Shown: positions 1 to 64,000 of the stretch, piece after piece | How the letters are laid out: every line of letters begins with the position of its first letter | How positions within the stretch are numbered: position 1 is the first letter of the stretch | Source of the DNA: Saururus chinensis | Taxonomy: Eukaryota > Streptophyta > Magnoliopsida > Piperales > Saururaceae | Assembly: GCA_035235625.1 (NCBI GenBank) | Contig: CP141147.1 | Coordinates: 8,049,001-8,113,000, forward strand | Direction: 5' to 3' | DNA length: 64,000 nt | Translations under genes and position numbers: made by a program | Notes under the pieces: generated by a model | What the model was told of the DNA's origin: nothing | What the model saw: the letters and a program-made list of their open reading frames with translations, nothing else | Databases searched by the model: none

Positions 1-2075
1 GGTCGGTTCAAGGGGTTCACGACCCCGTCATATGCCAAGAAAATTACATAGAGTCCATGAAGGCCAGTAGTACCCTTGAGTTGAATTTTTGGACCCATTA
101 GATATCATTAAGGCCTTAAACCAAATGACATAAATACCCCTTAGAGTGGACCCGCCCACATTCGTGTGAATGGAAGCATGAGTCAGTCTGAGAGTGGAGC
201 TTTGTGAGAGGTCAATGACTTAAATTAATAGAAGGGCAGTAAAATGACTAGAATGAACTAAGGGAGGGGTGGTGGAATTATCATAATGCCCTTAGGGGCA
301 GTATGTTCTATTTCTGCTAAAACGGATAACCTAACCACTAAGCGTTAGGGTACGCTATAGTGATGTGGAATGACTTCAAAAGGAAGGGTTGTGACTAGTA
401 AAAGACATGAAGACCTTGACAGGTCACAGTGTCATGAGAAATAAGGGGAAGAACCTTAATTATAAGGGTGTAAGGCAGTGATTTACACGTGTCTGCAATC
501 GTATACATTGATCAGCTAGAGTATTATATATGTAATTCACGTGTTGAGTGAGATTTGTTTACACTCTTGGGTTTGAATACATTAAGCCCTAGCCCTGCAC
601 ATGAGTGCAAGGGGCCTTCGTTTGTTATTTATGCATTTGTATGATTGGATGTTATCTATGTTGATGCATGCTTTTGATATTGATGCATTGATTCATATCA
701 GTAACTTAAGATTAATGAAGATTAATCAAGAGACATGGGTTGTTGTTGGTTTGGAGGGAGAACATCTAATCAAAATAAAGACTAAAATGCCCTCAATAGG
801 GTTTAGGACTGGTTCATGGATTGAACAGGGCCTTGGCATAGAATTTTACCTTGGTTAATGAACCGAGGATGGTTACGGGATGTTCTTTGAGTCATAGCTC
901 AATGGATGAGCTATTTATTGGGTCGATTCACAAGGTGAAAATGACCCAAATGGTTGAGTGAATACTTTTACTGGATGGAAATAATCTAGTCTAAGTTCAG
1001 ATGTTTGGCTGAGTCAATGGTCATAAGGACCTAAGGCTTATATGGATAATGCTGGAGATTGCGATATGCTTCTTCATTGCCATGACGGTTTGGGTATTGA
1101 CCAGAGGGTCTTTACCGCGGGTCTCCCGCAGGTCTTCCCAGGACTATTTAGTGCGTACGAAAAGCGGAGTTGTATGAGCATCATGGAAAGCTTGTGCTTC
1201 TTACCAATCTGTGTCCATGAGCACAGTTGGGATCCTTTTCCCCAGATTCGTGGCAGGCTATTGAGAGCCCTGGGGATTTGGGTCAAGTTACTGTTAAGCA
1301 GTCTACTCTAAGGTTGGAGTACTTGTTTGGGGATTTCTCGAGGGGCAAGTCATCTTCGAGTTATAGATTTGGTAGTATTAATTGTCGAACAAGAGTTGTG
1401 AGATAATTAATAACATTGTTTGTTGTTGCTTGTTAATTAGACAAGTGGAACGATTAAAGAACTTACTAAAATATAGGTTAAATATACTTAAGCATTGCAT
1501 GTGTGGTGCTATGCTTATTAGGATAGAGTAGTTTCTAGGCAGAACTACGTCTAGATCCGATCCTGTTGGAAACATTGGAGATGTTGTCTAATGAGTACGT
1601 AGGCAACTGACATCGGGTGATGTTGGCCCGATCTGAATAATATTAATTAAAACCTTTTGTTCTTTGGAAGCTCATCTGCTGAAGGGCAGAGAGATTCCAT
1701 TGTTGTGGTATTGTTTGGTTTCCTTGGTTGCAGATTCTCTAAGTGATGACAAGTGAGATCAAGACAGGCGAGCACAAGAAGAAGTTGTTACGTTTCTGCA
1801 ACTCTGGTACGTATGTGTACCTTTAGCTTGAGAGTCAACTTATTATTTATTTTTAGACGGATGATGGACTTGTACTTAGATGGATAAGCTATTCTTTATG
1901 AATTTTCAGACGTTAAATAATTTCATATGATTTGATATCCGTATTTGTGAACCCTAGTTATCATGACTTGGATATTTAATCGAATGGTTTGTTTTGTATT
2001 TAAGAACGAAAAAAAAATTTCTCTACTTACCGTTCGTGCTATTTAAAAATGTTTTTAAAAATCCGGGTCGTGACA
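1..2075 (+). mobile_element. LTR-like repeat, left member of an inverted pair (5' end beyond window)
   Basis: The stretch ends with GGGTCGTGACA at 2065-2075, the usual 3' end of plant gypsy LTRs of the TGTnACnCCC...CGTnACA class. Bases 1-1026 recur in reverse complement at 2076-3142. The block around 1060-1320 (ATG...GTGTCCATGAGCA...) resembles 48380-48540 inside another LTR of this window, which supports a retrotransposon origin. No open reading frame of note is present; the ORFs at 601-858 and 1042-1311 show no recognisable domain. The left end lies outside the window, so whether this is a solo LTR or part of a full element is unknown. Confidence 0.6.
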
Positions 2076-3142
2076 TTATGACTACCGACTCCCCCAAACA
2101 TTTGAAACTTAGACTCGATTATTTTCATGAAGTCAAGTATTCGCCCAACCATTTGGGTCCTTTTCACATTTTGAATCGGCCTAATAAATAGCTTATCGAC
2201 TGAGCTATAACTTAGAGAACATCCCAAACACTAATAGTTTCCATGAGACTCGGGTAAACTTCTATAACTACCCTCAGTTCATTAACCAAGGTAACTTTCT
2301 ATGTCAAGGCCCTGTCCCAAACCCTATTGAGGGTGTTTTAGTCTTTATCTTGATTAGATATTCTCCCCCTTGATCCAACAACAACCAATATCTATTGATT
2401 AATCTTCATCAATATCAAGTTACTAATATAACTTAATGCATTAATACTAAAAGCATGCATCAAAGTAAGCAACATAAATAACATGAAATCACACAAGTTC
2501 ATTAGAAATAAATGGAGGCCCATTCTAGTAATTTGCAAGTCTAGGGCTTAGTAAATTCAAGCCCGAGAATGAAAGTAACTCTTAACACACTACACAAGTT
2601 ATGTATATAATACCCTAGTGGATTTTTGCACTATGTTGCGGACATGTGTAACACACTGCCTTAAATTCTGAGAATTAGGGTTATTCCCCTTGTATCCTGT
2701 GACTATGATATGCAAAGGTCTTTGTGTCGCATACTGGTCACGCCTCTTCCATTTGAAGACATTTAACATTATTATAGTGTACCCTAACGCTTGGTAGCTA
2801 GGTTATTCATTTCAACAAAAACGGAACATACTGCCCTAAGGGCATTAGGGTAATTTTACCAATTGGGGATATGCTACCCTCCCTTTGGTCATTCGAGTCA
2901 TCTCACTACCCTTCTATTGATCTTAAGTTATTGACTTCTCAGAAGGCTCCACTCTCAAACTAACTTGCACTTTCATTTACAAGAATGCGGATGGTTCACT
3001 TGAAGGGGTATTTTTATCATTTTGACCAAGGCCTTATCAACATCTAATGGATCCAAAATTAGACTCAAGGGTACTACTTGACTTCATAGATTTAGTTTAA
3101 TTTTTTAGACATTTACTAGGGTCATTATCCCTTGAACCGACC
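2076..3142 (-). repeat. Inverted copy of bases 1-1026 (truncated LTR-like arm)
   Basis: Read on the minus strand this follows 1-1026 closely. CCCTTGAACCGACC at 3129-3142 mirrors the first bases of the window, and GTTCATTAACCAAGGTAA near 2280 mirrors 843-865. The arm begins exactly where the left LTR-like copy ends (2075/2076). With its partner it makes an imperfect palindrome with arms of about 1 kb and a spacer of about 1 kb. Confidence 0.7.
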
Positions 3143-5559
3143 TTGGTTGAATTAACAGTTTACGATGGGGCAAAACAGTCAATTACCTACTCAATGGGAA
3201 TTTTCCTCACTAAGTGGTTTGGCTTATACACTGAGAAGTTAGGTCAAACCTCTTTACTTAGGCCACCAAGTTAGGCCTCAAAAACTTAATTTCGTAACAT
3301 TAATTAATCGGGCCCGTATAGTGACTTAAACGAACAATTTGCGCGTCCAATTCAAGTAAACTGGCCCTCCGCATTATGTTCAACTTCGAACAGTTGTATC
3401 TCCCTCATCCGAACTCCGATTCGTGCGTTCTTGGTCGCATTTCAAAGCTCTTTCTGTCTACTTTCTATCCATATAAGTATTAACCACTGCTAATCGATGA
3501 TCAAGTTATTCTCACAAGAATGTCAAAGGGGTTAAATACTCTAATTTTCAATGTAGTCAACTTTAGGAATTTAGAAAATTCTCTGACGTTACACACATGC
3601 TAGTGCAATAGGCTTTAATTATGTTATTGTTCATAAGGGAGTGTAGGCCTTAGGGTTGCTTAGGGTTATTAGTCGTTTCTTAATTATTAGGGAGTTTATT
3701 GTTATTTCTAATTAATAATGTTTAGTGGGCTTTATGCTTTTGTTAGTGAGCCCATTATGATTCTCTATTTAAATATAAGGGTTATGCTCTAATTGAGTAG
3801 TGAATGAATTATTGAGTCTCTTATCTTCTCCCTTTTCCTCTCTGCCTCTCCCTCCTTCATGGTGGCCATGCCTCCCCCTCTCCCCTTTCTAAGCCATCTA
3901 GCGCTGCTCCCTTCCCTTACCCTGACTTCTAGGCTGTTATGGACATGGGTTCACAACAAATGGCTCAAGTCATTCAAGCACAACTTCAAGCTAAATTGGA
4001 GGCTGCAAACTCCAAGGGCAGGAACAAATAAGGGATTGAAAATTGGAATTCTTCTATCATTGAAAGGTTTAAAAAGATGATCCCTGCTTTCACTAGTGAA
4101 GATGAACCGAAGGAAAGAAAGAAGTGGATAAGACATTTGGACGACAATTAAAACCCGTGAATATGGAAATTTTCATTAGATATGGAGAAGGTCCTCTATC
4201 GAGTATCCTTCAATGATAACTGGTGCTTGTAACTAACAAACCAAGTTAACCCCTTCAAATAAGCATTGGATCCGCAAACTAGAGAGGAAAATAAAAAAAT
4301 CTAAAGGCTCTCAATAGAAATAGACTATCTAGAGCCTCTCCATAGGAAAAACATGACTAGAACATACAGAGAAACTATCTATTTATAGTTCCTTAGGTCA
4401 TTTATGCAAGATTAAGTCAAATCAGAGATGTAGGGAAAACCAATTAAGGTTTTCGGCTTTAGCCGAACTTGTGCATACTTTTGAGATTGATTGTTCCGAT
4501 TCTTTTAGCCTTACCTTCAACTTCTAGAATGAACTCCAATAAGAAGTCGGTTTGGTCACACTTTTGACCAAGTTTTGTCTTCCCTTGAATTTAAGGTCAA
4601 ATGTTCGTGTTCATAAACTTTAGACAATTCTTTAACTCAAAACTCTTTTCTTCTTTTTTGAATCTTGGGATAACATGAATCCAATGTAAATGATCAAAAA
4701 TTACTTGAATTATGTTCTTATTGTCTTTCAAATCTCATGAAGCTTGTTCAAAGCATCCATGCAGCTTCAAAGTGACTTAAATCTTCAAGTTTTTCATTTT
4801 CTTCATTATATAACCTCAAAGTTAATATTTAGATTGATAACACACCTCAAGTATTCAATCTAAGACATATTCTTATACATTCAAGAAACAAACAATTGAC
4901 TGAAGCTGTGTAGTTGATTTTACTTGGTAGAAGTTTTCACATAAACAATTGAATTTTGGAATAGCTAAAATTCTCCAAAGTTTAATACAAGCCATATCTG
5001 GTATATTTGAGGGAATGTTATAGTGCATGGATTGATCAGTAAACAAATAAGGTGGAAAATTTCCCACTACACCATATAGGCTGATCCACATCTGCAAAGC
5101 TCAATGGGATTGACCTTATATTGTTCACCACCTCTTCTGGTCATATAGATGTGGATTATCTACCACCTCCATGTTTTTTCAGAACAAACATCAAACAAAG
5201 TTGGGTTTGGCCAGAGCCAAGCTCATTTTGTCAAAAAGGAAATGATAACTATAAATAAAACCTTTTAATTGTGAGCGGCAGATTTTGATTTGACAGAAAA
5301 AAAAGTAGTTAATCATTTTATGTTTAACCAAAATTTGTTATCTCACAGTGGAAGGGTTTTGGTGGACAAATTTATTGCGCCTTCATCAACTTCTAAATAA
5401 AAATATGATTTCTCATTGGCACGCCTTAGTCTCAACTCCCAAGTTTTCACATGAGTTAGTCTTGTGAAATTTAATCAGAAATTTTTGTTGCATGCTTTTC
5501 TTGCGAGAATATCACTATCCTTCAATAAACATTAATAAAATTACAATTCAGCTATCAAA
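3143..5559. other. Intergenic, degraded retroelement DNA, no gene seen
   Basis: No gene is supported apart from the gag-like remnant listed separately at 3933-4150. The piece near 4725-4775 (AAATCTCATGAAGC, AGCTTCAAAGTGA) recurs near 36450-36500, so it belongs to a dispersed repeat. A TGACGTTACA at about 3584-3593 resembles an LTR end. The remainder is AT-rich and featureless. Confidence 0.5.
3933..4150 (+). pseudogene. Ty3/gypsy gag N-terminal remnant
   Basis: From an ATG at 3933 the frame reads a Gln/Ala-rich helix (QQMAQVIQAQLQAKLEAA), stops at a TAA near 4026, and continues in another frame with RFKKMIPAFTSEDEP followed by a Trp-containing stretch. Spacing of Phe, Pro, Asp-Pro-like and Trp residues resembles the start of gag in plant chromovirus-type gypsy elements. 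Upstream pyrimidine-rich DNA (3815-3880) would suit an LTR/leader. It is a short, broken fragment and no other gag or pol portion follows. Confidence 0.4.
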
Positions 5560-6207
5560 TTGGATGTGACATATTTTATTCTAATACAGTATTATCAATA
5601 ACATATACAATTAAAAAGATAAATGATGACCCTTAAACAACACGCAATTCTTTGGAGCCCCCACTGTCAAACCCTGACCACCCAAGAGACAAAGCAGCCG
5701 AGAGTATACTTATGTCAGTCCAGATCACAGTGGCTCCCACAACGCAATGGTCGGTCTCTCCCTTTTTCTGACTTCCAGCATTCTCATCCGCCGACATCCG
5801 CCGTATATTCTGATCTGCCTCTGCCAGTCGAGTCCCCAGTTCAGTCCAAACTACGAAGTAGTTTAAGTAGTTATTTTGCAGGCACAGCTCACAACATACT
5901 TGGAAAGCTGGCCATTGGTGGGACAGTGAGTCCGACGGTTTACAACGTCAGCGTCCTATTTGGCATTGAATCAAAAAAGTTGGCGGGGCGGTGGGGGGGG
6001 GGGGGGGTGGGGTGGCTGCTGCCCCTGCAGCCCTGCCTTTTGCTTTTGAGAGCTGCCCACCCTTCTTCCTTCTCCTTTTGCCTTATTTATTCCTTCTTCT
6101 CTCCAATCCAGCACATTGCTTTCATGTCCTGAGGAATCCCTGGGAACCCATTTCATCCGGCAGCTGAAAGAATCCGATTTCGATGAGCGTTTGATCAGTC
6201 ACTCATT
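5560..6207 (+). promoter_or_regulatory. Presumed promoter and 5' leader of the myosin XI-F-like gene
   Basis: This is the sequence just upstream of the start codon at 6208. It contains GGCGGGGCGG followed by 15 consecutive G (5993-6007) and another GGGG, then a pyrimidine-rich stretch at 6060-6115 (CTTCTTCCTTCTCCTTTTG) typical of plant Y-patch/5' leader sequence, with CTTATTTATTCC near 6081 as a weak TATA candidate. The open frame at 5623-6132 crosses the G-run, has no recognisable domain and is treated as chance. The transcription start cannot be fixed from sequence. Confidence 0.45.
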
Positions 6208-9200
6208 ATGGTGATGAAGCAGATCTTCTTCACTTGTCTGTTCTTATCTTCTGTCTCTTCTTTTCAATCTTCTCTGATTGTTCTTTGCTCTCTTTTTCTT
6301 TTCCAATTGAATCAGGGGAGCCCGGTGAACATAATTGTTGGCTCCCATGTCTGGGTCGAGGATCCGGAGGTTGCATGGATCGATGGGGAAGTGATGGAAA
6401 TAAATGGAACTGGTGCCATAATCATCACAACGAATGGAAATAAAGTGAGTTTTAATGATCAAGTTTCTGATCTTGGACTTCTCTTTCATGATCAAACTCA
6501 CCATATAATAGCAGTGCTTTCAGTTCATATTTTTTCCCAAAAAAAAAAGCAAAATAAGTTTTCAGTTCACATATATTATTTTGTCTTACACCAATATCTT
6601 AACAGATTCAATGAGTTCACATATGGTTAGTTATTCTCCTTTTGTATCAGCAGTCTTATATTAATTAGTAGTAGTGTTGGCAAGAGCATGCACTAACTGA
6701 AACAGTGTGGGGGACTTTCAAAATCCTTTCATAACTGAGTTGGCAATACAATAATCATCTGTAGTTGTTCCCTGTTTGTACAAATGCTTCCTTTTGTTGA
6801 TAATTTGTTAATTCCTCCAAAATTCTCTGCAAGTGCTTATCAAGCATAAATCAAGAATCTTCTATTACAATAATATACCCATATCGAAAGTTTTGTAGCT
6901 TACATTATGATGGAAAAGTTCTCAATTGATGATATATTTGACTTTGATCACAGTGCTAAAAATGCTTTCACTATCATCAATCATCCAATAACATGATTAC
7001 AAATAAGAACTGATCCACAATATTTAAAATTTTCAATAAATGCTGGAACTTAGAGACAACAACTTGAGTTGCTATAGAAATTTTAAGAAATCCAAATGAG
7101 GTGTTTGCCTGTATTTAGTCTTTGAATGACTGAGTATCCTACTCTATTGGATAACTACTAGTGTTTGTTAGATTGCTTCTTCTTTTGAAAATTGGGTGAG
7201 AATAGCAGTCAATCACAATCTTTTACTGCCTTAGGTTGTGGCCAATCTCTCGAGTATATATCCAAAAGACACAGAAGCTCCACCGGCAGGAGTTGATGAC
7301 ATGACGAAGCTAGCTTATCTGCATGAGCCAGGAGTTCTGCAGAATCTTGCTTCCCGGTTTGCTCTTAATGAAATATATGTATGTGTAATTATCATTCAAT
7401 CACGGGTAACAAGATAAAAGTTTGATTTGAATGTGATACTTGAATTGGTAAACATTATCAGACATACACGGGTAACATTTTGATAGCTGTTAACCCATTC
7501 CGGAGGCTGCCACATTTGTATGACATTCACATGATGGAACAGTATAAAGGAGCTGCTTTTGGGGAGCTCAGTCCCCACCTTTTTGCCGTTGCAGATGCCT
7601 GCTACAGGTATGCAACACTTAGTTCAATTTATATAAATATTTTAGTAGATAACTGAAACCGAGGTAATTTAGTTGGTCTTCCTCAGGGCAATGATAAATG
7701 AACATGGGAGCCAATCCATTTTAGTGAGTGGTGAGAGTGGTGCTGGTAAAACAGAGACAACGAAGATGTTGATGAGGTACCTCGCATTCATGGGTGGAAG
7801 CTCTGGGACAGAGGGAAGAACTGTAGAACAGCAGGTTTTGGAGGTATGGATGTTTTTAAGACCATGGAAACTTGCTTCAAATTTCTTCCCAGTGCACTGA
7901 TGGGCTGCCTACCCTTTTTTAGTCCAACCCTGTCTTGGAAGCATTTGGAAACGCCAAAACAGTAAAGAACAACAATTCAAGGTGAGGACCAGTTAAAAGA
8001 ATTTTAAATGTTGTCATCAAATAGTCTGAATGTATTATTACCCTTGTTTCTTATATTATTCTTATCAGTCGATTTGGTAAGTTTGTGGAGATCCAATTCA
8101 GCAAACATGGGAAGATATCAGGAGCTGCAGTGAGAACGTATCTTCTAGAAAGGTCACGTGTTTGTCAAGTATCTGATCCAGAGAGAAATTATCATTGCTT
8201 CTACATGCTCTGTGCTGCACCACCAGAGGTAGCCACGTCCTATAATCACAAGTCTGTTTTGCATAAATCACCAAATTTATGGCAGTTCATACCCAATTTG
8301 GACTCAAATACATACCAAAAGAGTAAATATTCAGAAGGGAATACTTACATTGTGAGCACTTTTCAGGATGTAAAGAAGTACAAGCTTGGGGACCCGCAAA
8401 CTTTCCATTATCTCAACCAGACTAACTGCTATGAAGTAGCAAATGTGAATGATGCCAGGGAATACCTGGAAACTCGAAATGCTATGGATGTTCTTGGAAT
8501 CAGCCAAGACGAACAGGTCTCATAATATAACATTAGATACTGCAGCAGGACCACAGAGTCTAACTCCTTATATAGTAAAGACCTAATAAATTCTGGTTGC
8601 AGGATGGAATATTTCGTGTGGTGGCAGCTATTCTTCACCTTGGTAATATTGACTTCATTAAGGGAAAGGAAGTTGATTCTTCCAATTTGAAAGATGAGAA
8701 GGCCGCATATCATCTTCAAACAGCTGCCGAGCTACTAATGTACGGATATGAACAATCTGGTGCATAAATTTCTGTGGGTTGTTTATTGGCTCCTAGAATC
8801 TTTCTCTTAGGTTTACAAATGCTTTTAGGTGTGATGACAAAGCTCTTGAAGATTCTCTATGTAAACGGGTGATTGTTACACCAGATGGTAATATCACAAA
8901 ATTCCTTGATCCAGCCTCTGCTGCCTTAAGTCGTGATGCCTTAGCTAAAACAATATATTCAAGGCTTTTTGATTGGTGAGTTATGACAGCGATCTATACA
9001 TATATATGTGTGATTGATTTTTCGACAACAGATATTTTCAAATTTAACGAAAAGAAACTAAATTTTTTTTGCAAAAATGTCTTATGCAGTTTTCCTTTTC
9101 ATAACAGATTAATTGCTTGATACAGTTTGACACTGAAAATATTTGAACATCCATAAATAATTGCAGGATTGTTGAGAAAATAAACAGTTCTATAGGACAA

Positions 9201-12200
9201 GACCCTGGTGCAGCCAGCATTATTGGAGTCCTCGATATCTATGGCTTTGAAAGTTTCAAGATTAACAGGTGAAGTATAAAATAAGTTTCTTAATAAATAA
9301 TTAAGACAGTGAAATGATGAATAGACATTAGAAGTCTCTAGCTAACAAATTCGTGCTTCAGTTTTGAGCAGTTATGTATCAACCTAACAAATGAGAAGTT
9401 GCAACAACATTTCAATCAAGTAAGACAAGAATAAGCTTGAATGATGTGGAAACATATATTGTTTTATACTAGAGTGATTAATTGCTTCTCCACAGCATGT
9501 TTTCAAAATGGAACAAGATGAGTACACAAGAGAAGAGATCAACTGGAGCTATGTAGAATTTGTGGACAACCAAGATGTGCTGGACCTAATTGAAAAGGTT
9601 GTTAACCTCCAAAATTAGGAAATGTTATTTAACATTATCTTAGAGATCATGTACCAGTGGGTATATGAAATATGTCCTAATTTTTTTTTGTGTGTGCCTG
9701 CATGCAGAAACCTGGAGGAATAATTGCCCTTCTTGATGAAGCATGGTAATAAAATCAAGAATAATTGCACTTTCAGAGGAAGCATAAAATTATTTTAATC
9801 TGCTCTTGTGAAGATAGTGCACTAGCAGTCAATAACACCAAAGGCATCAATATAAAAAATTTGAAGAGATAATTTTAAAATAAAATGAAAACCAATTTTT
9901 TATTGTACTTCCTGCAGCATGTTTCCAAAAGCAACCCATGAAACCTTTGCTCAGAAAATGTATCAGACATACAAGGGCCACAAACGCTTCAGCAAACCAA
10001 AGCTTGCAAGAACTGACTTCACCATCAACCATTATGCTGGTGATGTAAGGAGGATATTAATACTGTTCATTATTAAATGTCAATGCTTGCCATGAACCTT
10101 GTAGACTCTTCATCCTTGGTAAATTCTTGCAATAAATAAGAAATTTCTACCCCATAGGTTACATACCTAGCAGATCAGTTCCTCGACAAGAACAAAGATT
10201 ACGTAGTGGCAGAGCATCAGTCTTTATTAAATGCATCAAAGTGCCACTTTGTGGCAAATCTCTTCCTTCCATTGCCAGAGGAGAGTTCAAAACAATCCAA
10301 GTTCTCTTCAATAGGGACTCGATTTAAGGTATCTGTCAGTAGACTGGTAATATTTTGAACTGATTCTGTCCTTTTCAACCAATCAGTCTGATACCTCTAC
10401 TGCAACATACCTATATATACAGCAACAACTGCAGGCTCTTATGGAAACTCTTAGCACAACAGAGCCTCATTACATCAGATGTGTCAAACCAAATGCGGTT
10501 CTAAAGCCAGGGATCTTTGAGAACTTCAATGTGCTAAATCAATTGAGGTGTGGGGTATGTACCATATTTGAACTAGTTACCTCTATCTAACTCTTGTCTA
10601 GTAGTTTATCTGCTAATACAATTAATATTCCCTACATTTGCCATTTTGGCAGGGTGTTCTGGAGGCAATTCGAATAAGTTGTGCCGGTTATCCAACTAAG
10701 AGAACTTTTGACGAGTTCTTAGATCGGTTTGGTATGCTTGCTCCAGAGGTATTAGATAGGTATGGCTGTTAATTATTTGTCATTCCTGCTTAGACCTTTG
10801 TTTGTTAGAACATATGGTATAATCATGAAATAAAGGAAAATTGTTTCTTTAGCTTCATGAAAAAAGAGAGACAAGTAAACAAAAATAGAGGAAAACAGAG
10901 AACATTATTTTACTGGTGAAGCTAACAAAAATTGTAGGAAACTGACAATTTCAAACGTTATAGTACTAAATATGTTGTATAATGACAGCTCAGATGAGAA
11001 ATCAGTATGCATATCCATCTTGGATAGAATGGGTCTAAAAGGTTATCAGGTATGTGAAAGAACATCTTTGTTGCAATCTTGATCTAAATTATTGGCAGTG
11101 TTTGCCTTAATATGTAATGAGTTAAGGTTCGATAGACTGCCTGAATTTTAACACGGTTCTTAAAATCCAGATAGGGAAGACAAAGGTGTTCCTTCGAGCA
11201 GGGCAAATGGCCGAACTTGATGCTCGAAGAATTGAAGTTTTGGCAACTGCTGCAAGATTGATTCAGAGACAAATCCGGACACATCTCACCCGGAAAGAGT
11301 TTATTTCTCTTAAAAGAGCCACAATTCACACGCAGAAATTATGGAGAGGTTATTTTCTTTCAATCAGTATATGTGATAACTTAAAGATGATATTCAAAAG
11401 AATCAAAACGAAAATTTTCCCATTGGAGGCATAAACATATAAGCTTTGAACATAACAGCCCAGCTTGCCCGCAACTTGTATGAGCATATGAGATGGGAGT
11501 ATGCATCAGTTCGTATACAAAAATATGCACGGTCTCATAAAGCCAGAAAAGCTTATAGGAAATTAAGAGAAGCAGCCATAGCCATTCAGACAGGCCTGAG
11601 AGCAATGGCTGCCAAGAATGAATATAGATTCAAAAGGCAAAGTAAAGCAGCAAAAATAATTCAGGTAACATTAGATTGTGATAAGGTTATCATAATCATC
11701 ATATCTGGAAAGGTCTTCAATACTGATGGTTTTTTTATTGTTTTTTGAGCAGACACAATGGCGTAGGCACCAAGCTCTTACAGCTTACAAGCAGCAAAAG
11801 AGAACTACTATAGTTCTTCAGTGTCTATGGAGAGGGCGAATGGCAAGACGGGAGCTTCGGAAGCTAAGAATGGTAAGCAACAAGTATTCATTGTAGATCC
11901 TGGTCCTGCTCACTTCTAAATAGCGAGAATTGTGATTACTTTCTTTCTTTGCTTATTGTTGCTGTCTAGGATGCAAGAGAGACTGGAGCTCTGAAAGAAG
12001 CCAAAGACAAGCTAGAGAAGCGTGTTGAAGAACTCACATGGAGATTGGAATTTGAAAAGCATATGAGGGTACTCTTTCTTAGAACACAAATCCTTAAACT
12101 TCATATAATTACCCTTTTGACTAAACGTAATATAGTGGCCACCTCATAACTAAATGCATCAAATTGCTGTGTGCTCAAACTATTTCCTATATTATGAATC

Positions 12201-15200
12201 ATATGTTAATTACATTATTTTGTTGTGCAGTTTTTTTCTATTTACATCTAGAGTATATTTAATCAGCAGCCTAGAGTATTCATTTGTCAGTGACTCATTT
12301 TATTGTACCTACTATATGACTAAAACAATTCTATTGAGAAATTCTACTTAAATTTGTGTCATTTCCTCACTCAAAAATTGAATCTTAGAGGCTTTTTTAA
12401 TCTAAATAAATAGTCTTCATCTTAAAGCAAGACGACTCGGAGTGTGACATATGTAGAAATAGCTTTGAAAATAAGACATTTTATACTTATGAATGGTTCG
12501 GATGGAAATCCAGATTGACATTGAAGAAGCAAAAGGGCAAGAAATTTCGAAGCTGCAGTCAGCTTTGTGTGAAATGCAAGACCGGCTGGATGAAGCTCAT
12601 GCAGTAATTGTTCAAGAAAAGGAAGCGATGAAGTTGGCAATTGAACAAGCACCTCCTGTTATAAAAGAGGTTCCTGTTGTGGATACCAAGATGGTAGATT
12701 TACTTACTAGTCGGAATGAAGAACTAGAGGTTAGTACCCATTGATAGATCCTCCATATCATTTTCCTGTTGTTTAATTAATCAAGGCATGAGCATTAAAT
12801 GTCCAGACCCTATTTCAGATTAGTGAGTTCCAAATACCATTGTCTGAGCTGAGCTGCATTACAAGTCCTTTATACTTATACTTGATCATTTCTCGACGTC
12901 ATTTAATGACGCTTTTTGGCTAAATAATTGATTGGTTCTTGGCTTGACAAAAATTAGTTTTGAAAGATTGTCATACTGATGAACCAATAAATTTATTATT
13001 AAACCATGTCACCGCCAAGAAGCTTAAGCTGCCTAAGATATACATGCTATGTTGATAATGTTGGTCTACTTCATGATCATTGCTAGATCTACAATTAATT
13101 CACATTATGCTTTTTAAAGAGTTGATAATTGACACCTATAAAATTATTAAAGACAAACCACCCCAGATTTAATTTTTAGGAAAATTAGGAAAAATATTTC
13201 ATTGATGGTAGTCAACTGTCTACTTAAAATACAAGATTGTCAATTTAATATATATATATATATATATTTATATAATACAAGGATTATGCAAAAGAAAAAG
13301 AAATAAATAAAGATGAAATATTGCCCATGAAAAGCAGTTGATTGCAGCATTTTCATCTTTCGAAATCTCCTAACAGTTGTAGTCTTTATGTGCAAATATG
13401 TAGTTTGAACTAAATGATTGGAAACAGAAGGCTGGGGAATTTGAGAAAAGATATGTTGAGGTACATAAGCAGAATGAAACAAACATCAAAGAAGTAGAAC
13501 AAACCCAGTCAAAGTTGTTCGAGCTTCAAGAGATAATTGAGAGGTACCTTGAATTGCTAAATTTTTTTCTTATTTTCTTTTTGTTAATAGTTCATTAATT
13601 GTTTATGTATCCTCAACACCAGACTTGAAGTAAACTTGTCTAACATGGAGTCAGAAAATCAAGTTCTACGTCAGCAGGCATTAGTTGCATCAATGAATGA
13701 AGACCTTTCAGAGGAAGTGAAAGAGTTAGTATATGGATGCACTCATTTGTATAACTCACTAAAATTGTGATGCTTAGTTTTTGCCTATTTTTTTTTATAC
13801 TGTGTGTTCTACCTATGGGAAGAGTAAGTGTAAAACTCTATGCTTTCTTACTCATGTATAGATGAGATCTTAACATATTATTTTCTACAGACTCAAAAGC
13901 CAGATAGAGAAATTAGAATTGGAAAATGAATTGCTTTGTAGTCAAAATGCCAGCCTGTTACAAGAAGTTGCTACTCCTGAGAAGATGATGCTGTCCCAAC
14001 TAACTCTGGTATGGCATTTGAGAAGCCTTGTTTTTTAAGGTTTAAAAGTACCCAATCATAACTTCTGGACCTTGTGTGCTGTAGCAACAAGCTGAGAATG
14101 GCCATCAAGTACAAAAAGGGTTCAAATTTATAAATGTATGTACTGTGTTTTTGGTTTAAACGTTTTCTGAGTAAAGTAGAGTTAAATGTCATTAACCCTG
14201 GGATATTGTTGTGCAGAAGATGGAGGCTTCTCCACTTCCTTTAGTCAAACAAAAGTCTCTCACAGACAGACAACAAGTATGTGTCTAAATTTTTTATATA
14301 CATGGAAATCACTGTTGTAATTTACCAATTAATGTCTACACCTTTGCGTATTCTTACCCTCATATTAGTGTCATCTGATGTTAAAAAATGTCCTATATTT
14401 GATGAAACAGGAAAATCATGATGCACTTATCAGGTGTCTTGCTGAAGATAAACGATTTGTCAAGAATAGACCTGCAGCTGCTTGTATTGTCTATAAATCA
14501 CTTCTTCAGTGGAGATCTTTTGAAGCAGATAAGACAAACATTTTCGACCGAATTATTCACACAATCCGCTCATCTGTTGAGGAGGTATTGTTTCAAGACA
14601 ACTTTTGTTTCAGCTGTTGCCAAGACATCATACTGGGGATTCTAGTAATTAACTTACTGTCCAGCAGAATCAAAATAACATCCGCAGCCTTGCGTATTGG
14701 CTTTCAACAACTTCTACACTTTTATACCTTCTACAAACAACTCTCAAAGCAGGCAATGCATCAGGTCCTGCTACAAATCGTAGAACTCCAGTCGTCTCTT
14801 TATTTGGTAGAATGGCACAGGTAAGCTGTTTACTTCAGAGGCTATTACTTTCTAAATTATAATTGTCACCTCTTACATATTAACAGACAAATTACATTGG
14901 GAATAGGTGACTATTTGTGAAATATTATCATCTTGTTGCGGTGATTTGTTTTTAAAAACTTTAGTAGCTACACTATTCTTCTCTTAAAACTTGAAAGCAT
15001 TCCACTTCACACTAATAAAAAAATAGCAGATGTTATAGTATGACTTCAGTTTTGCTTGTCACTTATGGCAGTGATTATGCCATCTTCAGGGTTACCGTTC
15101 ATCTTCATCTGCAATTGTAATTTCAAGTGGGTACAGTGGGATGGTTGGCAAACCAGATCTTCAGTCGAGAGTGGAAGCCAAGTACCCAGCCCTCCTTTTC

Positions 15201-16974
15201 AAGCAGCACCTAACGGCTTATGTGGAGAAAATATATGGAATGATCAGAGACAGCTTGAAGAAAGAGATCGTACCCATATTGATCATGTGCATACAGGCAC
15301 CAAAAACTGCAAGGGCTAGATCGACAAGAGGATCATCTAAAAGTATTCATTCCAGTCTTGCTGCAAAACAGACGGCAGCTGCACAATGGCAAAGCATTGT
15401 GGAGCGTCTAGATAGCACTTTGAGCATACTGTGTGAGAATTATGTGAGTTAAAAGTTTTCCCTAAATAGCAGTATTTGCTAGCAACAACATAATGGAGGA
15501 TTCACAATCATAATCTGTATATTGTGCATCAGTATAAGTATAGACCTCAATATCATGTTGAACCCTTCCAAGTCAAGTTGCCCAAGTCAAAACTGAAACA
15601 ATACACAATTTGCAGTCAATTCTGCTTCTTACGTAGAAGAACAAGAATAAATAGAAAAATGAGTAGTTCTAGGCCACAAGAATTAGAGTTGAATACAAAG
15701 AAGTAAATTAACAAAATCAATTTCTTATGTTTTATGAGTGATCTTTGTAGGTTCCATCGATGATCATAAGGAAAACTTTCAGCCAAGTCTTTTCTTACAT
15801 TAATGTGCAGCTGTTTAACAGGTAGGCAGCTTTCTGATACATTTTCGCAATTCCTGCTGTCATTTACATCCAAGGAATTGAATTGACCCAAATACCCTTC
15901 AAATTTCAGCTTATTACTACGTCGTGAATGTTGCTCATTTAGCAATGCCGAATTTCTTAAAGCTGGTTTGCAGGAGCTCGAACAGTGGTGTTCTAAAACA
16001 ACAGAACAGGTAGTTCAATCTAACAGTCACATTGCAAGAAAAAGCATTATAAGATTTTCTGATTCTTCACATGGTTTTATTCTGACTTGTCACTGTGACT
16101 GCAGTTTGTAGGGACTTCATGGGGTGAACTCCAACATAGCAGACAAGCAGTCGGGTTCATGGTAAAAATTAGCTCCCGTCGGCATTTGCCATGTTATTGC
16201 CAGCTTACAAAACCAGGATCACAGTTAACAAATTTGGCCTTGTTCCATTTGTAGGTGCTACATCAGAAAGCTCAGAAATCCATGGACGAGTTAACGAAAG
16301 AACTTTGCCCAGTACGTTATATGAGAATAAATTCAAATTTAGGATTTCGTGGGCCATATATTTCTGGATAAACCTGTTTTTATACAACATCTACTACAAA
16401 CTAATACAGACCTCCTCAGGTGTTGAGCATTCCACAAATTTATCGCATTGGAACGATGTTCTGGGATGACAAGTATGGCACACATGGTTTGTCTCAAGAA
16501 GTAAGTATGCTCACTTTTCATAAAATTTGATCAGTATTGACACCAGTTGCACAGGACTCTACTGCTTGTCACTAATCTACCTTCTTCTGTTTAAACTTCT
16601 CATTTATTCTTTGTTCTTAAGCACAGTGAATAGTACAACTCAACTAAAGAAAGATTAACTTTTTACTCCTCAGGTTATCAGTAAAATGAGAGCTCTGATG
16701 ACAGATGATTCTATAAATACACCAAATAATTCTTTCTTGCTAGATGATGACTCCAGGTACCTGCCCATAAATCAATCTGATTCACAACTTCTGAACATTT
16801 TGTAACTTATCACTGACTGCAACAATTCTTATGAATATAACTTATGGCAGTATACCTTTCACTCTTGATGATATATCAAGGTGTGGGCTCGATATCAACC
16901 TCTCAGAAGTGGACCCTCCACCTCTACTCCGTCAGAATTCTGAGTTTCATTTCCTCATACAGCGCATGGAATAA
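6208..16974 (+). CDS. XI-F: Myosin class XI heavy chain, XI-F type (39 coding exons)
   Basis: This is an actin-based motor for organelle and vesicle movement. I assembled 39 exons, all with GT-AG introns and matching phases: 6208-6210, 6316-6444, 7235-7378, 7462-7607, 7687-7843, 7923-7981, 8069-8228, 8367-8516, 8603-8739, 8829-8975, 9167-9268, 9362-9419, 9496-9597, 9708-9745, 9918-10044, 10158-10328, 10423-10554, 10653-10759, 10989-11049, 11171-11348, 11459-11664, 11753-11872, 11970-12068, 12514-12729, 13404-13543, 13623-13724, 13891-14008, 14085-14135, 14217-14276, 14411-14584, 14668-14820, 15090-15443, 15751-15821, 15910-16009, 16105-16161, 16255-16311, 16420-16500, 16674-16756, 16851-16974. 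The total is 4674 nt, 1557 aa, normal for plant myosin XI. It has an N-terminal SH3-like part (GSHVWVEDP), P-loop GESGAGKT (156-163), switch I NNNSSRFG (209-216), switch II DIYGFE (434-439), IQ motifs about 735-875, coiled coil about 880-1100, and a C-terminal globular (dilute) cargo domain ending in [14 protein letters not shown]. The XI-F assignment rests on [25 protein letters not shown] and [17 protein letters not shown]. Least certain are the ends of exons 25 and 28 and the one-codon first exon. Confidence 0.93.
8229..8366 (+). other. Myosin intron 7, in-frame and stop-free (138 nt)
   Basis: The intron between CAAPPE and [10 protein letters not shown] has GT...AG borders, is a multiple of three and contains no stop in the myosin frame, so exon 7, intron and exon 8 form one open frame (8085-8525). 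Retention would insert 46 residues into the motor head. The intron position fits the family alignment, where no insertion is expected, so I treat it as an intron. Confidence 0.75.
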
Positions 16975-17602
16975 GATTCTTTTCTAATATCAATTCTTTT
17001 GTGTTTATAGAAAGAAAAAGAAAATTATGTAATATTCTTGTCTTTCTTCCCTATTTTTGAGGTGAGTGAGGGACGTTTGATACATTTGCCTGTTTTTTTA
17101 TGACCTTATTTTGTTTTGGCTGGGGGTGCAGTCGAAGTACTTGGATAAGTGAGTATGCTGCATGAAGTTTTTGGACTGTGTTGTTGAAAATCAATTTTCT
17201 TTATATTTTTTTTGCATTTTTTCTTCTATTGGGTAGGGTGGGGTGTTAATACATGCATTTTTTCTATTTGTGGACATAAAATTTGGGAAAAGATTGTTGT
17301 ATTTTTGCTTTGCATTTACTTATAAGCTTTTTGGCTGTAAACAAAAAGAACATTACATTTCCTTATCAAACTTGAGCCAGTTCTACCATGCATTGACCTG
17401 ACAAGAAATCTATTGTTGCCCCAGGATACAAACTTTTTACATGTCAAATGTTTCCCCAACTGGAAGTTAAACCACACAGATTGCATAAGAAAACAATCCA
17501 ATTGTTGACAGCAAGTGAGCTTTTGCTAACCTACTTATAATCATCACTACCTGATCATAAACATGTATGTCTATGATTCATTAATCATGCTTGAAACTGT
17601 AC
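16975..17602. other. Convergent intergenic region: 3' ends of myosin (+) and RLP1 (-)
   Basis: About 630 bases lie between the two stop codons. The sequence is T-rich on the myosin side (TTTATATTTTTTTTGC near 17200) and presumably holds both 3' UTRs and polyadenylation sites. No clear AATAAA-type signal stands out and no other gene is seen. Confidence 0.6.
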
Positions 17603-20065
17603 TCATGACCGATGGCAAGGATCCTTTCTTTGTGACCTTTTTGCTGCTGGACCGATAAAGCCTGTAAAGTATATGATCATCATTGCTGATGGGAGACCAA
17701 TTGCGTATCCAAACCCCGCAGCCCCCCATGAGAACCACGGTACATCTTCACTTTTCTTCTCTGATTCTTTGGGAGTAAAGTTCTCATTGCAAGGCACCTG
17801 AATTTGCACCCCACACAATCCATTGTTGTTTACAAAATCATCAGGATCAATCATCAGATCCATCTGACCACCAGTTGGTATCTTTCCGATGAGCTCATTG
17901 TTTCTCAAATCCAGTGTACTCAGCTGATAAAGTTCAGCAAATGACACGGGTATCTCACCGGACAACTTGTTGTATGACAAGTCTATGCTTTCAATATTCT
18001 CCAGGCCACCAAAACTCTGTGGAATTTTTCCAGAGAGATTGTTGTATGACAAGTTTAACATCTTTAGGCCTTTCAATCCTCCCAAGGTTGCAGGAATTGT
18101 GCCTGAGATTTGGTTATTTGAGAGATCCAACAATGAGTAAATGTCAATGTTAGTCTTTTTCAGGGGACGCACTACCCCCTTCCAATTGACCATCAGATCT
18201 TGTAATTCAGTTGAGAAAGTGAAAACATTCAACAGTGACGAGAATGTCTTTGGTGTTTGGATCATGCCCATGAGATCCCCAATTTCTTGTGAAATTTTTC
18301 CCACAAGTTTGTTGCCTGAAAGGTCAAGAATCTGCAGATTCGAGAGGTTGTATATGGTGTTTGGGATAGGTCCATACAGAGAATTATTCCTTAACGTCAA
18401 CACCTTAAGGGTCGCAATCTGGCCAATGGATTCCGGCAATATTCCGCTGATCTCATTACTCTGGAGATCAAGCTGTTCTAGGAAGCTCAAGTTAGCTATA
18501 ATCTCTGGGAAATTGCCAGAAAACCGGTTGTGGCCCAAAGCAAGAACCTTCATTTGTTGCCCAAAGCTTGTCGGGACCTCACCATCAAATTGATTGTGTG
18601 ACAAATCAACATAAGCAAGATATGACAAGATTGGATCAAAATGAGGAAACTTGTCCCCCGAGAAGTTGTTCTCTGACACATCCAGCATCAGAAGGCGCCG
18701 GATTTTTGACATCGAAAGGGGAAGTGGACCTGAGAAGTTGTTCCCACTCAACATGAGGATCATGATGTTGCTCGCATTGCCAATATTATCAGGCAGCTGG
18801 CCAGAGAATTTGTTCCTTGAGAGATCAAGGAGTGAGAGACTCTGAGATATAAAGAGGCTAGGAGGCAGTGCTCCTGTAAGCTGGTTATCAGCCAGGACTA
18901 TACTTCCTGAATCCAACTTTGTGAACCACTGAGGGAGTGGTCCTTCAAGTTTGTTCTCACTCAAATCCAAGAAATCCAATTTCTTTTGGTTTGAGATCCA
19001 TTTGGGGATTTCTCCCACAAGGCCGCAAGATCGCAAAGACAGTTGGGACAAGAGGCAATTGGGAGTCAAGCTTACCTTGTTGTACCAAGTGAGATTGTTT
19101 CCTCCAAGGTTAAGAATCTTCAGCCCTTCAATTTCAAACAGCCATGTCGGGATCTCACCTGAGAGTGAATTATCGTCAAGACGAAGAATATCCAGTCGGC
19201 ACATTTCTCTTATTGAAGCTGGAATAGCTCCAACCAGATTGTTCCTGCTGAGGGACAAAGTTGACACATTTGACAGGTTTCCAATATCAGTTGGAACTTT
19301 ACCCACCAAATGGTTGTCGCTAAAATCCAGTGTTCTCAACCTTTTTAGCTTCAAAATTGACACGGGAATAGGACCTGTTAATCGATTTTGTCTGAGAATC
19401 AGACTCTCCAACTTGGTGAGATTTCCAATCTCCACTGGTATGAGGCCAGTGAGAGAATTCCCATCCATGTTCAAATATTTCAAATTCCAAAGGAGACCCA
19501 CCTCTTGGCTCAGATTTCCTTCAAGTAAATTACCTCTCAAATCAAGAAACTGAAGATTGCTGAGGTGAAACAGCTGAGGGGGAATTTCCCCAGCAAAGGC
19601 ATTGGAGCTCATGTCCAGATAAACCATATGGGTCCAATTGGCAAAACCCGCCAGTGGGATTTCACCTTGGAGTGAATTGGATGATATGTCCAGCCTGGCC
19701 AAGGTCTTTATACGGAAAAGTGGTAGCAAGACAGCGGAATTGGCAGAACTGGGTGCAGGTAAGGGAACAACAAAGGAGAGATCAAGGCCAACAACCGGCT
19801 GCAAACCTGCGCCAGCCCTGCAGGTCACCTGATCCCACCGACAACAGTCCGACGTCAAATTCCATGGATCAAGGCTGAGAAATTGGGAACTGGCGTCCTG
19901 GTTTGGCACTGAGGGTTTGTTGGAAGGTTCTCCAGTGAGTAAGGATTTGAAGTGGAGCAGGGCTTGCTTGTGATCTTGGAGGCAGGAGAAGGAAGGGTTG
20001 AAGGAGAGTGAAGATAGGAAGAGAATGAAGAGATATCCAACTCCAAGGGACTCTGGATTAGCCAT
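17603..20065 (-). CDS. LRR receptor-like protein (RLP46-like), RLP gene 1
   Basis: Single-exon gene of 820 aa for a plasma-membrane receptor without a kinase domain. The order is signal peptide (about 1-27, hydrophobic core YLFILFLSSL), LRRNT cap with Cys28 and the C74-C75...C82 group (CCRWDQVTC), more than twenty plant-type LRRs (LxGxIP), a non-LRR island at about 600-638, further LRRs from 639 (DIYSLLDLSNNQISGTIP), the RLP-typical GLCG box at about 749, a Glu/Lys/Asp-rich segment, one membrane span at about 780-805, and a short basic tail. A GxxxG step (GYAIG) opens the span; in this family such motifs mediate pairing with the adaptor kinase SOBIR1 (established for RLPs, inferred here). The C-terminal island and GLCG-VQIQVPC region look most like Arabidopsis RLP46. 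It lies tail-to-tail with the myosin gene. The role is probably in defence or development; the ligand is unknown. RLP gene 2 at 37658 is its diverged relative. Confidence 0.92.
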   Translation of the reverse strand: MANPESLGVGYLFILFLSSLSFNPSFSCLQDHKQALLHFKSLLTGEPSNKPSVPNQDASSQFLSLDPWNLTSDCCRWDQVTCRAGAGLQPVVGLDLSFVVPLPAPSSANSAVLLPLFRIKTLARLDISSNSLQGEIPLAGFANWTHMVYLDMSSNAFAGEIPPQLFHLSNLQFLDLRGNLLEGNLSQEVGLLWNLKYLNMDGNSLTGLIPVEIGNLTKLESLILRQNRLTGPIPVSILKLKRLRTLDFSDNHLVGKVPTDIGNLSNVSTLSLSRNNLVGAIPASIREMCRLDILRLDDNSLSGEIPTWLFEIEGLKILNLGGNNLTWYNKVSLTPNCLLSQLSLRSCGLVGEIPKWISNQKKLDFLDLSENKLEGPLPQWFTKLDSGSIVLADNQLTGALPPSLFISQSLSLLDLSRNKFSGQLPDNIGNASNIMILMLSGNNFSGPLPLSMSKIRRLLMLDVSENNFSGDKFPHFDPILSYLAYVDLSHNQFDGEVPTSFGQQMKVLALGHNRFSGNFPEIIANLSFLEQLDLQSNEISGILPESIGQIATLKVLTLRNNSLYGPIPNTIYNLSNLQILDLSGNKLVGKISQEIGDLMGMIQTPKTFSSLLNVFTFSTELQDLMVNWKGVVRPLKKTNIDIYSLLDLSNNQISGTIPATLGGLKGLKMLNLSYNNLSGKIPQSFGGLENIESIDLSYNKLSGEIPVSFAELYQLSTLDLRNNELIGKIPTGGQMDLMIDPDDFVNNNGLCGVQIQVPCNENFTPKESEKKSEDVPWFSWGAAGFGYAIGLPSAMMIIYFTGFIGPAAKRSQRKDPCHRS

Positions 20066-20290
20066 GGACTCTCTAGTGTTACTTCTTGGATCAGACTGCA
20101 GGGGAATTCTTTATAAGGACAATAAAGAAGCTGAATCAATGGGTCAATTGGCAAACTTTCAAAGGACTAGTGCTGAGGTTTGAAATTTGGCGCTAAAGGA
20201 GAAAGGGATGTTGGTGGCCTTTTGTTTTTTCTTTGGCACTAGATTGGTAGAATATGTAGTTGGGTTAGGTGGGCTGTTGACTTGTCACTA
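20066..20290 (-). promoter_or_regulatory. RLP1 promoter with TATA box and W-box-like sites
   Basis: On the minus strand CCTTATAAAG (20109-20118) is a good TATA box about 45 nt upstream of the ATG, implying a very short leader. TTGACC (complement of 20141-20146) and TTGAC near 20278 match the WRKY W-box core, which would suit a defence-type receptor gene; this regulatory reading is inference. The same promoter, including the TATA box, recurs at 23293-23560 without a gene. Confidence 0.55.
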
Positions 20291-20707
20291 GAGGCTTTAC
20301 TGGTAGTCCAGTTTTGGTGACTTAAGGCACAAATTGCCCAGATCAGGGTCGTTTCCACTCTGCCTCTCGCTGATGCCAGTCTTGCTCCTATAATGTCTGT
20401 GTAGGCCCCATGTATTGAGCCGTGCCCACACTCTCGGGCCTCGTAGGCTCCATCATTGCCACGAAGTGGAGGGCACGTATCTTTTTCATCGCCCTTGTTC
20501 CATAAAAATTATTGGGTATTATGAGAGTATTACAAATTATCAATTTTAAAAATTGAAGGCACACTGCTAACGCAAATGGGAAAAATTTCCAACTTAAGCT
20601 AACATGAGCTATCTATTATTTCCATATTGATTCTTAAGATTGACAATACATACAACGTACGAGCAACTCCCAAAGGGTACTCGGAGTAAGTAATGTGCCG
20701 ATATTAA
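20082..20707. repeat. Segment A: 5' flank of RLP1, first copy of a tandem duplication
   Basis: It matches 23293-24063 over its whole length. Shared landmarks include TTCTTTATAAGGACAATAAA, CTTTGGCACTAGATTGGTAG, TTGGGTTAGGTGGGCT, GTGTAGGCCCCATG and AACATGAGCTATCTATTAT. This copy adjoins the RLP1 start codon. At its far end it is interrupted by the 2.2-kb MULE; the second copy is uninterrupted there. The reverse holds for the MITE at 23762. Confidence 0.85.
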
Positions 20708-20717
20708 AAAATAGAAA

Positions 20718-22947
20718 GAATTTTTTCCATATTACCTGGCCCAAGATATAAATATTTTATATTTATTAGATTTTAACACTTAATCCTATGTGACCTGGTT
20801 TAGAACAAATATACCCTTAGGTTATAAATAAACTCATACCCAAGTTCTTATCTCATTAATGAATAATGAAAAGGGGTCGGGACGTCGTTCTAGTGGGGAG
20901 GTGTTATCAGTTGCAAATTACCGACAATAGCTCACCAAAGGCAGATCACCAGTGGCAACTTATAGATAGGTGGCCTAAGGTGGTAAAACCCTCATTTTTC
21001 ATTTTCCCTCTATGGAAGCTTTCCTAGTAAAACAAATTGTCATTTCTCAGCACCTGTGATCCATCCTCTGGCATAATGGACAAAGTGACTCATAATATGA
21101 TGTGGCTCATATTGTATCAATGATAACACAATTTGTCAATAATACATTTTATTGATTATATGATGTGTCATATTGTGTTAACGATAACACGGTGCGTTCT
21201 TTGTGCTAGCGACCCATAATATAATTTGGTTAATATTACATATATGATAGCATTACATGATAACAATACGTGTTATTGATAATATAATATACTCCATATC
21301 GCATATACAATAACACGATATTCACTATATCATGTTAACGATAACACGATATGTGTTCTTTGAGCTAACAATTTATAATATGATATCCTCCATATTGCAT
21401 ATAAAATAACACGATAACACGATTTGTGTTATTTGAGCTGACAACTCATAATAAGATATCCTCTATATCGCATATGCAATAACACGATATTCGCCATATA
21501 ATGTTAACGATAAATGATATGTGTTCTTTGAGCTTACAACCTATAATACGATATCCTTCATATCGCATTTATGATAACATGATATTCACCATATCGTGTT
21601 AACAATAACACGATGTGTTCTTTGAGCCAACAACCCATAATATGATATCCTCCATATTGCATATACAAGAACACGATATTCATCATATCGTATTAACGAT
21701 AACACGATATGTGTTCTTTAGCCAATGACCCATAATACGATATGCTTCATATCGCATATACGATAACACAATATATTTGCCATGTAGTGTTAACGATAAT
21801 ACGATACGTGTGCTCTTTGAACCAATGACCCATAATACAATATGCTCCATATCGCATATATGATAACACAACATGTCAACAATATGTGTTATTGATAATA
21901 GGATTTGCAACATATCGCATATATGATAACACTATATTCACCATATCGTATTAACGATAACATGATATATGTTTATTGAGCCGATAACTCATAATACAAT
22001 ATGCACCATATCACATATATGATTACACTATATTCACCATATCGTATTAATAATAACATGATATATGTTCATTGAGCCGATAACCCATAATACAATATGC
22101 ACCATATCGCATATATAATAACACGATATTCACCATATAGTGTTAACGATAACATGATATTGTGTTCTTTGAGCCAGCGACCCATAATATGATATGCTTC
22201 ATATCACATATACGATAACCCGACATGCCAACTATATGTGTTATTGATAATACAATATGCTCTCTGTCGTATATATGATAACACGATGTGCGTTCTTTGT
22301 ATGTATTTGAAAACACAGCATTTATAACATTTGCCAATACGTGTTATTGATACAAGTGTTTATCAAGGCGGGGATGAAAGACACTAAGATTGTGACATGC
22401 TTACAAAAGATGTTCTACACAATAACTTGCATACAAAAACCATACTAGAGTCCCTCTTTCTCTTTATATAGTAGGGTAGGAGGCCACAATGGCTATTCTT
22501 TAGTGTCCTTCCTTAGAATCCACATCTCTCTCCATTTTTATATAGCCTTATTCTCCCTCGATAATCCCCCATTATTCCTTTTTGGAGGTGTCATCCCGAT
22601 CTCCTTTGTAGAGATATGTAGTTTAAGTGGTTAGAAATTTTTTGACAAAAATTAGAGATGTGATCACTGATGAAGTGAGGGAAGCCAACCATCACTAGAC
22701 AGAAATTGGAATTTGCTATTGATGGGAATCATTAGGCGAAAATTGCAAATCGCCACTGAGCTCCGATTGCCTCTTTGCTTGTGAATCGTAGCGATTGGTT
22801 TGCACGATTTTAAAAATTAACCCTTGATATAGGGGTATTTTGGTCTAATTTTTTTAAAACATCATGTATACCCAAGTTCTATAGAATGTTTTTAACAAAA
22901 CTAGGAAATGTGGAATATTTTCATGGCCAAGTAATATGAAAAATCTC
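20718..22947. mobile_element. Non-autonomous Mutator-like element with internal tandem array
   Basis: Left terminus GAATTTTTTCCATATTACC and the complement of the right terminus (GAGATTTTTCATATTACTT) are TIRs related to each other and to the TIRs of the 15.5-kb MULE at 41931-57445. Both arms continue into a shared AAAATACCC/TACCCTTAGG block. Flanks AAATAGAAA (20709-20717) and AAATAAATG (22948-22956) are a decayed 9-bp target duplication. The paralogous segment near 24050-24075 runs across this point without the element, which is an independent empty-site proof. It encodes nothing recognisable. Most of its length is the array listed next; 20830-21060 and 22340-22830 are unique, non-coding DNA. 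Confidence 0.85.
21180..22300. repeat. ~97-bp tandem array carrying inverted TATCGTGTTA motifs
   Basis: The phrase CCCATAATAnGATATnC returns near 21540, 21636, 21729, 21829, 21987, 22085 and 22183, giving a unit of about 95-100 bp and roughly eleven degenerate copies. Each unit holds CATATCGCATATA, then TATCGTGTTA facing TAACACGATA a few bases apart (for example 21592-21614), then GTGTTCTTTGAGCC. The inverted motif pair can form a small palindrome. The same word is scattered through the non-coding parts of the large MULE, so the array is a property of this transposon family and not a centromeric satellite. Confidence 0.85.
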
Positions 22948-22956
22948 AAATAAATG

Positions 22957-23080
22957 GCATGGTTTTTTTATACAGAATGATAAAATGAGACCCACACATT
23001 ATTCTTGAGGCCCTATTTGTAGTCCTTGGACTAATGGTGCAAATTGCTAGATCATAAGTTGGGTAATTCCAGTCAACCAT
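22957..23080. repeat. Segment B, first copy (continues tandem duplication after MULE)
   Basis: It starts GCATGGTTTTTTTATACAG and includes ATTCTTGAGGCCCTATTTGT and CATAAGTTGGGTAATTC. The second copy lies at about 24073-24270, which has an extra ~50 bases between AAAATGAGACC and CCACACATTATTC. Together with segment A it defines the duplicated unit A-B. Confidence 0.75.
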
Positions 23081-23290
23081 TAATAGAAGGACAAATCAAG
23101 TATTCCCTTGTGCCCAAACTTGAAACACAAGAGTAGAAACAAGGATCTAGGGCTTTCTAACATGGGTAAAATAAGAAACTTTGGAGAGTAGAAAACATGG
23201 AATTAAATGCAAGCAAGTAAAACATGGGATTCAAGGTAAAAACATAAAAAATCTTGAAGTAGACTTGCTTGGCTTACCTTGGATGAAGTT
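23081..23290. repeat. Dispersed repeat, copy 1 (partner 27186-27415)
   Basis: It shares AACACAAGAGTAGAAACAA, GGATCTAGGGCTTTCTA, AACTTTGGAGAGTAGAA, TGCAAGCAAGTAA and GACTTGCTTGGCTTACCTT in the same order with 27186-27415. It sits between the two A-B units. No coding capacity is apparent. Confidence 0.75.
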
Positions 23291-23292
23291 AG

Positions 23293-24063
23293 TTCTTGGA
23301 TCAGAGTGCAAAGGAATTCTTTATAAGGACAATAAAGAAGCTGAATCAATGGGTCAACGGACAAACTTTAAAAGAACTAGTAATGAGGTTTGAATTGGGC
23401 GCGAAAGGACAAAGGGATGTTGTTGGTCTTTTGTTTTTCCTTTGGCACTAGATTGGTAGCATATGTGGTTGGGTTAGGTGGGCTATAGACTTGTCACTTG
23501 AGGCCCTATTGGCAGTCCACTTTTGATGACTTAAGGCACAAATTTCCAAGATTTGGGTCATTTCCACCCTGCCTTTCAAAGATGACATTCTTGCTCCAAT
23601 ATTGTTTGTGTAGGCCCCATGCATTGAGCCATGCCCACACTCTCAGGCCTCGCAGGCTCCGTCATTTCCATGAAGTTGAGGGCACTTAGCTTTTTCACTG
23701 CCCTTGTTCTATAGAAATTATTGAGTATTATGAAAATATTATGAATTATCAATTTTGAGAAGGATGATGAGTCTCCACTCTCCAGCCCCATATTTTAGCC
23801 AGCCACCCCACCTATACAGAGCCAATAGACATTTACCGATTGTGCTATTGGGAGAGGGATGGCAAAAACAAGGGGTGGGAGACTTCTCATCCTTTTGAAA
23901 ATTCAAGGCACACAGGTTAACACAAATGGGACAATCTCCAACTTATGCTAACATGAGCTATCTATTATGTCCATATTGATTCTTAAGATTTATAGCACAT
24001 ATAAAGCGCAAGCAACACTCGAAGAGTAAAGAGTAAATAATTTCTCCTTGTGCCACCATTGAA
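23293..24063. repeat. Segment A', second copy of RLP1 5' flank (orphan promoter)
   Basis: It is a copy of 20082-20707 that keeps the TATA box (complement of TTTATAAGG near 23319) but has no receptor gene: similarity ends about 15 bases beyond the point matching the RLP1 leader. A 131-bp MITE interrupts it at 23762-23892. It runs on uninterrupted through the point where the 2.2-kb MULE sits in copy A. Confidence 0.85.
23762..23892. mobile_element. 131-bp MITE with 15-bp TIRs
   Basis: Terminal repeats GGATGATGAGTCTCC and, on the complement of the right end, GGATGAGAAGTCTCC agree at 13 of 15 bases. Flanks TTTTGAGAA (23753-23761) and TTTTGAAAA (23893-23901) form a 9-bp target duplication with one mismatch, which points to a Mutator-type origin. 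The paralogous site in segment A near 20551-20570 reads straight through (AATTTTAAAAATTGAAGG), an empty site. The TIRs differ from those of the large MULE, so it belongs to another family. Confidence 0.85.
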
Positions 24064-24072
24064 AAATAAAAA

Positions 24073-24270
24073 TGGCATGATTTTTTCACACAGAATAATA
24101 AAATGAGACCTACATGTTGTGGTTTCTGTAGACATAAAATGGGACACTTAAGTAATGGAACCACACATTATTCTTGAGGCCCTATTTGTAGTCCACTTTT
24201 GCTGACTAAAGTGGACAACGGTGCAAATTGCTACATCATAAGTTGGGTAATTCTAGTCAGCCTCTCTCTC
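24073..24270. repeat. Segment B', second copy
   Basis: It matches 22957-23080 (ATTCTTGAGGCCCTATTTGTAGTCC, CATAAGTTGGGTAATTC split by small indels). It has an extra ~50-base stretch containing GGTTTCTGTAGACATAAAA that copy B lacks. Confidence 0.7.
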
Positions 24271-25755
24271 TCATGCCAATCTTGCTTTTATTTGACTATC
24301 TCTATAGGCCTTATGCATTGAGTTGTGCTCACATCGGGCCTTGAACTGTCATTGCAATGAAGAACTTAAGGATAGGTGATCGTTTATAATTAAACTGTTT
24401 GCAAGTGTACAAGGTAATTGTACTATGATAAGTATTTAAGGATTGTCAAACCTCATAGACGGATGAATTATTACTAAATTTAAAGAGGAATTTGTTGATT
24501 AAAAACTAAAAACAACTTAATCTTAAATTAAACAAAAGAAAAGAATCAACTAGTTTAAAAGCAAGAGTTTAATATGATAAAATTTACTTAGGAAATCAAA
24601 TCCACTATAGAACCATAACAATTCCTTAACTTTTAATCCAAATCTAGTGTGAATATGAGCAAGTACTCTCAGCTACAAGCTAGAATTACTTTAGAAATAA
24701 TCATTAATTAAATCTATGGCATGAACTATCTTCGACAATAACATGAATCATCTACACTAAACAAGCTATAGGCATGACTCGTCTAATCTTAGTATAACTC
24801 ATCTAATTTATTAATTATCTGAACATTAAAACTATTGTATGACCATCTCATCTAAATCACAGAAATTAGAATTGATGCAAATATCTACAAGAGAATAGAT
24901 CAACATAGATTTGAATAGACATGAAAAGCTCTTCCATTAAAAAGAAAACCCTTATCATACAATTGTCATCATTCACAACTGAGATCTAAATTAAAAAGAA
25001 AAGAAACTAAAACTTATCTATAGCTTCATCAACTCCTAAGTAAAAGAAAAGTCTAGCCTTCCATTGTAGAAGAAAGCACTTAAATTTTCATTGAAAGCGT
25101 TGAGTTCTCTTTTATCTTCTTCTTCCTTTTTTACTCCAGAAAATCTCCTGGAATCCTCTAATTACGAGCCAAATATGTCTTTATATAAGCATAAGAACCT
25201 TAGGAAGGAGTCCAATATGAAAAGGAATCAAAATTGGCTTAAACAAGGAAACTGCGCGTTATCCCGATCGATCGCCCTACACGCCCGTTCGAACGCCTAT
25301 ACTGCATATTTTTCCAAAATCACGTTTACCCGTTTGCTCCTTAAAAATGGCCCGTTTGAACAGATAAACTGTTTCTGTAATCTGGACAGTTTTTTTGGAC
25401 TGTCCAATTTCTATTCATTAAGCTATTTCTTTCATGTCCATATTAATTTCCAACATGTTTATAAATTCGAAAAGTTGTCCAAATCACTTTAAAGCATGTC
25501 AAGACTATTTTGCATTATTCCAAACATCGTCCAAGTACTTGGATAAGCGTATTTTATATATAAAGCATTAAAACATCACATTTTAGACATGTAGAATATA
25601 ATTAAGATCCTAACTTCATTCAAATACATCCTAAAACTACTAATAACTCCCCAAATTAATTAATAATAAAATTAAAATATTAATAATTATCTTAATCTAA
25701 ATAAACCATAACTACTCTTAATTAACCTAATTTATACTAGCAAGTAAGGTAAAAA

Positions 25756-25852
<97 letters not shown>

Positions 25853-27185
25853 TACTTATCAATAGGTAGCCTTTTTCATAGGGTGTTGATAACCTTACAC
25901 CATTTCTATCCAACAAAATCTTACACTAAGGTTTTAATTGGTATGAGAAAATTTGGTTTCATGTGCTAATAGGGGGTCTACTTTTCTCTGTCCAATCAAA
26001 ACCTTGTGTATGGTTTTGTTTGGCAAATTTGGTATAGTGAAATCATTTGTCTCTTTGATAGTTTCCAAAGCACCATCACAACAAGCATGCAATGGGGACT
26101 ACGAGCAGTTTTGGCATTTTTTAATCCTAATTTGGTGTGGGGATTGAAACAACATACATTGCTTACCTAATTTTCTCCTTATTAATTCGACTCGAAGTGT
26201 AGTGAGAGTTTAAGATTCTTCAACCTTGAGAATCACCACAATGCTTCTAGTCTAAGAAATCAATTAAAGACAACAAAATGTGGCCTCATGCTACCAAAGT
26301 CTTTTGATTCCAATGCATGGCTAATCAAGGTTTAACATGCAACTTTCATGATGTATGTGGCATAAGTCATACTTCAATAATGCAAAATGCATGAAAGCAT
26401 AAATATTCATGCCAATAAATAATTCTATCATGCATGAGACATAGTTCATGCATGGGAAACATGGACATGTAAGAATAAGTACATATAGACGTAAGTAGTC
26501 GTGTTCATAAATGATCTAGAGTGCATGAAACATGATTCATACATGAATAACATCACATGTGTGCAAGCGTTCATACTTTAGCATGATAATATTTTACTAC
26601 TTACATGTAAGAGACATGGTGAAACCGTCAAAATCTTGCTTAAAATAATCATATAAATCAATTTACATTCGGGAAATTGATTGGGCTCTAAGAAGTGGCA
26701 CATAGTCATTTTTAGCAATCGATCGGGCCTTCAGGACGATTGATTGGATCGGTCTGCCTAAATACGAAGACACCTTTACCAATCAATCGATCAACCTTCA
26801 AGAAGATCAATCAATCGTAGCACCCAAAAACACGAAAATATCATTTTCTTTGGCAAAAGCAAGTCCGATCTTCCATCAAATCCTCATAAAATTTTGAATA
26901 AACATCATCTATGCATTAGATATGATAGATCCAACATAGATACACATACATGTCAAGACATCATCTAAACACATATTTTGGAGGATTTAAGCTCGCACAC
27001 CCAACATGATTCAACATACAATCTATGGTGTTAATGTAAGGAAAACTTTACCAAACAAAAACCCCTTACCTCAAATCAATAGATAATCCTTTCAATCTCT
27101 TTCAAAAATTAAAAGATCCCTAACCAAAAAATTAGGTCACATTAGCCCTAAGCAAAAGACACACCTTTCCACCAAATAAAGACTC
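24271..27185. other. Repeat-rich intergenic DNA, no gene seen
   Basis: AT-rich sequence. A block beginning near 24385 (GTTTGCAAGTGTACAAGG) resembles phrases common in plant LTR-retrotransposon flanks. 25250-25290 has CCGATCGATCG and CCGTTCGAAC palindromes, 26330-26600 is unusually rich in CATGCAT/ATGCATG words, and 26690-26830 repeats AATCGATCG/ATCAATCAATCG. Open frames (for example 25091-25492) show no recognisable domain. These look like old LTR pieces but I cannot assign a family. Confidence 0.4.
25759..25850. repeat. (AT)46 microsatellite
   Basis: This is an uninterrupted AT dinucleotide run of 92 bases. No other feature is attached. Confidence 0.98.
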
Positions 27186-27415
27186 AAAACCACTAATAGC
27201 AAGACAAATCATGCATTCCTTTGTGCCCAAACATGAAACACAAGAGTAGAAACAAAGAACAAGGATCTAGGGCTTTCTAGCCTGGGTAAAATTAGGAACT
27301 TTGGAGAGTAGAAGACATGGGATTAAATGCAAGCAAGTAACACATGGGATTCAAGGTAAAAACATAAGAAATCTTGAAGTTGACTTGCTTGGCTTACCTT
27401 GGATGAAGCTAGAAC
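27186..27415. repeat. Dispersed repeat, copy 2 (partner 23081-23290)
   Basis: Same order of shared words as its partner, ending GGCTTACCTTGGATGAAG. The two copies diverge immediately after this point: copy 1 runs into the RLP1-flank duplicate and copy 2 into unrelated sequence. It has a small extra insertion (AAAGAAC) relative to copy 1. Confidence 0.75.
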
Positions 27416-28135
27416 ACTTGCATTCCTTTCTAATGAAAAGTTATAGCACAATAAACCCTTAAAATTCAGTCTACCCCAAAGGAAGGAATAGGCCAAGTTG
27501 GATATTTATACTAGTGAATGGGTAAGTGGGTTTGCATGGACCCAACAAAGGAACAAATGAAATCCACCTTGGAAAATGGTCTAAAATGAATGTGCCACTG
27601 AGATCTCCTCCCCTAATGGTTTCCCTTAATGTTTAAGGGAAACCACTTTATGGGAAAAAAAAATGTTAAAATGAAGTTTAGGTTAACATGTGAGATTGGC
27701 TTGTAATGGCTTGGATGGTTGTAGGAAAACTGTGAGATTGGCTGGCTGCCATAACATGTGCCTTTATAAAAGAACTCTTCTAAATTTATGAATAAAGAAA
27801 AGAGAGTGTCCATGCTCCTTACTTATAAAAGGGACACGTCTAGCCTAACCAAGATTCATGACCATGTTACATAGGGTTCTTAACATAGTATATGGAGGCA
27901 AACATAGTCTCTATGTATACCATGTTAGATCTATTTACCTCTTTAATATCACAACTTATATACTATGTTAGGAGCACCATGTTACATAGTCACGGGCACT
28001 AGTAATAGAGTAAGTCAAAAAATATTTTTCTTTTTAATTTTTCCATAAGCTTTAGAACTCAGATGGTAGTGAAAAAAATTGAAGTGGACTCAACCGGAGA
28101 AGATTAATGCAAAAAATTTCTTCTTATATTTGCAG
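27416..28135. other. Intergenic, no gene seen
   Basis: A short repeat here, GGAAAATGGTCTAAAATGAA followed by CTCCCCTAATGGTTTCCCTT (27570-27632), recurs at 28279-28340 on the far side of the aldo-keto reductase fragment. The two copies bracket the fragment as direct repeats of about 60 bases. Nothing else is recognised. Confidence 0.5.
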
Positions 28136-28232
28136 GGAACTTGGTATTGGTGTTGTTACATACAGTCCACTTGGATGAGGATTTTTTGCTGGCAAAGCTG
28201 TTGTGGAAAATTTACCTGCACAAAGTTTTTTG
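28136..28232 (+). pseudogene. Aldo-keto reductase exon fragment with a nonsense codon
   Basis: After a TGCAG acceptor the frame reads ELGIGVVTYSPLG, then a TGA, then GFFAGKAVVENLPAQSFL, and a GTATGG donor follows. This is the (C)RELGIG-YSPLGRGFF stretch of plant NADP-dependent aldo-keto reductases (auxin-induced PCNT115 / perakine reductase type). The TGA replaces the Arg codon expected after SPLG, consistent with a CGA to TGA transition. Splice-like borders on both sides are kept. No flanking exon with the catalytic Tyr, Lys or His is present within several kilobases, so this is one captured or relic exon. Confidence 0.75.
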
Positions 28233-28539
28233 GTATGGACTTGGGATTCAGATTAAGCAGTTTTAATCCTTTTATTCTTTTGGAAAATGGTCTAAAATGA
28301 AGGACCCACCGACAACCTATCCTCCCCTAATGGTTTCCCTTTTACCGCGCACACTTGTGTCACATGTGCAGTTTATGTTAAAGGCACTACCCTTGCTGCA
28401 CTTGATGTTTGGCAGACACCACCACTTGTCAAATATGACCATCAAAGCCCTCATTTTCCTCTCATATGTCTGTGAGTATGTAACCAAGCCCTCTTCCCTT
28501 TTGTGAGGCTTCGACAATAAAAAAATCATTGCCACTAGG
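28233..28539. other. Intergenic between reductase fragment and minus-strand LTR
   Basis: It contains the second copy of the GGAAAATGGTCTAAAATGAA repeat (28279-28340) and AT/GC-mixed DNA with open frames (28297-28506) that show no domain. Nothing else is supported. Confidence 0.5.
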
Positions 28540-31196
28540 TGTGGTCCACGACCGATTTTAGTGACTTATTGACAACAAAGTGTTTTTAACTGTTGGCCGA
28601 CCTCCAATCAGTCACCTCCCATTCTGTGGTCGCTTTTGCCATTTCTAGTGGTACGACCTTGTGTCTGGCTGCCCTAGTGCTCCCAATCTTTTACTTCAAG
28701 TGAAATTAGCCCAACCTTGCTGAGATTGATTTCAGAGTCTCTGAAAATCCTTGGGACAACAACTTTCTCAGTGCTATGCTTTTGACCACATATTCCGCTA
28801 TTGATGCCACCATTGTCATATGCTCGCCATCAAACTCACGTGGATTACGAGGAAGGGGACCTTAAACTCATAATTTAATAATAGCAGGCTTCGATTGTGT
28901 AGTAGCATGTTAGGAGTTTATAACTTAATGCTTTGCATGATAAATGCTAATTAAATGAACATGTTTTATATATGTGAATTATGCGTATTTTAGTGAAGGC
29001 TAAGGGTATGGTAGTAAGTTATGAATTATATGTATGTGATCAGAGCATGTGATAGATCTTCATTTGTGGGTTGGTGGTGTGTGGTTGATGGGCACGAGTA
29101 TGTGCATTTGATTGTAAGTTTATCGAAGGGGTACTTCATGGGCTATGATGTGGAAACTGCGACAGTATTTTGGGTGAGGAAAGATGTAAGATTGATAGGT
29201 GAAGGTTGGATTTGACGAGATTGAAGAATTGGTTTGGATTGAGTCGGATGGTATGTTGGAGCAATGAACAGAAGACCTAGGCGATGTAAGGACTTGGAAG
29301 ATTCAAGCTTAACGTCTTTGGGGGATTGTGAATTAGTGAGAGTGGACAACATAATTGTACATGTATAATGTATATAATATGAATTGTAACAGAAGAATAA
29401 GGAATAAGGAATTAGTAAGGGTTTGATGACGGGACTTAGGTCTAAAGGATTTTATTTGAGGAGTTTGAGTAAGATGTTTTGGTTTTAAGGCGGACGGTGC
29501 AGGATGTAATGCTGTAAGTATATAATGGTAAGCATATGTTGACATGAAATTCGAGTTTGACAAGGATGGTTATGCAAAAATATGTAAGACTGTAAGGGTA
29601 AGAGTGAGTTTTAAGTACGATTGAATGAGCTAAGTTGAAGTATGTTACCCTTGTAGACTAAGGCTTTAAAACTGGTGTGGTTCGAGCTTGGTCGCCTGAA
29701 GAATGTAAGATAGAAGTAGTTCCGAATAGAATTGTACATGCATAAGTTACCTAATATGAACTGGAATGGTAAGTAACCCTAATTCGATAATGTTGTGAGT
29801 TTGAGACTGAGGGTTTCGATGCATTAAGTTCCATTTTTGAGCCAGTCGATAAGTAATCGACTGAGCGTCTTTCCTGGTCTTGTTATGGTGTTATACTGCA
29901 GGATTTGGTCTTGGTTCTGTATTTTGCCCCAGACATTAGTTTTCACCATTTGTGGGCTTTGTATGTTTTTCTGCCTACAAATGACACTGTATGTTCTGCC
30001 CAAGAGTGGCACTGTAAGATTCCTGCCTAAGAGTGACACTGTATGATTTCCGCCCTTAGTTGGCACAGCATGGCCCTAGAGAGTGGGCATTTACACACTC
30101 AGGTAAGCAGTATCATGGACCTGCTCTTAAATGTTTGATCCTGTGCCCCATGAGTATAGGTGTTCCTTGCTTTTGAAAAAGTCCATGGCGTCTAGTTGCT
30201 CCCCGAAGGTAAAGGTGACAGCCCAGTGACATTCTCTTCCTTTCCAATGCTCGAGCTTATTAATTGTAATGAGCTTCAGTTGTCAGTAGTATGTGTATGA
30301 TAGTAAAGGTAAGTTATATGTATTAGATTTTGAGTAAGTAGTATGTGTAAGATTCAAAGTAAGTGTGAGTGTAAGCTTCTAAGGAAGACAATAAGAGTAA
30401 GTTTATGAATAAGAGTAAGATTGTACGAGTAAGTTCATACAAGTAAGGTCGTATGAGTCTATGTAAGTTATATGAGAAAGCATACGATTGTACGAGTAAG
30501 TTAGTAAGACTTTGATTCAGAGTGTAAGTGTAAGAGTATGCTACAAGAGTAAGTGTAAGTTCAGCCAATACGATTGTATGTGCGTAAGACACTTTATTTA
30601 TGTTGCATGTACTTCTTGCTTCATGTGGGGTTGCATGAATGCATCTATGTATGAACTTGCGAAGTTCATTGATTTATTTCCACTACTAGGTATTTTCCTA
30701 TTGAGTATGAAAATACTCACCCTATTTTTTAGCCACTTCATCTAGAGGCTTTTGCAGGTCGATCGATAGCTTCTTGGACTGGACTATTCCCCGTGGTGGA
30801 CTATTCTTCCTCGACCTTGAGTAGACTTGTGTGAGGCTATGTAGAGTTTGGTGCCATGATCTTTGGTATTGATTAAGGTGAGAGTTAAATATGTTATTTT
30901 TCTAGACTTGTGCATATATGTATGAGTTAGAACTCAGACTATTGAAGAACTTGTACTCATAAAGGCCTGGGATGTGTTAGTTTTTAAAGACCATGGCCAT
31001 GACATGTTTTGCTTTTATATTTTTGTTTTGGGTCACACTTAAGAATAATAGTTTTGTTGTGTGATGGACTAATTTATAAAAATTGTTTTCACACGTTTTG
31101 AATTTTGTTGTTTTTGTTGATTTACGTCCGTATTTTGGAACAAATTTTTAGTAAAAGTTTAAGGTAAATGTATGGAAAAACCTCGGGCCTGACTAT
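28540..31196 (-). mobile_element. Long LTR (gypsy type), minus orientation, family shared with 57893 and 62965
   Basis: Read on the minus strand it starts near 31196 (GTCAGGCCCGAGGTTTTT) and follows the plus-strand copy 57893-62100 block by block: the ATGGGGCACAGGATCAAA block (about 30065-30180), the ACTTAC/TCTTAC tandem words (30300-30560), and the CGTTTGATGGnGAGCA block (about 28820). Only the first ~2.6 kb of the longer plus copy is represented. No coding sequence is seen. It is probably a solo or truncated LTR. Confidence 0.7.
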
Positions 31197-34100
31197 TAGT
31201 GAAATAAATGTAACCATGTGAAAATGCTAATTATTTGGACTTGTTGTTAGAATGATGTAACAACAGACAAATGCCCAACTCTTGGATCTTATTTTTTTTA
31301 ATTTACTTTAGTTAATTAGGGTTCTATTTATTATGATATCTCAGTACTTTGGTTTTTGCAAACAGTTGTTCCTGCCCCCAAGATTTTCTTAAGTTATGAT
31401 TTCATAATCCCTTTTGGTAAACTTTTACTGCTTTACAATTTTATTCCACTGCATCATATTTTAGAAAATATAATACTATGCTTTAGAAAGTTGGGTGCAT
31501 GATTCTGACATTCTTGCTTAGTTCGTGTCACCCCCTTCCACTCCGGTGAGGACCCTAAGGAGTAGGTTAGGTTATAACATTACCTAGTGGATTCCAAGGT
31601 TTCACTATAGATGGTACCCCTTAGAGGGTTGTCCATGGACGGTTATTTTATCTATCACTTTGGTTGATATGTGATGTGGCAACTATCTAAGGAATTGGAT
31701 GGGGTTGTTGTCTTTAATTTGGAGACTTGTGAGATAAACAACAAAATTGTCTAACATATAGAACCCTAAAATGATTTGCATAAAATATGATGCACAACAA
31801 TTTATTGGCATTATTTTGCTATCTTACTGAGTATTTGTGTACTAAGCATCTTAGAGATGTACAAGTGAGGTCTAGTTGGATCGAAACTAGGTAGCAGGAT
31901 TGAGGGCAACTTGGTAATAGTAGAACTTAGTTTTATTATTTCGGTAAAGGAGAGTCCTTTCTCATTATTTTTCTTGATTCACCAATGTTTTGTTTCATAA
32001 ATTTTCTTCATAGTGAGAGAGAGATAAGAGTGACACAACAAGAATACATCACACACACATGAGTTTGAGGAGGAACAATTGAATTTTCATCGAGTAATTT
32101 AAGATACTCAAGGTAAATCAACAATAAAAAGGAGTTTTGATTGAGGAACTAAAAGAAGACAAAGACAAAATAAGGAGGATGAAAGCTTCAAGACTTAGAG
32201 GATAAGACTTGAAGGCCAACAAGAAAAGAGGATGTCTAAGTAAAATGAGTTTATGTTAGAGTCTCAATAGAGAATGGTGGTTTGTTTTAGTCTTATACGA
32301 GGTTTTGCTTACTAGTTCATTGATTTGGACCTTGTTAGGCTAGTCATGATTTTTTACCCTAGTTTGGGTTTCCACTTTAAATCCTTGCGTACTCATGCAT
32401 GCTTGTGGTTTTATCGCTTGATAGATTGATTGTGAATGCCCATAGAGATTAGTTTTTATTTCCACTATATAAACAAATTCCTGTGTATTGTGGCCAAACC
32501 TCTTAATTCTTACTTCAAACAAAGTACTAGTTTTAGGAACAATTTGGTGATCCACTAGATTGATTAGGCGGATATTATACTCTCATAATCAAACTCAAAG
32601 AACAAACATAAAATCTTAGAAGTTTGAGTAGATTCAAAGCATAATGATATACAATTTAAAAATATCTAAATCAAATAGTATTTATAAAGAAATTTCCAAA
32701 AACTAGAGAGAGAAAGATAAACTCTCAATAAGAATAGATTCTATGGGGCATATCCAAACTTAAGGCATAACCAACATACTTGCAGAAAGCGTCTATATAA
32801 AACCCCTTGTGTTTTTCCCCCAAATTTTATAGGCAAATATATTTTTCAATTTTGTAAAATAAAACATGAAGCAGTGGAATAAATAAAGCAATAAAATTAA
32901 AATGTGGATAACAAATCATGACTTGGAAACTATTTAGTGGCATGAGTAACCGTTTCACAATCCTAGACAATTGGATTATCATAATAATTACATGGCTATT
33001 TAGCTTAGTCACAATAAAGAAGAAATAGAGGATCAGTAGTTGGCCACTTGCACATCATTATACCACTTTGGTAACAAGTGAGAATTTAATACCCTTCACT
33101 TTGTTGAGGGTTACCACAATACCTTTAGTTCAAATACCTCACTAGGCAATGAACTAAAAGATGTGGCCTCGATGCTCAGGAAATTAACAACGAAAACTAG
33201 CACAAAATATAAATTATTCAACCACAAAAAAAATACTAGATTTTAAATGTGGAAACCCAAACTAGGAAAAAACTAAGTAGCCTATCCATTGGTTAAAACT
33301 AATGCACTATGAAAATATAGATCTTACAAGACTCAAAACTACCAACCTCTTCAAAAAACTAGAAATCCTTGTGTAGATGGATGTTAGCCACCAAAGTCCT
33401 TCTTGGCTCTTTTCCCTTAGAGCTTGTTCTTCATCTTCTTCTTTACTAGCACAATCTCAAATCAAAGTCCTTGATTTTTTATAAAACTTTAACTAAAATC
33501 CTTAATTTTCTCTAGCAATATCCTTATGTGTGACATGTTGTGGTCTCACAATCTCTCTTTTTCAATTCATAAAGTAATTATGAATCAAAGTTCTTACCTT
33601 TCTAATTTTTTTCTCTCAATTCAAGTGAAGGTGATGGAAGGAATAAATCTCTCTTTTTCATGTAAAAAAATCCTTCTTCCTTAATCCCAATTCATCACAA
33701 AAAAGTCCTTAAATACCTCTCTAAGTTGGTTAGGGTATTAGAGTTACAGTAGGAAACAAATTGATCCCCTATTGACTTAAATACGTAACTATGTCATTGA
33801 CTAATGATTGTTCCATAGGGTGATCGACTATTCTTTGCTTTGTTCACTTGACACTAGTGTGCAATCAATCATTCATTATTCTGGACCACACAAATTTAAC
33901 TCCGATCGATCTTTCCACTAGACAATCAATTGTTTAGACTTCTATCAAAAATCCTGTCATATTCAAGCTTGATTGCTTGTTAGTTCAAGGACGGTCAATT
34001 TCTTTTGAGCACGTGCTATTTTTGCCCTTTTTATCCAATTCTCATCCGAAAACATAAATAAGGTTTTTCTATGAAAATCCGAAATATTTGTGTGTGATAC

Positions 34101-35783
34101 TTTCTCTATCTTCAAAGCTCATTTACTCATAATTAAATCTTCCACCTTGAATCTTCAGAACACTTATGCTCTAATTTTTTAAGTCAATTAATTCTAAATC
34201 CGACTTGATACATCATTAACCAAGTCACATACATGTGATGACATAGTTTTGATAATTAAAATAAAACCAATTACAAGACATATACTACATATGTTCTAAC
34301 AATAAGCTAAAACAATTAACTCACTGTCGTGCATATATTTTACTTCTATAAGAGATAAGAAAGATACCTATGAAGTTATTTGATCAACTCTACGCCCTTC
34401 CCTACCCTAGTTGCAAACTTCTTCCACATGCAATACACCTACATCACAATGTCGTTGAGTATATTAATACACCCAAAGGGATGGCTAAGCCAAAATAAAT
34501 TGACAAGAAATAGAATAATCAATTTATTACCTTTTATGATTAACTTAACCTTATCAAATAAAGGAAAAGACACATGGTCACTAAATTATGTGGCAACTTC
34601 AAGGAGATCTACACAACTCCCCAAAATATATACCACTCCACTAGTCAGCTTCAAGCTCTTGTTGAAGACTATCATTTACTCCATTCACGCCATAAAGCTA
34701 TGGCCTACAAGGACTCATAGACCCAAGTGGTCGAGATTTTCCACTTCCATGATCATCGAGACCTACATTATTGTGTTGCGTTGTGGTCATGAATATTTTA
34801 ATGCTATAACCTATTCAAACCAAATCCCGGGCCATGAGAGCGGCTCTACAAACAAAACTCCTAAGCTTTGGGGAGCCAAAGACCCATGACTCTTTCCTCT
34901 ATCTAGAGTCTCTTTTACGTGGCTAAAATGACTCACTTTTGTGTCAATGAGACACTAAGCTCATTTGTCCTTGAGTGTTTAATACAATGGCAATGAGACA
35001 TGCATGCATAATAAGAATCAAACATAGGCTTTACTTACCCTACTACCATATGTGTATTTTTGTCATATATTTATACATATATCATGGAAGTAAATCATGC
35101 TATAATATATATTTCATGAGTAGTGTAAGCAATGGCAGAAACCTTACATGAAAATCATAAACTGATGAACCATCGATAGATTCCTCAATAAGTCAAAGTA
35201 GGTGCGATGGCCATTGACACCATCATCAACGTCTCAAACCCCTACCAATAGTGAGTAGACTATGAGAGTCTGATTTCACAATATTGTCACTGATGTGTTG
35301 GTCTCAATAACAATGCCCAATCTAACAATGAAGTACTCCTACATGTCGATGATAGTATTGTTCATCTTCCTCTAATAATGGAGGTCATCACCGACATGTT
35401 GATGGTCACATTGATGATAGGAGTAAAAGAAAGATGGTTACCGTACTTGTGCTCAAATCAATCCCCTTTTTAAAATCATAAAACTACAACATCTAGAACT
35501 ATAAAGACTTTAGTTTAAACTATAATTGCTACTCTTTAATTCACATAATTCATAATTACCTTCTAAATCATGATAAAATCATTGAAATAAACCATGACAT
35601 TTGAACATGCTTCAAATCAAATTGCCAAACATGCTTTCTGACTAAGAACAAGCAACCAAATAATCATCTAGTTTCAAGGTTAGTAATCTGACCTCCAACT
35701 TGGTGTTTCTCCTCTCTTCCAATACGTTAGTATCCTGCACTCTTAGTTGAAGGCTCTATGCTCTTCCTTGGACTCTTTTTTAT

Positions 35784-35810
35784 CCCCCCCCCCCCCCCCC
35801 CCCCCCCCCC
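35784..35810. repeat. Poly-C tract, 27 bases
   Basis: This is an uninterrupted C run. Such runs are prone to length error in sequencing and slippage in vivo, and the complement could form G-quadruplex structure. Confidence 0.95.
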
Positions 35811-36769
35811 TAATTACCCAAAATTAAGTAATTCTTGCCTTCTTATAGTGGGAATAACCATCTCTCAAGGACATTATGGCATAACTCCATGTTTTAGTCA
35901 TAACCACGTATTACAATATCATCAACACATCTGCAACTTTTCGACAGTTAACTATGTTTTTACCAACACACTCACCGACACGTCGGTGACTTGCCGATGG
36001 TTAATAAAACTTTATATTGTTCTTGGAAAAAATATAGGGTGTCCCACCTTGTGCCAGTTGCTTGAATTTTAGTTTAATTAAAATTGTGTCAAATTAAATC
36101 TTTTTCTGATAGATTGACATGCACAAACCTTCAAGTTTGAACATTCTCGTAGATTTAAGGTTGAACATTCTCATATTTATGGTCACACCTTTGACTTTGA
36201 ATTTGTACGAGTTTGAATTTGTCCAATAACAGGAAGTTGTTTTGAGTGAACCTTCAACCACAAAGTTTATGTGATTCTTCAAGCCCATGGTTGAACCTTC
36301 AAGTTGTGCAAGTCGAACCTTCGACACCAACATAACTTGTGAATTTAAACTTGAACTCTTCAACTCTATCCTAAATTAAACTTCTAGGTTGATATGAAAT
36401 CTACGTAACTGATTTAGAATGACCTACAAATTGTGCTTATTATATTCTAAATCTCATGAAGCAAGCTTGTTTAAGGCATTCATGTAGCTTCAAAGTGAAA
36501 TACAACTTTATGCATTCTTCTTCAATGTATATCTTCAAATCTAATCTTGCATTATTCTTGCTAATCATTAACCTGTGTTTTTGTCATAGGATCTTTTACA
36601 CTCTTTACGCATCTCAATCTTGCTCTACCCTTCTCAGGTGCCCAATCTCAGCCATGTCATTCTGTTTGGACTTGAGTCCCACATTGCCCCTCATCCAGAA
36701 CAGTGGGAGGACCGTTTGATCACATTTAACTAGGCACTCAAAGTTAGAGTGAGCACGGACTCACTCTAA

Positions 36770-36910
36770 AATTTTCTAAATTAATTAAAGTTTTGACTGT
36801 GAGCGGCCACAAATGCAAATAAATTTTTTTGCACTCTGACATTTTCTAAAATAATTGAGTCTTTGACGGAAATCGGCGGACAAGCGGCCACAAATGCAAG
36901 CAAAACTTTT
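36770..36910. repeat. Two-copy direct repeat around GCGGCCACAAATGCAA
   Basis: ACTCTAAAATTTTCTAAATTAA...GAGCGGCCACAAATGCAAATAAA and ACTCTGACATTTTCTAAAATAA...AGCGGCCACAAATGCAAGCAAA follow each other about 65-70 bases apart. No function is apparent. Confidence 0.6.
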
Positions 36911-37657
36911 ATGTCCAACAAAAGGTATCCCCAACTGCTTGTGGCTTGTCCAAGGTTAGTTGTCCAACTACCATCCGTAGATGCTGCCAGCAAACTACCT
37001 TACTACTAGCATCCATATTTTTTGTCAAAAAATTTATCTTCAATAATCTTACATAGCAACTATCTTACTACGAACATCCCTATATGAATAATCACACATA
37101 GCAAACATAATTTTTTTTATTAAAACACTAAAATATTAATAGGAAAAAAACTTCTTTCACCCCAGCCCATCTTGTCCTAAAGGTGGGAGGTATCCAGCAC
37201 AGTATGTCTAGATTGGCATTAAATATTCCTTGTTAATGACCCTGCCTCTGGCTTTCAGCTTTGGTCCTCAAGATAGGGGAATACCTGACATGAACACCAA
37301 GTGATTATCTGAATAACTTCTTAAATTATGTTAATTTATAAAATATATTGTATCAATTAATAAACTCTGTAAAACTATTCAGAGAAAAATCATCATATGA
37401 AAATGACCAATGTTATTGCACTTTTCATGAACAAAAGAAAAAGTGTATCAATTGGATAATCTACACAGTTCAAAACTTACAAGCACTTAAGATGGAGAGC
37501 CTTCTGAAATGATTGATATGAACTCTTCTGCAGACAAAAAACAGACGTGTTCAAGCTCTTACCCGCATTCTCCAAAATAGTTAAGAGGCACACAAATCGG
37601 AAGAGTTGTTCGCCCCCCTTGTTTTAGCTAGCCACACTGTACACTTACTGTGAATAT

Positions 37658-40117
37658 TCACCGTCTAGATATACACATCCTACTCATCCTATTTCCATCC
37701 CCCTTCAAACTGAAGAATCCAGCATAATATGCAGCTACTGTAGTAATTGTGACACCCAATAGGTACCCGATTGCTGCTCCTTCCCAAGAAACCCATGGTT
37801 TTGTGTTTTCAATGTTCTCTGATTCAGTTGAAACATCTGGCTGCAATGCCTCGGGACATAATATCTGAATTTGGATCCCACAGAGTCCATTGTTGTTGGC
37901 GAAGTCTTCAGGATTGTTCATTGTGCTCAGCTGACTACCCGCTGGAATTGGACCTGATAGGTTATTGTCACTCACATCTAAGGTACTAAGTTGAAGCAGA
38001 TCAGCTAAAGCTTCTGGTATGCTGCCGGAGAGCAAATTGTGCGACATGTCCAAGCTTTCCAAGCTCCTCAACCCACCAAAACTGGTTGGAATCTCACCAG
38101 AGAGTTCATTATAAGAGATGTTAAGGATCTTTAGACCCTTAAGTTCACCTAAGCTGGAAGGAATCTTACCAGAAAGCTTGTTATTTGACATGTCTAGGAC
38201 AGAATACATGTATATTGAAGAGCTTGGCAGGATTTGCATTGACCCTTTCCAAATCATGAGCATTCCGTTGTTCACATAGACAATGGCATCGTTGGAACGA
38301 AGCGAAATGGCAGCAATGGCAGAGTAGAGAGTCAGAGATTTAGGTGTGTTGATCATTCCAGTGAGTTGACGTAACTGGGGAGGGACTTCACCAGTTAATT
38401 GGTTGCCTGAGATGTCAAGAATTCTGAGGGCATGGAGATTGGACAGTGCACTTGGGATGGACCCTACAAGGGAGTTGTTCCTCAGGTTGAGCGCCCGGAG
38501 AGATGTCATCTGCCCTAAGAATGCTGGAATTTCTCCACTCATCATGTTGTTGTGGAGATCAAGATGTTCAAGCAAGTGCAGAAAAGTTAGTTCTTGAGGC
38601 AATTTGCCATAAAAGGCATTCTGACCTAAGGCAAGTACCTTCATCTTTCTGCCAAATGCTGTTGGAACCTCTCCAAAGCCATTGAAGGAGACATCAAGGT
38701 AAGCCAATTCAGAAGCCTCTCCAAAATTTGGAAACTTGCTGCCGGAAAAATTATTCGCTGACAGATCCAGCATCAACAGACCGGGAATGGTAGTGATGGA
38801 ATCCGGCAAAGCCCCGTGAAAGCGATTCCCACCTAACAAGAGGATGAGCAATCCAGTTGCATTGCCAACAGTATTGGGCAGTTGTCCAGATAGATTGTTC
38901 CTTGACAGGTCTAAAATGGTCATGTTTGGGGACTGAAACAGAGCATGTGGTATTGATCCTGTAAGTTCATTATCAGAAAGCATCACATTACCAATGTCCA
39001 ACTCAGCAACCCACAAAGGAATGGATCCTTCAAGCATATTGTAGCTTAAATCCAAGAATTTAAGATCTGTCTGGCCAAAAAGCCAATTGGGTATTGCTCC
39101 AGAAATGCAACATGATCTCAAGGAGAGTCTAGACAAGGAACATTTGGGAACCAATTCAACACTAGTATTCCATGTGAGCCTGTTACCTCCAAGATAAAGT
39201 TGCTTCATGCCCTCAATGTCGAACAACCACCCTGGAATGTAGCCAGTGAGCAAATTGTCATCCAGACGAAGTGTTTCTAACCTGTCCATTTTCCGTAAGC
39301 TGTCCGGAATTCCACCTGTTAGCAGGTTCTTGTTGAGTGCTAGAGTTGAGATATTGGCCAATTTTCCAATCTCTGCCGGAATCTCAGAAGATAGGGAATT
39401 GTTCTGTAAGTCCAAGAATTTTAATCCGGTCAGCTTCAAAATTGTGGTGGGAATATTGCCGGAGAACTGGTTTTGGCCAAGAGATAGAGTCTGCAGCTTG
39501 GTGAGGTTTCCAACCACAGTTGGGATCTCCTTTGTCAGAAGGTTCTCGTTCAAATTCAGTACCTTTAGATTCACCAGCGCACCAATATCAGGAACCAGAC
39601 TGCCTTCAAATGAATTGCCACTCAGATCAAGATGTTCCAGGCTTGTGAGTTGGAAGATCGCTAGAGGGATTGAACCATTGAAGCTATTGGAACTCATGTC
39701 AAGGACAACCAACTGGGTCAAATTTGCGAGCCAGCTTGGTGCTATTTCACCATATAGGGAATTTGAGGAGAGGTTAAGGCCGGTCAAGGTGGTAACATGG
39801 AAAATAGGCTCAAGAACTGATGAGGTTACAGGCTCCTGAGATGGTGAAGGAACAATTGATGAGAGATCCAGTTGAGTGATTGGATGAGAAGATGAGTGTA
39901 AATCACAGGTGACCCTCTGCCAAAGACAACTATTGAAGCTTGAATTCCATGATTCAAGAGCGGCTAATTTTCCATCACCAAGAATTTGGGTGAGTAGAGA
40001 CTTGAATTTGAGAAGAGATTGGCTTTGATCTTCAGGGCTAGACAAAGATATGCCAAAGACAAGAGAAGAGAAGATGATCATGCAGAGGTGTGGTCTAAGA
40101 AATCCTGATTTGGCCAT
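37658..40117 (-). CDS. LRR receptor-like protein (RLP46-like), RLP gene 2
   Basis: Intronless, 819 aa, same architecture as RLP gene 1. Signal peptide (core MIIFSSLVFGISL), LRRNT cap reduced to SCLWQRVTC (Cys64, Cys71), more than twenty LxGxIP-type LRRs, an island before the last LRR block, GLCG at about 744 (GIQIQILC), an acidic Glu/Asn segment, a membrane span at about 779-804 with consecutive GxxxG steps (GAAIGYLLG), and a short basic tail. The GxxxG steps and acidic juxtamembrane stretch fit pairing with SOBIR1-type adaptor kinases (family knowledge; inferred here). The first Cys of the LRRNT (SSPED where RLP1 has SCLQD) and the first of the CC pair are both Ser. The start was chosen because the signal peptide begins directly after it. 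It is a diverged tandem relative of RLP gene 1, 17.6 kb away on the same strand. Confidence 0.92.
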   Translation of the reverse strand: MAKSGFLRPHLCMIIFSSLVFGISLSSPEDQSQSLLKFKSLLTQILGDGKLAALESWNSSFNSCLWQRVTCDLHSSSHPITQLDLSSIVPSPSQEPVTSSVLEPIFHVTTLTGLNLSSNSLYGEIAPSWLANLTQLVVLDMSSNSFNGSIPLAIFQLTSLEHLDLSGNSFEGSLVPDIGALVNLKVLNLNENLLTKEIPTVVGNLTKLQTLSLGQNQFSGNIPTTILKLTGLKFLDLQNNSLSSEIPAEIGKLANISTLALNKNLLTGGIPDSLRKMDRLETLRLDDNLLTGYIPGWLFDIEGMKQLYLGGNRLTWNTSVELVPKCSLSRLSLRSCCISGAIPNWLFGQTDLKFLDLSYNMLEGSIPLWVAELDIGNVMLSDNELTGSIPHALFQSPNMTILDLSRNNLSGQLPNTVGNATGLLILLLGGNRFHGALPDSITTIPGLLMLDLSANNFSGSKFPNFGEASELAYLDVSFNGFGEVPTAFGRKMKVLALGQNAFYGKLPQELTFLHLLEHLDLHNNMMSGEIPAFLGQMTSLRALNLRNNSLVGSIPSALSNLHALRILDISGNQLTGEVPPQLRQLTGMINTPKSLTLYSAIAAISLRSNDAIVYVNNGMLMIWKGSMQILPSSSIYMYSVLDMSNNKLSGKIPSSLGELKGLKILNISYNELSGEIPTSFGGLRSLESLDMSHNLLSGSIPEALADLLQLSTLDVSDNNLSGPIPAGSQLSTMNNPEDFANNNGLCGIQIQILCPEALQPDVSTESENIENTKPWVSWEGAAIGYLLGVTITTVAAYYAGFFSLKGDGNRMSRMCISRR

Positions 40118-41439
40118 TGAGTTATTTTTCTCCTCTGCAGCTTACAGCTTCCAGCATCTTCTTGCTTTTGTCTATGATGATCAGCAGAGGGTCCAAAGAG
40201 GCAGCTGAGGCCAGGGAGGCTGCAGGGTCAATCCACATTATTTGACAAAAATGGCGCGAGACATGAAATATGTACTCTCTTTTTTATTTTTTCCAACAGA
40301 CATGAAATATGTTTTATTTATTTTTTAACTTGAGCCCCGCTGATATGTGCTGGCACATATAGACCTATCTACCCCCTAAGCCACAGGATTCTCATCCTAT
40401 GGCTGACACGCTTCCGGGCATACCAGGCGCGTCTCAACTATTCCGTACCTTTATGACTACATAATTGTATATTTATTGTAATAAAGATTTAGAAGAATCA
40501 ATTTATGCAAAGCTGAATTTAGTAGGTGAGTGACGACGGAGTAGAGACAAGTATGACCCAACCATTGTCTAATTAGGTCTATAATTAATACTCCCTTCAT
40601 CTTATATTAATGATAAATATTTTTAAGATGTCAAACTTAAGCGAAGTGATGAAGTAAACATAAGGTAAACACTATTGATTAATGGGGTTTTCGCTGATAA
40701 AATAATTTTTTTCGCGTGGACATTTGATGTCAGTGTATCATTATTTTATGTTAATAACTTTATTTAATTTTTTAAAATGAACTAAATAAAAAAACATGAT
40801 CACAACCATGGGGTGCTAAGCTGGCGGAGTTATCCAATCAGTAAACAGCATGCAGGAATTAGTAAACAAAAGTGGTTGAACAATAATTCAGCCAAAAATG
40901 AGGTGCTCCCAAAGCTGCATAAATATCAATCAAATTCAATGCAATAGGTCATGAAACTGCAACTTGAAATCAATAAGCAATTACGCGGTGGTTTATGATC
41001 CCAGTTGGATGAATATGTCCTGGACCAATTTATATGAAAACTTACCGGTTTCCTTTCTTTTTCTTTTTCCCACTGAAAACTTCTGGATACTTGCATTTAA
41101 GCACTAGAAGAAATGATAGGGGTTGGGTCTTCTCAGCCTGCTAAATTTTTCCAAGGGGCATTGCGGTCCTGAATGGTGTTGGGCATACTTATTCAAGCCC
41201 AGGCAAACGTGTTCTGTAGGCTGCGGAACACGGAGGCTGCAAAAACTCTTGCACAACCATGGACTTTCTCAGCTGGTAGGCAGAATACTCTCAGGCATCG
41301 CATAAATGGAAGTCCTAGTCTTTGCTCTTAAAAATTAATGGAGATTAAATTCTGATTTCCATGTTGGGAAGTACATATAGTCGTTATTACAATTGTGATA
41401 GAATGACAGAAATCATGAAGATATGGAGAACATATAGTC
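40118..41439. other. RLP2 5' flank and intergenic DNA
   Basis: The promoter of RLP2 must lie here but no convincing TATA box is seen close to the ATG; AAATAAATAAAAC on the minus strand near 40310 is a weak candidate. 40370-40450 is a GC-richer stretch (CCACAGGATTCTCATCC) and 41091-41330 has GC content above its surroundings; both lack recognisable coding or tRNA structure. Confidence 0.4.
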
Positions 41440-41880
41440 GTTAATACTCCCCCTCAAGTTGAGTATGCAAGTCGTATATATTAAACTTGCAAAGTAGAAT
41501 AATAAACTGTGCACAGCCCAACAGCTTGGTGAAGAGATCCCGCAATTCGCAGAGATGTTTGAATGTACAAAGTGTTTATCAATTCAGCTAGGATCTTTTC
41601 TTAATTAAATGGCAAATAGCTCAATGTTAATCATTCACTCATAAAAATTAGATTGGCAGCGATATGAAGGTATACTTTGCTAACACAATATAAAGTTGGA
41701 TGTGGATGATGATTAGCAACCTGGAAATCATGAATTAAAATATCACAACTAAGAAAGCTCTCTCAACTCACACTAGCTATAGCGTAGTACTCGGCCTCTC
41801 CCAAAGATCTCAAAACAATAGTTTACTTCTTTGTTTTTCATTAAATGAAAGCAGCCAAGCAAGATACAAATGTTGGTGGC
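41440..41880 (-). pseudogene. Ty1/copia pol remnant (RNase H end)
   Basis: On the minus strand the frame shows a Glu-Ala-Glu-Tyr motif (GEAEYYAIAS near 41780), then LYC...LHIAANLIF near 41650, and finally DLFTKLLG with a DLHTQLEGE-like end near 41450, the order found at the C terminus of plant copia polyproteins. Several stops and shifts interrupt it. The CCCCCTCAAGTTGAG at 41449-41463 is the purine-rich end typical of such elements. It stops about 50 bases short of the large MULE. No further copia domain is present. Confidence 0.75.
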
Positions 41881-41930
41881 AGAATGTTATGTCATAATAT
41901 AGCTAAAAAAATTTAGCTAGTTAAAAAAAA

Positions 41931-42056
41931 GAGTTTTTTCCATATTGTCGGGCCAAAGAATAAAATATTCTATATTTCCTTAATTTTAAACGAAAATGCC
42001 ATATGACCTGGAATAACACGATATAAGCTAAATTTTGGACTAAAATACCCCTGACC
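41931..42056. repeat. Left TIR of the large MULE
   Basis: GAGTTTTTTCCATATTGTCG..., GGCCAAAGAAT, GCCATATGACCTGG and ACTAAAATACCCCT match the complement of 57342-57445 in order. TAACACGATA at 42014-42023 lies within this arm and is missing from the right arm. Confidence 0.88.
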
Positions 42057-42795
42057 GGAGGTAGAGTTTTATATCATGTTAAACCCTCACAAAGTCGCAT
42101 TTATTGGCATACAACTTCAAATGCTGGCGATTCCTCCAAGTGAAAAACTCCGTTCCGATTAAAAACTCACTTCCGACTAGAAAGTCCTCTATTTGAGCAA
42201 AGTGTAAGTGGTGTGTGAGAAGTTTTTGCGACTTATCCGACCAAAACATAGAAGATTAGGGATCTTTTGTTCTGGAAGGAGTTTGAGTTTGCGAAGAACA
42301 AGTTTTGGAACGAGGGTTTCTCCTAAGCTGAGTTTTGAAACTGTACGCCCCAAAGCTGGTTCTTGTTTGTAGCTCAGTTCGGGTTTGCGCCGATCCTTGA
42401 AAAGCAGCGGCCGAATAAGTGTTTAATCCGGCTCGGAGAACAACAGTTTCGTGGTAAGGCATTTTAGACATTTAAATGCACAATTTTTTATTTAGTGTGT
42501 ACTCACACACATGACATAGGTTGTCAAATCAGACTAACATTGCGTCAGAAAGACGATACTACATATATCGTGTTCTCAATAAGAATAGGGGAAACACGAT
42601 GTTTAACCATAATGATGTCGTGTATGCAAAGGCTTCTTAGCGTATGTTCGATTACACGATACATATATTTATCGTCTCTATAGAAGTTAGTTAGAAAGTG
42701 TGAACCAACGCGGCTATTGATTATGGTCATGACCTATTGTTGATTGACACATATATATCCAATTTTTTAGACATAAACTTAGAGTATTACATCAA
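42057..42795. other. MULE 5' non-coding region upstream of the DUF1985-like gene
   Basis: It holds several copies of the family word (ATCGTGTTCTC near 42559, AACACGATG near 42593, ATTACACGATAC near 42652). It presumably contains the promoter of the gene starting at 42796, adjacent to the TIR as in other MULEs. Confidence 0.55.
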
Positions 42796-44101
42796 ATGGT
42801 GGAGTCAGTGAAGGTTGCAGAAGAGAAGAAGAAGAGAATCTATGGGAGAAGAGCGGGTCTGGGAACGAATAGTTTCCCCGCTGGACTGCGTCTATCAAAA
42901 GACCTTGTAGATTCACATCTGGGATGCAAGGCAATTTTAGTGGAGTCTGGGTTCTACCCAGTATATGATTGCAAGCCCATCATCATCTCCAGGCCGCTGT
43001 TGGATGTACTCATTGGTGATTGTTGGGACGACTCACTTGAGGTCTTCAACATAAGGGGCAAAAAACTACCCCTTACAGTGGCTGAAGTGGCTATGATCAC
43101 AGGGTTGAGTGAAAAAGGGAACCCGTGTAAATTGGAAAGCAGCGAGGGGAAGGCTGCCCAAGGCAAGGGGGAATTCTACAAGAAGTTCTTCCAAGGGAAG
43201 CGGCTGGAGAAGGCAGAACTGGAAGAATTGTTCAAAGAAGTGGCTGCGGAAACAAAGAATGTTTTAGACAAGGACTTAGCACGGTTGGCGATCGTGCACA
43301 TGGGTGTCCTCATGTTATTCACGCAGAGCAACAGAGTCGTATCCCCAACTCTATGTGATTACTTAGATAACTTGTTGGTCATGGGGAGCTACAATTGGGC
43401 AGGCGCAGTACATGATTTGCTTATGAGAGGCATATCGGTAGCCCATCGGAACATCATGAGCAAACAGGACGAGCATTCTGCCACAGGCAGAATTCTCGTA
43501 GGGGCTTCATTAGTGTTCCAGGTAACGCTCGTATGTGTCACAAACTCTAATATCGTATTTATAATAACACGATATGTTTTAAAGAGATGAATATCGCCTT
43601 ATCAGTCACATGATACAACTCTCCCTCGTGTTATCGGACATATGCCATGTAACATGCACGTATACATATTGTGTTCTCGAAAACACGATGATGTATTATA
43701 TCGTGGAGGTCTCATTAGACGATCGTAATTTATCGTGTTACCGGAAACACAACGTGTCTTTTCGCGAGTTATAAGAAACATGACTAACCTGTTATATTGA
43801 AGATACTGAACATTTTAGACTAATGTTCATATTCTTTCGTATTGTCCGCCAGGAATGGTTTTATGAGCATACGTCCATATGGGCTCCAAGTGGTCCTCCA
43901 TGCAGCCCAAGGTGCAAGAGGTGGCCCGGATTTACCCAACTTTTGAGCGACGTGGAACTTGACCCAGCCAACAAAAAGGGGAGGAAGAAGATTATATCTC
44001 ATCACCAGATGCCGAAGTGGTACGAGGATGTCTTCATGAGGCTTAAGCCAGACTTGCAAATTGTTATGCGCATCACACCAATTTCGAAGAGGCACATTTG
44101 A
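42796..44101 (+). CDS. MULE-encoded DUF1985 / plant-mobile-domain-like protein (two exons)
   Basis: Exons 42796-43521 and 43853-44101 join in phase (LVFQ to EWFYEHT) to give 324 codons with no internal stop. The N-terminal 30 residues are basic (VAEEKKKRIYGRRAG). Then comes a fold-typical core: EVFNIRGKKLPLTVAEVAMITGL, DLARLAIVHMGVLMLF, LDNLLVMGSYNWAGAVHDLL and a WFYEH turn, in the order seen in transposon-borne DUF1985/PMD proteins. Related DUF1985 proteins of Arabidopsis VANDAL elements (VANC) bind element-specific DNA words and remove DNA methylation; the same role here is inference. The intron (43522-43852) is packed with the CGTGTTA word. The TGA at 44099-44101 may be a true end or a frameshift, because a GTR/Pro-rich frame continues to 44640. 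Among the genes of this element it is the best preserved. Confidence 0.75.
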
Positions 44102-45160
44102 TGGATGGACAAAGGGCGACCCCAAAAGCTAAGAAGGTGGGTACGCGGCCTTTTCAAACAATGAGACCCGGCCATGCCACCCATGGCGAGACGTTGGGTC
44201 ATGTACATTCCAGCCATGGCATCATTGAATCATTCGTCATGCCAGTTGATATCATGACGGGAATTTGTGAAGTTGTTTTGGAGAAGGCTATTCTGTACGG
44301 TGAGCGGGGATGGAACACGGATCGAGTTGCAGCTGCACTCTAGCATGTTAAGGATGATCTAGAGGTGGCAACTAGCCTCATAGAACAGATGCAACCCCCC
44401 GAGGAACGAGAGACAGAATAGCCGCCTGAACCCAGTCAACCGGTGGTCGCCCAAGCATCAACCCCTCCTCCGATAACCGAAGGATCACCTTTGGCTCGTT
44501 CAAAGGCAAGAGCATCAAAATCAAGAGCAGATCACCAACCATCTGCCCCCAAGCATCAACCAGTGCAAGTCCCGCAGCCAGTGGAAGAGGGATTCATTTT
44601 GAGTAAGTACAAAAATTTGGTTAGGGGATATTCGTGTAGTTGAGTACATGATAAGAGATCATATCGTTGAGTAAGACAGATGATGGTTGGATTGTCGTGC
44701 CATCGATGACACGATCATTGAAGCAAGAGTTGTGAGAACCATCTTTGCGTGGTCGTGTGACTGTGAGCACAATTGGGCTTCTGTAGTATTTCTACGAATA
44801 CGATAATAATATGTATTGTGTGTGTAAAGGATGACGTGTATGGATATCGTTTAGTACCTAACACAATAACTTACTTTTTATATACAAAGAAACGGCAACC
44901 GCAAGCTGCCACCAAACCGAAGAAGAAGATTGGTCCGAAGTTGTGAAGGACCATAATAACTAGATTTTTGACGAAAATAAATGTGGAATTCATGGAACAA
45001 CAACAAATGGTCGTGCATCAACCACGGGGTGTCATGGATCCACCCCATGAGGTGGAAGAACAACCCCGGGATGCCGACAAACAATCCAAGGAGGTAGAGG
45101 AACCGGAACTTCCGCGGGATGTCGTCGAACAATCTAGGGAGGTAACAAAGTTTTGAGACA
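44102..45160 (+). pseudogene. Linker region of MULE genes: Pro/Glu-rich coding relics
   Basis: Open stretches 44098-44343 (with FVMPVDIMTGICEVVLEKAILYGERGW), 44443-44643 (Pro/Ala/Lys-rich, KARASKSRADHQPSAPK) and 44968-45156 (acidic, repeated PRxVxxQ/DxxEE) are separated by TAGs at 44341 and 44418 and a motif-bearing spacer at 44640-44880 that looks like an intron. They could be the C-terminal half of the DUF1985-like protein or the N-terminal half of the peptidase protein, the two possibly having been one fusion as in other MULEs. Confidence 0.5.
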
Positions 45161-46471
45161 ATGCCAAGCCTCGAAAGCCTGGTGACGAAGTACCTCTGGC
45201 ATCAGCCCCTGGCCCAAGCATTATCCATTCAACACACCAAAGTCTCCCCCCCGGAACCAGTAGCCCCAATCGCAGTTTCCAGTAAAGGCACTATATCGGA
45301 TACTCCTCCAATAGATGCAGACGTATTGGAGAGAATCCGCAATGTTGAAGATGTCGACGAAGATACTACGACTAAGACGAACATGGAGGAGACAAGTATG
45401 CGGCCAAAGGACTATCTTGACACAAAGTTGGTGTTCCACCTGGAGGTTCAGGAAGAGGCAGTCAAGGAAATTATCACGGAATTTTTGCTGAACCCATACA
45501 AGTCGTGGCCCGTAGAGACCCTCCTATACACCGACTACCGATCTTTGTTAAAGTAGGATTGCGTAATGAATGAGGTCTATTCATTGCTCATACGTTTTAA
45601 GCTCTATCGTGTTATCAATCAAATGACTTAGGCTCATATTGTATTATCCGATTACAATGAATTATCGTCTTACCGATTACATGACATACGATCCTATCGT
45701 TGGGTTTCATATACACTAACTAGCTTCTTGTAATTGCTGAAGTAAAACTAGCGTGTTAATGAGCACACGACTTGTAACTTCATCCTGTGATCGTAAACAC
45801 GGTATAGTAACTTATCGTGTAATGTCATATGACAATCGGTAGCCTATCGTGTCATTACTAACACGTATGGTATTGTGTAGGTTATCGACATCTTCTTCCA
45901 ACTCCTAGAGGAATGAAATATATGAAATCCATGCAGGTACCCCATCTATTTTTTCGGAAAGTTCTCCATTCAACACTACTTTAACGTTGGCTCGGCGGAA
46001 GGGCCGGCAGAGAAGGAGTGCAAACTCTCTGGCATATTGTTGAGAGGCCTGAATGTTAACACAGAAAGCGGCTTCATTCTTGTATACGTCAAAGGCCACT
46101 TTCTCTTGCTTATTGTTCGCTGCAGGGAGAAGTGATTTAGGTGGTACAATCCTCTAAAGGGTGATCACAGTCACCACTTCGCCAAGGTGGACAGTGTCAG
46201 GAAACATGTTGCCAATGGAATGGAGAAGGTACTTAAGATAAAGGGTGGTCGGACGTGGCCACTAACTAAGATCAACAAATGCCCGCACCAGGAAACAAAT
46301 GAAGATTGTGGCATCTACGTCATGTACTACGTAGTGAAATTGGCAGGAGGCGTCATTCAGCCAGATTTTAGACAGCTCGAGATAATAGGCTTGGTCAGGC
46401 CGATGATATGTGCTGCTATACTTTGGGCCCGAATCGAAGAGGAATTTGATCTAGCTATAGATGAATTGTAA
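45161..46471 (+). pseudogene. Ulp1-like (C48) cysteine peptidase of the MULE
   Basis: Exons 45161-45552 and 45937-46471 join in phase (LLK to YPIYFFGKFS). The catalytic His lies in GHFLLLIV (codon 46097-46099), followed by WYNPL where family members have the Asp region, and the Cys in NEDCGIYVMYY (codon 46307-46309) with a preceding Gln in CPHQ, as in Ulp1/SENP de-SUMOylating enzymes. C48 domains are frequent passengers of plant MULEs (Kaonashi/VANDAL types). An in-frame TGA (46133-46135), where a Trp codon would suit, separates His from Cys, and an eight-C run near 45247-45254 coincides with a frameshift upstream. The intron 45553-45936 carries the CGTGTTA word. The substrate is unknown; without readthrough the protein would be inactive. 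Confidence 0.75.
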
Positions 46472-46537
46472 AAAGACCACTTATTTTGTATTTAATTATT
46501 GTGAGCCCTTATTATTTTTGTACTTAATGACTATACT

Positions 46538-48835
46538 TGTAGCACCCGAGATTTCTTTTATGTGCTCTCTTTCCCTAATTCATTTTTAGTAATAATTCTT
46601 AGTAATATTGAAATGTTAGAAATAATTTTGTGGGCCTGATTTGTTTTAACATTGAGTGGAAGGGCCCAAACTTACATTTGGAGTGAGGTTGTTGTGCTTT
46701 GGGCCTTCTAATTAAATGCTTTAATATTAATTTATGAGAAAGAAATCTCGCATCCTCGAGGCATCACTAGCTTTGCCTTAGACCATGGAGCCATACACAC
46801 TAAATTTAATTGTTATAGTAACAACGGAGAATGAGATCCCATATAGCCTTGGTTAGGCTTCGTTAAAACGTAGGAGGCGTGTAGGGCTGGAATCTGGTGG
46901 ATGCAACGGGCGAGGGAGGGAGAGTCACTGATGGGCATCTTGAGTGATAAGGATTTCTGACTTAATTAGACTCTACTTCATAAGGTCAAATCCCTATCTC
47001 TCTATATATATGCAACACTTTTCTTCCTCCGGGCAAAAACCTAGATAAAGAGTATTTGGGGCAGGGATGCACTCTAGAAGCGAGGGAAGAGTTTCGGCTT
47101 GGTGCAGAGTTCTTGGCTTCTCTACGGGTAGGATTTCTATAGGTTTTATATGCTAAAATACTTGCATAAGATCTCCTCTAATTAATATGCTGTATTTGAA
47201 TATGATTGGCTCCGTGATTTTCTATTTACATAGAGGATTTGTATGTCAACCAAGAAAACTCATATACTACCGTGTTTATTATATGTTGATGCTTTTATTC
47301 TTGGTGCGAAATTTTGGGGCACATATTCAGTGATTTTGTTAGAAAAGGAGTTGTCCTTGATGTTTCTTTAGAATGATGATGCAACAAGATTTAACTACGG
47401 AGTGGAAAGATTTGTCTTTTTTTGGTTTTTAGACTGAGGAAATCAAAAGTTGGTTTGTGGTTGTGAACAAGGATAGGGTTGGAACCTTTGTCATTCACCA
47501 AAATACTTGTCATCTTGTTCTAATTGGTTGGGCTGATAACATTTGAAGTTAGATTCACGTTGTTTTGTTTGACTTATTGCAACGCCCAGTGTGTTATTAT
47601 CATGCTCTGTTTTCTAGTACGCTGGGTACAGTAAACAGAAGTTCTTATCTCAAGCTCAGTTTTCTTTTGTCCAATTATATGCTGATTAGGTGTTGTTTCT
47701 TTTGCTGCCTTAATACCTTATACATATTTTGTTTCAATTACCTTATAGTGAGTCTTGTTGGTTGAAATTAATGCTGAAGTTTCATCTCGCCCATATTCTT
47801 CTTTCTTTCTGTCTACATCAATGGTGGTTGAAGCATTCCTGTGTAAATTAAGTAAATGCCTTGCCTAGAGTTTAAACATCTTCTGGGACACTTAAATGCA
47901 TGTTCTTGAATTTGGGAAGCAATTCAACAATGGTTAGAAGAAATTGTAGGGGAAAAGAAAAAGAAGCTCTGTGTTGACGTCCTGGGTGATGATTTTGATT
48001 TTCCCCTTGATGGAGACTTCCCAGCAATGGATAGTGGCTGTAACCAACACTAGCCCCAGTTTGTTATTATTAGATTCATGATTAATTCTATCTATAGTCG
48101 AAGTGTTTGGTGGGTTTTTTTGCTAGTGGTCACAAAGCTGCAGTCTTGAGAACAGGGAATCGTTTTCCCTGTTCGGTGTTTATGGAAGGTGACACACAGT
48201 GAACCAAAAGTTGGTCTGGTTCACTGCCACCTAATTCTAGTTCTAGAAAATTGATATAATATCCTTCTTTTAAGCCATGGCCGATCTTTTGGGTTTTGGA
48301 CTCTCTAGAGGACTTTACCTTGGACCTTTCAGCCGTGTTTGGTCCACCGAGCCTACATAAGGCTATAACGCGTGACAAAGGTACCTGGGCATCATGGAAG
48401 GCTCATGTACCTCCGCCACTCGTGTCCATGAGCATAGTGGGACCCTAACTCCTAGAACCATGGCTGGTTTATAAGAACCCTGGGGGTTTGGGATTGGGTT
48501 AAGTGATTAGCCTACTCCATAATCGGAGTCCGTTATTCTCTCCTTAAGTAGGAGTTGTGTTCTCTCCTTGAGCTAGGAGTCGTATCTTTTTGGGTTAGAA
48601 TATAGCACCCCTAAGTGGGAGTTGTTCTTCTCTAAGCTGGAGTCATGTTTCTTGTACATTTCTATAGGGATGACCTTGTACTTATTATTGTTGTCATTTT
48701 GGCTCTTGTTGCAGAATGTATTAATTAGTGAACTTGAGCACTAGGTGTTGAAGTATAGTGAGTATAAACTTGAGGAAAACACTTGTGCCAATGGGTAGAT
48801 CTTAGGATTAAGAACACCTGAGTTGTAATATTTTC

Positions 48836-48899
<64 letters not shown>

Positions 48900-49314
48900 A
48901 TTTTTATCCTATTGAGTATAAGTGGATATACTCATGCATCTTAGTGATGCAGGTATCTACAAGGAGTAGTTGAGTAGCTGGATTCGCAGGGGCAGAGGCA
49001 TTGCTTCAGAGTAGGACTTGCTTTATTTTCATTGAATGTAATAAGGCATGAGAGTTGCCATTCCATACTTTACTTGTTTATCCTTAAATGGTTATCAAAT
49101 TTGCACATAGATGAGACCTGGCTCGTTATTTAATGAGTTTGAATGACTATTATTGATAATCATGGTTTGATATTATCGTTATGTTGGAAAACGGCAGTCC
49201 GTGACTGGGGATTATTTTAGTCGTTATTTTGCATGATAAAAAAAAATTATACTAGGTTTTTTTTTCCGCTACATTTACTTCAAAAATGCTATTTCAAAAA
49301 CCCTCGCCGCGACA
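46538..49314 (+). mobile_element. Solo LTR (2.8 kb, gypsy type) inserted in the MULE
   Basis: It starts TGTAGCACCCGAG and ends CCGCCGCGACA-like (CTCGCCGCGACA), the usual TG...CA limits of plant gypsy LTRs. No internal domain, primer site or second LTR is found, so it is a solo LTR. Inside, 48380-48540 resembles 1060-1320, and 48530-48650 has repeated TAGGAGT/TGGGAGT words. A clean 5-bp duplication is not visible. The ~25-bp direct repeats at 46511-46536 and 49321-49345 appear to be part of an older tandem repeat in the MULE (a third unit at 46478-46500). MULE-type CGTGTTA words are absent within it and resume right after it. Confidence 0.75.
48837..48897. repeat. (TA)30 microsatellite
   Basis: TA dinucleotide run inside the solo LTR. 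Confidence 0.97.
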
Positions 49315-49927
49315 GTACCAATTATTTTTGAACTTAATTGCTGTACGAATGTAAGATGGTGTATAATCAATCATACGATTTGTATCCATATCGTGTATTC
49401 AATAGTGCAAACTGGCAGTACGCATATATCTGTTCATATTATAGTTCTCACGATCGCCTATTATGTTGTGTTATCGCATACACGCCAACTCGTATTAGGT
49501 CATGTCCACCTTGAATTCACATCTCGTATTAGGACATTTGTGATGTTGGGAATTGGATGATAAAATTAATGTAATTGTCGTGTGCTCGATCACACGCACT
49601 ATTCCATATCGTGTAATGGATTACACAATCCAATTAATAATCACTATCGCAGTTGCCTATTATCGTGTAATGCGTAACATGCACAACCTTTTGGTCATGT
49701 GGGTGATGACACGCTACGCATTTACAGTACACCCTTTTTACAAGTACCCATGTCAGATGGCGTATATTGTTCAAACAATTTCTGCCCATGTCGTGTATTA
49801 TTGGCGTGTGGTCATTTACACTATATACGACCTTATCATCTGATGGAACATACGACAAGCATTGATAGCATGTTTGTAAGCATGCAGTCATGATGTTGTA
49901 AACAAAATAGCTTGCAACCTCCTGGGA

Positions 49928-50070
49928 TGGACCATTCGAGACATTGCTATAGCGCCTAGTCGCGTACTTCCCCCACTAGATCAAGGTGAGCCCCTTATCT
50001 GACAGGGGGAAGATACACCATCAGGTGCAAAAGCAATCTCTGGAATAATCTGCCTCAAGTTGAGTTGGCG
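49928..50070. repeat. Hairpin repeat, copy 1 (most diverged)
   Basis: GACCATTCGAGACATTGCTATAGCGCC pairs imperfectly with the complement of CAGGTGCAAAAGCAATCTC, and CCCCCACTAG with CAGGGGGAAG. It is the same plan as the copies at 50136, 51035 and 51230. Confidence 0.65.
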
Positions 50071-50135
50071 TGCGATCTCCTTGCATAATCACAAATCCAT
50101 CATTGTCACGAATCATAACGAATAGGGCGCGAATA

Positions 50136-50285
50136 TCGACGGATCATTCGAAGTCATTGATATATCGCCGTCTAGTGAATCCTACCCACCATCGGATATA
50201 GGTGATGACTGTGTCCGATGGAGGGCCGATTCACCAGCCGCAGCCACAACAATCTCCCGAATGACCCATCTCTGCGAAGATCCAG
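50136..50285. repeat. Hairpin repeat, copy 2
   Basis: GATCATTCGAAGTCATTG and CCATCGGATATA on the left face CCGATGGAGGGCCGATTC and CCCGAATGACC on the right. The arms can fold into an imperfect stem of about 60 bp. Confidence 0.6.
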
Positions 50286-50315
50286 TGTGTGAGCATTCTG
50301 CAAACCATAACCCTA

Positions 50316-50464
<149 letters not shown>

Positions 50465-50728
50465 AGCAGGGTAAAACGGATACAGACCGCCAGGTAAATG
50501 AAGGTATTGATGCTTCTAGAATAATGCATCGGGAATCGGGTCAATACAATCCTATCATTGTCGTGGGTTTAGACACACGTTATTGCCAACATCGTGTAAG
50601 CAACGGAGATATTATCGTGTAATTGTATCCCATTTTGGCATGCTATGCTGTCGTGTAATCAATAATACGTTACACACATAATTCGTGTATTCGTAACGCC
50701 GACTTATTTCCAATAACTTGGTGGACAT

Positions 50729-50864
50729 CGTGTTATCGATCTTACGATAATGGTGTATGTTGTGTTATCGATCTTACCATAATGATGTATTTCGTGTTAT
50801 CGAGCTTACGATAATGGTTTATGTCATGTTATCGATCTTACGATAATGGTGTATGTCGTGTTAT
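50729..50864. repeat. 32-bp tandem repeat (four units) built on CGTGTTATCG
   Basis: The units start CGTGTTATCGATCTTACGAT and are followed by AATGGTGTATGT, repeating four times with few changes, then a partial fifth CGTGTTAT. Each unit holds the family word and its near-complement (ATCG...CGAT), giving regularly phased potential binding sites. Confidence 0.92.
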
Positions 50865-51034
50865 ACACGAATACATCTTTCCACGTGAAAACAGTATATA
50901 ACTGATATTAATATTTTCCTTTAATTTGAAAGGGCTTTCATTACATACAACAAACTAATATTTACAAAGTGGTGTATAAATACAAATAAATAAACATTCT
51001 AAAGATAGTGAATCGTGCCCTCATCAGTTCAATT

Positions 51035-51185
51035 GTAACGGAACATTCGCGACATTGATATTACGCCGGGTCAGTAAATCGCCCCCCTTCAATGGCTGGT
51101 TAGTATCGCACCACTGAAGGGGGTCGATTAACCATCCAGTGCAATATCAATGACCGAAAGGATCCGTCTCTTGCTCCGCGAATAT
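51035..51185. repeat. Hairpin repeat, copy 3
   Basis: CGACATTGATATTACGCC pairs with CAGTGCAATATCAATG, and CGCCCCCCTTCAATGG with CCACTGAAGGGGGTCGA. It is the clearest stem of the four and lies ~195 bp before copy 4. Confidence 0.75.
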
Positions 51186-51229
51186 CAATATGTGTGCGAT
51201 CTCCATGCAGATTCACGAACTCATCACTT

Positions 51230-51385
51230 CAATTGTGATGGAACCTTCACGACATTGAAATAACGCCGGGTAGTAAATCAGCCCCCTTCAGGGGCTGGTT
51301 AGGACCGCACCACTGAAGGGGGATACACCATCATGTGCCATATCAATGTCCCAAAGGCTCCGTCTCGTGCTCTTCGCGAATTGGG
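51230..51385. repeat. Hairpin repeat, copy 4
   Basis: CGACATTGAAATAACGCC pairs with ATGTGCCATATCAATG, and GCCCCCTTCAGGGG with CCACTGAAGGGGG. It is closely related to copy 3. Confidence 0.75.
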
Positions 51386-52360
51386 TAAGCAAAGAGGGCA
51401 CTTAGATATATATAGGTAGGTTGCGAGGGATACGAATCGTTAAATATTCCATATTTAATGTAATTGGAAATTGGAAATGACTCCTCATGAATTGGTGATC
51501 CCAATTTAATTGAAATCCCGGAAATTGTGGTGACGCTTCGAGAATTGGGTGGTAAAATTAATGCAATTGTCGTGTGCTCGGTGGCACATAATGTTGTATA
51601 TCGTGTAATGGAGTACACACTATGAACAATAATCACTATCACAGTCGTCAACTCATCGTGTAAATGTTAACACGATATACACGAAAGTCGTTTGAAAAGA
51701 CAATACAAATTTGATCAAACGTCGTGTGGTCGGCAACACGATATACACACAGAACGTGTTAAGCCATACACGCTTCAACAAGGATCATCCAAAAAGCTAA
51801 TCTTTACAGAGGAGTGAAAAAATACAAAGATAATAACAATTCACCTAGGCACAAGCCATCAGTTGGCGTGGTCGTGTTGGTGCTTCGGGCAGGATAAGAC
51901 GGTTATGGACCGCCAGGTAAATGAAGGAATTGGTGCTTTAGGCATAACGCTTTAGGAATCAGATCATTACGATCATGGAATTGTCATGGGTTCGAACACA
52001 TGTTATTACCAATATCGTGTAAGCAATGGACACACTTGATTACAAAATTAATAATCGTATGATATTATTGTGTAATTAGCAACACGTACCCAATTTGGGT
52101 TGTGTTGTCGATTACACGATATACATATACAGTATACCCTATTTGCATTATGTCATGTTGTCCAATACATGTTAATTACATATTCCGTGTTGTTTATAAC
52201 ACGATGTAAATACAAAATTTCAGCTGAAGAACGGGGGTGGAAAAGGTAAGCCTGATCTATGCTCTCCTTCCTTACGCCGTTTGCATGCGCTATTATTTGA
52301 CCTCCTTCAGCTTGTCGTTGGTATATCTGCCACATTGGGGGACCCTCCATGTGCGCTGGT

Positions 52361-55300
52361 ACATCATTTGCGGTTGTGACCCAATTGGCCACATGTTCCA
52401 CATTTTCGTGAGGCTTTGAGAGGTGGTTGTGACTCTATCCAATTTTTTCGTGGACGTCCCCGCTGCTTTTGAGGGATAGGTGGGTTGAATGTAGGCATAA
52501 CTCCAGCCGGTGCCCACTGGTGCCGATCCTTCGTTGGGTGTAAGGGCTCACGATAGGTCACTTTATACATTTCAGTAGAGTACCATCTTTCGTAGTACTC
52601 AGACACATAGAAATGTCTATTATCGATTGCTACGATTGCATGCTTACATGGTAGACCCAGATGTTGAAAGCATCCGCATGTGCAAGTACGATCAACAAGG
52701 TTTGCCACATCCTGTGAAGAAAATATTGTGAGTAAGAGAGCACGATAAATGAATTTATTGTGGTCTCACGTACACGACGCATCTTACGATTGTTACGTAA
52801 GACGTATCGACTTACACGTTCAAGGACAATACGTGTGTAACCTAACACGATATGAAGCCCTAACGTATAAACAAGCATAAGCTATGTACATTGCCGTATG
52901 AATGCAATGTACCTGGTGATGTAGCGAGTTAACCTAGAATTCATACAGTGACACAGGCAATACAATCACATTCCTAGCTTCTTCTCGCCTGTTTTCAATG
53001 TGTTTTCAGGCAAATGGGGTTAACTCTTCCATCATATTTTGTCCGTCCGTCCGACATTTTTCAAATAATGTCATTGTGTGCTCCCTTGTGTGCTCAATTA
53101 AACGTGTTATAGGCATCGATCTATTTGAGCTGAGTGTCCCATATCTTTTCCCTGGAAATGATACATTGGCCCAGTGATCCGAACCTATCTTATTTAGCCA
53201 AGCATATGCTTCCGGATTATGTTCTTTAATGTTATTCATTGTTTCATCATACACATTCTGTCTGAATGTTTCGGCTACAACATGGAGCTGATTCTTTAGG
53301 TAGTTGTCCTTGAATCTGTCTAGCATATTTGCTGCCATGTGATGGATGTAATACCCGTGGCATGTAGATGGGAAAAACTTCATCACAACATTTGTCAATC
53401 CCTTTTGTCTATCTGAAACGGTTGTATCCAACTCGGCTGGAGGATCAAAGAATAGATGATCTCTAAGCAACTCAAGAAACCAGCACCAAGTTTTCTCACA
53501 TTCATTCTCAACCACTGCAAATGCAACACACAACATATTATTGTTCCCGTCCAGTGCAGTTGCTATCAATAGCTATCTAGGATACTTTCCTTTCGAGAAT
53601 GTTGCATCAACCGTTAGCAATGACCTTAGGGTGGTTCTGAAAGCTCTCGCAACGGGGCCAAACATCCAGAATACTCTTTTGAAATCGTACCCACCCATAG
53701 GTCCGGGAATGTCACATGATCTCACTGGCACAACTACACTTCCCGGATTTATATATTCTAGTTGTCTACTATAAGAAGGAAGTAAGCGGTAGGATTCGTC
53801 TGGGTCACCATCTATTAAGTCAGTCATAGCTTTACCTGCACGAACAAAGACAATTTAGTAAATGGTATACGACACCGGCTTACATTGTGTTCCCGATCGC
53901 ACGAGAATTTATGTTTTTGTGTGATTGGAATCCTACACGATGCCTGGTCATGTTGTTTGTAACACGATATTGAATTATGTCATGTGAGTGCATATTCCGA
54001 CTATAGTTTAAGCGTGTAAACGATAATACGCTAGACTAACATAACGTGACACTAAATCGACACTTCGTTTCTTCTCATGCATTACCTGCGCGCCAGCATT
54101 TCTTGTAGTTCGCAGTTATGCCCCAGTGCTTCAAAATATAACTTGTTATGCTCTTAGGTGTAATGTCCACCGAGTCTTTAAAGAGGCCATAACATTTTCT
54201 TGCTATCCAAAGGTGTGATGCCAGGGGATGGTCAGTTGACTTCCTTTGGGTTCCACATGAATGAGTCGGCACTAACCTCGTGACAATCACATGATCTCCT
54301 ATATTTGAAGCCCTTATGTACCAGTTACAAGATTCATTGGAGCACTTTGCGGCATATGTATTCTGGTTTTCATCCACAACACGATATGTGAAATTCGCCT
54401 TTATTGCTAGGTTGATCAAGACCCTCTTGAAATGTAACAGGCTTAGAAAATGTGCACCCAATTCAAGGAGCTTCTGGTAATCCTTAGCTTGCAAGCTACC
54501 TGTCATTAGCTGGCCTTCATCAATATTCAGTTCCAACATGTTTAAATCATCGACAGTATCCCAATCTGCATCCGCCTCAACGTCGACATTACTGGGAACC
54601 ACGCTGTTTACAAATTCTTCATGGTCGAACATACTTTCCATGTTAACTATATTATTATCGTACCACAGATCCTCACCCCACATATTCTCAACTTCTTCGC
54701 CTTCTCCGCCTTCATAATTACAAGGGTTGTATGGAGGTTCGTAGTTATCAAATGAAGTGCTTGTCCAACCCATCATTGGCGACAATTCCTCTGATCTATT
54801 TTGGTTGACTTCTATTTTAGGTTCTATACTCGTTGGATTGGTGAAAGATGATTGGCATGGATTTGTTGAGGGCAAGTTTCCTGGATCTCTCAATCTGCTT
54901 TGCACATTATCGTGTTAAAAAAATGCAACATCAGTCGACATCGTGTATTCTGTTAACACGCAAACATTTCAAGACGTGTTATCGAAACCACGATAGGAAT
55001 GCATGTCGTGTTATTATATCTACAATGCAACACATAATTGCTCTATCACATGTGTATATCATGTAATTACTAATATGATATATTACAGGTCGTGTTTATA
55101 ACTTCGCACGATATGATTTACCCTTAACATGATAAGTTCAATATCGTGGTCTCGAGTGCACGAAATATACCAACTGCGTATAATCTAAAGATCCAATATT
55201 GTTACCTGACAGTTTCAAAGGTGAACTGAGTTTCATTGAATCTGGTATGAAATCCAACATTAGAGCTGGGATGAGCCATTATGATGGGTGATTCAGCTCT

Positions 55301-57100
55301 ATTGACTGTCTGGTTCCTTTCAACGGAGGGTGATGGTGATTTATCACCGTTGTCGGGTTGTTTCATCTCGGCATAGAATGATAACACCTCCTTATTTGCC
55401 TTCTTATGAATGGAGAACACTGATTGGAGATCCTCATCATCTTTTAATTCATATATCATGGATGATTGGGATGATGGAATTAAATACTTCAAACTGACAT
55501 TACCATTGATGGAAAGTCGTGCTTTGACTTGCTGATGCACTAAAATAATGTTCAATTAAATATTTTTAAATTTTAAATTATAATCCTATTTTGTGTTAAT
55601 TCATTGCTGATTTGGGTTATTTATGTTTTGAATAAGTTAGTTGGACTTTAATTGAATTTACATGTCTAAACAGGCTTTAACAGGATCTAAGTAGAAGAGG
55701 AAGTAAAGCCCATCTACCCAAAGCTATTTAAAAGTCAAGAATGGGCTCCTAATGGTCTAAACATGCATGGAACAGTCAAACACAACCTTGTGGACCCGTT
55801 TGATTTGAGATTTGTATGAAGAGGACTAAATTAGGAAAGAAGCTGATTTGGACAGATTGATAGAGCTTTAGTATTTCGATCATATCTTTTTATGTATAAT
55901 TCGGATGGATACGATTCTAGTGGCATTGAAACGAAGACTTCCATAGCTACAAATGATATTGCGGGAAGAAATTCCAAATTCTGAAGATTCATGGGTCGAA
56001 TTCGGCATGCAAAGAGACAGCTAGTAAACTAACCCGAGGCCAGCACATGAAGAATATTTTCATTGATTATGATTGATACACATAAGGAAAGACAAGGAGG
56101 CTGATTGGTTAACTAAAGGAAGATTCAATATACTTATTTGCTAAATAAATTATTAATTTATGTGATTGATTTAGAATCTAATCATTGCCAAAGAAGCAAC
56201 CAATCAGGCAATCAATCAGGATACAATCTAGAGATATGATTTCACCTTCCTCTTTGAAGCAACCCCTTCTATTCCTATAAATAGAGGGGTGGACATGATA
56301 GATGACTCATCCCCTCCTATGTGGAGCTCTCTTCTCCTATTTTCTTCTCTACTTTTGTATTTTTGTTTTTAGTTTTATTGTATTGGCTTTCTAAGCTCTC
56401 AAGCTAAGGCTAGAGGTGATTTGTAACAATTTAATGGAGTTCAATTCATGTTTCATCAATGGTTTCAAGTAAGTATTGTTTATTTAAAATGATGTTTATT
56501 TAATATTGTTCTTCTTCTTGTTTCTTTATGATTTGGATATATAAGATGCTTGAAGGCTCTCCTTTTTGATCTTTTGTGATTTAGATACATAGAAATCTTT
56601 AAAAGACAATTGTTTTTATCCTTCATCTATCCAAAGCATTTCTATTTTTATTTTCAATTTTAATGTTCATATCTTCCGGTTAGATAGAATTTTTATTCGA
56701 TTCTAACTGAGATCACATGATACATGAAGAACATCATTAGATGTTACAATGATCCTTAATGCCTTAGTGTTTTCTCATCTTGATTTCTTAACTCTATATT
56801 ACTTCAATACTCTTCTACTCTTTCTTTCTTAATTTTCCTTTCTCTATTTTTTTCATAATAGTTTTCTTTGTTGCACAAGGCTTTCCCTGTGGATCGACCT
56901 TGTCTACTACAATTGGCAAGTAAAACAAATCTGAATTTGACTTCTTCATAGTCTTGTTTCAGACGTAACAACACTTGCCCCAGCAGCTCGCCGAAGCTCA
57001 CTGACGGATGAATGTTCATCAACCGTGCCATTCCACCGATATACATGACGTCATTGCCTACCTCTCCATTATAATGGATGCAAATACAGATCCTATCCAT
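52361..57100 (-). pseudogene. MuDR-type MULE transposase, disrupted
   Basis: Exons read on the minus strand: 57100-56921 continuing after an LTR insertion at 55545-55206, then 54894-54086, 53835-52913 and 52711-52361, all with GT-AG borders in phase. The start MDRICICIHYNGEV is the usual MULE transposase N terminus, followed by a PB1-like part. Exon 54894-54086 has the acidic region and the Cys/His DNA-binding fold (CSNESCNWYIRAS...THSCG). Exon 53835-52913 has the MULE transposase core with Asp in VDATFSKGKY and VSDRQKG and the CHGYYIHHMAANM signature. The last exon has the SWIM zinc finger (CTCGCFQHLGLPCKHA) and a CCHC knuckle start (CGTCGQLGHN). Damage: TAG at 53573-53575, TGA at 53006-53008, a TAG near 52935, TGA at 52361-52363 inside the knuckle, and the 1.4-kb LTR. 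Introns carry the CGTGTTA word. Confidence 0.88.
55546..56920 (+). mobile_element. Solo LTR (1.4 kb) inserted in the transposase first exon
   Basis: TAAAA at 55541-55545 and 56921-56925 flanks it. Removing the insert and one TAAAA rejoins the transposase frame without a stop, which confirms the borders to within a few bases. Inside are a TATA box (CTATAAATAGAGG, about 56275-56287), a pyrimidine-rich leader and the 3' phrase CCCTGTGGATCGACC seen at the ends of plant gypsy LTRs. The ends are not the canonical TG...CA at exactly these bases (TGTTCAATT starts at 55549). There are no coding domains. Confidence 0.75.
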
Positions 57101-57341
57101 GATCGGTGTGAAAGAATGATCATTTTTGGGAAATGTAGCTTTTGGAGCACTCAAACAGCGTTTGCGGTTTCAAAAATCACTTTTTTCTTGTTCATCAACT
57201 CTCGCCAGTAAGTTACAGCCGGTCAGCTCCCGCCGGCAAGTTCCGTTCACCGCCGATGACTCCCAGCACACAGGAATGGCGCAGCACTATTCCGGTGTGC
57301 ATTTATTACAAGCTAAACATTTAAAACATGATATAGTGAAA

Positions 57342-57445
57342 CCTAAGGGTATTTTGGTCCACAACCAGGTCATATGGCATTTCCATTTAAAATCCAGGGA
57401 ATATGAAATATGTCATTCTTTGGCCAGGCAATATGGAAAAAACTC
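57342..57445. repeat. Right TIR of the large MULE
   Basis: It ends ...CAATATGGAAAAAACTC at 57445; its complement matches 41931-42053 (GGCCAAAGAAT, GCCATATGACCTGG, AAAATACCC). Weaker similarity extends inward to about 57300. Confidence 0.88.
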
Positions 57446-57892
57446 TAAAATTAAATAGCATGAATAGTAAATCACGAAGATTTTTTTTTCTTTTCTTAAA
57501 TGTAAAGCAACTCGTTTGATAAAATGTATACATCATAATAATTGGGTTCACAAATATGAATATTAAAACATATCATTTTATTTTACTTCTCCAAAATCCA
57601 TAATTAGTGGGCTAACCATCTAAGTGCAAATCTATCATCCATATGGAAATAAATAACAAAGCAAAGTTGGCTCTTACGCTATTATTACAAATACTTAGCC
57701 ACCTGTAACCAAAAAAAGACTGTGCAATGATGGAGAATTTTCAAAAGATAAAAGGATAAATTGTTAATACTTAGATTAGGCCAACATCCCTAAGATGTTA
57801 GTTATCAATGTAACCATTGACTTGCATGTATAATGTCATATAAAAAAGATCAAATCTAGAGTAATTTTGCCTAGCAACTAACTATAACACCC
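57446..57892. other. Intergenic between MULE and LTR
   Basis: AT-rich, with no gene, repeat or signal recognised apart from the MULE target-site remnant at its left edge. Confidence 0.6.
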
Positions 57893-60800
57893 AAGAATTT
57901 TTAACATATTTTCCTAAAAATGCATGAAAATTGTTTGCAATATAACGACTGTAAATTAATAAAAATGACAAATACAAAACTTGTGAAAGCAATTTTATAA
58001 TTTAAAACATCATACATCAATTTTTCCTGTACAAATTTGTTTCTTTTCAATCAAACATCATACCGCCAAATCAAATGCTCTCAGGCACTACTCGAAAACA
58101 AATGTATGAAATAAATCGATGTGATCTTAGGCTTTAAATACAATCCCTCCCATGCATCCTTGCGTACATGTCCAATAAAAAGTCCACTATCTAATCCCAA
58201 TTGCAAGTCCAAAAAGTACAATTTTTATGTCACCCAATACATCATATCATGGCACAAATAATAAAGACTCATAGTGAGTCAATGGTATACCTAAGCCAAT
58301 GAAAAATGATCCACCTATGAAAACAAGAGTGCATCTCCAAGAGATCTTCGTCATGAACCTGCAAAAGCCTCCTAAAAATCAAGGCTAAAAAATAGGAAAA
58401 AATAAGTATTTTTATATTAAATAGGAAAATACTCAGTAGCGGAGTTCTAAACAATGAACTCGATAAGTCCATACATAGATGCGTTCATACAAATCAAACA
58501 TGAAGCAGGTAGGTATATAATAATCCAAACCTCACCATACAACAAAACTATGCACATACACATACAATCAAGCCAAATATCCTTACACTTACTATTATGC
58601 TTACAGTCATACTCGTACAACCCTTACACTTACAGTATTACTCAAAACATTCTTACATTCTTTCTCATACCATCTTACTTAAATTCTTACTCTTACAGTC
58701 TTGCTCAGAAAGATACGCTTACAGTCTTGCTCAGAATCTACTCTTATAGTGTTACTCAGAATCTTAAACTTAAATCTTGCTCATAATCTTATAAATATAA
58801 GCTCCAATGTCGAAATGGAAAGGAATTTCATTGGGGCATCACCTTAACCTTTAGGGAGTAACTAGAAGCCATGAACTTTTTTAAAGGCAAGACACACCTA
58901 TGCTCATGGGGCACAAGATCAAATAGGTAAGTGCAATTCCATGATACTAATTACCTGAGCACGCAAATACCCACACTCTAAGGGCCATGCAGTGCCAATT
59001 AAGAGCAAAATAATACAATACCACTCTTGGGCTAGAACCTTACAGTGCCACTCTTAGGCAGAACCATACAATGCCAACTAAGGGCAGAAACATACAGTGC
59101 TCTCAACAAATTATCAAACATTTGGGCTTAATACAACACACATACAAAGTAAAAAACATACAATGCTCACGACAAAGCATCAGGCATCTGGGCTTAGATA
59201 TATTACACAGATAACATCTCACAGGATAAACACCATGGCAAGACATGAGAAATGCTCAGCCGACTCATTATTAACCAGCTCAAACACGAAATTTAATTCG
59301 TCAAAACCCCCAGGTCTCAAATTCACAATGATATCATATTAGCTTTGCTTATAATTTAAGTTTGAACTAAGTAATTTATGCGGGTACAATTATGCCATAG
59401 AAACTTTCATTCTTATATTCTTTCACTAATCAATTTGAAGCTGAGCCTATTATGAAAGCCTAGTTCATTAGGACAACAGACTTCATTTAACCCATCCAAC
59501 TAATAATCATAACTCACCGTACAACAAATCCTTACAAATTCATACAATCTTCACCATCCACCTTATGGCCAAATCATCTTACTCGGAAGTCATCAAAAGA
59601 AGCTCCTTAGAGCGAACCTCAGTTATCACCCTCTTGCTTATACCTCACTTATTATGCTTACTTTCCACTTCATAATATGTATCTTATGCTTGTACAATTA
59701 TGCAGCACTCTTACTGTCTGACAATCCCCCATAAGGCTCCAAACCTAAGTTCTCTTACTTATTCAACCCCCAATGTACACTCTAATCCAAACTAACCTCA
59801 TCCGCTCCAATCTTTACCCATCAAACTTACATCCTCTGTCTTTTATCATACGGTTACAAATCCAAATCTAAATCTATACATAACCCTCAATCACCTCTTA
59901 TCGTCCATCGCTTAAACATCTGCCCCACGCACATACACGTATCCTTCATATAGGCATATAGCCATCATACATATGTATTTTCATCACACATATGTATAAC
60001 ATATACATAATTCCATACATAGCTTACCAACATATTGTCTAGCCATCACTAGCATACTCATAATCCACATACATCAAACACACTTTTAGCTCACATGCAT
60101 GCCATAGGCATTTTAAACATATCATCATTTATTGGCTTTCAGTCATGCATCATGCAATTGGATAATCACATAATACCCAAAGCATTAAATCATACAATCC
60201 TAGCATGTTGCTACACATTCAAATCATACTATCATGAAATTACAAGTTCAAATCTTCCCTACCTCATAATCCATGACGTTTGATGGAGAGCACACGACAG
60301 TGGCAGCATCAGTGGCAGAGTTGGTTGCCAAAAGCATCACCTAGTTGAGAGAGCTATTGTCCTGAAGTTATGAAGCACTAGAAGTAATCACAACAATACG
60401 AGGGTGAGAAAAACCAATACGGAAAAATTCACCATCGAGGGCACACAAAAGAGCAGAGGGCATGGGGAGATGCTCGAGGATATAAGAAAGGTGCATGGCT
60501 TTGGTGATCAAATCAATCAGTAGCATAGCCATCCGATGGTCAAACAATACAAAAATGGCACCTACACTAAAGCGTACGTGCCACTTGCACACACAGCAAA
60601 TAGGGCCACTTGAGGGGGAGATGGCTTGGATGGTGGCAGTCCAAAGCCCAAAAGAGCAACTAGGAGGTGGTGACCGACCAAAGTGGTAACATTGCCAATC
60701 GCCACCCACAACCAAAATATTTGATGCGAGCCGCTATGCATCTAGCACGGTAGAGGGTGAGGGGGTGTCTCTGAGTCGAGCCGATGTGGAACAAAGGCCA

Positions 60801-62100
60801 CAAGGCCATTGCCATGACAAAGCCAATAGAGGTAACCCCCACATCGCCGGTTCGAGGCAAACCAAACCAAATATGGTCGGAGGCCTTATGGAACGGACAA
60901 AGAGAAAGGGGCCAATAAGCGATCAATAGTGTGTACGGAATGGACAAATATAAAAGGGCCAAGAACAGGTAGTTGCATGTCGTCACCTAACTAAAGTGAC
61001 AGCACACCGATTGGCCAGTGGCTAGCATTGGCGGCAACCATAGCCAAGAAAACAAATAGAACGTTCTGTCCCACATCGGAGCAAAGAGGAGAAGGGGGAG
61101 CGATGGCTGGGAAAATTGGGTGGTGATAGCTCTGGCCAGCTCCGCCATGGCCATAGCTGCCAGGAGGAGCTATCTCTGGCCAGAGGTGATGGCCAAAGGT
61201 AGTGGTGACACACCGGAAAAACAACACATAGAGGAGAAAGGACTATTTTGTGGATGGAACAGAGCAATCATGTGGAAAAACAGAGGGGCTGATCTGATTC
61301 CAATGGAGCGGAGGGGAGGGGCGGAGGAGTTGAAGCCAGGCCGAGTGGGCCATACCTCACTATCACCTGGGTGGAGCCCAATGAAGGCTAGCTTACCGGC
61401 GGTGACTACCACATAGAGAAAATGAGAGAGGGGAACTGTTCACCAAAAAACTAGCTAACGAGGGCGGAATTTGGCTGGGAGGGATGGCCCACTATTGTCG
61501 TCGGCCCATGAAAGATTGAGTGGAGCTGGTCTGGAGGGTAGCCGGTGGCCAGAAGCACTCTGGCGGCTAAAAAACAAGTTGAAACCGTGAGAAAAACTAA
61601 GGAGAAAACTAAAGGCTAGAGGAGGAGCAAGGATAAGGTGGTAGCGGTCCTAGCGAGCACCAACAAACTTGTGGCAGCAAGGCAAAGTAGATTCCATCAT
61701 GAAGCTGTGGAATCCGGGAATGAAGGAAGCACGACAAATGACCAAAACTCTCTCGGGTTCCTTCTCAATACATCTGGATGTTCCATAATAAAATGAATTG
61801 GAAATGGCTCATTTGAGCCATGATTCACCTTTTTACCTTTTTTTCCACTTTACCATCTTAAGCATCATTCCACTTCTTTATGCATCGTGAATCCAAAATT
61901 TGCGCCAAAAATATCAGTGATACATTGAAGCCCAACGGTCGTGACTATGCCCCACACCCAACTCTATGGGTATAAATATCGGGGTAAATATATAGAAAAA
62001 ATATGCCAAAGCATTACATTTTCCCACTAAAAATTTAAAAAAATAGCATAAAAACATAGAAAAATAACAAAAAATTGCAAAAAACGCCAAGGATATTACA
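57893..62100 (+). mobile_element. Long LTR (4.2 kb, gypsy type), plus orientation
   Basis: It starts TATAACACCCAAGAATTTTT (degenerate TGTAACACCC) and ends near 62100 with GGATATTACA. It shares, in order, the GCAATATAACnACTGTAAAT block, the CTTACAGTCTT tandem words (58590-58760), the GCTCATGGGGCACA block (58898) and a CGTTTGATGGAGAGCA block (60270) with the minus-strand copy at 28540-31196; the first three also occur at 62965-64000. The GC-richer part 60290-61740 has open frames without any domain. It is probably a solo LTR; no polyprotein of this family is in the window. Confidence 0.65.
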
Positions 62101-62337
62101 CTAGCACTATTGCTTCAAACATAGCATCATGCATACAACATACAAGTGTTTTCAACAACATAAGCATGGAATCTAGACAATCAGTCAAGTGATAACTCAA
62201 TTCTCTTAGAAATCCCTGAATGCCCATTTCTAATTATTTTAAAAATATAACTGCTTTCTCAATAGCCTAGGATTAGCTCCTAGGGCCCAATGTGCCTACC
62301 ACTAATCTAGAGAAGTTGGTCTCAATTGTTCTCATGG
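62101..62337. other. Short spacer before gypsy pol remnant
   Basis: Unassigned AT-rich sequence; probably part of the same decayed element as the following pol fragment, but no frame is recognisable. Confidence 0.4.
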
Positions 62338-62964
62338 ACCTATTATTCGACCACCTGATTGGTGTATGCCCTTTGAGATTATGTGTGATGCTTTTGGTTA
62401 TGCCATTGGCGTTGTTTCAAGGCAGCGCATTGATAAACTTCCCCATGTGATTTATTATGCCAGTAAAACTCTAAATGATGCTTAATTCAAGTACTCTACC
62501 ACTGAAAAAGAGTTGTTAGCTGTTATTTTTGCACTAGATAAGTTTAGGTCCTATTTATTAGGGTCTAAGGACTTTGTCTGCTCGGACCATGCTGCATTAA
62601 AGTACCTTTTGTCTAAAAAGGATGCTAAACCTTGTCTCATCTGATGGATATTTTGCTACAAGAATTTGATCTTGAAATTTGAGATGATAAGGGTTCCGAA
62701 AATGTTATAGCAGACCACATCTAGATTGACAATTGATTTTACTGATGATTTTGTACCTATTACTAAGTCTTTTCCTAATGAGCATTTACTTCATATCTCC
62801 TAGTTGCCTTAGTATGTTGATATAGTGAATTATCTTGTTACTGAGCAAATTCCTTCTCATTGGACTAAACAAGACAGATGCAAATTTTTAGCTGAGGTTA
62901 AGCACTTCTTTGGGACGACCCTTACTTGTTCAAATATTGTCCTAATTAGATACTTAAGAGTGTG
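62338..62964 (+). pseudogene. Ty3/gypsy pol remnant (RT end to RNase H, Athila/Tat-like)
   Basis: The frame shows the start of RNase H with its Asp (MCDAFGYAIG), YYASKTLND, YSTTEKELLAV with the Glu, and CSDHAALKYLL, then a degraded connection segment (IVNYLVTEQIP). The phrase order is that of Athila/Tat-lineage plant gypsy elements. Several stops (for example within the ASKTLNDA-FKYS segment and after KPCLI) show it is dead. It ends abruptly at 62964 where another LTR begins, so it was cut by that insertion. Confidence 0.85.
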
Positions 62965-64000
62965 TGTCATGCCCGGGGTTTTCAAAATAGTTTTCATAAA
63001 ATTTAAATAAAAATTCTGCAATATAACAACTGTAAATTGGTGAAAATTGACGAAAATATGAAACCTGTGAAAAACATTTTTATAATTCTCATTCATTTGT
63101 ATCAAATTTATCTCAATACTTTCTTTTCAACTCAAAACAAAGATATAACAACAATAAATCATTCAAAACCCGTGTTCATTCATCCCCGACGTGAATAACA
63201 AACAAAAGACACATTTGCCATGGCCATGGGCTTTCAATATATTTTCCCCAGGCGTAGATGGGTACAAGTTCCATAACAATCGAAAGTAATAATACAGTCC
63301 ATGTACAAGTCCAAAATAATCCATGTATAAGCGCTCACCTCACTTAATACATGTACTTCAAAATTTATCTACAACAGATCGTGGCATAAATTAATCAAAG
63401 AACAATTTAATCAAAAATCGACTTGCAATCCAAAAAGAGTATCCTCAAACGCTAAGCAGCTCTCGAGCTAGGCCCCACGGAAGTCCCTGGAGTGTCTGAG
63501 GATTAGAGAAAAAGAAGATGAGCATTTTCATACCCAGTAGGAGAATCAAAATCAGTGAACCTTAAAAGTTCACACCAAAGCTGCTCTGTAAGACAGTAGC
63601 ATACCAAAAATCAGAGAATATAAATATATAAACTTAACCAGAGAACTTCAATTCCTCTGAGCTTCCTACACTTACAAATTTTCTTTCCACCTTACTTATA
63701 ACAAATCACATCCTATCAAACTCTCATTCTCACGTACAAACTACTTATACTTACAGTCTTACGTTTATTATCTTACACTTATACTCGACAAATAGAACTA
63801 ATTAAACTTTAATTAGCTCTAATGTCGAAAGGAAGGAATGCCACTAGGGCGTCACCTTGACCTTCGGGGAGAACCTACGCGCTAAAAAGATTCCGAAGGC
63901 AAAGTACACCAGTGCTCATGGGGCACAGGATCAAACAGGTAAGAGTAGATCCATGATACTACTTACCTGAGTGCATAAATGCCCACTCTCTGGGGCCATA
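62965..64000 (+). mobile_element. LTR of the 57893 family, 5' part (runs off window)
   Basis: It starts TGTCATGCCCGGGGTTTTC, the cleanest 5' end of this family in the window, and follows 57893-58990 through the GCTCATGGGGCACAGGATC block up to the window edge. It is inserted into the gypsy pol remnant. Whether a full element follows cannot be seen. Confidence 0.75.

Follow-up and report, generated by a model that had tools for sequence, protein, structure and literature searches.

The window, that is, the whole 64,000-bp stretch of Saururus chinensis DNA analysed here, contains a MULE (element 1), as seen from its MuDR-type transposase with a MULE domain, its TIRs and an imperfect target duplication. 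Two insertions included, it measures 15.5 kb, against 9.0 kb (9,039 bp) for a complete relative in the genome, L040. The TIRs are about 110 bp long, and the target duplication, of a length within the 8-11 bp expected for MULEs, is imperfect both in the window copy (7/9) and in L040 (8/9). Exon and intron limits of element 1, given below with its other features, were set by eye from splice signals and reading frames, without transcripts.

41931..57445, plus strand: element 1, once an autonomous-type MULE, now decayed (TIR alignment, genes)
41922..41930, no strand: probable 9-bp target site duplication, left, 7/9 identical to 57446-57454
41931..42040, plus strand: left TIR (GAGTTTTTTCCATATTG...), inner end approximate (alignment)
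42796..43521, plus strand: exon 1 of a VANC-like gene, DUF1985 (Pfam E 1.5e-7, 31.9 bits)
43522..43851, plus strand: intron 1 (word density, copy alignment)
43852..44602, plus strand: exon 2, with a frameshift near 44095 and 2 stops
44603..44890, plus strand: intron 2, word-rich (word density)
44891..45551, plus strand: exon 3, with stops and a frameshift near 45283
45552..45935, plus strand: intron 3, word-rich (word density)
45936..46472, plus strand: exon 4, Ulp1-type Peptidase_C48 (Pfam E 2.7e-7), one internal stop
46473..49300, no strand: mostly inserted DNA, putative LTR, ends approximate, no ATCGTGT
49301..52239, plus strand: intergenic spacer, word-rich (word density)
50728-50864: 32-bp tandem array within this spacer
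52240..55545, minus strand: MuDR transposase gene with stops (Pfam)
55208-55545, 54086-54907, 53006-53836 and 52240-52714, minus strand: transposase exons
55546..56960, no strand: second insertion, putative LTR, ends approximate, no TCGTGT
57335..57445, minus strand: right TIR, inner end approximate (alignment)
57446..57454, no strand: probable 9-bp target site duplication, right (sequence)

A preliminary description of the locus had recognised a DUF1985-like gene, a C48 peptidase gene and a MuDR transposase in this element. Pfam matches agree with this gene set, with the DUF1985 match of the window protein lying under the gathering cut-off of 35.1 bits. The transposase carries DBD_Tnp_Mut (E 9.6e-11), MULE (E 1.9e-14) and SWIM (E 3.7e-9) domains. 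The C48 gene runs on the plus strand and the transposase on the minus strand, a layout shared with L040. Frameshifts in the first gene and stops in both genes identify the window copy as a decayed pseudogene.

The noncoding DNA of element 1 is packed with the word ATCGTGT, which occurs there 29 times (shuffled mean 2.2), once in exons and not at all in the inserts or the rest of the window. The shorter TCGTGT occurs 48 times in noncoding DNA (mean 5.0, maximum 12 in 200 dinucleotide shuffles), once in exons, at 54378 (mean 1.7), once in the inserts (mean 0.5) and eight times in the remaining 46,236 bp of the window (mean 7.1). These shuffles make chance or base composition unlikely as the source of the word. 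The five introns from which the word had originally been reported hold 20-30 ATCGTGT per kb when up to one mismatch is allowed (43522-43851, 44603-44890, 45552-45935, 53837-54085 and 54908-55207), and all three transposase introns are word-rich. The near absence from exons, with a lone match near 54380, likewise stands, but the claimed absence from the inserted LTRs is true of ATCGTGT and not of TCGTGT, so that only the longer form is missing there. Across the genome, TATCGTGTTA matches 7608 times and the reversed word 2016 times, and thus, together with the shuffle-level counts in the rest of the window, the word is not equally frequent in unrelated DNA.

Analysis of site arrangement shows that the word is one half-site of a 26-bp palindrome, AT[AG]TCGTGTNATC|GATNACACGA[CT]AT. 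This half-site nature had been missed in the preliminary description: its word confined to noncoding DNA was sound, and the architecture is corrected here to a helically phased dyad. In seven sequence sets, 225 dyads have half-sites 13 bp apart; the other spacings between 8 and 21 account for 0-12 each. The preference is present in exact CGTGT pairs within 45 bp, taken without a weight matrix, where 8/18 convergent pairs lie at 13 bp and 11/20 same-strand pairs at 31-32 bp. Matrix-based pairs give convergent 13 in 38/143, same-strand 32/31 in 41/238 and divergent 19/18 in 27/128 (maximum bin of 7-9 in 1000 random placements). Genome-wide, convergent pairs outnumber the reversed pattern by 1314 to 178 (N=8 in 32/50 places among those listed), and divergent pairs do so by 927 to 45 (N=9 or 10 in 35/50 places among those listed). 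The half-sites of the window family therefore form convergent dyads in both orientations, not a single-orientation array; in the majority sequence of intron 1 from 28 copies, six of the seven plus-strand half-sites are partnered at 13 bp. The distance between adjacent palindromes is mostly a whole number of helical turns, often 31-32 bp (31 bp in the copy L007). The best-fit phasing period differs by set, from 10.60 to 11.30 bp, with 7.70 in one repeat array (L003), and the phasing p-values pool homologous copies and so are non-independent.

A second element of the window shares this organisation:

20718..22948, plus strand: element 2, a non-autonomous relative with diverged TIRs
21115..22287, plus strand: part of element 2 in which nested 31/95-96-bp tandem repeats carry 18 palindromes

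It contains no ORF of at least 150 aa, its candidate target duplication matches at 6/9 positions, and TCGTGT occurs in it 11 times (shuffle mean 0.8). The word content of element 2 had not figured in the preliminary description.

The genome is rich in further copies. Exon 1 has at least 150 other matches at 72-87% identity, and a search for elements sharing the TIRs, which the preliminary description had proposed, found at least 41 matches to 41931-42060 with 40 of 1241 candidates scored, the window included and the others at 90-93%. In L040, which has TIRs at both ends, 69 sites fall in 4,036 noncoding bp and three in 4,988 coding bp, its exon limits being taken from peptide matches, partly by hand (exon 3). 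Across 29 other copies, site density is 1.09/kb in exon 1 and 26.3/kb in intron 1 (28/29 copies), and exon 2 of the copies examined has no site in 13.6 kb. One copy, L019, contributes to the totals for upstream DNA and exon 1 and was excluded from those for intron 1 and exon 2. As it has no intron 1 match and no upstream sites, the DNA upstream of its exon 1 probably lies outside the element. A tree of copies was drawn from the same data set as this count, and its bootstrap is not settled. The density of ATCGTGTTA is 12 per kb in two non-autonomous copies against 3-7 in three autonomous-type ones. Stops interrupt exon 1 in 19 of the 30 closest loci, the other 11 having it open, and so protection of copies, if any, would be temporary.

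Sequence divergence among copies provides additional clues. In four diverged copies, non-CpG positions of half-site cores are identical in 253/286 cases, compared with 604/818 in the remainder of intron 1 (Fisher p 7e-8; 4/4 copies agree in direction); L075, whose intron is truncated, does not enter the pooled test. Among recent copies the difference is marginal (0.941 against 0.912 in 28 copies, p 0.047), having weakened from p 0.0008 with 14 plus-strand copies. Conservation above the surrounding intron suggests that natural selection acts on these transposon introns; it also makes repeat inheritance alone unlikely as the source of the sites. CpG positions in the four diverged copies show no excess conservation within words (84/125 against 62/88). 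CpG decay does not differ inside and outside words, which thus lends no support to past protection from methylation.

We found two further DUF1985+Ulp1 groups in the genome, B and C, with different words. Their DUF1985 scores exceed the Pfam cut-off (50.1 bits in group B, 47.5 bits in group C), and in group B (L072) the C48 and transposase genes run in the same direction. Each of the three words is high in its own group and at about background in the others, in a comparison covering a single 10-kb locus from group B, another from group C and, for B, 28 upstream regions as well. The group B word, GAAAACTA, is single-orientation, 164 to 0. A private word in each group suggests that each probably has its own reader.

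As for the reader itself, both protein profiles have VANC21 (9lnj_A) as their best PDB match, a weak one in each case (E 0.045 and 0.017). Single-sequence PDB searches with the candidate returned no match, a protein search with exon 1 gave 0/932 candidates at E <= 0.001, and the AlphaFold model (pLDDT 35.9) offers no usable DNA-binding fold. The preliminary description had an element protein reading the word. A VANC-like reader is indeed the best explanation, because groups B and C carry other words and VANC21 is the top, albeit weak, PDB match; but since the window copy is decayed, it is unlikely to encode the active reader itself.

We therefore favour, as probable though well short of certain, a VANC-like reader and target system, whose reader, binding and methylation loss we infer. 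Element 1, a dead autonomous-type member, and the non-autonomous element 2 belong to one large TIR-MULE family, whose introns, spacer and left subterminal region are full of palindromes built from two ATCGTGT half-sites at a 13-bp distance. With whole-turn spacing for the most part, successive sites face one side of the helix. Each palindrome would be bound by a dimer of an element-encoded protein, most likely the DUF1985-(linker)-Ulp1 product, adjacent dimers aligning along one DNA face. Such dense binding would mark the family's own copies, gene-less ones included, as for Arabidopsis VANC proteins, and would remove or keep off their DNA methylation, and with it silencing, leaving other loci untouched.

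The dyads could alternatively be sites of the element's own transposase, serving subterminal synapsis or self-regulation, and not of the DUF1985 protein. Subterminal transposase sites occur in other plant DNA transposons, the transposase has a DBD_Tnp_Mut domain, and word sites are present in the 5' subterminal region of element 1 and L040. Transposition, however, needs both ends, and the right ends are empty (the rightmost 485 bp of element 1 lack TCGTGT, and the rightmost 540 bp of L040 lack any site), which makes transposase end sites unlikely; the sites moreover fill introns in mid-element. In groups B and C the word accompanies the DUF1985 gene, a point that does not decide the matter, as the transposases may differ too. 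This origin seems to us quite unlikely. We also think it unlikely that the dyads serve a host DNA-binding factor, such as a CGTG-core transcription factor, for expression or escape from silencing. The CGTGT core does resemble those of CAMTA and NAC factors, and single words exist (21 of 100 places among those listed have no neighbour within 3 kb). Yet three words in three DUF1985 groups, each at about background in the other two, speak against a host factor, dozens of phased dyads in the introns of both genes exceed promoter needs, and NAC dimer sites are spaced N5-6, which differs from the dyad.

Element 2 and the array at 50728-50864 are true tandem repeats and the family copies are homologous, as would be the case if a readerless repeat had simply spread by slippage and been inherited by all copies. 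Such neutral satellite growth appears improbable to us, given that the sites of element 1 occupy eight distinct noncoding stretches and have varied flanks, and that sites avoid exons, keep an exact spacing and, in diverged copies, are conserved above the surrounding intron. A 26-bp palindrome could in principle also fold back, in which case the dyads might be hairpins in RNA or DNA, with a role as cruciforms, in splicing or as a source of small RNAs, and not protein sites. Arm complementarity nevertheless shows no excess over a one-arm shuffle in 42 element 1 dyads (lowest p 0.061, 16 column pairs) or in 18 element 2 dyads (lowest p 0.451); this lack of covariation makes hairpins unlikely, each arm independently fits the same consensus and adjacent dyads are helically phased. 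We hold this to be highly improbable.

VANC systems with DUF1985, DUF287 and Ulp1 have reportedly been described across eudicots by Sasaki et al. in 2022, who are said to assign a role to motif density and helical periodicity. The VANC-like reading of the window family can be set against the Arabidopsis anti-silencing systems VANDAL21/VANC21 and VANDAL6/VANC6, as presented in the available text of two papers (PMC5735166, PMC10398659). Like the window family, these are MULEs with a transposase and a DUF1985 gene, with tandem repeats and a private motif that is dense in introns and in intergenic and terminal noncoding DNA and not in exons; as in this genome, related families carry other motifs. 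The VANC21 and VANC6 motifs given there, YAGTATTAY and AGTTGTMC, are absent or nearly so from the window family, and the word thus differs from these two VANDAL motifs, in line with the preliminary description. The VANC21 sites are single-orientation according to that text (PMC5735166), in contrast to the 26-bp dyad found here, whose half-sites lie in both orientations at a constant 13-bp spacing. The window family further differs from the VANC21 and VANC6 systems, as far as they are described there, in its TIRs of about 110 bp and in the C48 domain downstream of DUF1985. The preliminary description had taken long TIRs to indicate a separate lineage; such TIRs are indeed present, but VANDAL group members are given TIRs of 46-174 bp in the available part of another study (PMC6446971), so TIR length does not cleanly separate the two. 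Kaonashi/KIU elements, in the portions of the reports available (PMC13317346, PMC2528002), share an Ulp1 (C48) gene opposite to the transposase, and KIU Vandals recognise specific motifs (PMC13317346); in Arabidopsis they are non-TIR, whereas TIRs are present in the window family, along with what are probably 9-bp target duplications. Grapevine, melon and rice MULEs also have an Ulp1 region, in either orientation, with no private word or DUF1985 reader described in the same portions (PMC2528002, PMC13317346).

More broadly, we see an even chance that this genome holds at least three DUF1985+Ulp1 groups, each with a private word and probably its own reader, and that the window family uses a selected homodimer code, densest in gene-less copies, as a dimer-based anti-silencing address distinct from the Arabidopsis architecture. 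Sequence-specific anti-silencing has so far been worked out in Arabidopsis VANDALs. If the present reading is true, the strategy would recur with different DNA codes, the address in this case being far longer and stricter, a palindrome with fixed spacing and helical phase. It would also yield a clean prediction, namely that DNA reading by DUF1985 is sensitive to a one-base shift in spacing, and address/reader pairs of this kind might become usable for targeted demethylation.

The interval 41931-57445 (element 1) is a MULE. Alignment of its ends reveals imperfect inverted repeats beginning GAGTTTTTTCCATATTG, flanked by a probable target duplication matching at 7 of 9 positions, and its length of 15.5 kb is due to two insertions. 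The exon models of its genes were drawn by eye from reading frames and splice signals. The window also holds a non-autonomous relative, element 2.

Element 1, first gene, + strand, four exons: DUF1985 in exon 1, C48/Ulp1 in exon 4
Element 1, MuDR transposase gene, - strand, four exons: DBD_Tnp_Mut, MULE and SWIM domains
20718-22948, element 2: 2.2 kb, outside the interval of the preliminary description; ends related to those of element 1, diverged

The DUF1985 match of exon 1 (E 1.5e-7, 31.9 bits) lies under the Pfam cut-off of 35.1, and the C48/Ulp1 domain of exon 4 was recovered at E 2.7e-7 (Pfam). Both genes are broken: each contains stops, and the first has frameshifts near 44095 and 45283. 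Long AT dinucleotide runs and a 27-base C run lie at 48837-48901, 50318-50464, 25759-25850 and 35784-35810, two of the AT runs within element 1 or its insert.

A search of the host genome (516 Mb, 11 contigs) identified at least 151 matches to exon 1, window included (2771 candidates, 150 scored; the others at 72-87% identity), and at least 41 to the TIR, again with the window (1241 candidates, 40 scored). Most of the 30 closest exon 1 copies are decaying, since 19 carry stop codons. One relative, L040, is structurally complete at 9,039 bp, with the gene order of element 1, TIRs at both ends and a target duplication matching at 8 of 9 positions; its transposase match is split over two frames, and completeness here refers to structure and not to intactness. 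Two further loci, L039 and L041, have the left end and first gene, their right ends not being reached.

The preliminary description proposed that this MULE is marked by a private word, and shuffle controls uphold both its enrichment and its near confinement to noncoding DNA. The half-site AT[AG]TCGTGTNATC, from a weight matrix trained on the noncoding DNA of element 1, occurs (at 8 bits or more) at 19.1/kb in that DNA and 20.0/kb in element 2, and at 0.78/kb in exons, 0.24/kb in inserts and 0.48/kb in the rest of the window. Because the matrix derives from element 1, tests outside it weigh most. The word is present and noncoding-biased in 29 other copies, with 9.9/kb in the 840 bp upstream and 1.09/kb in exon 1; in the 28 copies where exon 2 was found, intron 1 has 26.3/kb and exon 2 none in 13.6 kb. 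L040 has 69 sites in 4,036 noncoding bp versus 3 in 4,988 coding bp. Of 100 listed places of TATCGTGTTA in the genome, 79 have another one no more than 3 kb away, against a random mean of 5.4 and a random maximum of 16. The observation of an element-private noncoding word is not only confirmed but strengthened.

A new point beyond that earlier claim is that the proposed address takes the form of a palindrome in phase with the helix. Convergent half-sites in element 1 are separated by exactly 13 bp between core T's in 38 pairs, with one pair each at 14 and 15 bp (maximum bin 7 over 1000 random placements); same-strand repeats fall at 31-32 bp and divergent pairs at 18-19 bp. The convergent and same-strand spacings were also recovered by exact words, without the matrix. 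Over seven sequence sets we counted 225 such dyads at spacing 13 versus 0-12 at each of the remaining spacings between 8 and 21. Adjacent dyads are separated by phased gaps, with R at 10.5 bp of 0.50-0.77 by set; the best-fit period is 10.60-11.30 bp in six sets, the exception being the repeat array of locus L003 at 7.70, the sets being partly homologous and part of the signal being driven by tandem 31-bp repeats; excluding gaps of 30-33 bp leaves R 0.44 at 10.6 bp (88 gaps). The majority sequence of intron 1 over 28 copies has seven + half-sites at successive distances of 41, 32, 43, 32, 32 and 31 bp, six of them with a partner at exactly 13. The pattern ATCGTGT-N(2-30)-ACACGAT has 1314 matches genome-wide versus 178 for its reverse, and among 50 distinct places listed the spacer is N=8 in 32, N=19 in 4 and N=30 in 3. 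Divergent pairs number 927 versus 45 for the reversed pattern, and 35 of 50 listed places show the N=9-10 predicted from element 1. A 2022 study by Sasaki reportedly describes helical periodicity and eudicot-wide diversity of VANC systems.

All ORFs of element 2 fall short of 150 aa, and it carries 18 dyads within nested 31/95-96-bp repeats. An element-2-like locus elsewhere in the genome, L007, has both ends and 48 sites. Eight loci, partly overlapping, were first extracted around the word: family ends were found in L001, L006, L007 and L008; L002, L003 and L005 have dyads or sites and no ends in their 3 kb, and L004 a single site. A segment of about 600 bp is duplicated at 20078-20679 and 23288-24028 (pieces 79-90% identical), one copy to either side of element 2, as though a host segment had been duplicated and element 2 now sat in the middle. 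Small 23-27-bp tandem arrays lie outside both elements (58629-58791, 59013-59100, 29969-30048, 30285-30387). Two LRR ORFs about 20 kb apart on the - strand (17603-20065 and 37658-40117; 820 and 819 aa) resemble plant receptor-like proteins, each with an LRRNT_2 match, above cut-off in the second only.

Five diverged copies retain the word, with 7-10 sites in the 500 bp past exon 1. In four of these (introns 72-81% identical; the fifth, truncated, was omitted), non-CpG half-site core positions were identical to the 28-copy majority in 253 of 286 cases versus 604 of 818 at the other intron positions (Fisher p 7e-8), in the same direction in 4/4; recent copies show a marginal effect (p 0.047). 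CpG positions showed no difference in conservation between half-sites and the rest of the intron, which fits methylation and deamination of dead copies but likewise offers no trace of earlier protection. No covariation was found between dyad arms, which favours half-sites that are independent of each other and recognised by a protein. Against the alternative that the transposase binds the element ends stands L040, whose right subterminal 540 bp contain 0 sites.

A DUF1985 search of the host genome (957 candidates, 150 scored, some listed places being the window's family) yielded 30 loci outside that family, 28 termed group B and 2 group C, the latter joining among B rows on a long branch in a tree whose bootstrap is not settled. 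The proteins of L072 (B) and L073 (C) are 48% identical. L072 is an element with DUF1985, C48 and MuDR, and between the first two a long reading frame of low complexity, acidic and rich in Glu and Asp (4594-5132). L073 has DUF1985 and C48, with no transposase recognised among ORFs of 120 aa or more. In group B, GAAAACTA was counted 164 times, where 5.5 were expected, over the 1,500 upstream bp of all 28 loci, always in a single orientation and in 8/16-bp units; group C has 198-bp and 177-bp repeats bearing CCTAACTGTTGACT-type words. The L073 arrays are separate (1950-2881 and 8339-9191, 198-bp and 177-bp units), the word being in opposite orientation between them. Word-by-element counts place each of the three words high in its own group and at about background in the others; those of B and C are likewise concentrated in noncoding DNA (one locus each). 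The motifs of VANC21 and VANC6 are missing, or nearly so, in all three groups.

Compared with the PDB, two overlapping profiles of these proteins both have VANC21 (9lnj_A) as their top match, weak at E 0.045 and 0.017, the alignment spanning the DUF1985 domain. VANC21 binds a motif that recurs densely and in one orientation in noncoding DNA, and it causes loss of methylation; its system has tandem repeats, and VANC6 motifs differ (Hosaka 2017, PMC5735166). The window's family shares most of these anatomical features, whereas its dyadic symmetry, fixed spacing and TIRs set it apart. Searches for DUF1985, also with MULE and transposon, returned no title on this family, parts of which may already be described. 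Altogether, a VANC-like reader and target system, as first proposed, is the best explanation and a moderately probable one: a candidate reader encoded by the element would bind the palindrome as a dimer and may cause loss of methylation.
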